Below, one piece after another: positions 1 through 30,181 of a stretch of 30,181 nt of DNA. Position numbers and translations under genes: made by a program. Location of the stretch: positions 1 through 30,181 of IMG/VR virus record IMGVR_UViG_3300035698_010635; one strand, written 5' to 3'. The notes under the pieces are model-generated. The model saw only the letters and a list, made by a program, of their open reading frames with translations, had not been told where the DNA came from and ran no database searches. Each line of letters starts with the position of its first letter. Position 1 is the stretch's first letter. Source of the DNA: a virus.

Positions 1-2
1 AA

Positions 3-1172
3 GCATATGACACTGATGGTACAGTGTTAGCTAGTGGTACAGTAGAGACATATATTACAGGTACTTCAAGTACTAAGAACTCGTACACGACTGCCGCAGA
101 AGCAGGTACGGCTACCTCATTTACATTAGATGCTAATGGTGAGGCAGTACGCTACTTCGAAACAGACGTAGCTTATAAGATTATTATTAAAGACAGCAGT
201 GGTACGACAGTACGTACGGTAGATCCCTACCGACCTATCGCAGTATATGCATCATTAGATCAAGACTTAGACGTCAATGGTAACAGTATAGTTTCCAGTA
301 GTGCTGGTGACATAGCTATCACACCTCATACTACAGGTGATGTTATATTAGATGGCCTTAAATGGCCACAAGCTGATGGTACTACTGGACAAGTGCTTAA
401 GACAGATGGCTCAGCACAGACCTCATGGACAACACAAGGTACTGATGTTGTTAACGATGCATCCCCACAGTTAGGTGGTGATTTAGATGCTAACTCGTAT
501 GACATACAGTTCGATGATAACACAGGTATCGATGATGATGCAGGCAACGAGCAAATAGTCTTTCAGAAGACTGCTAGTGCAGTAAATCAGATTGATATCA
601 CGAACGCCGTTACAGGCACAGGGCCTACTATAGCAGCCACAGGCGGTGATAGTAATATACCCCTCAATATAGACCCTAAAGGCACAGGAGCTGTCACTAT
701 AGATGGTCTAGCGTACCCTACAGCAGATGGATCAGCTAATGATGTCGTTAAGACGGATGGAGCTGGTACCTTATCGTTGGGTAGTGTCACAGTAGCGGCC
801 TCTCAAGCAGAGATGGAAGCAGCAGCTTCTACTACAGTATTTGCCACGCCTGAGAACTTACATTACCACCCTGCAGCAGCTAAAGCATGGTGCGTGTTCA
901 ATAATGCTGGTGCTCTACTATCCTCTTACAATGTAGATAGTGTAGCAGATAATGGTACAGGTGATTTCACAATCACATGGTCAGTGACCTTCAGTGATAT
1001 TAACTTTCCAGTTACTGGTTCTGTTGTCAACTCAGGTGACCTCATCTTTCTACATAAAGTCAATGCGTCTACTACTACATCACAAGTATACTCTTGGGAT
1101 ATATCTGGTGGCGCACTAGGCGAGAGTGGTATCACATCTATCGCAGCTATCGCATACGGAGATCTTGCATAA
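3..1172 (+). CDS. Tail fibre protein (5' end outside window)
   Basis: The frame is open to the left edge, so the gene starts upstream; the GTG at 24 is only an internal codon. The 389 visible residues begin with a domain common at the N-terminus of phage fibres (AYDTDGT, then a YxTG/TSF repeat region, then YKIIIKDSSGT). Next come repeated blocks of the type ALDVNGNSI...GDI.ITP...DVILDGLKWP.ADG...VLKTDG, which occur at least twice (around residues 85-140 and 205-255) and look like shaft repeats. The last 95 or so residues, beginning AKAWCVFNNAG, resemble the small C-terminal domain found in many marine phage fibres. It probably forms a trimeric receptor-binding fibre. It overlaps the next, related gene by one base (TAATG), implying coupled translation. 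Fibre identity is confident; receptor and exact tail position are unknown. Confidence 0.8.
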   Translation, partial: AYDTDGTVLASGTVETYITGTSSTKNSYTTAAEAGTATSFTLDANGEAVRYFETDVAYKIIIKDSSGTTVRTVDPYRPIAVYASLDQDLDVNGNSIVSSSAGDIAITPHTTGDVILDGLKWPQADGTTGQVLKTDGSAQTSWTTQGTDVVNDASPQLGGDLDANSYDIQFDDNTGIDDDAGNEQIVFQKTASAVNQIDITNAVTGTGPTIAATGGDSNIPLNIDPKGTGAVTIDGLAYPTADGSANDVVKTDGAGTLSLGSVTVAASQAEMEAAASTTVFATPENLHYHPAAAKAWCVFNNAGALLSSYNVDSVADNGTGDFTITWSVTFSDINFPVTGSVVNSGDLIFLHKVNASTTTSQVYSWDISGGALGESGITSIAAIAYGDLA

Positions 1173-2356
1173 TGGCTAAGCTTGGACCTACACCTCTATT
1201 ACAATTACCGGACGCAGACAACGTCACGACGTACGAATCAGGCGCTTCTACTACGGTGCAAGCTACCTACTTCGATAGTAAACTGACAATAAAAAACCCC
1301 AACCCTATACAATTAGATTCTATTGAAGAAGCTAAGGTGTACATGGAAGAGGATACTCAATATAGATTTGTAATTAAGAATGCTTCAGGCACTACATTAC
1401 ATACGATAGATAACATTAATTCTATAGTAGATCCAGCCATACTTAATTCTGCTCTGGATGTGAACGGTAATAGCATAGTCTCAAGCTCTGCTGGAGATAT
1501 ACCTATCACTCCGGATGGGGATGGTCACATCATATTAGACGGACTCAATTGGCCTCGAGTAGATGGCCCTGCAGACTATGTGCTAGGCACAGACGGTGCG
1601 GGTACCTTATCATGGATTGCTAATGGTTCCTTCTGGTTACCAGACGCTACTCCCCAGTTAGGGGCAGCTCTGGACGCTAACAGTTATAGTATTAGATTCA
1701 AGAGCGGTGATGGTTTCCACGATGATAGTGGCAATGAATACCTAATCTTTAATACATCAACAAGCGCTGTTAACTATTTAGATATAACCAATGCGGCCAC
1801 GGGCAATGGTCCTACCATAGCAGCCGCTGGTTCTGATACAGATATTGCTTTCAATATTAATTCTAAGGGTAGTAACGTATACATAAGTAGCTTGAAGTAC
1901 CCCGCTAACGATGGCTCTAGTGATCAAGTACTACAAACAGATGGTAGTGGTAACCTAAGCTTTGGTGTCTACACAGCTGATTCAGCTTCGTCTGTAGAGA
2001 TCAAGAGTGCTTCTGGTAGTAAAGTAATATCACCATCTCTTATGCACAACAGTGAATTGATACCTAAAGCAGTATGTTTCAGTGCGTTCTCGGGACAGTA
2101 CCTATATAATATATCAAGCATCACTGCTGCTGGGTCACATCTACGCCTTAACTTTACTGAACCTATGTCGTCAGCTAACTACGCAGTAGAAGCTACTCAC
2201 TCCTCATTTGATCAGACTGGAGCGAATGGTGATAGATACATTATAGTCGAGTCTACCACAACTACGTACGTAGATATAAAGCTACGTAATATATCTAATT
2301 CAACATCCTATACCCCACACTACTATTCTGTAGTAGTATTAGGAGAGCTAGCCTGA
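1172..2356 (+). CDS. Second tail fibre protein, paralogue of the upstream gene
   Basis: A 394-residue protein. The start is the ATG at 1172 in the TAATG overlap; an earlier in-frame start would add 26 residues encoded inside the upstream gene and is unlikely. It repeats the upstream gene's plan: an N-terminal fibre domain (YRFVIKNASGTTLHTID), then LDVNGNSIVSSSAGDI and the ILDGLNWP/VLGTDGAGTLSW blocks, then TPQLGAALDANSYSIRF and NAATGNGPTIAAAGSDTDI. The C-terminal 95 residues also match in plan (PKAVCFSAFSG...) but are strongly diverged. The pair looks like a tandem duplication with the tip domain evolving fastest, as expected if the tips bind different host surface targets. It ends convergent with groEL. 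Confidence 0.8.
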   Translation: MAKLGPTPLLQLPDADNVTTYESGASTTVQATYFDSKLTIKNPNPIQLDSIEEAKVYMEEDTQYRFVIKNASGTTLHTIDNINSIVDPAILNSALDVNGNSIVSSSAGDIPITPDGDGHIILDGLNWPRVDGPADYVLGTDGAGTLSWIANGSFWLPDATPQLGAALDANSYSIRFKSGDGFHDDSGNEYLIFNTSTSAVNYLDITNAATGNGPTIAAAGSDTDIAFNINSKGSNVYISSLKYPANDGSSDQVLQTDGSGNLSFGVYTADSASSVEIKSASGSKVISPSLMHNSELIPKAVCFSAFSGQYLYNISSITAAGSHLRLNFTEPMSSANYAVEATHSSFDQTGANGDRYIIVESTTTTYVDIKLRNISNSTSYTPHYYSVVVLGELA

Positions 2357-2364
2357 TATGTTTA

Positions 2365-2397
2365 GATATCACTAGCCCCCTGGTGTCTCTAGATATC
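2365..2397. terminator. Hairpin between convergent fibre and groEL genes
   Basis: A stem CACTAG/CTGGTG with one G-T wobble and a CCCC loop lies at 2370-2385. It is flanked on both sides by GATATC, which extends the symmetry. The hairpin fills the 39-base gap between two converging genes, where a bidirectional terminator is expected. There is no T-run on either side, so it is not a textbook intrinsic terminator. Function is inferred from position. Confidence 0.4.
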
Positions 2398-4012
2398 AAC
2401 TATCATCCTTGAAATCAGTTACAATCACGGCCTCGGTCGTAAGCAATAACGTCGCAACACTAGCGGCGTTTTTTAATGCCTGTTTAAGAACCAAAGCTGG
2501 ATCGATAACCCCAGCTGTCACTAAGTTCTCGTACTCACCGTTAGCTGCATTGAATCCTTGCTCTACCATAGGTAACCCTAAGGTTTCCTGCACTACAAGC
2601 ATAGGTTCATACCCAGAGTTCTTAGCTATCTGTGCTAAAGGTGTAGTCAGTGCTTTACCTACGATTTTAACGCCAGCTGCCTCATCTGCGTTGGATCCCT
2701 TCATATCTTTGAGGATATGTGACGCTTTGACGTATAAACTGCCACCTCCCGGAACAAATCCTTCTGAGGATGCCGCCTGCACGGCGAAAACAGCGTCGTC
2801 TATGCGATCCTTAGCCTCTCTCATTTCGAGCTCTGTAGAGCCTCCAGCGCGGATTACAGCGATTCCGCCTATAAGCTTAGATATACGGCCCTGTAAGTAG
2901 GGTTTTAGACGTTCTGCACCTGCAACGTCCTTCATCTTCTCCATATAGTCTCGTAACTGAGAGATTCTATTCTTAACGTCCTTCTTACTGCCTGCACCAC
3001 CTACAATAGTAGTATCGTTACGCGTTACTACGATACGCTTAGCTGTGCCCAGGTGTTCTAACTTACATGACCTAGCATCGACACCAGTGTTAGGACCTAG
3101 TACGGTAGCTCCTGTGAGAGCTGCCAGATCTTTAGCTAACTCAGTACCATCTTCTTCGAACCCCATAGGAAATGGAGTAGCACATACTTTAATAGTACCT
3201 TGCATGTTGTTAATAGCAAGTGCGTTGACTACCTCTGGTTCATACTTATCTACAATCAGTAGGAGAGGGCGTCCCGTAGGAGCTATCTCATTCAGGATAT
3301 CTTTAAGCTCATGTATGGTATGTATCTTATAGTCTACCAACATAATGTAAGCATCCTCATACTCCACACGCATGTTCCTTTGATTGGTTACAAAATAAGG
3401 TGAGGCAAAGCCTTCTTCATAGCGTAGTCCTTCGACGTACTCTATACTGGTCTCCCCCTGCCTCCCCATCTCTACGGTGATAGCTGCATCTTCGCCTAGC
3501 TTATGCTTAGCGGTTGCAATCATCTCACCTAACCTCTTATCAGAGTTAGCTGATATAGTAGCTACCTGCGTTAACTCTTTCTTAGTCTTGCACGGTCGTG
3601 CGTGCTCATCGATAAACTTATCTACTTCAAGGACTGCCTTATCAATACCCTTCTTGACATTGACAACGTTAGCACCTGATGCTATGGCCTTCTTACCTTC
3701 ATTAAAGATAGCCCTAGCTAATACAGTAGCTGTAGTGGTACCATCCCCTGCTATCTCAGCTGTTCGCTGGGCAGCCTGGCGTACCATCTGTGCTCCTATG
3801 TTCTCAAAGGGATCTTCAAGTCTTTGTATAGACTTGGCTACAGTCACGCCATCTTTAGTAACAGCGAAGGCTCCTGGACCTGGCTCGAAGGCTACGTGCC
3901 TACCGCCTGGTCCTAAGGTAACCTCCACAGCGTCCGCTAATAAGTTAACACCCTTGGATATCTTCTCTCTAGCGTCATCGTCAAACTTAACTTCTTGGTG
4001 TGGTCTCTTCAT
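2396..4012 (-). CDS. groEL: GroEL-type (group I) chaperonin
   Basis: 538 residues, close to the usual 540-550. It aligns by eye with bacterial GroEL throughout. The ATP-site motifs TLGPGGR (32-38), KDGVTVAK (53-60) and GDGTTTATV (89-97) are intact. The equatorial/intermediate segment RIDDAVFAVQAASSEGF with the catalytic aspartate (about 405) is followed by PGGG (421-424). The Gly-Gly-Met C-terminal tail of many bacterial GroELs is absent; it ends TDFKDDS. The start follows an AGGAGA ribosome site and overlaps the upstream gene by ATGA. It is the last gene of the long leftward unit. No GroES homologue is recognisable in the window, so it either uses the host GroES or works without one, as proposed for some other phage chaperonins. 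The likely role is folding phage proteins such as capsid, or stabilising polymerase. Confidence 0.97.
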   Translation of the reverse strand: MKRPHQEVKFDDDAREKISKGVNLLADAVEVTLGPGGRHVAFEPGPGAFAVTKDGVTVAKSIQRLEDPFENIGAQMVRQAAQRTAEIAGDGTTTATVLARAIFNEGKKAIASGANVVNVKKGIDKAVLEVDKFIDEHARPCKTKKELTQVATISANSDKRLGEMIATAKHKLGEDAAITVEMGRQGETSIEYVEGLRYEEGFASPYFVTNQRNMRVEYEDAYIMLVDYKIHTIHELKDILNEIAPTGRPLLLIVDKYEPEVVNALAINNMQGTIKVCATPFPMGFEEDGTELAKDLAALTGATVLGPNTGVDARSCKLEHLGTAKRIVVTRNDTTIVGGAGSKKDVKNRISQLRDYMEKMKDVAGAERLKPYLQGRISKLIGGIAVIRAGGSTELEMREAKDRIDDAVFAVQAASSEGFVPGGGSLYVKASHILKDMKGSNADEAAGVKIVGKALTTPLAQIAKNSGYEPMLVVQETLGLPMVEQGFNAANGEYENLVTAGVIDPALVLKQALKNAASVATLLLTTEAVIVTDFKDDS

Positions 4013-4284
4013 TCGTATTCTCCTGTATCTATTACTTCAAATCCAAATCGTTCACAATCTTTTACTACAGTATCCATAAAATATTCTCTATGATTTTGTA
4101 ATTCAACTTGTAACTCATCAAATAAATGATCTATATGTACACGTGATGCTTTGACTGTCAATATATGTGATTCAAAATCATCACTGAAATCTACATCTGA
4201 TGCTCTATACTTGAATTTAAAAACATCTAGCGCCTCGGTCGGAATTAACTCAAAAGTACATGTTCTAATCGGTTTCATACTCAT
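4009..4284 (-). CDS. Hypothetical 91-residue protein upstream of groEL
   Basis: Not recognised. It is acidic overall with alternating hydrophobic positions (FELIPTEALDVFKFKYRASDVDF, here only described) and no membrane segment or cysteine cluster besides two isolated cysteines. It overlaps groEL by ATGA and the exonuclease gene upstream by four bases, so it is translationally linked to groEL. Position and size are those of groES in bacteria, but the Gly-Gly-Ile-Val-Leu mobile loop of GroES is absent. A highly diverged co-chaperonin, as T4 gp31 is, cannot be excluded. Confidence 0.75.
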   Translation of the reverse strand: MSMKPIRTCTFELIPTEALDVFKFKYRASDVDFSDDFESHILTVKASRVHIDHLFDELQVELQNHREYFMDTVVKDCERFGFEVIDTGEYE

Positions 4285-5075
4285 GCTCCTATCTTACCAA
4301 TTGTGCCCTTCATGCTGACAGGTGCCTTACCTGCATGACCATGATGGCTGTTACAATAAAAGTTCTGATACGTTGTCTTGCCTGAGACACGTGTACCATT
4401 CTTCCTGACATCTTCACTACCACAGTTAGTACATGCACGCATACCTAACTTGGTTGCAGCATTAAACTTAGGCTTACAGTGAGCAATACAATGGTTCCAT
4501 AAGGCACGTGTATCCACGATGTCCTTCTTACCATATGTGCACATCTTCTTGAGAGATTTCTCTCCCTGCTCGGGGCAACGAGTAATGATGTCGATCCAAT
4601 CTTGGAAACACATCTTCATCTTGCCACCTAGCCCTAGCTCTTCAGAGAAATAGTCTAGAGTGTATGATGGTAGGTAAAAGTACTTACGCATCTGCTTCTC
4701 TAAATCATCTGTCATCTCCATGAACTCAGGGAAAGCATCTAAGCCTTCATACATACGTACGCTATTCAGATGCTTGTTGTCAAACCTATCTGAATTCTTA
4801 CCTATGATCACGTCAGGGTTGTATTCTCGTACAATAGTGTCAAAATCTGACACTACCCTGGCAGTATCCTGCTCCTGGAAGTCCCAGCTTATAACTTTAG
4901 CTGGCTTACCATCGTTGAAACAATAGGTAATACATATGATACCATAGCGAGTATGGCCCTTCATAAGTTGACCATGTCTTACGACCTGCTTGCCTGGTCT
5001 CCAGACCCATGCTGCCAAGGGGCTAGTTTCGATATCATAAAATAATATCCTCGGTTTATTCTTCAAACCACTCAT
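4281..5075 (-). CDS. DEDDy 3'-5' exonuclease with C-terminal zinc ribbon
   Basis: 264 residues from an ATG preceded by AGGAGATACCTA; a longer reading from 5237 would run through the upstream nuclease gene and is rejected. The N-terminal half has the RNase H-fold exonuclease motifs: FYDIETSPL (Asp14, Glu16), IIGKNSDRFDNKH (about 91-101, with the second metal-binding Asp) and YGKKDIVDT (Tyr181, Asp185), which makes it the Y-x3-D subclass related to the PolB proofreading domain. The C-terminus carries CTNCGSEDV...YCNSHHGH (Cys215, Cys218, Cys241 and His residues), a likely zinc ribbon. There is no polymerase domain. It sits beside other recombination nucleases, so a role in DNA processing or host DNA degradation is inferred. 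Confidence 0.85.
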   Translation of the reverse strand: MSGLKNKPRILFYDIETSPLAAWVWRPGKQVVRHGQLMKGHTRYGIICITYCFNDGKPAKVISWDFQEQDTARVVSDFDTIVREYNPDVIIGKNSDRFDNKHLNSVRMYEGLDAFPEFMEMTDDLEKQMRKYFYLPSYTLDYFSEELGLGGKMKMCFQDWIDIITRCPEQGEKSLKKMCTYGKKDIVDTRALWNHCIAHCKPKFNAATKLGMRACTNCGSEDVRKNGTRVSGKTTYQNFYCNSHHGHAGKAPVSMKGTIGKIGA

Positions 5076-5466
5076 TAGGTATCTCCTCTTTACTATATAG
5101 GAACCCGTGTTTATCACACCACTCACCATAAGTGGATTTGGCTCCTTTGAATAACTTCTGCTTCGGGTTCGTGAACACGAAACGTAAGTCCAAGTCAGGG
5201 TATTGATTCCTGACCATGATATGCTTCTGCCTGTCATGCACGGTGAAGCGACCCTTGGTCTCTATCACTATGCCGTTCTTCAAGACAAAGTCAGGCGTGT
5301 ACGTGCGGTTCTTAACCGGTTGTACAAACTTTATCTTCATTGTTTCGTACTTGACTGTCCTCTCTTTTGTCCGAATCTGATCGGCGATCCGTTCTTCGAG
5401 GCCACTTTTGAAACCAAGTGTACGCGCGACCTGTTCTTTCGTAAGGTGTTTAGATCTGGTTGCCAT
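5056..5466 (-). CDS. T7-type endonuclease I (Holliday junction resolvase)
   Basis: 136 residues from the ATG at 5466, preceded by GGAG. It matches T7 gp3 along its length. FKSGLEERIADQI contains Glu24, then Glu41, and TYTPDFVLKNGIVIETKG gives Asp59, Glu69 and Lys71. The D-x9-E-x-K spacing is identical to T7 Asp55/Glu65/Lys67. The C-terminal part (DLRFVF, STYGEWCDKHG, IPNEWF) also parallels gp3. It is expected to act as a dimer cutting branched DNA during replication, recombination or packaging, and to help break down host DNA. Unusually, its first 43 codons overlap the 3' end of the 5'-exonuclease gene in another frame. Its own end overlaps the DEDDy exonuclease by 20 bases. Confidence 0.93.
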   Translation of the reverse strand: MATRSKHLTKEQVARTLGFKSGLEERIADQIRTKERTVKYETMKIKFVQPVKNRTYTPDFVLKNGIVIETKGRFTVHDRQKHIMVRNQYPDLDLRFVFTNPKQKLFKGAKSTYGEWCDKHGFLYSKEEIPNEWFEE

Positions 5467-6215
5467 TCTACTCCATCCTGTCTTCTGATCCACAGCAGAT
5501 GAGCCATCTCCATGAAGTAATCTTCATCATGGATCGTTAGATATACATCGTATACATCTTGTATCATCTGTGTCTTATTGCCCTTGCAGGCGTCCATGAT
5601 AGCTGCTGCTTTCACTGGGCCTACTCCTTTTATCCCTATGATGTTATCGACAGCATCACCTGTCAACATCTGGGTACAAAACTTCTCGTAAGCCTGACGC
5701 TTCGAGACATAATATCGTTCATCCTTTACGAAGTTATAGTGCCACCCCGGTATCTGATCTAAGTCCTTGTCTATTGTTACTATTGTAGTGTTCTCTTTGG
5801 CCGGGAACATATGTCCGAACGGACTGTTGGGCCTGCCGAAGGATTCCCTCATCTGTGCTATGCCTAAGGCATCATCAGCTTCTAAGTAGCTTACCATGAC
5901 AGCATCGTGGTGCTCCACTAAGTACTCACGTATGGCGTCGAAATGTATAGGTCTTTCCCTCTTCCTATTACCTTTGTAGGGTTTAGTCTTAGCTATATTA
6001 TAACGAAAGTTAGTTCTATCATTACTAGATAAGAATATAGTTGTCTGGTACTGCTCCAGATCCTTTGCACCTACTGCGTTCTTATGATGTAGATTATTTA
6101 ACATCATCTTCACTGCTTGCAGTGCATGTGATACAGGTGGGTTGTCATCGTTACTTTGTACAGCATACCCTGCTCTGTACACAAAGATGTCACCATCGAT
6201 TAATAAATGTTTCAT
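5337..6215 (-). CDS. 5'-3' exonuclease / flap endonuclease (RNase H-like, T7 gp6 type)
   Basis: 292 residues. N-terminal LLIDGDIFVYRAGYA carries the first metal-binding aspartates (7, 9). SYLEADDALGIA gives the acidic EADD cluster, VTIDKDLDQIPG the third acidic site, and LTGDAVDNIIGIKGVGPVKA is the helix-3-turn-helix DNA-binding motif of the FEN/5'-exonuclease family. It probably removes RNA primers and degrades 5' ends during replication and recombination. The start overlaps the upstream stop in TAATG. The C-terminal 43 residues (basic, NTLRKNRSRVHL..., QKRGQSSTKQ) lie inside the endonuclease I reading frame for 130 bases, so this tail is a lineage-specific overprint or extension. Confidence 0.92.
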   Translation of the reverse strand: MKHLLIDGDIFVYRAGYAVQSNDDNPPVSHALQAVKMMLNNLHHKNAVGAKDLEQYQTTIFLSSNDRTNFRYNIAKTKPYKGNRKRERPIHFDAIREYLVEHHDAVMVSYLEADDALGIAQMRESFGRPNSPFGHMFPAKENTTIVTIDKDLDQIPGWHYNFVKDERYYVSKRQAYEKFCTQMLTGDAVDNIIGIKGVGPVKAAAIMDACKGNKTQMIQDVYDVYLTIHDEDYFMEMAHLLWIRRQDGVEWQPDLNTLRKNRSRVHLVSKVASKNGSPIRFGQKRGQSSTKQ

Positions 6216-6685
6216 TACGGAGTTCCTATTGTCATGGCTGGTGAATAAAATACATATACTTTACCGTCTTCTAAGAAGTCGGCAGTAGATGAAGCGGGCG
6301 CTACTGATAGGTGTAGCATACCATAGGTTGAGCTAAATCTTCTATCGCCATTCTGCATGTAGCTCTTCCACTTAGGTAACCATTTAATAACTGCCTGGTT
6401 AAGTTCGGTAGCGGTATTCTTAGTCACTACTATATCGGATATCGATATATTTGCAGCGAAGGGATCAATGCCTTTCTTGTTCTTCAGTTGCTTAGTAACA
6501 TACCTCTGGAACTTAGCCCAAGGACAGTGGTCATCTTTCTTAGATTTACTATGAAATCTCTGTATAGTAGGGAGTTGGAATTCAAATAATATATCTTCCT
6601 TCACTCTCTTACTCGGTACACCAATGTCGTACTCAACACCATCGCACCAGTAGTGTGAACTCTTCGCTGTTGCTATGTGCGTCAT
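6215..6685 (-). CDS. Hypothetical protein, 156 residues
   Basis: Not recognised. It has a lysine-rich central stretch (HSKSKKDDH, KQLKNKKG) and no signal peptide or membrane segment. Two aromatic-rich ends (SSHYWCDGVEYD, VYVFYSPAM) flank it. It starts after AGAGG and is coupled by TAATG to the 5'-exonuclease downstream, so it belongs to the recombination/replication part of the unit. Real by position and coupling; function unknown. Confidence 0.8.
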   Translation of the reverse strand: MTHIATAKSSHYWCDGVEYDIGVPSKRVKEDILFEFQLPTIQRFHSKSKKDDHCPWAKFQRYVTKQLKNKKGIDPFAANISISDIVVTKNTATELNQAVIKWLPKWKSYMQNGDRRFSSTYGMLHLSVAPASSTADFLEDGKVYVFYSPAMTIGTP

Positions 6686-6687
6686 AA

Positions 6688-6984
6688 TTATAACCTCTCT
6701 TTAATTGATTCGATTAACTCTTTAGCCTGAAAGACATTCTCTCGGATAGTCCAGTCATCATCTTCCCAGTACTGGTCTACAAAGTCTTGTAGATCTCTCT
6801 CGAATATCTCTAGAGAGTAGACATGGAAAAGATCTATGTTCTCTCTTAAGTATCCCATAAAGAAACTAGGGGCATAAGTCTTGCGGCCCAGTGAGTAGCG
6901 GAGACCCGCAGACATGAACAATCTCATGTCCGGGAACTCCTTTACCTTAAGTGCACGCTTGTTCTTAGAACGGAAGCTTGCCAT
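6688..6984 (-). CDS. Small hypothetical phage protein, 98 residues
   Basis: A strong AGGAGG ribosome site lies before the ATG at 6984, which sits inside the 3' end of the SSB-like gene (20-base overlap). The segment LRYSLGRKTYAPSFF (27-41) is of a type seen in small phage and prophage proteins of unknown role. The C-terminal half is acidic and aromatic (DQYWEDDDWTIREN). No catalytic motif can be named. Confidence 0.75.
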   Translation of the reverse strand: MASFRSKNKRALKVKEFPDMRLFMSAGLRYSLGRKTYAPSFFMGYLRENIDLFHVYSLEIFERDLQDFVDQYWEDDDWTIRENVFQAKELIESIKERL

Positions 6985-7549
6985 TGCTATCCTCCTTCAC
7001 CTCAGCTTTAGTCTCTACCTCAGCTTCGGCTGTCTTTACGGACTCGCCTACCGTGTCTATGCCTAGTGGTTCTACTATAAAGGCAGCAAACTTCTCTGCT
7101 AACTCTAACACCTCGTCGGCACTCTTAGCCACAGTCGCAGCAGCTGTGATAGCTGTAGCCCGTGCGATACGTGCAGTATCTTGCGTTGTATATCCCCCAC
7201 CACGTGGCTTAGATGATTTAAAACCACCACCGCCTCCGCCGCCGGAGCCTCCCCCACTAAAGCCACTAGACGTACCGGCAGATGATGCTGGTAGGATGTC
7301 GTTCACATTCCAGAACGCCCCCTTCTTCTCTAGTTGTAGTGTGACCTCTTGACCTGGCTTGTCTTCCAGACCTTTGATCTTACCGGCCAATTCCGGTTGG
7401 GTTTTAAGAACGGATTCATGTATACCTTTCTGTTGCGTTTTGCCGTCCGACTCGTACACTAACAGTGCTCCTCTGTAAGTTCCACCATCACGTTTTGTGA
7501 TGTCGGCCTCTGCTTGCACAGATATGAGCTTGATTAATTTATTTACCAT
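6965..7549 (-). CDS. Single-stranded DNA-binding-like protein
   Basis: 194 residues. The first 90 or so are beta-rich with the look of an OB fold (EADITKRDGGTYRG, VTLQLEKKGAFWNVNDI). A flexible Ser/Gly linker with a run of seven glycines (about 97-112) follows, then an Ala-rich helical part (RIARATAITAAATVA), and finally an acidic tail ending EDSNGKLPF. Bacterial SSBs end in an acidic -PF tip that recruits partners, and T7 gp2.5 also has an acidic tail, so the plan fits a phage SSB. Unlike standard SSB, a 60-residue helical segment sits between linker and tip. It lies between SpoVR and the nuclease genes. The SSB call rests on architecture, not on a conserved core motif. Confidence 0.65.
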   Translation of the reverse strand: MVNKLIKLISVQAEADITKRDGGTYRGALLVYESDGKTQQKGIHESVLKTQPELAGKIKGLEDKPGQEVTLQLEKKGAFWNVNDILPASSAGTSSGFSGGGSGGGGGGGFKSSKPRGGGYTTQDTARIARATAITAAATVAKSADEVLELAEKFAAFIVEPLGIDTVGESVKTAEAEVETKAEVKEDSNGKLPF

Positions 7550-7570
7550 GGTACTATTACCTCTCTGTTG

Positions 7571-9106
7571 TTACCAAGTACGTTTACTTCGTCCGAGCAT
7601 CGTGCCAGAGGCATCGACCTTGTCGAGCTCCACAGGATATCCCCAGATTTTGTGTACATACTTCGTAGTTGCTTTCTCCATATCCGAATGTAGTAACTTC
7701 CCTTCTACTACCGTGTGACGTAAGTGTAGCGTGCGATCATCAGCTTTGTTAAAACCTATGACCTCAATGTGCGGTACGAGATTGTCAAATCTATACTGCG
7801 CTGCTAAATGCTTACGAATCTTTCTGTAGTCCTCATCGTCTTGGATGTGAATAAACTCAAACACCTTTCGACTAGCGTCATCTTCAATACAGCATAGCTG
7901 TAACTCTTTGATGACCTTGGGACTTAGAAACTCTAGAATAAAATTCTCATCTTTGAACGTCTCCATTATCTCCATCATTGTGGGTAGCCATGGCTTGCCC
8001 GCTACCAACGGCATAGTCTTGTAGTCTTCCTCCGTAGGATTCTCACAAGCTCTCTTAATGTCTTGGAACATTTTAAATCCTAAAGCATATGGGTTAATGG
8101 GTGGTAACATACTACCTATCCCAGCATTCAATGTGAACTCTGACCTAACTACGTCACTGATTCCGAATTGGTTAGTCACACCTGTGTGTGAATCTAAGAA
8201 CTCCATGTAACTACCTTCATCAATGTATCCTTCCTCGTAGAGGTCGGTCATCAACGTGTAGTGCCAGAACGATGCCCAGCCTTCGTTCATTAACTTAGTC
8301 TGTATCTGTGGGTAGAAATACTGTGCTGTCTTGCGCACGATGCGTAGTATCTTACGCTTCCATGTCTCCATGTGTGGAGCATTCTTCTCCATGAAATATA
8401 GTATGTTCTCCTCAGGATAAGGCCAATCAAATATCTCTGATGCATCATTGTATTCTCTATCTGGTTTGAACATGTCATCCCAGAAGGCATCAGTTACTTC
8501 TTGTTCATACGCTAACCACTGTTCATACTTACCCGCAATGACTGAGGGTTTGTCATGTCTACGTCTCTTATACTTATCAATACCGTACAACCACATGGAG
8601 TGAGCTGCATCCAGGAACTTCTCTACTGTATCAGCACCGTATAATTCCTCAGCTTTCTCTACGTATCGCTTAGCAAATACTAGGTAGTCCACGATGCCTT
8701 CAGCATCTGTCCACTCTTTAAACAAATAGTTATTCTTAAAGAATGATCCGTGACCACACACTGCATGGGCTAACACTGTAGCCTGCATAGTAGCTGAGTT
8801 ATCCTCCATGATGTACGTAATCATAGGGTCTGTGTTAATGATAGTCTCATATGCTATGCTAGACTGTCCTTTCTTGTAAGCTTTCTCAGCTTCAATATAG
8901 TTCTTACCGTACGACCAATGCTTATACAGTAGTGGTAATGCATTCATCGAATGGTTATAAAGCATTTGATCTGCAGTTACAATCTCTATCTGCGGCTCGT
9001 AGTACGTTAGACCATACTTATCAGAGGCTATCCCATTGATGACCTCCCATAACTCATCGATTAAGTCTAAGCTCCAAGCGCTGCCTGTATATAATAGTTT
9101 ACTCAT
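7571..9106 (-). CDS. spoVR: SpoVR family protein (YcgB-like)
   Basis: 511 residues, essentially the length of E. coli YcgB (510). The start at 9106 fits YcgB-type proteins; 17 extra upstream codons would lie within the yeaH-like gene. Family features seen: LTYYEPQIEIVTADQML (34-50), the HAVCGHGSFFKNN block (114-126), NEGWASFWHYTLM (273-286) and NPYALGFKMFQDIKR (338-352), followed by a C-terminal domain with IEVIGFNKADDRTLHL. The biochemical role of SpoVR is not settled; in Bacillus it affects spore cortex, and in enterobacteria it is a stress and stationary-phase protein that co-occurs with PrkA and YeaH. Here it overlaps the yeaH-like gene by eight bases and completes that trio. Confidence 0.97.
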   Translation of the reverse strand: MSKLLYTGSAWSLDLIDELWEVINGIASDKYGLTYYEPQIEIVTADQMLYNHSMNALPLLYKHWSYGKNYIEAEKAYKKGQSSIAYETIINTDPMITYIMEDNSATMQATVLAHAVCGHGSFFKNNYLFKEWTDAEGIVDYLVFAKRYVEKAEELYGADTVEKFLDAAHSMWLYGIDKYKRRRHDKPSVIAGKYEQWLAYEQEVTDAFWDDMFKPDREYNDASEIFDWPYPEENILYFMEKNAPHMETWKRKILRIVRKTAQYFYPQIQTKLMNEGWASFWHYTLMTDLYEEGYIDEGSYMEFLDSHTGVTNQFGISDVVRSEFTLNAGIGSMLPPINPYALGFKMFQDIKRACENPTEEDYKTMPLVAGKPWLPTMMEIMETFKDENFILEFLSPKVIKELQLCCIEDDASRKVFEFIHIQDDEDYRKIRKHLAAQYRFDNLVPHIEVIGFNKADDRTLHLRHTVVEGKLLHSDMEKATTKYVHKIWGYPVELDKVDASGTMLGRSKRTW

Positions 9107-10352
9107 TAGTAAATAACCCCCGTAATGCTGCGAAAACCTCTTCCTTGTTGTTAGCATGCACTTGATTAAAATGATCGTACTGTGCCACTAGTGGCTCGTA
9201 CACGTTGTATAATGTATCGTGGTTGTAGAACGTTGCGTAAGCGGACGAAGCATTCTGTAAGTTATGCTGATGGTCCATGCTATCCTCATCTCCTACCTGC
9301 ATGTAGGCTAAGTACTGTACCACAGGTAGTACTTTTTGTATTAACAGAGGTACTAGAACTTCGTTATCATATCCCCAGTTATCCCCATCACTCGCCTGCG
9401 CTGCGTAGATATTATATATGTTGGGATCATACTCTTCTTTAATGATCTCTAACATCTTCTTGTAACATGATGACACCTCAGTACCACCACTCTTATCTCC
9501 GTAGAAGAACGTTTCTTCATATACTTCTTCAGCGTCCTGTGTATGTCTAATGAATCTGATGTCTACTCTATCATACTCACGCTCTAAGAATAAGTATAGT
9601 AGTAGAAAGTATCTCTTGGCTAGGTCCTTACGGTCCTCTCCCATGGAGCCCGAGACATCCATCAAGCAGAACATAACTGCTGACTTGACTGGATATCGAA
9701 TCGTTTGGTATAGATTGTATCGAAGGTCTACATCTTCAATGAAGGGAACCCTCTTCTTTTCTAATTCCTCCCGCTCTTGCTCAGTCACTGCCTCTTCTAT
9801 ACGTCTATTGATGCTACCCTTATGGGCTATGCGTCTGCCTAGTGAGGCTTCCACCGTCTTCTTGACGTTTAGCCGAGAGATGACACCCTCTTTAGTATAG
9901 CCTGCACGTATGCGTTTAGTTTTGAAGTCTGTCTTCAAGTTCTCTTTCACATAGTTAGGTAGACACATGTCCTCAAATAATATATTCAAGAACTCGTCTT
10001 TAGTAAGAGTAAACTCAAAGAACTCATCACTCTCGCCACTGTTACCCGCACCGTTGCCTTTGCCTTGGCCACCAGGAGGTTTCTGGATCGTATCGCCCTT
10101 AGTGAAGCGATCGTTACCTGTAGCCACACGTCTATGTACACCTGTACTCGTGTCCTCAGCATATGAAGGCTCGTCTACCCTATCAATAGGTACTTTCACT
10201 TTACGTTTCTCTTTGATATCCTTAATCTTACTATTCTCCACAGTATTATCTACTGCTTCCTTTACGTACTTCTTATACCTATCAAGAAACTTCTTGCGAT
10301 TACCGTCCGAAGGTGACTTACCTTGCGGTCGTCTGTCGATTACTCTAGCCAC
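9099..10352 (-). CDS. yeaH: YeaH/YhbH family protein (DUF444, von Willebrand A-type domain)
   Basis: 417 residues from a GTG start with GAGGAG eight bases before it; E. coli YeaH has 427. It begins with the family signature IDRRPQGKS and has a Gly-rich linker (93-107). FLNILFEDMCLPN (121-133) and the KRIRAGYTKEG stretch follow, then the VWA fold: FCLMDVSGSM (Asp232, Ser234, Ser236 metal site), SGGTEVSS (288-295) and QASDGDNW (319-326). The MIDAS residues are intact, so metal-dependent protein binding is possible. In bacteria yeaH is co-transcribed with the kinase gene yeaG/prkA. Here it lies 69 bases downstream of prkA, the largest gap in this unit, and overlaps spoVR. Confidence 0.97.
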   Translation of the reverse strand: MARVIDRRPQGKSPSDGNRKKFLDRYKKYVKEAVDNTVENSKIKDIKEKRKVKVPIDRVDEPSYAEDTSTGVHRRVATGNDRFTKGDTIQKPPGGQGKGNGAGNSGESDEFFEFTLTKDEFLNILFEDMCLPNYVKENLKTDFKTKRIRAGYTKEGVISRLNVKKTVEASLGRRIAHKGSINRRIEEAVTEQEREELEKKRVPFIEDVDLRYNLYQTIRYPVKSAVMFCLMDVSGSMGEDRKDLAKRYFLLLYLFLEREYDRVDIRFIRHTQDAEEVYEETFFYGDKSGGTEVSSCYKKMLEIIKEEYDPNIYNIYAAQASDGDNWGYDNEVLVPLLIQKVLPVVQYLAYMQVGDEDSMDHQHNLQNASSAYATFYNHDTLYNVYEPLVAQYDHFNQVHANNKEEVFAALRGLFTNE

Positions 10353-10421
10353 TACATCTTCTCCTCATTGTTTTTAAATCAGATACAGTCGATTGGTCTA
10401 TGTTAAACTGATCGGCTATAT

Positions 10422-12335
10422 CTATACACTCTTACTATATCTCATGAACCATTCAACTACTAACTGTACTTGTCGTTCAGTGTAGCCCCTCTCTTGCATA
10501 CGACTAATGAATTCAGTATGCTTACCTCTACTCTCTCTGCTACCTTGTCCTGTAAAGGATATAACAGGTAATAGATCATCAGTCTTACTAAACATGTTAG
10601 CCTCGATCACCTCACGGATCTTCTCGTAGCTAGTCCACTTCGGATTGTCTCCGTTGTTCTTACTAGCATGTCTCAATGAGAAGTTAACTATCTCGTTACG
10701 GAAATCCTTAGGATTAGATATCTCTGCAGGCTTCTCTATTTTCTCGAGCTCCTGATTCAGGGCTTCAGTATCGTACATCTGACCTGTGTCAGCATCACGA
10801 TAGTCTTTATCCTGAATGTAATGATCAGCAAATAGTATGTACCTATCAAATAGACTCTGTCCGAACTCGTCGTAGCTATCTAGGTACGCAGTCTGAATAT
10901 CTTTCTTAAGCTTAGCACAGTAGCGAGGCATTAAGTAATCATCTAGCGTAGTGAACGCTGCAATCTTCTCCTCATCACCACAGTCTATCTCTTCGATGAA
11001 CTGACGTAGTACGGTTAACATATGTACTGGGTTAGCTGCTACCTCTTCAATGTCATAGTTGTACACCTTAGATAGTATCTTGAACGCTTGTCGTGTAGAC
11101 ATGCCCTCGAAGCCTTCACTCCTAGTAGATCCTTCCTTGTACTCTTGTAATGATTTAGCATGTGGGTCTTTCGACTTGATGTTCTCACCATTATAGACTT
11201 GCATCTTAGACTCTACCTTAGAGTTCTCTGGCTCGTCTAAACGAGACAAGATACAGAACCTAGCGAGTATGTCTAAAGTACCCGGCGCTTTGGGCGCATC
11301 ACTAAGACTACTATGTTGTATTAGTTTCTCATAGATTTGCTTCTCTTCGTCTATGCGTAAGCAGTACGGTACGCGTACAATTGAAATCCTATCAAGGAAT
11401 GCTTCATTGTTTCTATTGCTAACGAACGTATCCCACTCTGACTCATTACTATGAGCTAGGATCAACCCGTCGAAAGGTATGGCTGGAATAGCCTCAGTAC
11501 CTTTGTAGTTACCCTCTTGGGTAGCTGTTAACAATGGATGTAACATTTTAATAGGTGCTTTGAACATCTCTACAAACTCTAAGATACCCTGGTTAGACTT
11601 ACAGAGACCACCACTGTAGCTGTATGCGTCTGGATCATCTTGCGATAGATGCTCTAGCTTTCTAATGTCAACCTTACCTACTAGTGTAGATATATCCTGG
11701 TTGTTCTCGTCGCCTGGCTCTGTCTTAGACACGCCTATTTGGTACGCTTCATTAGGATACAGCTTCACTACCTTAAACTTGGAGATGTCACCGCCGTACT
11801 CCTCAAGTCGTTTCATTGCCCAAGGCGATGCGCGGAAACGTAGGTATCGTTCGGGTACCCCTAACGCTTCGGCATCGTCCACCCCGAATAACCCGAGTGG
11901 GGACTCTTGAATGGGTGAACCTTTCAATGCATAGATTGGTTCTTGACCCATTAATGTTTTAAGTCTTTCAGCTAGCGATGACTTCGCTGATCCGACTGGC
12001 CCTAGCAGATAGAGTACCTGTTTAGATTCCTCTAGCCCTTGTGCCGCATGTTTAAAGAATGATACTACTCTCTCGATCACTTCTTCCATGCCATAGAAAT
12101 CTGTGAAGGGAGCGTACTTTTTAATCGTTCTGTTACGATGGATCCTACTTAACCTATCGTCCTTAGACGTGTCGATCAGTTCGGGTTCACCTATTGCTTT
12201 CAACAGCCGTGAAGCGGGTGATGCATACAATGTTGGATCGGTTGCTACCGCATCAACATACTCTTGTAAAGACATCTCTTCAGGAGCTGTGCTCTTAAAC
12301 TTAGTCTTTAACTTCTGGAATACTTTACTACTCAT
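10422..12335 (-). CDS. prkA: PrkA/YeaG family AAA+ serine kinase-type protein
   Basis: 637 residues against 644 for E. coli YeaG. The AAA+ domain starts after the FYGMEEVIERVVSFF segment (80-94) and has a Walker A LLGPVGSAKSSLAE (110-123), with Ser-Ala where bacterial forms often have Gly-Gly. GLFGVDDAEALG and the blocks GILEFVEMFKAP, LTATQEGNYKG and DGLILAHSNESEW identify PrkA specifically. A C-terminal domain follows. Bacterial PrkA has been described as a protein kinase and also as an AAA+ protease affecting sporulation and stress responses. It has a good AGGAG site and overlaps the diphosphohydrolase gene upstream by eight bases. As first gene of the trio it probably sets the activity of the YeaH and SpoVR proteins. 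Confidence 0.97.
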   Translation of the reverse strand: MSSKVFQKLKTKFKSTAPEEMSLQEYVDAVATDPTLYASPASRLLKAIGEPELIDTSKDDRLSRIHRNRTIKKYAPFTDFYGMEEVIERVVSFFKHAAQGLEESKQVLYLLGPVGSAKSSLAERLKTLMGQEPIYALKGSPIQESPLGLFGVDDAEALGVPERYLRFRASPWAMKRLEEYGGDISKFKVVKLYPNEAYQIGVSKTEPGDENNQDISTLVGKVDIRKLEHLSQDDPDAYSYSGGLCKSNQGILEFVEMFKAPIKMLHPLLTATQEGNYKGTEAIPAIPFDGLILAHSNESEWDTFVSNRNNEAFLDRISIVRVPYCLRIDEEKQIYEKLIQHSSLSDAPKAPGTLDILARFCILSRLDEPENSKVESKMQVYNGENIKSKDPHAKSLQEYKEGSTRSEGFEGMSTRQAFKILSKVYNYDIEEVAANPVHMLTVLRQFIEEIDCGDEEKIAAFTTLDDYLMPRYCAKLKKDIQTAYLDSYDEFGQSLFDRYILFADHYIQDKDYRDADTGQMYDTEALNQELEKIEKPAEISNPKDFRNEIVNFSLRHASKNNGDNPKWTSYEKIREVIEANMFSKTDDLLPVISFTGQGSRESRGKHTEFISRMQERGYTERQVQLVVEWFMRYSKSV

Positions 12336-12816
12336 TTGTGGTCTCCTTTAAGTCGTTGTCACCGACTTGGTTTTCAATAAAATAAGCTAACATGAATAAA
12401 TTAGCTAACATGTGATACCTATGATCCATTAACGATTCCTCGTCTATGAAATCTTCGGTAGTATAATGCAGTAAGTGTCTGCCCAACGCATCGACTAAAC
12501 GTGACCATTTCATACCAGATTGGTAATTAAATATGCCGTATTTATCTGCGCCTAACTTAGACACGTAACTCACTTCTTTCAACACCTCAGTCGGAGGTAT
12601 CTTAAAACTATGTGCCATGCTAGCGAGTGTTATCTCAGCTAGTTTAACACATTCATTCTTTCCTGTACGTTCTTTGTCAATCAACGCCTTGACTAAATCT
12701 TCATAGCCGAGCGCCAACACTCTAGTTGCCGAGTTCTCTGGTCGCATCGCTGCTAGCCCTGCAAAGTAGAAGTACCTTACTGGTGGCTTACCGTTGTCGT
12801 CTTTAACTGCAGTCAT
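12328..12816 (-). CDS. dATP/dGTP diphosphohydrolase-like protein (DUF5664 type)
   Basis: 162 residues. The C-terminal 80 residues carry the family pattern: VLKEVSYVSKLGADKYGIFNY, then GMKWSRLVDALGRHLLHY, an acidic DEESLMDH segment and HMLANLFMLAYFIE. This helical, acidic arrangement is typical of phage proteins named dATP/dGTP diphosphohydrolase N-terminal domain, related to the MazG-like all-alpha pyrophosphatases. The N-terminus begins DDNGKPPVRYFYFAGLAAM, also usual for the family. It probably hydrolyses purine deoxynucleotides and so shapes the dNTP pool. It sits between a DUF1937 protein and PrkA, overlapping both. Confidence 0.75.
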   Translation of the reverse strand: MTAVKDDNGKPPVRYFYFAGLAAMRPENSATRVLALGYEDLVKALIDKERTGKNECVKLAEITLASMAHSFKIPPTEVLKEVSYVSKLGADKYGIFNYQSGMKWSRLVDALGRHLLHYTTEDFIDEESLMDHRYHMLANLFMLAYFIENQVGDNDLKETTNE

Positions 12817-13195
12817 TCGTTATCTTCCCCTGTTCTGTTACATATTTAATAGGTATGCCTAAATCTTTAGCAAACTCTATCTCCTCGGTAACTCCTGTAC
12901 TCTCTCTCCATCCTGATATCATTGCTACGAACAACGAGTCTGATCTTTCTAACTGTGCTAAGTCTTTAATCATCCACTGTTCATGTGTTAAACCTCGGGC
13001 TTCACTACTATATATAGAAATGGCATGGCTCTCAGCTATCGGACAATGTACTACGTACCCTTGGCCTAACAGATAACCTGCTATTCTACATACTTTACGA
13101 TATCTATTCTCTCTATGGTAAGACAGCTCATCCGAGTACGGACTCGATAGATATATATATCCATGTTCACTTAACTTCTTCGGATTCATCTTCAT
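12803..13195 (-). CDS. DUF1937 protein (nucleoside deoxyribosyltransferase-like)
   Basis: 130 residues. YIYLSSPYSDE at the N-terminus, GYVVHCPIAESHAIS in the middle, then SLFVAMISGWRESTGVTEEIEFAKDLGIPIKYV. This is the Rossmann-like pattern of DUF1937, related to nucleoside 2-deoxyribosyltransferases, where the SPY and GWxxSxGVxxEI segments line the active site. It likely acts on (deoxy)nucleosides or nucleotides; the substrate is unknown. A second ATG at 13189 has better spacing from the GAGGAG site and may be the true start. It overlaps the HTH protein upstream and the diphosphohydrolase downstream. Confidence 0.8.
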   Translation of the reverse strand: MKMNPKKLSEHGYIYLSSPYSDELSYHRENRYRKVCRIAGYLLGQGYVVHCPIAESHAISIYSSEARGLTHEQWMIKDLAQLERSDSLFVAMISGWRESTGVTEEIEFAKDLGIPIKYVTEQGKITNDCS

Positions 13196-13373
13196 TCTCC
13201 TCGTCTAGGCATTTCCAGAGTTTCCCCTGATTAATATAACATATGGTACTAGACCATACTCCGAACATTTCAGCAACCCGTCGTTGCGTATATCCCATTT
13301 TCAGTAGTTCTTTTACGTCAATCACATCTTGCTCAGTCAGTTTAGCTCTACCGTTCTTTTCACCTGCGTTCAT
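13167..13373 (-). CDS. Small helix-turn-helix protein
   Basis: 68 residues. The pattern GEKNGRAKLTEQDVIDVKELLKMG followed by TQRRVAEMFGVWSSTICYI and GKLWK is the DNA-binding tail often attached to phage HNH endonucleases, here standing alone. The C-terminus is acidic. It is coupled by ATGA to the DNA polymerase gene upstream. It may be a small regulator or the remnant of a homing endonuclease. A second protein of the same type is encoded at 24640-24774. Confidence 0.75.
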   Translation of the reverse strand: MNAGEKNGRAKLTEQDVIDVKELLKMGYTQRRVAEMFGVWSSTICYINQGKLWKCLDEENEDESEEVK

Positions 13374-15451
13374 TTACAATCTCCCCAGGATTTACCCCGT
13401 TCTATATCCACCTTAATAGGCACGTTGAAACTAGTGCCGAACTGCTTCACGAAACCACTATGCACGTCCTCTAGTATCTCTTTAATGTGCGGTATCAATT
13501 CATCCGCAAACTCTGTCTTCATATCTATCACTATCTCATCATGCACTTCGTTAATCATTCTACACTTATCTTTATGTTGTCTCAAAAACCTGTACAATCG
13601 TCCCGTTTGCATAGACACTATGTCTGCCGCTAACCCCTGTACCGGAAAGTTATATACATCCGGTGGATGGAAGTATGTGAACACACTGCCAAACTTAGTT
13701 AGGACCGCCTTCTCGTAGAAGTGGTACTTCTTACCCGTAATGCCTCTACAGTATCCGATTCCTTGATAATGACCGGGACGGGTAATAGTGTCCCCTGTCT
13801 TCTTGTCCCGAATAAATATAAGTTTATCCGTCGGGATACGGTTATCTTTAATCTCTCTAAACCTAGCTTTATAAAACTGTTCAACTTCTGGGTACCTCTC
13901 ATCTTCTTTCTTAAATATAGCCTCTACCGTCTCGAGTGGTAGCTTAGTAGTGTTTGAGATCTTTATAGTCCCAGCACCGTAAGCTTTCTCAAAGGATATA
14001 ACTTTAGCTTTCTTTCGTTTCTCCTTCCACTCCCCACTTGTCTCTATTAAGTATAACACATCTTCATAGGGTTTGTCAACTGCATATGACAATCTTAATG
14101 CATGAAAGTCGACATCATCTCGTATATCTTGCATCATCTGCACACTTTGTGTCAGATATGCCTGTACTCTTATCTCTAATTGACTATAATCTACAGCGAT
14201 TATCTCACCTTCATCCCCATATCTACTAGTAAATAACTGTAGTAGGTCTCTCGGTATGTTCTGTCCGTTAGGATTCTTACTATTAATCCTACCAGTCTTG
14301 GTTTGAACAGTATCTAAGGTATGATGCACGCAGCCGTCTATAGGCTGCACCAAGGGCATTAGCCCAGTCTCATCATATTCTGTCTTGTTCTTCCACTTCT
14401 GACCATATAGATAGGTGTTTAAGAACTTGGTTGAGCCTCTATAGCTGATCAGTAGGTCTATAAGCTCACCAGACGCCTCCTCAGCGTGCTTAATGGCCTT
14501 TAGTGCCTTATGATCGGTACTGTATACCCCTTTCTTCTTCATCGGTCTAGAGTACCTTAATGGCACTCCTAGGCCTTGGTTCACGTACGTTCTCTTTTCT
14601 TTCCTAGTCTTAATCTCACCAGCACGTTGTGCTTTAGGACCGTACCGTAAGAACTCTCCATCGTCATCCTTCAGCTGTATCACCTCATCCATGGTGATAG
14701 GTGAGTTGAATAACACTGCACTGATATGCTCATCAGATGCTGGGTTAAATGGTATCTTCACTGTCCAATGTCCCTGGACACAGGACGCTATGTCTATTAG
14801 TTGTTGCTTTATGTCTTTCTCGTACTGGACCTTGAGCACTGCCGCTCTTTCTAGGTCAAAGTACAATCCATTAGACTCCATTTCACAGAGAGCCAAGTAA
14901 TGCTCCATGTGTGCCAATATTAAGTTAAGCATGCCGTCTTTGCGTGCCTTCTCTGTCTGTTTAAGGAATATAGTCTCAGTATTTATAACATCGCCCTCGG
15001 CGTATGGTAATAATATATCTGGGTCTATCTCGTCAGAACCGAACCCTGCTTTGAACATCTGGGTTACCTTATCATCTTTTAAATCTCCACCGTACTGCTC
15101 AGTCAGTGAGTCTAATGAGGGGTATGTATGGAACTGTCCGGTGAGTAAGTACTCAGCCGTCATCGTATCCCATATCCTGCCACCATCACTTATCCACTGC
15201 TGGAAGTCTGGATCATCCCATATATATAGTAGATCAAACTTAAGGTTATGGCCTACTAAGAAGTTAAATTCCTTCCATGGTAGGTTCACAGGATCTACTC
15301 CATCTACCTCATACAACAACTCAGGGTCGTTCCCTTGTAGCAGTGACGCTACTACTACCATCTTATTTCGTTTGTCGAACGGGTTGCAGAATCGTTTAAA
15401 TGAATGTATGCTAGTAGTTTCTAGATCGAATATACAATATCTATTTTTCAT
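13370..15451 (-). CDS. polA: Family A DNA polymerase with 3'-5' exonuclease
   Basis: 693 residues, about the size of T7 DNA polymerase (704). Exonuclease domain: CIFDLETTS (Asp9, Glu11), VGHNLKFD (Asp73) and LPYAEGDV (Tyr150, Asp154), so proofreading residues are intact. Polymerase domain: motif A VDYSQLEIRV (Asp421), motif B KRKKAKVISFEKAYGAG (about 478-494, with Phe487 at the position that discriminates against dideoxynucleotides, and SFE in place of the usual NFG), motif C NEVHDEIVID (His637, Asp638, Glu639). No 5'-nuclease domain is fused; that activity is encoded separately at 5337-6215. It is the replicative polymerase, working with the nearby primase and helicase. A sigma-70-like promoter lies inside the gene at 14050-14079. 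Confidence 0.98.
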   Translation of the reverse strand: MKNRYCIFDLETTSIHSFKRFCNPFDKRNKMVVVASLLQGNDPELLYEVDGVDPVNLPWKEFNFLVGHNLKFDLLYIWDDPDFQQWISDGGRIWDTMTAEYLLTGQFHTYPSLDSLTEQYGGDLKDDKVTQMFKAGFGSDEIDPDILLPYAEGDVINTETIFLKQTEKARKDGMLNLILAHMEHYLALCEMESNGLYFDLERAAVLKVQYEKDIKQQLIDIASCVQGHWTVKIPFNPASDEHISAVLFNSPITMDEVIQLKDDDGEFLRYGPKAQRAGEIKTRKEKRTYVNQGLGVPLRYSRPMKKKGVYSTDHKALKAIKHAEEASGELIDLLISYRGSTKFLNTYLYGQKWKNKTEYDETGLMPLVQPIDGCVHHTLDTVQTKTGRINSKNPNGQNIPRDLLQLFTSRYGDEGEIIAVDYSQLEIRVQAYLTQSVQMMQDIRDDVDFHALRLSYAVDKPYEDVLYLIETSGEWKEKRKKAKVISFEKAYGAGTIKISNTTKLPLETVEAIFKKEDERYPEVEQFYKARFREIKDNRIPTDKLIFIRDKKTGDTITRPGHYQGIGYCRGITGKKYHFYEKAVLTKFGSVFTYFHPPDVYNFPVQGLAADIVSMQTGRLYRFLRQHKDKCRMINEVHDEIVIDMKTEFADELIPHIKEILEDVHSGFVKQFGTSFNVPIKVDIERGKSWGDCK
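14050..14079 (-). promoter_or_regulatory. Internal sigma-70-type promoter within DNA polymerase gene
   Basis: On the minus strand TTGACA (14074-14079) is followed after 18 bases by TATACT (14050-14055), inside codons for about residues 458-467 of the polymerase. The spacer shares CCTATGAA with the promoter at 20050-20079, and the boxes match the other promoters of this window. It could boost the genes from the HTH protein to groEL. It may be a coincidence of coding sequence, but both hexamers are near perfect. Confidence 0.55.
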
Positions 15452-15603
15452 AAGCTCTCATCACTCCTACAATTATAACATAAGGGGTTTGGATCATCAA
15501 GATCCCATATAAACCCACACCTAGGACACCTACATAGAGCCATAGCTTCTTCAGCTGTCTCTAATATGCCCATTACTACTTCACTAATCACTAGTGTCTT
15601 CAT
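15448..15603 (-). CDS. Zinc-ribbon microprotein, 51 residues
   Basis: Begins MKTLVISEVVMGILE and contains CRCPRCG (Cys24-Cys29) and CYNC (Cys42-Cys45) around WDLDDPNPL, a compact zinc ribbon. It ends in the ATGA overlap with the DNA polymerase start and itself begins within the 3' end of another zinc-ribbon gene. Tight coupling on both sides supports it being real. Role unknown; zinc ribbons of this size often mediate protein or nucleic-acid contacts. Confidence 0.7.
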   Translation of the reverse strand: MKTLVISEVVMGILETAEEAMALCRCPRCGFIWDLDDPNPLCYNCRSDESL

Positions 15604-15763
15604 CTATCCTCTCCCATAACGTGCCATTGAACGGATCTTCTTCGTTATAGAACCCATCCCACGCACAAACTTCGCAATACCATTGGGTATCGTCTCCCGG
15701 AGTAACCTGGTCTCCGCAGTTTGGACATCGGCCCTCATTATTGTCCACCGCTCTGCTTTGCAT
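15584..15763 (-). CDS. Zinc-ribbon microprotein, 59 residues
   Basis: Contains RCPNCGDQV (Cys13, Cys16) and WYCEVCAWDG (Cys30, Cys33), a typical zinc ribbon, followed by an acidic aromatic tail (NEEDPFNGTLWERIDED). It overlaps the ClpP-like gene by 26 bases and the next zinc-ribbon gene by 20. It resembles the neighbouring 51-residue protein only in being a ribbon; the sequences are different. Likely a nucleic-acid or protein adaptor near the replisome. Confidence 0.7.
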   Translation of the reverse strand: MQSRAVDNNEGRCPNCGDQVTPGDDTQWYCEVCAWDGFYNEEDPFNGTLWERIDEDTSD

Positions 15764-16346
15764 TATAATGCCTCTTAATACGTTTCTGCAAATCTTTGTC
15801 GCTGGCCCTTACGTATACATCCTTGTCGCTCTTCACCTGCCCGATCTCTTCGGGTGTGAGGAATGGTACGGCCATATCGTCAAAGAACTCGTGTATATGC
15901 TTATACGTTGCGATTGTAGCGTCGAACATCTCGGTACCTTTACCGCTCTCTCCTCCACTATAGTTGTGAAACATAAGCCATGTGTTGGGTTTCATCTTAA
16001 GAGATGAACCTGATACTGCTAATAAGGCATGCATGCTAAAGCATCTACCTACTACGACTATGTCTACTCCGCACTTACAGTCTCTGATAGCATTAACTAA
16101 TACTATACCTGTATCCACACTACCGCCTGGTCCGGCTAGCTGTATGGTTACGCTGTCTTCTACTGACGCATTCTCCAGTAGTTCTAATAAGGGTGCATAC
16201 CCTAAGTTATCATATTCAATTGCCGCTAACAACTTAATCACATGATTAGTTTTCTTTAGAGGGACACTAGTTATCTTAAAATACTCAGTCTCGCCATCGT
16301 CATCTAAGGCATCAGCCCTATTGGTAATATAATGATCGTTTGCCAT
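15738..16346 (-). CDS. clpP: ClpP-like serine protease (cytoplasmic)
   Basis: 202 residues from the ATG at 16346, which has a strong AGGAGG eight bases upstream. It has the ClpP fold signatures: AGPGGSV (71-77, oxyanion-loop region), RCFSMHALLAVSG with the nucleophile Ser104, MFHNYSGGESG with His127, and an Asp-rich stretch SDKDVYVRASD (173-183) for the third residue. No signal peptide. Phage ClpP-like proteins can serve as prohead maturation proteases, but this gene lies among replication genes rather than beside portal and capsid genes. A regulatory or degradative role, perhaps with a host or phage AAA+ unfoldase, is therefore also possible. Confidence 0.85.
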   Translation of the reverse strand: MANDHYITNRADALDDDGETEYFKITSVPLKKTNHVIKLLAAIEYDNLGYAPLLELLENASVEDSVTIQLAGPGGSVDTGIVLVNAIRDCKCGVDIVVVGRCFSMHALLAVSGSSLKMKPNTWLMFHNYSGGESGKGTEMFDATIATYKHIHEFFDDMAVPFLTPEEIGQVKSDKDVYVRASDKDLQKRIKRHYNAKQSGGQ

Positions 16347-17559
16347 CAAATGTAACCTCCTGCTGTACACTACGTCCTGTCTTCGACTTAGGAACGCTTA
16401 TGTACCTTGTTTTTGGATATTCATCATCTTTACCTATCGTAATGATAGCATCAGATGTGCCCTGTTTACCGACATGCGATCCCTTCAATTGGTGCATCGC
16501 TATGTATCGTTGATGTGTGACAGTCTGCGTTACTCTGTCAGTGTTTACTACAGTAGCATCGGTCTGCGATGATGCTATTACAGGACACGTAACAGTTGCA
16601 AAGTCTCTCACATCAGAGTATACTCGCTCTAATTGGTCTGCCATGTTGCCGTTCTTTATAGTCTTGGTAGATAACTTATCTATCATATCTATAATGACTA
16701 ACTTAGCATTATACTTCTTAGCCATACGCTTAATGTAAGGTAACCCCTTACCACGTACATCAAATAATCTTATACGGTCAGGGTCTCCGCCCAGTTTCTC
16801 CGTGTAGGCAGCTTCTGCCCTTTCATAATTGTCTAGTACTTGTTCCCATGAACATTCTAGTACGGCGGACCATATCCTATGTACTAAGAACCCTTCTTGT
16901 TGTTCGTTGTTGAACCACAGTACTGTACCATCTGTAATCTGTTGAGCCATGTGGGCTACCTCACTAGCTAAGAACGATGTCTTACCAGTGTTAACATAAG
17001 CAGCTACCACTACGAATGAGGGCTGTAAGGGCCCTAGGCAGCTGTTCAGGCAATCAAGTCGCCAATGTAGCCCATCTGCACTCTCTCCTACTCCTCTTCC
17101 TGTCTCTATGTTACAGGGTATGAATTCGTGTTCTAAGTTACCTTGCTCTACCTGGTATCTATCTAACATAGCACCGAGCTCGTCTATTGGTAACTCATTA
17201 TCTTCTAAGAGATCTTGTATCTTCTCTTTAAAAGCCTCTTGTTTAAAATGTTCTATTACTAGCTTAACAAAGTCAGAGTCTTGATCTACTTCCTCTTGGT
17301 TAAGTCTGTCGAAGATCATCGTATACATTGTATGCTCTGTCTCCGTCATCTGTGGATGCCGTACTTGATGGAACCATAGCGCAAACTTCTCTACCTCTAT
17401 GAAGGTCTCGTCTCCAAAGGTAGCGTAGTACGCTCCTATATCCTCTAAGATAGTCTTCACTTCGACTGTGAGTGCTTCCCTCTTTACGAAGGATGCATAG
17501 CATGAGTGTATCTCATGACTATCTACGAATAGTCTTAACAGTGTAAGTTCTGTAATCAT
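16318..17559 (-). CDS. DnaB-type replicative helicase
   Basis: 413 residues. A helical N-terminal region (1-145) precedes a RecA-like motor. Walker A VVVAAYVNTGKTSFLA (183-198) lacks the usual first glycine; WFNNEQQ (215-221) is the catalytic-Glu motif of DnaB helicases, LVIIDMID (287-294) is Walker B, and VIASSQTD and the HQLKGSHVGKQG segment (motif 4/arginine finger area) follow. It should be the hexameric 5'-3' replicative helicase. Unlike T7 gp4 it is not fused to the primase, which is encoded upstream and separated by a small 69-residue gene. Confidence 0.92.
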   Translation of the reverse strand: MITELTLLRLFVDSHEIHSCYASFVKREALTVEVKTILEDIGAYYATFGDETFIEVEKFALWFHQVRHPQMTETEHTMYTMIFDRLNQEEVDQDSDFVKLVIEHFKQEAFKEKIQDLLEDNELPIDELGAMLDRYQVEQGNLEHEFIPCNIETGRGVGESADGLHWRLDCLNSCLGPLQPSFVVVAAYVNTGKTSFLASEVAHMAQQITDGTVLWFNNEQQEGFLVHRIWSAVLECSWEQVLDNYERAEAAYTEKLGGDPDRIRLFDVRGKGLPYIKRMAKKYNAKLVIIDMIDKLSTKTIKNGNMADQLERVYSDVRDFATVTCPVIASSQTDATVVNTDRVTQTVTHQRYIAMHQLKGSHVGKQGTSDAIITIGKDDEYPKTRYISVPKSKTGRSVQQEVTFDGKRSLYYQ

Positions 17560-17769
17560 TTACTTCCTCAAATCAAATTCTAACACATCATTCGGACAAA
17601 ACACTACTAGATTGTAGTGGTCTGTACTAAGCATAGTAAGAGTATGGGGATATCCCGTATTCTTCACTATATTCAAGACTTCTATTAAGTCTTTCTTAGT
17701 GCTCTGAAAACCATCAGTCAGCTTAAATAAGGTGCTAGTTCTTTGCGAATGTCGCTTTCGAATAAACAT
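17560..17769 (-). CDS. Small hypothetical protein between primase and helicase
   Basis: 69 residues, basic N-terminus (FIRKRHSQRTS), no recognised domain. It overlaps the primase 3' end by 52 bases and ends directly before the helicase start. An AGGA lies a few bases before the ATG. Given its place it may link or regulate primase and helicase, but this is inference from position only. A shorter product from an internal start is possible. Confidence 0.6.
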   Translation of the reverse strand: MFIRKRHSQRTSTLFKLTDGFQSTKKDLIEVLNIVKNTGYPHTLTMLSTDHYNLVVFCPNDVLEFDLRK

Positions 17770-18455
17770 TTCGGATCCTGCCTTGTTGTTACGTTAAACA
17801 CATTGGACGTCAGTAAGGATAACTGCTTAACTAATTTCTTAGCTGCTCTCTGTCCTTCCTTATCTCCGTCCATCCATACTATAATTATAGCATAGTCTTG
17901 ACTCAAGTGCAAGAGTTTCTCTTTATTTAATGACGTGCCTATTAACGATACGGTCTGCACGACCTTACCCACCCTTATAGCACTCAGCATGTCTTCTACT
18001 AGTACTATGGTGGTCTTGTTATCGTATGGTCCTTTAGACCAGAATAAAGATTGCTTACTACCTACTGATAAATACTTCGGTTGGTCTTCTTTACTCAAAG
18101 CTCTCGCTTGATAAAACATTAATGTTCCGTCCGATGAATATGATGGTAGTATAACTCTATTAGATCTATAATCATATCTAATGTTATAATCCTTACATAT
18201 GTCCTCGAACACCTGATAGGTGAGAAGCCACTTGAGAGCCGCAGGGCTCAGCCGCGCTGTTGAATTCGGCGGCAGTTGGAGGGAAGTATTGCTATTGTTT
18301 TCTAAACCCTCCGGCTTATCAAAGAATGACTTCTCAGTTCGTTTGTTCCTGGCTCGGCCACACGAGGAACAGTAAGTACTGTCCTCGTATTCAGCCAAAG
18401 CGTCTGATGACCCACAGTCATCACATGGAAGATGTGCATTAACTAATTTGCTCAT
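17718..18455 (-). CDS. DNA primase (T7 gp4-type zinc finger plus TOPRIM)
   Basis: 245 residues from the ATG at 18455. The zinc-binding domain CDDCGSSDAL...YCSSCG (Cys11, 14, 29, 32) closely resembles the T7 gp4 primase finger. The RNA-polymerase/TOPRIM core has TIVLVEDMLSAIRVG (Glu154) and VWMDGDKEGQRAAKKL (Asp196, Asp198). It makes RNA primers for lagging-strand synthesis. The protein stops after the TOPRIM domain, so the helicase half of gp4 is a separate gene. The longer reading from 18533 would start inside the upstream gene and is not needed. Confidence 0.93.
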   Translation of the reverse strand: MSKLVNAHLPCDDCGSSDALAEYEDSTYCSSCGRARNKRTEKSFFDKPEGLENNSNTSLQLPPNSTARLSPAALKWLLTYQVFEDICKDYNIRYDYRSNRVILPSYSSDGTLMFYQARALSKEDQPKYLSVGSKQSLFWSKGPYDNKTTIVLVEDMLSAIRVGKVVQTVSLIGTSLNKEKLLHLSQDYAIIIVWMDGDKEGQRAAKKLVKQLSLLTSNVFNVTTRQDPKCLFESDIRKELAPYLS

Positions 18456-18642
18456 CTCGCACCTGATTAATGATACCTGTGAATAATGCCTTAGCATGGT
18501 TATAATCTCCCATGCCTGCTTTGTGTACTCCATCTACGTACACTGAGAACCAAGAACCTCTTCCGGTTGCTTTATTGTCAGTGCTCTTAAATGTTACCAC
18601 GTGGCCATAGCCTGTCCACTTAGCGTCGTATTTACTACTCAT
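18439..18642 (-). CDS. Small hypothetical protein, 67 residues
   Basis: Chosen start at 18642 has GGGGAGA seven bases upstream; 12 in-frame codons before it would overlap the preceding gene's 3' end. It contains WTGYGHVVTFKS, SWFSVYVDGVHKAGMGDYNHAKALF, a small beta-rich pattern with no cysteines. Overlaps the primase by 17 bases. Function not recognised. Confidence 0.7.
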   Translation of the reverse strand: MSSKYDAKWTGYGHVVTFKSTDNKATGRGSWFSVYVDGVHKAGMGDYNHAKALFTGIINQVRDEQIS

Positions 18643-18655
18643 GATGTTTCTCCCC

Positions 18656-18916
18656 TTATTTACCATGTTTATCTGCATAATTCTCGAGTTCTGGACCAGG
18701 CGTAGCGTCAGACCACTCCTGCATGTCCATCTCTATCTCAAGAATATACTCTCGTAGCACATCTAGCGCCTCTAATGCGTCTACTAATTGTGCCTCTGCA
18801 ATGTTGAACTCCGGGTTAGCTTTGAAGGCTAACGGTAGGCTTTCGAGTCTAGCCGACGACGCAGTAACGTCATCTATAGACCTATCAACATATTCTGTAT
18901 AAATTGTGTGTTTCAT
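18656..18916 (-). CDS. Small acidic hypothetical protein, 86 residues
   Basis: Predominantly helical and acidic (AEAQLVDALEALDVLREYILEIEMDM is described here only in part), with a GGGGAG site before the ATG. It overlaps the exported protease-like gene by ATGA. No family recognised; a coiled coil in residues 38-66 is likely from the heptad-like leucines. Confidence 0.72.
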   Translation of the reverse strand: MKHTIYTEYVDRSIDDVTASSARLESLPLAFKANPEFNIAEAQLVDALEALDVLREYILEIEMDMQEWSDATPGPELENYADKHGK

Positions 18917-19560
18917 TCTTTAACTCCCCTAACTAAACACGAATCATTGCGATCGGCTATAACACGAGTTTTATATCCTCGTTTACAGATCCTCTTGCCC
19001 CATATGACGACATCAGCGCCATCAATTAGATTGTTCCACTCTTTCTTGGTGAGCATAGGTGCCACTCTTGTTTTTTTGAACCAATTCAGTGATGCATGAT
19101 AGGTATAAACCTTCTGCGGTGAGTTCTGGTTGATCCTTGATGGTATCACCAGTCCTGCTCTAGTAGTATAGCGTACGTTATGGAATAGTATCCGTGACTT
19201 ATAATTAACACGAACCAGGTCACCCTGAAATACTATTAACGCAGCTGCACTTGCAATGAAGCCTTGTGCTTCCATTATAACCGTGCCTCTACTCGCTGAT
19301 ATATGATAGGTTAGCTTACTCAGCGTCCTCATATATCCTCCTCTATTATCTTTCACGACAATGTATACTACTTCACCTGTTCTCGCACGTTGTAGCCGTC
19401 TAATAAGTTTGTTATATATCTTAATATCTGCTTCAATCATACTATATATAGTATACTTCTTACCATATTTCTTATGTTCCTGTACGGATAGCTTAGCTAC
19501 TCCGACACTACTCCATAGAAATGCTAGTAACAGGGCTAGGATGCTTAATGATCTTAACAT
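18913..19560 (-). CDS. Exported ClpP-fold protein (putative periplasmic serine protease)
   Basis: 215 residues. An N-terminal signal peptide (MLRSLSILALLLAFLWSS, cleavage perhaps after VGVA at 19-22) is followed by a ClpP/crotonase-like pattern. VVYIVVKDNRGGYM (64-77) fits the strand and glycine turn, VIMEAQGFIASAAALIVFQGD gives a nucleophile-like Ser104, and RILFHNVR gives His127. The 23-residue Ser-to-His spacing equals that of the cytoplasmic ClpP-like protein at 15738-16346. A candidate Asp is at 180 or 183. Known periplasmic proteins of this fold exist in bacteria, but the active site here is inferred by eye. It may act in the envelope, for example in lysis, exclusion or receptor modification. 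Confidence 0.65.
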   Translation of the reverse strand: MLRSLSILALLLAFLWSSVGVAKLSVQEHKKYGKKYTIYSMIEADIKIYNKLIRRLQRARTGEVVYIVVKDNRGGYMRTLSKLTYHISASRGTVIMEAQGFIASAAALIVFQGDLVRVNYKSRILFHNVRYTTRAGLVIPSRINQNSPQKVYTYHASLNWFKKTRVAPMLTKKEWNNLIDGADVVIWGKRICKRGYKTRVIADRNDSCLVRGVKE

Positions 19561-19783
19561 TGTCTAATTTCCTCTTTAAGTAAATTAATTTGGCTCGCAA
19601 ATCTTGAACCTTGTTGTACTCAGTTAAATATTTATGTTTAACCTCGTCCATACTCTTATGTACTAATTCATAGTTATCAGTTAGAAACTGTACCTCGTAC
19701 TTTAGTACTTTGTTCTGTTTCACTGATACGAACAGTGCTAATGATAAACCTACTACGGCTATCAATAATAATAACCTAATCAT
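19508..19783 (-). CDS. Membrane-anchored coiled-coil protein (i-spanin-like topology)
   Basis: 91 residues from the ATG at 19783, with AGGAG upstream. N-terminal membrane segment RLLLLIAVVGLSLALFVSV (3-21), then a charged helical region (residues 25-75, heptad-like Leu/Val/Tyr) and a short Pro/Ser tail. This is the plan of an inner-membrane spanin (Rz), but it lies nine kilobases from the holin/amidase block, and no lipoprotein partner is nested in it. The exported ClpP-fold gene starts inside its last 53 bases instead. Call is topological only. Confidence 0.6.
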   Translation of the reverse strand: MIRLLLLIAVVGLSLALFVSVKQNKVLKYEVQFLTDNYELVHKSMDEVKHKYLTEYNKVQDLRAKLIYLKRKLDNVKIIKHPSPVTSISME

Positions 19784-19797
19784 AATCTTTTCTCCTC

Positions 19798-20007
19798 TTA
19801 TAGCCATGGGTGTTTCACCCGGTGATGAGCTATGCATTCTATTACATGCCCTATAAAGTTAACTCCGAACAGCCATACAAAGACTGCTACGGCGTCGAAA
19901 GCAAAGGTACCAGTGTACCTGCCTGCCAGTAGTAGACCACAAACCAGGATAGCTACGATTAGCTTAGCTAGCCAGTGATCATATCTATATTCGTCTCGTC
20001 TACTCAT
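19798..20007 (-). CDS. Small membrane protein, two predicted TM segments
   Basis: 69 residues with hydrophobic segments at about 14-30 (LAKLIVAILVCGLLLAG) and 36-57, charged start (SRRDEYRYDH) and a His-rich end (HHRVKHPW). AGGAG six bases before the ATG. It is the first gene behind the promoter at 20050-20079, so it opens the long leftward unit. No family recognised. Confidence 0.75.
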   Translation of the reverse strand: MSRRDEYRYDHWLAKLIVAILVCGLLLAGRYTGTFAFDAVAVFVWLFGVNFIGHVIECIAHHRVKHPWL

Positions 20008-20049
20008 GTCGTTCTCCTATAAAGGTTAAATGTTTGTTCAGTCACTTAC

Positions 20050-20079
20050 AGTATAACATAGTTCATAGGTTGTTGTCAA
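20050..20079 (-). promoter_or_regulatory. Sigma-70-type promoter for the 17.6-kb leftward unit
   Basis: Minus strand TTGACA (20074-20079), 18-base spacer, TATACT (20050-20055). The first gene downstream starts at 20007. It overlaps the 3' end of the preceding membrane-protein gene, whose stop lies in the spacer. No terminator is visible between the two units, so read-through from 22592-22620 may add to expression. Confidence 0.8.
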
Positions 20080-20242
20080 GCCCTAATAGATCTTTTATTA
20101 TGTTTAACGTAAACATGTAGGCTTGGCTCGCATATACTATTATAACAAATATTAGACATACGAGGATAAAGGGCACTACTATCAGTGTATAGATTATAGT
20201 TGCTAAACTATATGCTGCCACTAGTAATAGCTTATCGCCCAT
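20063..20242 (-). CDS. Small membrane protein, 59 residues
   Basis: ATG at 20242 with GGGAG about eight bases upstream, two bases after the preceding stop. Strongly hydrophobic between residues 4 and 45 (KLLLVAAYSLATIIYTLIVV and more), enough for one or two membrane spans, ending LLGLDNNL. The promoter of the next unit lies over its last codons. Not recognised. Confidence 0.65.
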   Translation of the reverse strand: MGDKLLLVAAYSLATIIYTLIVVPFILVCLIFVIIVYASQAYMFTLNIIKDLLGLDNNL

Positions 20243-20244
20243 AA

Positions 20245-20475
20245 TTACTGCTCCCGAGGTAAGTTTCGGCGTTTTGCTGTGAAATAACGCCTAATACTGT
20301 AGTGAATCACGAATTTTACCGCTGTAACGGCAATTGTGCCTATCCCGCTTGTGATCACGGGTATCTCTGGAAAGAATAGATAAAGGAACAGGAATGTAGT
20401 TAACATCCCCATACCAGTGTGCACTACCTGCTCTAGAAGCGAGTCTGTGTGCGTTTGTTTAATGTGTGTTGTCAT
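20245..20475 (-). CDS. Two-TM membrane protein (DUF7220-like)
   Basis: 76 residues with AAGGAG before the ATG. Pattern: SLLEQVVHTGMGMLTTFLFL (first span), FPEIPV turn, then GTIAVTAVKFVIHYSIRRYF. The order S-L-x-E, first span, short Pro loop, second span, then Ser-x-Arg-Arg-Tyr-Phe is like small phage proteins of the DUF7220 type, which are of unknown function. Overlaps its upstream neighbour by 17 bases. Confidence 0.7.
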   Translation of the reverse strand: MTTHIKQTHTDSLLEQVVHTGMGMLTTFLFLYLFFPEIPVITSGIGTIAVTAVKFVIHYSIRRYFTAKRRNLPREQ

Positions 20476-20653
20476 CTTGTTCTCCTTCGTCCGCTATTTG
20501 TACCTCTTCTTCGGACACTCTGAATGCTGGTGGAGCTCTATTCTGTTTGAAGTTACGGGCTGCTGTCATAAAGATAGTCCCCGCTGCGGCCATGCCGAAC
20601 GCTCCAAAACCAATTACTAAGATGCCTACACCTATCCAGATACTGCTATCCAT
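20459..20653 (-). CDS. Single-TM protein with acidic cytoplasmic tail
   Basis: 64 residues; ATG at 20653 with GGGAG upstream (a GTG one codon earlier is less likely). Hydrophobic segment IWIGVGILVIGFGAFGMAAA (4-23), then a polar tail rich in Glu and Asp (VSEEEVQIADEGEQDDNTH). It overlaps both neighbours. Role unknown. Confidence 0.65.
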   Translation of the reverse strand: MDSSIWIGVGILVIGFGAFGMAAAGTIFMTAARNFKQNRAPPAFRVSEEEVQIADEGEQDDNTH

Positions 20654-20780
20654 CACTGTCTCCCTTTAGGCTATCTATGCCAAAACGGATTAGTGCGAAT
20701 AATGCTAACGTTGCGCCTAGCATGACATTATATACCATCATACCTAGTGCTACTCCCAATGCTACTTCATAAACTCCCAT
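20646..20780 (-). CDS. Membrane micropeptide, 44 residues
   Basis: Preceded by a strong GGAGGA site. One long hydrophobic stretch rich in Ala, Leu, Gly and Met (residues 5-32), then RFGIDSLKGDSDG. It overlaps its neighbours on both sides. One of several coupled tiny membrane proteins here. Confidence 0.6.
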   Translation of the reverse strand: MGVYEVALGVALGMMVYNVMLGATLALFALIRFGIDSLKGDSDG

Positions 20781-20970
20781 GATCGTCCTCCTTTGGTATC
20801 CCCCAAAATACATATTCCATGTCTACCATCTCATTTAAGAGATACACAGCAGATGGACCTGTGTTGGGCATTTGGTGGTACGTGTCTTCCACCGTTATGC
20901 CTATTGGTAGTACTATACTACCCGCTACTAATAACTTTACAGCGATTAAACGCCCTGCCCCAAATACCAT
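20767..20970 (-). CDS. Small protein with N-terminal hydrophobic segment
   Basis: 67 residues; the start overlaps the lipoprotein stop in TAATG and has AGAGG upstream. Residues 8-26 (LIAVKLLVAGSIVLPIGIT) may be a signal anchor or signal peptide. The rest is acidic with aromatics (MVDMEYVFWGIPKEDDHG). No family recognised. Confidence 0.6.
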   Translation of the reverse strand: MVFGAGRLIAVKLLVAGSIVLPIGITVEDTYHQMPNTGPSAVYLLNEMVDMEYVFWGIPKEDDHGSL

Positions 20971-21323
20971 TATCTCATCCTCTTACAATTGCCGCGTCCT
21001 AAGTTACGCATTTCGACCCTAAACGATGTTACATTACGGTCAGGTAACTTTAAGACTACAGTATAGTTTCTCCTAGTCTCCTTACCTGCTGGCACATAGA
21101 TAGGTATTGTCTTCCTACCATACTTTAGCACAGCATCCTCTGTAGCTCTCCGATGTCCTGGATTGCGTATCTCTATTTCACATTGCACAAAGGTCTCGGT
21201 GACCTGTGCTGGAATAGCTGGTACGGGTTTAGCTGTGTCTGGATTGAACTTACGTTTCATCGTAGCACATCCTTGTAGCACAGCTAGTGCAGTAAAGATT
21301 ACTAATAATTTAACTATACTCAC
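20970..21323 (-). CDS. Putative lipoprotein, 117 residues
   Basis: GTG start in a GTGA overlap with the upstream micropeptide gene. Signal peptide VKLLVIFTALAVLQGC with lipobox L-Q-G-C, lipidated at Cys19. The mature part has two further cysteines (about 49 and 112), a beta-rich core (VQCEIEIRNPGHR, NYTVVLKLPDRNVTSFRVEM) and a basic C-terminus. It resembles in outline the C-terminal domain of the protein at 21845-22567. Expected at the periplasmic face of a membrane; could be an envelope modifier or spanin-like partner. Function unknown. Confidence 0.75.
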   Translation of the reverse strand: MSIVKLLVIFTALAVLQGCATMKRKFNPDTAKPVPAIPAQVTETFVQCEIEIRNPGHRRATEDAVLKYGRKTIPIYVPAGKETRRNYTVVLKLPDRNVTSFRVEMRNLGRGNCKRMR

Positions 21324-21448
21324 TTATCATCCCCCCTTTCGTTTTGATTCATCCAATAAATGCCTACCATGATGCCAAAGAATACCGCTAGGGCACCTAG
21401 TCCAAGGATAACATTTGCTATTGATACTAAAAAACCTTCAAACATCAT
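21320..21448 (-). CDS. Membrane micropeptide, 42 residues
   Basis: Starts at one of two adjacent ATGs (21448 or 21445), overlapping the preceding 25-residue gene by ATGA and followed by a GTGA overlap with the lipoprotein gene. Residues 4-32 form a membrane helix (FLVSIANVILGLGALAVFFG), then WMNQNERGDDK. Coupling on both ends is the main support. Confidence 0.6.
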   Translation of the reverse strand: MMFEGFLVSIANVILGLGALAVFFGIMVGIYWMNQNERGDDK

Positions 21449-21522
21449 TTATACCACCAGTTGGTTAATACGACGGCCGTCGCTAGTATAGCTAAGGCCA
21501 CGAATAAAGTGAACATATCCAT
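21445..21522 (-). CDS. Membrane micropeptide, 25 residues
   Basis: MDMFTLFVALAILATAVVLT then NWWYK: a single membrane helix with an aromatic/Lys interface end. A very good AGGAGATAGCA site precedes the ATG, and the stop overlaps the next start (ATGA). The minute size makes it uncertain, but site and coupling argue for translation. Confidence 0.55.
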   Translation of the reverse strand: MDMFTLFVALAILATAVVLTNWWYK

Positions 21523-21578
21523 TGCTATCTCCTATCTTGCTGGAGTAAACAGTGGTTTAAACACGGGATTACCCCGTT

Positions 21579-21848
21579 TCACTTTTTTACAGGTCCGACC
21601 TTCTTCACCTTATGGTGTTCCTTTAAGAACTCCTTCTGTGTGACAGTGCCTTCCTTACTTTGATAAATGATACACACTGATCTACCGTTTCTAGTTTCAA
21701 AGAACGTAGAACACGTCTCTTTACTAGGTACGAAAGGTCTCTCGAATACCCCTGTAGCGAATATAACTCCGCCTGCTAATACTGCGCCTACCGCAGCTCC
21801 GATAAAGTATTTCTTATCGGGTAAATTATCGCTAAATGCCATAATCAT
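21579..21848 (-). CDS. Small protein with signal anchor, two cysteines
   Basis: 89 residues from 21848 (ATGA overlap), or 87 from the ATG at 21842, which is better spaced from GGGAG. Hydrophobic YFIGAAVGAVLAGGVIFATG (14-33), then an exposed part with Cys46 and Cys59 (SKETCSTFF, RSVCIIYQSKEG) and a Lys-rich end. The hydrophobic segment is nearly identical to that of the upstream gene product at 21845-22567. Confidence 0.7.
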   Translation of the reverse strand: MIMAFSDNLPDKKYFIGAAVGAVLAGGVIFATGVFERPFVPSKETCSTFFETRNGRSVCIIYQSKEGTVTQKEFLKEHHKVKKVGPVKK

Positions 21849-22567
21849 CTTCTCCCAAATCTACATTGATGTTGAACGTCGCCTTTAAGGACGACTACCT
21901 CATGAGTACCACCTTGTGTGGATGCCCCAATCTTGAAGGCAGCTAGCTTAGAGCTCTTTGCCTTAATAGTTATATATGTACGTTCCACTCGTTTAAGTGG
22001 TGTTAATCCAGGCATAGCCCTTCTATGTACGCTGTGTGTCACTTTGACCATGACTCGTGCATCTCTATCAGAGTTATTAATAAATTGACAGTGAATCATG
22101 TCCGCTGGTCCTAGATCAGGACGTATAAACGGATCAGGGTTCTGTATAGGTACATACACCGGTTGTGGTGCGAACCTATGATGTCTTCTTGGATGTCCGT
22201 AACCCTCACGTGTCCCATTTAAACTGACTAACTCACCTCTTCTGCCGCCACGTCTGTGCTTAGGCCTGCTACGATGTGCTGGTCTAGCTCTATGCCTATC
22301 AGGACGCGCTCTGTGCGTTCTTCCTGGTCTGACTCTTGGTCGTAGCTTACGAGTGTGATGTCTTTTCGTTGGGCGCATATGACGCTTTGATGGTCGATAT
22401 CGTGGCTGGTATGCCGGTCTTATGAACGGTATAATTATCGGACTATATCTTGGTTGTGAGTAGATAGGATTAGCATGAGGTGTTACTCGAACACCGCAAC
22501 CAGTCGCAAAGGTAACTCCGCCTGCTAATACTGCCCAACCTACTGCATATTTCAATAAATGTTTCAT
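21845..22567 (-). CDS. Putative Arg/His/Pro-rich lipoprotein
   Basis: 240 residues. Signal segment YAVGWAVLAGGVTFATGC with a possible lipobox (A-T-G-C, Cys24). From about residue 35 to 135 it is extremely rich in Arg, His and Pro (RPTKRHHTRKLRPRVRP and similar), low in complexity. A folded C-terminal domain (about 155-240, from MIHCQFINNSDRDARVM to HQCRFGRR, with two cysteines) follows. The basic region could bind nucleic acid, lipopolysaccharide or peptidoglycan. It is the first gene behind the promoter at 22592-22620, with AGGAG before the ATG. No family recognised. Confidence 0.7.
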   Translation of the reverse strand: MKHLLKYAVGWAVLAGGVTFATGCGVRVTPHANPIYSQPRYSPIIIPFIRPAYQPRYRPSKRHMRPTKRHHTRKLRPRVRPGRTHRARPDRHRARPAHRSRPKHRRGGRRGELVSLNGTREGYGHPRRHHRFAPQPVYVPIQNPDPFIRPDLGPADMIHCQFINNSDRDARVMVKVTHSVHRRAMPGLTPLKRVERTYITIKAKSSKLAAFKIGASTQGGTHEVVVLKGDVQHQCRFGRR

Positions 22568-22591
22568 GTCTTTCTCCTATCTGTTACTTAA

Positions 22592-22620
22592 AGTATACCA
22601 CAATTTGAACCCCTTGTCAA
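22592..22620 (-). promoter_or_regulatory. Sigma-70-type promoter, leftward, for the lipoprotein block
   Basis: Minus strand TTGACA (22615-22620), 17-base spacer, TATACT (22592-22597). The first start codon downstream is at 22567, giving a very short leader. TG-rich bases just before the -10 box resemble the other promoters here. Confidence 0.85.
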
Positions 22621-22654
22621 GGGATGAGTGAAATTCTTTCTTAACACACCCCAT

Positions 22655-22749
22655 GATGAGTGAGTAACTACTCATCTCATATACATGTCCATAGACATGT
22701 TATGTATATATGATTTATAGTATATAAATCATTATATATATATATATTA
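22655..22749. repeat. Cluster of three hairpins and an AT-dinucleotide tract
   Basis: Three perfect stem-loops in a row: GATGAGT/ACTCATC (22655-22676), ACATGTC-CATA-GACATGT (22683-22700) and TGATTTATA-gta-TATAAATCA (22711-22731), followed by TA repeats up to the stop of the zinc-ribbon gene. Position, after that gene and before the next promoter, suits termination or transcript stabilisation. There is no clean T-run. Confidence 0.6.
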
Positions 22750-23196
22750 CTATATATTATAGCACAAGTAGAGTATCAATGCAAGTGCCGATACAATACC
22801 AAGATGTAAGAACAAATTACTCCAATACGGACCTTTACGTTCTTTGAGATGCTCCTGGGCATCAGGAACAGCTGTTACTACGTACATTCGTTGCTTTAAG
22901 GGCAACGCTTCATCACCTTTGCTAAGCTTAGGAACCTGACAATGCACGTGTCCACAGTCGATATTGGTATCACAATAGAAATCTGGTATCCATTTCTCTA
23001 TGTTGACTGTTTCCGCCATGGAAAAGTCAATGAGCTTATCAAATATCTCATCTTTACCTCTTTCAGTGCTGGAATCTATGTCAAATGACGCATCATTCAC
23101 ATGAAATCCCCTCTTACTGCAAAAACTACACACTATCGCTCTCCTCTTTTTAAAGTCTACCTTAATTAAGTTACCACAATTACACATTTTGTCCAT
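22750..23196 (-). CDS. Zinc-ribbon, tail-anchored membrane protein
   Basis: 148 residues with GGAGGT eight bases before the ATG. N-terminal CNCG...VCSFCSKRGF (Cys5, Cys7, Cys23, Cys26) looks like a zinc ribbon. A middle part with more cysteines and histidine (YCDTNIDCGHVHCQVP) may bind a second metal. The C-terminus LFLHLGIVSALALILYLCYNI (about 128-148) is a membrane anchor, leaving the rest in the cytoplasm. It is driven by its own promoter, divergent from the lysozyme-like gene. Role unknown; perhaps a membrane-tethered regulator. Confidence 0.75.
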   Translation of the reverse strand: MDKMCNCGNLIKVDFKKRRAIVCSFCSKRGFHVNDASFDIDSSTERGKDEIFDKLIDFSMAETVNIEKWIPDFYCDTNIDCGHVHCQVPKLSKGDEALPLKQRMYVVTAVPDAQEHLKERKGPYWSNLFLHLGIVSALALILYLCYNI

Positions 23197-23218
23197 AATT
23201 TAGTACCTCCATACTCTA

Positions 23219-23247
23219 AGTATAGCACACTGAGTGATAGATGTCAA
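23219..23247 (-). promoter_or_regulatory. Sigma-70-type promoter, leftward member of divergent pair
   Basis: Minus strand TTGACA (23242-23247), 17-base spacer, TATACT (23219-23224), with TGTG just before the -10 box. It drives the zinc-ribbon gene starting at 23196. Its -35 box lies seven bases from that of the rightward promoter. Confidence 0.87.
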
Positions 23248-23254
23248 CTATTAC

Positions 23255-23283
23255 TTGACAAGTGGCTGAAATAGTGCTATAAT
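23255..23283 (+). promoter_or_regulatory. Perfect-consensus sigma-70 promoter, rightward
   Basis: TTGACA (23255-23260), exactly 17 bases, TATAAT (23278-23283): a full match to the bacterial housekeeping consensus. The first start codon is at 23313. It should be very strong and immediately active after entry, driving the 23313-26746 gene chain. Confidence 0.92.
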
Positions 23284-23312
23284 TAAAGTAACAGTAGAGG
23301 AGAAATAGAATT

Positions 23313-23792
23313 ATGTCGTACAATGGCAGGGGAATAGCCCCCGAACAGTTTAGAAAACATGTAATAAGACCTACTTTAGAACATTTAGGTGAGTATTCTG
23401 CAGGAGCAGAAGAGCTATTGTTCGGCACTGTGGCCCATGAGAGCCTTGGTGGTAGACTAATGAAACAAATAGGTGGACGTGCACTTAGTGCCTTCCAAAT
23501 AGAGCCAGCTACGCACGCTGACTTGTGGTTAAATTACATACCATACCAACGTGGTTTGGAAACAAAGATACGACAGTTGACAGCCAATCCACGCAGTGAT
23601 AGCGAGCTTGTCACGAATATGACCTATGCATGTGCGATAGCATATTTAGTGTACAGAAGAGCTAAAGATGACATACCAGATGATCCTAAAGATATCTGGG
23701 CACTTGCAGCCTTCTGGAAATTGTACTATAATACATACAAGGGCGCAGGAACTATGCGCAGGTTTGTTAAAGATTACAGGAGATGGATATGA
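23313..23792 (+). CDS. Lysozyme/transglycosylase-like protein
   Basis: 159 residues with GAGGAG upstream. LLFGTVAHESLGGRLMKQIGG (36-56) places Glu43 as the likely catalytic acid, and RALSAFQIEPATHADLW (56-72) is the substrate-groove motif of the goose-lysozyme/SLT-like fold. This pattern is common in phage proteins annotated as transglycosylases or endolysins. No signal peptide. A separate amidase is encoded in the lysis block, so this protein may be an additional endolysin or act at DNA entry, though first position behind a very strong promoter suggests early or high expression. Confidence 0.75.
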   Translation: MSYNGRGIAPEQFRKHVIRPTLEHLGEYSAGAEELLFGTVAHESLGGRLMKQIGGRALSAFQIEPATHADLWLNYIPYQRGLETKIRQLTANPRSDSELVTNMTYACAIAYLVYRRAKDDIPDDPKDIWALAAFWKLYYNTYKGAGTMRRFVKDYRRWI

Positions 23793-23956
23793 GTAAATTA
23801 GATTACATGTCAGATATTATGAATGAGATATTTAAAGATGAGGAGGATTTAGTAGCGAAAGAACTAGATTACTGGACTCGTGTCGATAATGACTACGAGA
23901 AACTTAAAGATGCGGAGAATGAAGCGTTTAGACCCGCTAATCGCATCAAATGGTGA
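23789..23956 (+). CDS. Small acidic protein, 55 residues
   Basis: Starts in an ATGA overlap with the preceding gene and has AGGAGATGGAT in front. Helical, strongly acidic (IFKDEEDLVAKELDYW), no cysteines. Not recognised. Confidence 0.65.
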   Translation: MSKLDYMSDIMNEIFKDEEDLVAKELDYWTRVDNDYEKLKDAENEAFRPANRIKW

Positions 23957-23982
23957 TGCGTTTAACCAACTGGAGAATTGCA

Positions 23983-24186
23983 ATGAGTAGATTAGCCCAT
24001 AGCATTGATAGAACCATGAGATTCGAAGACATAGTAACTAAATTTGTAGTCGAAGACAGTTTAACCCTTAAGAAACATAAGAGTGCTGAGTTTAAGCAAG
24101 AGTATGTACATCACCTTAGGGCATTACGCCGCTTGTATTTGCATATGGCAAATGAATTAGAGCGTGAACTAGGGAGGGACCGGTAA
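23983..24186 (+). CDS. Small helical protein, 67 residues
   Basis: The ATG at 23983 is preceded by GGAGAATTGCA; an upstream ATG at 23950 lacks a site and overlaps the previous gene. Basic and helical (SRLAHSIDRTMRFED, HHLRALRRLYLHMANELERE). Ends in the TAATG overlap with the next gene. Not recognised. Confidence 0.65.
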   Translation: MSRLAHSIDRTMRFEDIVTKFVVEDSLTLKKHKSAEFKQEYVHHLRALRRLYLHMANELERELGRDR

Positions 24187-24647
24187 TGGGTTGGTTACTA
24201 CTGATAGTAATACTAGCACTAGGTGGATACGCTTTGTATTCTTTTTTCATGCAAGGTGAGTCCGCAGACGATAGAGAGGTATGGTGGATGCCCGGACGTG
24301 AGTCTGGTCCATTCTACTGGCGTAAGCGCTGGATGGGTGAGCTTCGAGCAAAGAACGAAGCTGCCATATCTGAGGAACGAGCTAAGAGGCTAGTTGAAGA
24401 GGCTACGTCTATCATTCAAGATGAATATGATCAGGTAGCTAACATACGTGTTAAGCAGAAACAATCTGATTGGGATGATGTGGAAACTATGTATGATGTG
24501 CGTACTTTATTCGTGAAAGAGACTAATTTAGGTGATCACAGAGCTGGGATAGAAGTAGTAGGCAATAATCCCGAAACATATAGCCTTACGCACGAACAGT
24601 TTGAGCAAATTCTAGCTATTATACGTAAAGGAGAGCAATATGCCTAG
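24186..24647 (+). CDS. Membrane-anchored hypothetical protein, 153 residues
   Basis: N-terminal membrane anchor GWLLLIVILALGGYALYSFF (2-21), then a soluble helical part (RAKNEAAISEERAKRLVEEA) and a C-terminal alpha/beta stretch. TAATG start and an eight-base overlap with the following HTH gene. No family recognised. Confidence 0.7.
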   Translation: MGWLLLIVILALGGYALYSFFMQGESADDREVWWMPGRESGPFYWRKRWMGELRAKNEAAISEERAKRLVEEATSIIQDEYDQVANIRVKQKQSDWDDVETMYDVRTLFVKETNLGDHRAGIEVVGNNPETYSLTHEQFEQILAIIRKGEQYA

Positions 24648-24774
24648 ATTTCTTTTAGACATAAGGCGTAGACATAAACAGGGCGAGACCCAGAGGTCTC
24701 TAGCTGCTGAATATCAGGTGTGTCCGTCTAATATAAGCAGAATTTGTAATAATAAACGATGGAGGAAGTTATAA
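24640..24774 (+). CDS. Helix-turn-helix microprotein, 44 residues
   Basis: IRRRHKQGETQRSLAAEYQV followed by CPSNISRICNNKRWRKL is a complete resolvase-type HTH (alanine at the helix-2 position, Ser-x-x-Ile-Ser recognition start), with a Trp-Arg-Lys end like the 13167-13373 protein. AAAGGAG lies before the ATG, and the stop overlaps the next start (TAATG). It may be a small DNA-binding regulator. Confidence 0.65.
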   Translation: MPRFLLDIRRRHKQGETQRSLAAEYQVCPSNISRICNNKRWRKL

Positions 24775-25259
24775 TGCCACGTTATCGCGAAAAATACAGT
24801 GTGTTAGAGTCCAGTTGGGGCTTGAACAAAGAAACTAGTGAGATTGTGGGTATCCGTATGATATACTTTGACCCACAAATGTACAGACCATTCATGATAG
24901 AGCTATTACGTGGTGATGTTGCTGATAAGCGCATACATTACCCCATCATGCTTGAGCGTGCGAATGATGCGCACATGTCTTATGAGCTGTACGAGTCATA
25001 CAAGGGCCTATTCATGGAGAACACAGTACCATTAGACCCTGATGACCATCCATTCATTGCCAAGTTCATACGTGAGAAGGAACAGGCTAATAAGCCTAGG
25101 TATGACCCTGGATCAGACTGGAGGCATCGCTACGGCATGCCACCAATCATATTTAGTAGTAGTTTCATGCGGTACTTCAATAGTAGTCCAGTCATGAGCA
25201 CAATCGGGTGGCTGATACTCTCAGCTGGGGCAATATTTGGGATATGGGTAGCACTATGA
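24774..25259 (+). CDS. Hypothetical protein with C-terminal membrane anchor
   Basis: 161 residues from the ATG in the TAATG overlap, with GGAGG eight bases upstream. Soluble N-terminal domain with VGIRMIYFDPQMYRPFMIEL and many acidic/aromatic residues, then a hydrophobic tail TIGWLILSAGAIFGIWVAL (143-161). Tail-anchored topology like the product of 22750-23196. Not recognised. Confidence 0.7.
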   Translation: MPRYREKYSVLESSWGLNKETSEIVGIRMIYFDPQMYRPFMIELLRGDVADKRIHYPIMLERANDAHMSYELYESYKGLFMENTVPLDPDDHPFIAKFIREKEQANKPRYDPGSDWRHRYGMPPIIFSSSFMRYFNSSPVMSTIGWLILSAGAIFGIWVAL

Positions 25260-25459
25260 ATGATCAAAAGGTACAATTAGACAATAAAATTATGCTTTAC
25301 GCAGGGCGTATAGCTGATACAGTGGCTGAGCAATATGGATTTGATGATCCAGAGTTGATACGAGCACTGACACAGCAGATTACTGGCTTCGTACTAGTGA
25401 TGCAACAGATAATCGAACTAGAGAAGGAGATGGAAGATGATTCAACTGGCACAACCTGA
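25256..25459 (+). CDS. Small helical protein, 67 residues
   Basis: ATGA-coupled start at 25256; in-frame ATG at 25244 is an alternative. Helical and acidic (MLYAGRIADTVAEQYGF, QQIIELEKEMEDD). No membrane segment. Overlaps the next gene by 23 bases. Not recognised. Confidence 0.62.
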   Translation: MNDQKVQLDNKIMLYAGRIADTVAEQYGFDDPELIRALTQQITGFVLVMQQIIELEKEMEDDSTGTT

Positions 25460-25604
25460 GCTATTCATGATGGTAGTGTATTTAATACTAAATGCATTCA
25501 TGGCACGTGAGATACTCAAGGAGCCTAAGGCTTCGTATCTACATAAGCTAGCGTTTGGTTCATTAATATTGGGATTAGCAATGATAGTGAGTATAAGCAT
25601 ATGA
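25437..25604 (+). CDS. Two-TM membrane protein, 55 residues
   Basis: AAGGAG seven bases before the ATG. Two hydrophobic helices: LFMMVVYLILNAFM (9-22) and FGSLILGLAMIVSISI (40-55), with a charged hinge AREILKEPKAS. ATGA overlap with the next gene. Size and topology would allow a pinholin or anti-holin role, but nothing specific supports it. Confidence 0.62.
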   Translation: MIQLAQPELFMMVVYLILNAFMAREILKEPKASYLHKLAFGSLILGLAMIVSISI

Positions 25605-25906
25605 GTGAGTGGCTTAAAGATAATCATTACAGCTCATCTAAACACTTCAAGTTTAGTAAGCAACTAGAGATAGTACAGGTTGATGGGCCTTTACAAGATT
25701 ATCTATGGCGACACAGAGGCTTTCAGGTGAGAGTCATGACAGCTCAATATAATGTAATAATTGATGGTGTGACACGTGATGTATGGTTTTATACGTATGT
25801 ACAGAACTATGAGTCATGGTTTCACGCCGCAGTACGTGCTACATACTACAGGTTATACAGTTATTATCATAACTTTGTATGGCGTAAGCATCATAGGAGA
25901 CAATAA
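25601..25906 (+). CDS. Hypothetical protein, 101 residues
   Basis: Rich in Tyr, His and Trp (ATYYRLYSYYHNFVWRKHHRRQ) with a beta-like core (GFQVRVMTAQYNVIIDGV). No membrane segment. Coupled on both ends (ATGA at the start, TAATG at the end). Not recognised. Confidence 0.7.
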   Translation: MSEWLKDNHYSSSKHFKFSKQLEIVQVDGPLQDYLWRHRGFQVRVMTAQYNVIIDGVTRDVWFYTYVQNYESWFHAAVRATYYRLYSYYHNFVWRKHHRRQ

Positions 25907-26232
25907 TGAAGAGATTTTGGAATAAAGTAGATAAGTCTGACAATTGCTGGCTTTGGATAGCTGCCAAAGACAGACAAGGCTATGGTGTATTTCATTTTAA
26001 AGGCAAGAGTTATAGATCACATAGATTTGCTTATGCACTTGCTAATGGTGAGTTTGATCAGGAAATGTGTGTATTACATAAATGTGACGTATCAAGTTGT
26101 AATAATCCTAAGCACCTATATTTGGGTGATAGGACCACAAATTGTAGTGATATGATCAAGAGACAACGATCACAATTCTGGGGATGGGGACTATGTCAGT
26201 CCTGCGGTGATAATTATAGGAGAGATAGATGA
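25906..26232 (+). CDS. HNH endonuclease (HNH_3 type)
   Basis: 108 residues. FWNKVDKSDNCWLWIAAKD, YGVFHFKGKSYRSHRFAYAL, then VLHKCDVSSCNNPKHLYLG with His58, Cys60, Cys65, Asn67 and His70 in the order expected for the HNH/beta-beta-alpha-metal nuclease. A further CQSCG pair near the C-terminus may bind zinc. Such genes are typically free-standing homing endonucleases that cut rival phage DNA. Here it is woven into the gene chain by TAATG and ATGA overlaps rather than sitting as an obvious insertion, so it may be domesticated. Confidence 0.88.
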   Translation: MKRFWNKVDKSDNCWLWIAAKDRQGYGVFHFKGKSYRSHRFAYALANGEFDQEMCVLHKCDVSSCNNPKHLYLGDRTTNCSDMIKRQRSQFWGWGLCQSCGDNYRRDR

Positions 26233-26405
26233 AAGATGAGGAACGAAGAGTAGTCGAGGTGACTATGGAGACTATTGAAGACGATGGCACTGTCTTCTAC
26301 GTAGTTAAACTAACTAACGCTAGAGGTCAACAGTTTGATTTTATGACTGATGACGAAGATAAGGCTATGAAAGCCTATAACAAACCACCGAGGAGTATAC
26401 CATGA
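26229..26405 (+). CDS. Small acidic protein, 58 residues
   Basis: ATGA-coupled at both ends. Beta-rich, acidic (VEVTMETIEDDGTVFYVVKL, DFMTDDEDKAMKAYN). No cysteine or membrane segment. Not recognised. Confidence 0.62.
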   Translation: MKDEERRVVEVTMETIEDDGTVFYVVKLTNARGQQFDFMTDDEDKAMKAYNKPPRSIP

Positions 26406-26566
26406 TAGACTTAGCAATAAGCACAGTATTAATTGTAGGGTTCTTCCTACTTGTAGTCGGGACAATAGGTATTATGAGCTATTTCGTAGCTATAACACTT
26501 AGAAGCTCAATGACTAAAGTTAAGCAATTAGGACTGACTAAACTTAAGCAGTGGCCACATGAATAG
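26402..26566 (+). CDS. Single-TM membrane protein, 54 residues
   Basis: ATGA start overlap. N-terminal membrane helix (STVLIVGFFLLVVGTIGIM, 7-25, possibly longer) followed by a basic tail (RSSMTKVKQLGLTKLKQWP). Not recognised. Confidence 0.6.
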   Translation: MIDLAISTVLIVGFFLLVVGTIGIMSYFVAITLRSSMTKVKQLGLTKLKQWPHE

Positions 26567-26639
26567 AGGAATATACGGCCCATGGACGTGGGCTGGCTTC
26601 ATCATAGCCATGATAATACTGATAGTATTCTCTGTATGA
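26559..26639 (+). CDS. Membrane micropeptide, 26 residues
   Basis: MNRGIYGPWTWAGFIIAMII and six further hydrophobic residues: one membrane helix. It overlaps the genes on both sides (eight bases, then ATGA). No clear ribosome site, so translation would rely on coupling. Confidence 0.45.
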   Translation: MNRGIYGPWTWAGFIIAMIILIVFSV

Positions 26640-26746
26640 GGATATTATTACAGCTATATCAAGGTATATTCCTATTCTGGTTGTTCCATATGATACTAAG
26701 CGCAGGCATATGGGAACTAATGCTCTACTTCGGAGCTATTCATTGA
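26636..26746 (+). CDS. Membrane micropeptide, 36 residues
   Basis: ATGA-coupled start. Hydrophobic and aromatic through most of its length (GIFLFWLFHMILSAGIW), one membrane helix. Last gene of the chain that starts at 23313. Uncertain because of size. Confidence 0.45.
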   Translation: MRILLQLYQGIFLFWLFHMILSAGIWELMLYFGAIH

Positions 26747-27413
26747 GAGCAACTAGTGTGATAGGTTATACTATGCCCCTCATATAATATATATATATGG
26801 CTATGTATATAGCCCCTATAGTATATATATACCCCTATATGACTATACGTATGTATATATATATATAAACGTGCGTCAGCACGTGGTATGTATGTGTGAC
26901 CTATTCATTACATGTATGTATTGAGTAGTCATACCTATTCATTCTACAATCACCATGATATGTGTCCTAGGTAGGCCGCAACACCACATACGTGGGTGTG
27001 TATATGTGTGCATATGTGTCCATAAAGAGAGGCATTGGGTATGAGATCATAGGGTGGGGTGTGTATTTGTTCTCATGTTCTATGTTCTCACTACACGCAC
27101 GGTTGCATAGGATGGACCCCTATCACGGAGGAGGGGGGCCCCCAAAGATAAAGCCATATGATGACACAACGGGGCCCCAACGGACGCACTATTTACGGGG
27201 TTACCGCACCACAGGGTCCCATATCTCCTGCAATTACGTACCTGGACGTCAAATGGGGGGTAATGAATCATTAAATGGGGTAACGTTCACTGTTTGGGTA
27301 CGATAATACCCAATTTAGGTACGCTCTAGAGGGATTATAAGCAACTTGTGTTAAGGAAGCATGCTTTTTAGGCACGACTTATTGGACACCATAAAAAGGG
27401 AAGATCAAAAGAC
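26747..27413. other. Non-coding stretch with G-runs and palindromes
   Basis: About 670 bases without a convincing gene. The first part is AT-dinucleotide tracts with hairpins (listed separately). From about 26900 there is a repeat of CCTATTCATT (near 26900 and 26933), TG-rich sequence, and then G-rich sequence with palindromes GGGGGCCCCC (near 27127) and GGGGCCCC (near 27172). The odd palindrome TAATGAATCATTA (27261-27273) lies between two G-runs, and a hairpin TTGGGTA/TACCCAA is at 27294-27313. Strand asymmetry (many G-runs on the plus strand) stands out. It could hold a replication origin, a non-coding RNA or operators. Confidence 0.6.
26770..26884. repeat. AT-dinucleotide tracts with two perfect hairpins
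   Basis: Runs of (TA)n surround GGCTAT-GTAT-ATAGCC (26799-26814) and precede ACGTGC-GTCA-GCACGT (26869-26884). It lies just after the last gene of the rightward chain and parallels the hairpin/AT region at 22655-22749 on the other side of that chain. The second hairpin is GC-rich enough to act in termination but lacks a T-run. Confidence 0.6.
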
Positions 27414-27442
27414 TTGACAAGGGACTCCAAAAATGATATACT
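27414..27442 (+). promoter_or_regulatory. Sigma-70-type promoter, rightward
   Basis: TTGACA (27414-27419), 17-base spacer, TATACT (27437-27442). First start codon at 27480 with GAGGAGG before it. Drives the block of small acidic proteins. Confidence 0.88.
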
Positions 27443-27479
27443 GTAGGTAACAATTCAATAACCAGAGGAGGAAATTGTT

Positions 27480-27743
27480 ATGAAGACTTGGAACTATAGG
27501 ATCTTACGATTCGATGATGTAAATGATAACTTAGAAGACACCGTGAGTTACGATGTATTTGAAGTCTATTATGATGTGGAAGGCAAGCCTGTTGCTTGTA
27601 CTGAAGATGGATTAGGGCTGAGAGGAGCTAGTAAACAAGAAGTGCTAGACCAATTAGTGCATATGACTCTAGATGTAGACGAATATCCGTCATTAGTCTT
27701 TGAGGACTTCGGACCAGACGCAAAAATGGAGGGAATACGATGA
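27480..27743 (+). CDS. Small acidic protein, 87 residues, paralogue of 28120-28389
   Basis: Pattern TWNYRILRFDDV, then YDVFEVYYDVEGKPVACTED, a Gly/Ser turn and KQEVLDQLVHMTLDVDEYPSLVFED in part. This WNYR...EVYYD...GxPxACTE arrangement occurs in small proteins of phages and bacteria with no assigned function. Strong GAGGAGG site; ATGA overlap with the next gene. Its place directly behind a strong promoter suggests early expression, possibly as a host-takeover or inhibitor protein. Confidence 0.8.
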   Translation: MKTWNYRILRFDDVNDNLEDTVSYDVFEVYYDVEGKPVACTEDGLGLRGASKQEVLDQLVHMTLDVDEYPSLVFEDFGPDAKMEGIR

Positions 27744-27913
27744 AAGTAGTTAAAGTACATATAAAATATAGATTCGATGATGGTTCTACCAATAGGATGA
27801 ACCTGAGTGCGGAAGATGCCCGGGATCGTAGTTTTCATGACTTAATGAAAGACGCAACCGAATTTAAGAAGTGGTGTCGAAAACAACACCCTAAACTAAC
27901 GATAGTGAGGTAA
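27740..27913 (+). CDS. Small hypothetical protein, 57 residues
   Basis: ATGA-coupled. KVVKVHIKYRFDDGSTNRMN, then helical SAEDARDRSFHDLMKDATEF and a basic end. No motif recognised. Confidence 0.65.
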   Translation: MKVVKVHIKYRFDDGSTNRMNLSAEDARDRSFHDLMKDATEFKKWCRKQHPKLTIVR

Positions 27914-27915
27914 TT

Positions 27916-28083
27916 ATGGATGATACAGGTGTTTGGATAGCAGTATTGGTGTTATTATTCGGATATTACGGCATATGGCTGTTAATAGCCGGTAGTAGAG
28001 TAGTTTACCGGTATTTCAGTAAATCGTGGGCTAAGAAAGTTACCGTACGGGGTAAAATTCACAAAAAGAAGCCAAAAGTGTGA
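27916..28083 (+). CDS. Single-TM membrane protein, 55 residues
   Basis: Begins two bases after the preceding stop. Membrane helix VWIAVLVLLFGYYGIWLLIA (6-25), then a strongly basic tail (WAKKVTVRGKIHKKKPKV). The ribosome site is weak (GTGAGG). A TTACCGTACGGG repeat lies in its 3' part. Not recognised. Confidence 0.6.
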   Translation: MDDTGVWIAVLVLLFGYYGIWLLIAGSRVVYRYFSKSWAKKVTVRGKIHKKKPKV

Positions 28084-28100
28084 AAACATTACCGTACGGG
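28040..28100. repeat. Direct repeat TTACCGTACGGG, two copies
   Basis: Copies at 28040-28051 (inside the membrane-protein gene) and 28089-28100 (just before the next start). Each has the palindromic core CCGTACGG. Spacing is 49 bases from start to start. It may be an operator pair controlling 28120-28389 or an RNA element. Confidence 0.55.
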
Positions 28101-28119
28101 ATTAATGGGGAGATAAATT

Positions 28120-28389
28120 ATGAATAGTTTTAACAAATATCAAAAGTTACGAGTTTTACGTTATGATACTGAAGATCCGGATACTTTTGAGGATGAACAG
28201 CGATATGGTGTCTTTGAATGTTACTATGACCATAAGGACCACCTTGTCGGTGTTTCTGAGCATTTGACTTTGTATTCCTGCGGATCTAGAGAAGATCTGA
28301 TAGAGATGCTAGAAAGAACTCTAAAAGAGATACAAGAACCGTCAGATGTAAAGGTATACGACGATATACCTTTCATTCGTGATTTATAG
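28120..28389 (+). CDS. Small acidic protein, 89 residues, paralogue of 27480-27743
   Basis: KLRVLRYDTEDPDTFED, then YGVFECYYDHKDHLVGVSE, CGSREDLIEMLERTLKEI and a C-terminal DDIPFIRDL. It matches the 27480-27743 protein in order and spacing of segments but is clearly diverged. GGGGAG site upstream and a repeated palindrome nearby. Function unknown. Confidence 0.8.
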   Translation: MNSFNKYQKLRVLRYDTEDPDTFEDEQRYGVFECYYDHKDHLVGVSEHLTLYSCGSREDLIEMLERTLKEIQEPSDVKVYDDIPFIRDL

Positions 28390-28509
28390 TGATCGCTGAT
28401 TGCGAACAGCGAACGAGTTAATGTACCGTATTTAGACAGTTAAAGCAGATTATGGCACTTAATGGTCAGTATAAGGCACATTACGACAGTTACTGGTTAA
28501 AGTATTGCC

Positions 28510-28590
28510 CTTTATCGTTTCAACTGCAATAATTAGGCTAAATCGTTGCATTTGCAACAAATATGCACTTATTTTAACTTATTTGCACTA
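28510..28590. promoter_or_regulatory. Repeated TGCA boxes upstream of lysis promoter
   Basis: Within the 290-base gap before the holin gene, TGCA recurs as CTGCAATAA, GTTGCA-TT-TGCAAC (a perfect palindrome at 28545-28558), ATATGCACTTA and ATTTGCACTAA, ending directly at the -35 box. This looks like an array of binding sites for a repressor or activator of the lysis promoter. The rest of the gap (28390-28509) has only a repeated GACAGTTA. Confidence 0.5.
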
Positions 28591-28595
28591 AATAC

Positions 28596-28624
28596 TTGAC
28601 AAACGTGAATTTATGTGTTATACT
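28596..28624 (+). promoter_or_regulatory. Sigma-70-type promoter for lysis block
   Basis: TTGACA (28596-28601), 17-base spacer, TATACT (28619-28624), with ATGTGT before the -10 box as in the promoter inside the polymerase gene. The holin-like gene starts at 28680. Confidence 0.88.
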
Positions 28625-28679
28625 TGTGTATAAGAGGTAGGGAAAAGGGTATTTTTATTCTTCAAGTGCAGGGAGTGAC

Positions 28680-29084
28680 ATGGGTCCAATATTAAGTATT
28701 ATTGCCGGTCCGATAGTGGCCGTCATCAAAGCAATCACCGGTGTAGTCCGGGATCGCTATGACAGAACACGTGAATTAAACTTCATGGAACATGAGCGCA
28801 AGATGGCCGTTGAGACCAGATTACGCGAATTAGCGCTAGATAAGTCTTCAAAAGACTCATTGTGGGCGTTAGAACAGATTAGACGTTCGGACAAGTGGAT
28901 GAAGCGTGTCTCGTTCGTATTATTGTGGTTACCACTGATTTTGGGCGCATTCTTCCCAAGTCACGTTAAAGGTTACTTCGATAACGTAATGGCAGCAGTC
29001 CCTGACTGGTATATCATGATATTCGGCGGAATGATGATGGCAGTTTGGGGAATTAGAGAATTATTCAAGTTTTGGGGAAAATAG
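28680..29084 (+). CDS. Holin-like membrane protein
   Basis: 134 residues. N-terminal hydrophobic segment GPILSIIAGPIVAVIKAITG, a charged helical middle (RTRELNFMEHERKMAVETRL), then two strong membrane helices (VSFVLLWLPLILGAFF, about 77-92, and WYIMIFGGMMMAVWGIRELF, about 109-128). Layout matches three-TM phage holins, and the amidase gene follows closely. It would form lesions in the inner membrane that release the endolysin. The ribosome site (CAGGGAGTGAC) is good. Confidence 0.75.
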   Translation: MGPILSIIAGPIVAVIKAITGVVRDRYDRTRELNFMEHERKMAVETRLRELALDKSSKDSLWALEQIRRSDKWMKRVSFVLLWLPLILGAFFPSHVKGYFDNVMAAVPDWYIMIFGGMMMAVWGIRELFKFWGK

Positions 29085-29165
29085 ATGAGTTTAAACAATC
29101 CGAAGATGTTACCTTTGTTCATAGGTGCAGCAATAGTTATACTCTTGATAGTATTTAATCTATGA
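29085..29165 (+). CDS. Membrane micropeptide between holin and endolysin
   Basis: 26 residues: SLNNPKMLPLFIGAAIVILL then IVFNL, one membrane helix. Starts immediately after the holin stop and overlaps the amidase start by ATGA. Possibly a holin modulator; the position is the only evidence. Confidence 0.5.
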   Translation: MSLNNPKMLPLFIGAAIVILLIVFNL

Positions 29166-29698
29166 AGTGGAAGAAACGACACGGCATATTTAACACAAAA
29201 ACACGATGGATTAAACCATATCGTGTAGTGTTACACCACACAGCCGGTGGTACTATGAGCGGCGCAGTACAAACGCTCATTAAACGTGGTCTTGGTTACC
29301 ACTATATCATCACCAAAAAAGGTGATATACATGAATTCGTGCCTGCGTCCAAATGGACAGCACACGCATACAAGAACAACAGAGGCACCATAGGTGTATC
29401 CTTCGTAGGCGGAGGACGGTTCGGACCGATGAACGCTAAACAGCTTTCTAGCACGATCCAACTGCTCAAGGTACTAAAGAAGGATTATCCTTCGATTAGA
29501 GAAGTATCTGGTCATAAGCACGTCGATCCAAGAGGATGGAAGTCAGATCCGATGTTTCCCTCAGAAAGAGTAGGAAAGGTCGATTGGAAGGTCGATGCTC
29601 ACTTTATGAACCTAATAGCAGGTGAAACTGGTCTAACCTTTGTAGGTAAGTCCGATTTAAGGGGATACTCCCTGATAACATGGTTAATGAGAGGTTAG
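29162..29698 (+). CDS. N-acetylmuramoyl-L-alanine amidase (endolysin)
   Basis: 178 residues. Amidase_2/T7-lysozyme-type motifs: YRVVLHHTAGG (His25/His26, zinc ligand), GYHYIITKKGDIHE (45-58), HAYKNNRGTIGVSFVGGG (68-85) and SGHKHVDPRGWKSDP (116-130), with the second zinc His and the Asp and Lys of the catalytic site. It cleaves the amide bond between muramic acid and the stem peptide. No signal peptide, so release depends on the holin. About 27 residues longer than T7 lysozyme at the C-terminal end. Confidence 0.93.
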   Translation: MKWKKRHGIFNTKTRWIKPYRVVLHHTAGGTMSGAVQTLIKRGLGYHYIITKKGDIHEFVPASKWTAHAYKNNRGTIGVSFVGGGRFGPMNAKQLSSTIQLLKVLKKDYPSIREVSGHKHVDPRGWKSDPMFPSERVGKVDWKVDAHFMNLIAGETGLTFVGKSDLRGYSLITWLMRG

Positions 29699-29699
29699 A

Positions 29700-29810
29700 A
29701 TGTTAGAAAAGTTTAATGAATTTTTTAAGAAAGTCGTGGAAGGAATAAAAGCCTACCCGTATGTAGCAGGTGGCTTAGCAGTCATTCTGTTTTTAATAAT
29801 AGTCCTATAG
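29700..29810 (+). CDS. Membrane micropeptide, 36 residues
   Basis: An amphipathic Lys/Phe-rich helix (LEKFNEFFKKVVEGIKAYP) followed by a membrane helix (YVAGGLAVILFLIIVL). Starts one base after the amidase stop. Similar in layout to small toxins and lysis helpers, but not recognised. Confidence 0.55.
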   Translation: MLEKFNEFFKKVVEGIKAYPYVAGGLAVILFLIIVL

Positions 29811-29819
29811 GAGATTATC

Positions 29820-29912
29820 ATGGAACATGGTGAAGGCGGCAAAGGCCGCAGACTACTAGTGATTGGCGGCGTTGTAGTCGCAATCATTGTGGTACTAGTT
29901 TTAGTACTGTAA
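29820..29912 (+). CDS. Membrane micropeptide, 30 residues
   Basis: Polar start EHGEGGKGRR, then a membrane helix of almost only Val, Ile, Leu, Ala and Gly to the C-terminus. A strong AGGAGATTATC site precedes the ATG, which supports real translation despite the size. Confidence 0.55.
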   Translation: MEHGEGGKGRRLLVIGGVVVAIIVVLVLVL

Positions 29913-29919
29913 TACATCA

Positions 29920-29938
29920 GAGGACGTGTTAAGTCCTC
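29920..29938. other. Hairpin between lysis genes and tRNA
   Basis: GAGGAC-GTGTTAA-GTCCTC, a perfect six-pair stem ten bases before the tRNA. There is no T-run, so it may be an RNA-processing or attenuation element rather than an intrinsic terminator. Confidence 0.45.
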
Positions 29939-29947
29939 ACTGAATAT

Positions 29948-30021
29948 AGCGGAATGGTAAAGTAGAATTACATGAGTCTCATAAGCTCAAGACCCAGGTG
30001 CAACTCCTGGTTCCGCAACCA
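29948..30021 (+). tRNA. tRNA with CAT anticodon (Met, or Ile if C34 is modified)
   Basis: A 74-base cloverleaf: acceptor AGCGGAA/TTCCGCA, D stem GTAA/TTAC with loop AGTAGAA, and anticodon stem TGAGT/GCTCA with loop CTCATAA (anticodon CAT at 29980-29982). A four-base variable loop, T stem CCAGG/CCTGG with loop TGCAACT, and encoded ACCA end follow. Odd points: A-A mismatch at the 1:72 pair, no GG in the D loop, and G for U at loop position 55. The 1:72 mismatch is a feature of bacterial initiator tRNAs (C-A there). Whether it is initiator, elongator Met or Ile2 cannot be decided. Confidence 0.8.
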
Positions 30022-30181
30022 AACATGGTCCCGGAGACGCTTTCGTGCAGTGTGCTTAAAACCACAAAGGAATACGTAGCTACCTTGGACCACCCTAATT
30101 GAGAAGGACGATGTTCCATTCAGCAGAAGCACCCTAAAGAAGTGCAAGCCAGCATTTGGATCCCTTCTCACCTTGTGAGGA
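30022..30181. other. Unassigned structured sequence after the tRNA
   Basis: No gene seen. Two long-range perfect helices follow one another: TGGTCC (30026-30031) with GGACCA (30087-30092), and TGAGAAGG (30100-30107) with CCTTCTCA (30163-30170). Each encloses exactly 55 bases. The second contains GCAC/GTGC and CCA/TGG internal pairs in a cloverleaf-like order but lacks a T-loop consensus. A last hairpin CTCAC-CTT-GTGAG lies at 30168-30178. Could be degenerate tRNAs or another structured RNA. Confidence 0.45.

Follow-up and report, generated by a model that had tools for sequence, protein, structure and literature searches.

A bacterial-type prkA–yeaH–spoVR operon is a recurrent gene module of phages

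PrkA, YeaH and SpoVR belong to known protein families that occur widely among bacteria and are linked to starvation and sporulation; we know of no established joint function for the three in bacteria. The closest described system is the bacterial prkA–yeaH–spoVR operon, represented in Escherichia coli by yeaGH plus ycgB and present in proteobacteria as a three-gene operon, with this gene order in nearly all of the gammaproteobacterial and betaproteobacterial loci fetched. In E. coli, deletions of yeaG and yeaH share a common phenotype under nitrogen starvation, and residues K116, R232 and K426 of YeaG, the E. coli PrkA, are each needed (PMC4664914). Published reports on the kinase and ATPase activity of bacterial PrkA conflict (PMC13001217, PMC4664914): the Bacillus anthracis protein, assigned to AAA+ clade III, showed neither kinase nor protease activity and was a monomer without ATP (PMC13001217).

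The three families are also adjacent in the cultured Thermus phages phiYS40, TMA, MN1, phiLo and Lalka8, where the parts are annotated as serine kinase, SpoVR or hypothetical protein. In the 343 kb Ralstonia jumbo phage RsoM2USA, ORF28 (SpoVR) and ORF30 (PrkA) have been put in separate functional classes; both lie on one strand, and the gap between them would accommodate a putative YeaH gene (PMC8504454). Architecturally related are NorQ–NorD and other pairs of a MoxR AAA+ ATPase and a von Willebrand factor A (vWA) protein with a DxSxS-T-D metal-ion-dependent adhesion site (MIDAS), which have a third protein as target; a known activity of such AAA+/vWA pairs is to drive metal insertion (PMC13036017). 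Our literature search turned up no description of the phage module as such, and the papers searched ascribed no function to the trio in phages; a preliminary description of the locus studied here knew of none.

A complete trio in a phage replication module

The window, a viral stretch of 30,181 nucleotides (IMG/VR record IMGVR_UViG_3300035698_010635), carries the following genes in and around the trio:

5337..6215, minus strand: 5'-3' exonuclease (PF02739, phrog_107), one edge of the replication slot
6965..7549, minus strand: 194-aa protein without a PHROG match, downstream of SpoVR
7571..9106, minus strand: SpoVR, 511 aa from the ATG at 9106 (PF04293, PF24755)
9099..10352, minus strand: YeaH, a DUF444 vWA protein, GTG start, 417 aa (PF04285)
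10422..12335, minus strand: PrkA, a YeaG-type AAA+ ATPase with a C-terminal PrkA domain, 637 aa (PF08298, PF06798, NF011999)
12328..12816, minus strand: dATP/dGTP diphosphohydrolase N-terminal domain protein (PF18909), upstream of prkA with an 8-nt overlap, outside the trio
12803..13195, minus strand: DUF1937/DUF4406 protein (PF09152, PF14359), context
13370..15451, minus strand: family A DNA polymerase, PolA (PF00476, phrog_17), the other edge of the slot
18913–19560: second ClpP-like gene

All three genes are full length and intact, and they are adjacent on one strand in the order of the bacterial operon. The longest SpoVR open reading frame runs from 9157 to 7571; the start is likely the ATG at 9106, giving an 8-nt overlap with the 3' end of yeaH. 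Window PrkA has an AAA_PrkA domain (PF08298, E = 6e-162, 539 bits) followed by a PrkA C-terminal domain (PF06798, E = 2e-55, 188.5 bits), both above the curated cut-offs of 25, and scores 1017 bits against NF011999 (cut-off 576). YeaH matches PF04285 (E = 3e-124, 415.9 bits, cut-off 27), and SpoVR matches both PF04293 (E = 6e-131, 437.4 bits, cut-off 27) and SpoVR_C (PF24755, E = 4e-14, 52.7 bits, cut-off 27.6); against the narrower equivalog NF008737 it scores 588.3, below the cut-off of 679.

The trio is surrounded by genes for PolA, a DnaB-like helicase, a Toprim primase, two exonucleases, GroEL, a ClpP-like protein and tail fibres, which shows that the phage context is real. The preliminary description had reported a complete, intact, phage-borne trio set as a block among replication genes, and its coordinates, its motifs (Walker A, MIDAS, SpoVR domains) and the placement among replication genes in a phage with GroEL and ClpP were confirmed. 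A promoter scan of the region found no more sites than in shuffled sequence.

Conserved residues of PrkA and YeaH

PrkA carries the Walker A motif GPVGSAKS at residue 112. The residues needed in E. coli YeaG correspond to K118, R225 and K419 of window PrkA and are kept in nearly all aligned viral rows (K116, 60/60; R232, 61/63; K426, 63/63). The only Pfam matches of window PrkA are AAA_PrkA and PrkA, and none assigns it to the MoxR type; both Pfam and the published classification place PrkA in an AAA+ group other than that of NorQ–NorD and the other MoxR proteins.

All pieces of the YeaH MIDAS are present in its DUF444 domain (DVSGS at 232, GGT at 289 and SDGDN at 321), and the residues D232, S234, S236, T291 and D322 are invariant in 43 viral sequences. 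The catalytic and MIDAS residues are common to the window and the bacterial operon. An AlphaFold2 (AF2) model of YeaH (pLDDT 77) places the vWA domain at residues 222–417 and matches vWA folds with Z ~16. A phmmer search of YeaH against the PDB returned chance matches only. Judged by its motifs, YeaH would qualify as the MIDAS-bearing vWA partner of a MoxR/vWA-type system.

The trio recurs in phages, whole or absent

Among 77 viral loci anchored on SpoVR, 72 hold all three genes in the order prkA–yeaH–spoVR on one strand, and the remaining five are truncated where their contig stops. Anchoring on PrkA gave the same picture: DUF444 is present in 50/50 records and SpoVR in 48/50, the other two being truncated. 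Host genes at provirus edges were not counted; these comprise Enterobacter phage LAU1 and ~40 IMG/VR proviruses with yeaH at contig base 1. Co-occurrence of the trio is far beyond chance. The trio is therefore not one phage's oddity, as it had first been taken to be, but a recurrent phage module, carried whole or not at all across several unrelated groups of bacterial viruses; the cultured Thermus phages have it, and RsoM2USA has SpoVR and PrkA annotated (PMC8504454).

In most lineages the neighbours of the trio are replication or nucleotide genes; in jumbo phages the adjacent gene is PhoH. Weak phrog_2 matches had pointed to a terminase just downstream of the jumbo-phage SpoVR, and those checked proved to be PhoH. 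A tyrosine integrase was found in 0/50 trio records. Inteins interrupt the P-loop of PrkA and the H114 and E275 motifs of SpoVR, positions of the kind that active-site inteins usually occupy.

The Thermus phage trio differs from that of the window in order (YeaH–SpoVR–PrkA) and in sequence (PrkA ~27% identical), and is evidently a separate acquisition.

A shared phage history under purifying selection

In trees of PrkA, SpoVR and YeaH, whose sampling left out other bacterial phyla, the window and its sister contigs L001 and L002 form a phage-only clade (SH-aLRT 97–100), which together with the placement in a replication module sets the window trio apart from the bacterial operon. One contig that nests among bacteria, L036, may be chromosomal and was left out of later trees. 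Window PrkA is ~62–64% identical to the nearest bacterial PrkA, and identities to bacterial copies are 36–44% for YeaH and 41–47% for SpoVR. The dN/dS values, restricted to unsaturated pairs, are 0.03–0.20, showing purifying selection on the trio; the window itself has no value for two genes because their synonymous sites are saturated.

The gene order of the window recurs in L001, L002, L060 and L184, and in five independent contigs the trio has replication genes on either side. The same replication slot is also present, without the trio, in close relatives. The 194-aa protein is kept in L001, L002 and L060 and also in L187, which has no trio, and hence is not a trio member. Within the window's phage lineage, then, the trio is an intact unit whose genes move together and share a history.

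These results bear on whether the trio could be a contig artefact or DNA recently picked up as a passenger, functionless in the phage. IMG/VR does hold enterobacterial provirus records edged by host yeaH, and LAU1 starts with yeaG–yeaH, which are host genes at a provirus edge. In the window, however, the distance to the nearest bacterial PrkA, the phage-only clade in three trees, the purifying selection and the five independent contigs make this account extremely unlikely. Contamination or a one-off chimera is rejected by the repeated gene order and by eight sister contigs that also encode TerL; a recent pick-up from a single host is rejected by the identities and the trees, in which the phage proteins fall outside any single host genus. 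The co-occurrence and tree tests proposed in the preliminary description thus came out in its favour, and neither of the refuting outcomes that it named, placement within one host genus and a phage–chromosome chimera, was observed.

SpoVR has a predicted gluzincin-like fold

The AF2 model of SpoVR (pLDDT 87, pTM 0.84) was compared with known structures. With VIA-align, the top rows are all gluzincins, from seven groups with Z from 12.8 to ~8, in a mostly helical model for which background Z can reach 13; the match spans residues 7–405, and the predicted fold resembles that of DUF885-type, M1, M2, M32, M61 and MATCAP proteins. A Foldseek search of the model against the PDB gave nothing significant (best E 0.29). 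An hmmsearch of the SpoVR profile against PDB sequences found no match, and hhalign against DUF885 or MATCAP gave a probability of 0.1%, equal to negative controls, so that no homology was detected at the sequence level.

Invariant residues in SpoVR are E87, H114, G118, H119, E275, G276 and A278. The two His, five apart, and the Glu of an EG motif recall the HExxxH and EEG motifs of MATCAP/TMCP. Proteobacterial and most phage copies read HAxxxH; Thermus phages and LR756511 read HVxxH or HAxxH. E275, within (N/H)EG on a downstream helix and invariant in 28 diverse sequences, is a candidate third ligand. Unlike in gluzincins, every SpoVR examined has Ala or Val in place of the catalytic Glu of HExxH/HExxxH, and SpoVR may therefore be inert. 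Fold and motif thus point to a predicted gluzincin metallopeptidase-like structure for SpoVR in which two His and one Glu are invariant and the catalytic Glu is missing.

What the trio may do in infection

We propose that the window comes from a tailed phage that does not integrate and has a complete bacterial-type prkA–yeaH–spoVR operon in its replication region, accessory yet stably kept, in which the PrkA/YeaH pair acts on or through SpoVR; we put the probability of this reading at about 0.4. PrkA would form an ATP-driven AAA+ ring and YeaH would be its vWA partner, the MIDAS metal site gripping the client. SpoVR, with its predicted metal site, would be that client or an effector part, and PrkA–YeaH would remodel it or load its metal, as NorQ–NorD loads iron into its target. 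By supplying the whole machine, the phage could have it running without delay in a host that grows slowly or is starved and has yet to make its own, and so keep that cell productive for lytic growth. In favour of this model are the unity, shared history and purifying selection of the trio, the conserved YeaG and MIDAS residues, the predicted fold and invariant residues of SpoVR, the intein positions, metal insertion by other AAA+/vWA pairs and the common phenotype of yeaG and yeaH deletions. Against it stand the Foldseek and profile results for SpoVR, its missing catalytic Glu, the placement of PrkA outside the MoxR group, the findings on B. anthracis PrkA and the position of the trio in Lalka8. 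The fuller version, in which the trio is a metalloprotein machine that loads or remodels SpoVR, an unrecognized gluzincin fold that has lost the peptidase Glu, and in which many unrelated lytic phages took it up independently to control the state of starved hosts, is speculative and on present evidence unlikely.

The trio might instead act like host YeaG–YeaH, driving the cell into RpoS-type starvation or holding it there, in the form of pseudolysogeny or a slowed infection; this was the leading suggestion of the preliminary description, which offered as an alternative that the trio may serve protein quality control alongside GroEL and ClpP. When E. coli is starved of nitrogen, YeaG supports both the rpoS programme and metabolic heterogeneity (PMC4664914), the residues needed there are kept in phage copies, PhoH adjoins the trio in jumbo phages, and spoVR is one of the viral genes that a study of oxygen-minimum-zone viromes listed as thought to change the state of the host (PMC8940887). 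However, lytic phages usually benefit from an active host, and hosts very likely already own the operon, as do most of the gammaproteobacterial and betaproteobacterial loci fetched, so that an extra copy need not change host state; this reading is possible but rather unlikely. A related proposal, that the trio dampens toxin–antitoxin systems or another starvation-linked abortive response, follows from the reported repression of mqsRA and dinJ-yafQ by E. coli YeaG (PMC4664914) and would suit carriage by non-integrating phages of several lineages. The E. coli effect is transcriptional and indirect, however, PADLOC found no family match and no defence genes were identified near the trio, making such a role very unlikely.

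The trio could also be an assembly chaperone for virion or replisome complexes. Group 2.2 jumbo phages encode a vWA protein fused to a metallopeptidase, and the MoxR–vWA pair of these phages was proposed by Iyer et al. to act in virion assembly (PMC7824862); the trio shares this AAA+/vWA/metallopeptidase-like combination. In Lalka8 the trio lies between the portal and TerL genes, so its timing need not be early, and GroEL and ClpP-like genes are found in the window as well. On the other side, the neighbours of the trio in most lineages are replication or nucleotide genes, its proteins remain close to bacterial ones, and its absence from the same replication slot in close relatives means that their assembly does not need it. 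We regard an assembly function as quite unlikely.

Since phages keep all three genes or none, their carriage is independent evidence that the three proteins form one machine, and one that is useful in lytic infection even outside spore formers. The phage copies are small and can be removed and tested, some of them in Thermus phages that grow in culture. Together with the AAA+/vWA link, the metal site predicted for SpoVR would make what has long been an 'unknown function' a precise question of biochemistry.

Organization of the trio

The window, a complete IMG/VR record and a linear fragment of 30,181 bases, encodes PrkA, YeaH and SpoVR proteins that all score greatly above the Pfam and NCBIfam cut-offs, apart from the narrower NF008737 equivalog cut-off for SpoVR (588.3 against 679):

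12335-10422, minus strand: prkA
10352-9099, minus strand: yeaH (DUF444)
9106 or 9157 to 7571, minus strand: spoVR

The Walker A motif is intact, as is each of the five MIDAS residues. prkA overlaps the preceding gene by 8 nt and lies 69 nt from yeaH, which overlaps spoVR by 8 nt; with this spacing, the trio is packed as an operon. It is flanked by the genes for a family A DNA polymerase (PolA) and a 5'-3' exonuclease, and its surroundings include primase, DnaB-like helicase, ClpP-like (15738-16370), GroEL and tail-fibre genes. The preliminary description of a complete, intact trio in a phage operon is confirmed, and the observation proves broader than first stated.

The phage GroEL gene (2396-4012, minus strand) adjoins the exonuclease genes, and its product is 80% identical to that of the sister contig L001; the 79 polymerase-related viral loci compared other than L060, most of them with partial flanks only, gave no match to it. 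A second relative of ClpP-like serine proteases (phrog_1827; 18913-19560, minus strand) has a hydrophobic, signal-peptide-like N-terminus and no Pfam match. A tRNA-Met (CAT; 29948-30021, plus strand) follows an amidase/endolysin-like gene (29162-29698).

The window is genuine phage DNA. L001 has identical gene content and order from primase to GroEL (PrkA 77% identical), and the order is mostly kept in the second sister, L002, and in L060, which was retrieved through its polymerase rather than PrkA. In L184, the trio occupies the same slot between PolA and exonuclease, with a polymerase just 28% identical. On eight sister contigs (31-47 kb), a large terminase gene accompanies the trio. This repeated synteny and the terminase contigs contradict a chimera of phage and chromosome. 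No tyrosine integrase was found in the 50 trio-bearing records, many of which are fragments. The SpoVR of L060 (16014-17556) lies in two frames, either a genuine break or a sequencing error.

An all-or-none accessory module

The trio travels as a set, as the co-occurrence search proposed earlier now indicates. Among 50 PrkA-anchored viral records, all contain DUF444 and 48 contain SpoVR, the other two stopping within the operon. The full trio, on one strand and in the order PrkA-YeaH-SpoVR, is present at 72 of 77 SpoVR-anchored loci (the remaining five are cut by contig ends). Of the YeaH-anchored loci, 29 are complete; the three lists partly overlap. Most of the others come from enterobacterial proviruses in which yeaH stands at base 1; we rejected these, like phage LAU1, as host DNA at a provirus edge. 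In about 40 such records (L339-L382 and similar), host yeaH opens the contig at position 1, pointing either to a hot spot of integration beside yeaGH or to a boundary artefact there. Phages whose polymerases are related differ in this respect: the trio sits between PolA and exonuclease in the window, L001, L002, L060 and L184 and is missing from that slot in L179, L180, L181, L185 and L187; it is therefore an accessory module.

The trio is also found in contigs of 100-360 kb and phages of 630-640 kb; in LR756502 (642 kb), SpoVR lies ~240 kb from PrkA and YeaH. Cultured Thermus phages (phiYS40, MN1, phiLo and Lalka8) carry it in a different order, YeaH-SpoVR-PrkA, with PrkA ~27% identical; Pfam supports SpoVR in three of them and DUF444 in two, the remaining assignments resting on annotation and tblastn. 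PhoH-like genes lie immediately downstream of SpoVR in large phages (L014:12965-13723 and L016:13096-13869), and several others have similar weak matches at the same spot. SpoVR and PrkA are annotated as ORF28 and ORF30 of Ralstonia phage RsoM2USA (PMC8504454), and spoVR is named among viral genes in an oxygen-minimum-zone virome study (PMC8940887). We found no description of the trio as a phage module in the open-licence literature searched; each of its proteins adds a new member to a known family.

Phylogeny and constraint

The trees of PrkA, SpoVR and YeaH all place the window with L001, L002 joining next, inside a phage-only clade (14-15 rows, SH-aLRT 97-100). Bacterial sampling covered Pseudomonadota hosts. 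Across all rows, the PrkA tree requires at least two to four phage/bacterium label changes, a number that varies with the rows and the model used, which makes more than one transfer likely; a single transfer is compatible with the trees of SpoVR and YeaH, which have fewer bacterial rows. Nearly all the gammaproteobacterial and betaproteobacterial loci retrieved have the trio in the order PrkA-YeaH-SpoVR, and the operon was therefore probably acquired whole.

Among unsaturated pairs, dN/dS is 0.03-0.20; between the window and L001, 72-82% of synonymous and 15-22% of non-synonymous sites have changed. Three residues whose loss abolishes the function of Escherichia coli YeaG (PMC4664914) are kept in nearly all phage copies.

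Predicted structure of YeaH and SpoVR

The AF2 model of YeaH has a C-terminal vWA domain (residues 222-417, Z ~16) and a poorly ordered N-terminus. For the SpoVR model (pLDDT 87, pTM 0.84), Foldseek returned no significant match, and the top VIA-align rows were exclusively gluzincin metallopeptidases, drawn from several families, with DUF885-type lipoproteins best (Z 12.8, 207 residues at 4.2 Å), alongside M1, M32, M2, MATCAP and M61. Because the model is largely helical, and the tool warns of a high background for such models, the fold match alone is suggestive. In an independent residue alignment of E. coli YcgB with proteobacterial, phage and Thermus phage SpoVR, invariant positions are few; they include H114, H119 and E275, the last in an EG motif. 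These fit the HExxxH plus EEG pattern of the TMCP/MATCAP gluzincins (PMC10499314), except that the catalytic Glu is replaced by Ala or Val in SpoVR. Profile comparison detected no sequence homology to DUF885 or MATCAP families. On the fold and the invariant residues, set against the Ala/Val replacement and the profile result, we describe SpoVR as a protein whose predicted fold and predicted metal site are gluzincin-like, and not as a peptidase.

Inteins tend toward active sites. In-frame inserts in SpoVR lie beside N103 (L022), within the H114 motif (L049-L052) and at or adjoining the E275 motif (L004, L146 and L056), and PrkA has inserts at the P-loop in L049-L052. Pfam identifies inteins in the L056 SpoVR and L049 PrkA inserts; the others are intein-like as judged by their ends. 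Given that preference, the placement of the inserts is consistent with the site predicted in SpoVR.

Other genes also enter the operon. Homing-endonuclease-like genes separate prkA from yeaH in L019 and L032, and four sister phages, but not the window, have a calcineurin-like phosphoesterase gene between yeaH and spoVR:

L005:11250-12056
L006:9706-10497
L008:12305-13084
L011:11457-12251

This phosphoesterase would fit a role in phosphorylation; whether PrkA is a kinase or a protease is disputed (PMC13001217).

Proposed mechanism

The families, the residues and the behaviour of the trio as a unit are established. In the best-supported reading, PrkA would be the motor, YeaH the vWA adaptor and SpoVR the client or effector; the three may form a complex in which SpoVR carries a metal at its predicted site. 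By analogy with NorQ-NorD (PMC13036017), the complex may perform ATP-driven remodelling; as PrkA does not belong to the MoxR proteins, the resemblance is one of working and not of membership. The role of YeaG-YeaH in nitrogen starvation (PMC4664914) suggests, again by analogy, that the trio may be advantageous in starved hosts. That the phage uses it to impose or mimic a host starvation programme, as proposed in the preliminary description, is possible. The interest of the trio lies in a recurrent, all-or-none phage module and in the predicted site of SpoVR.
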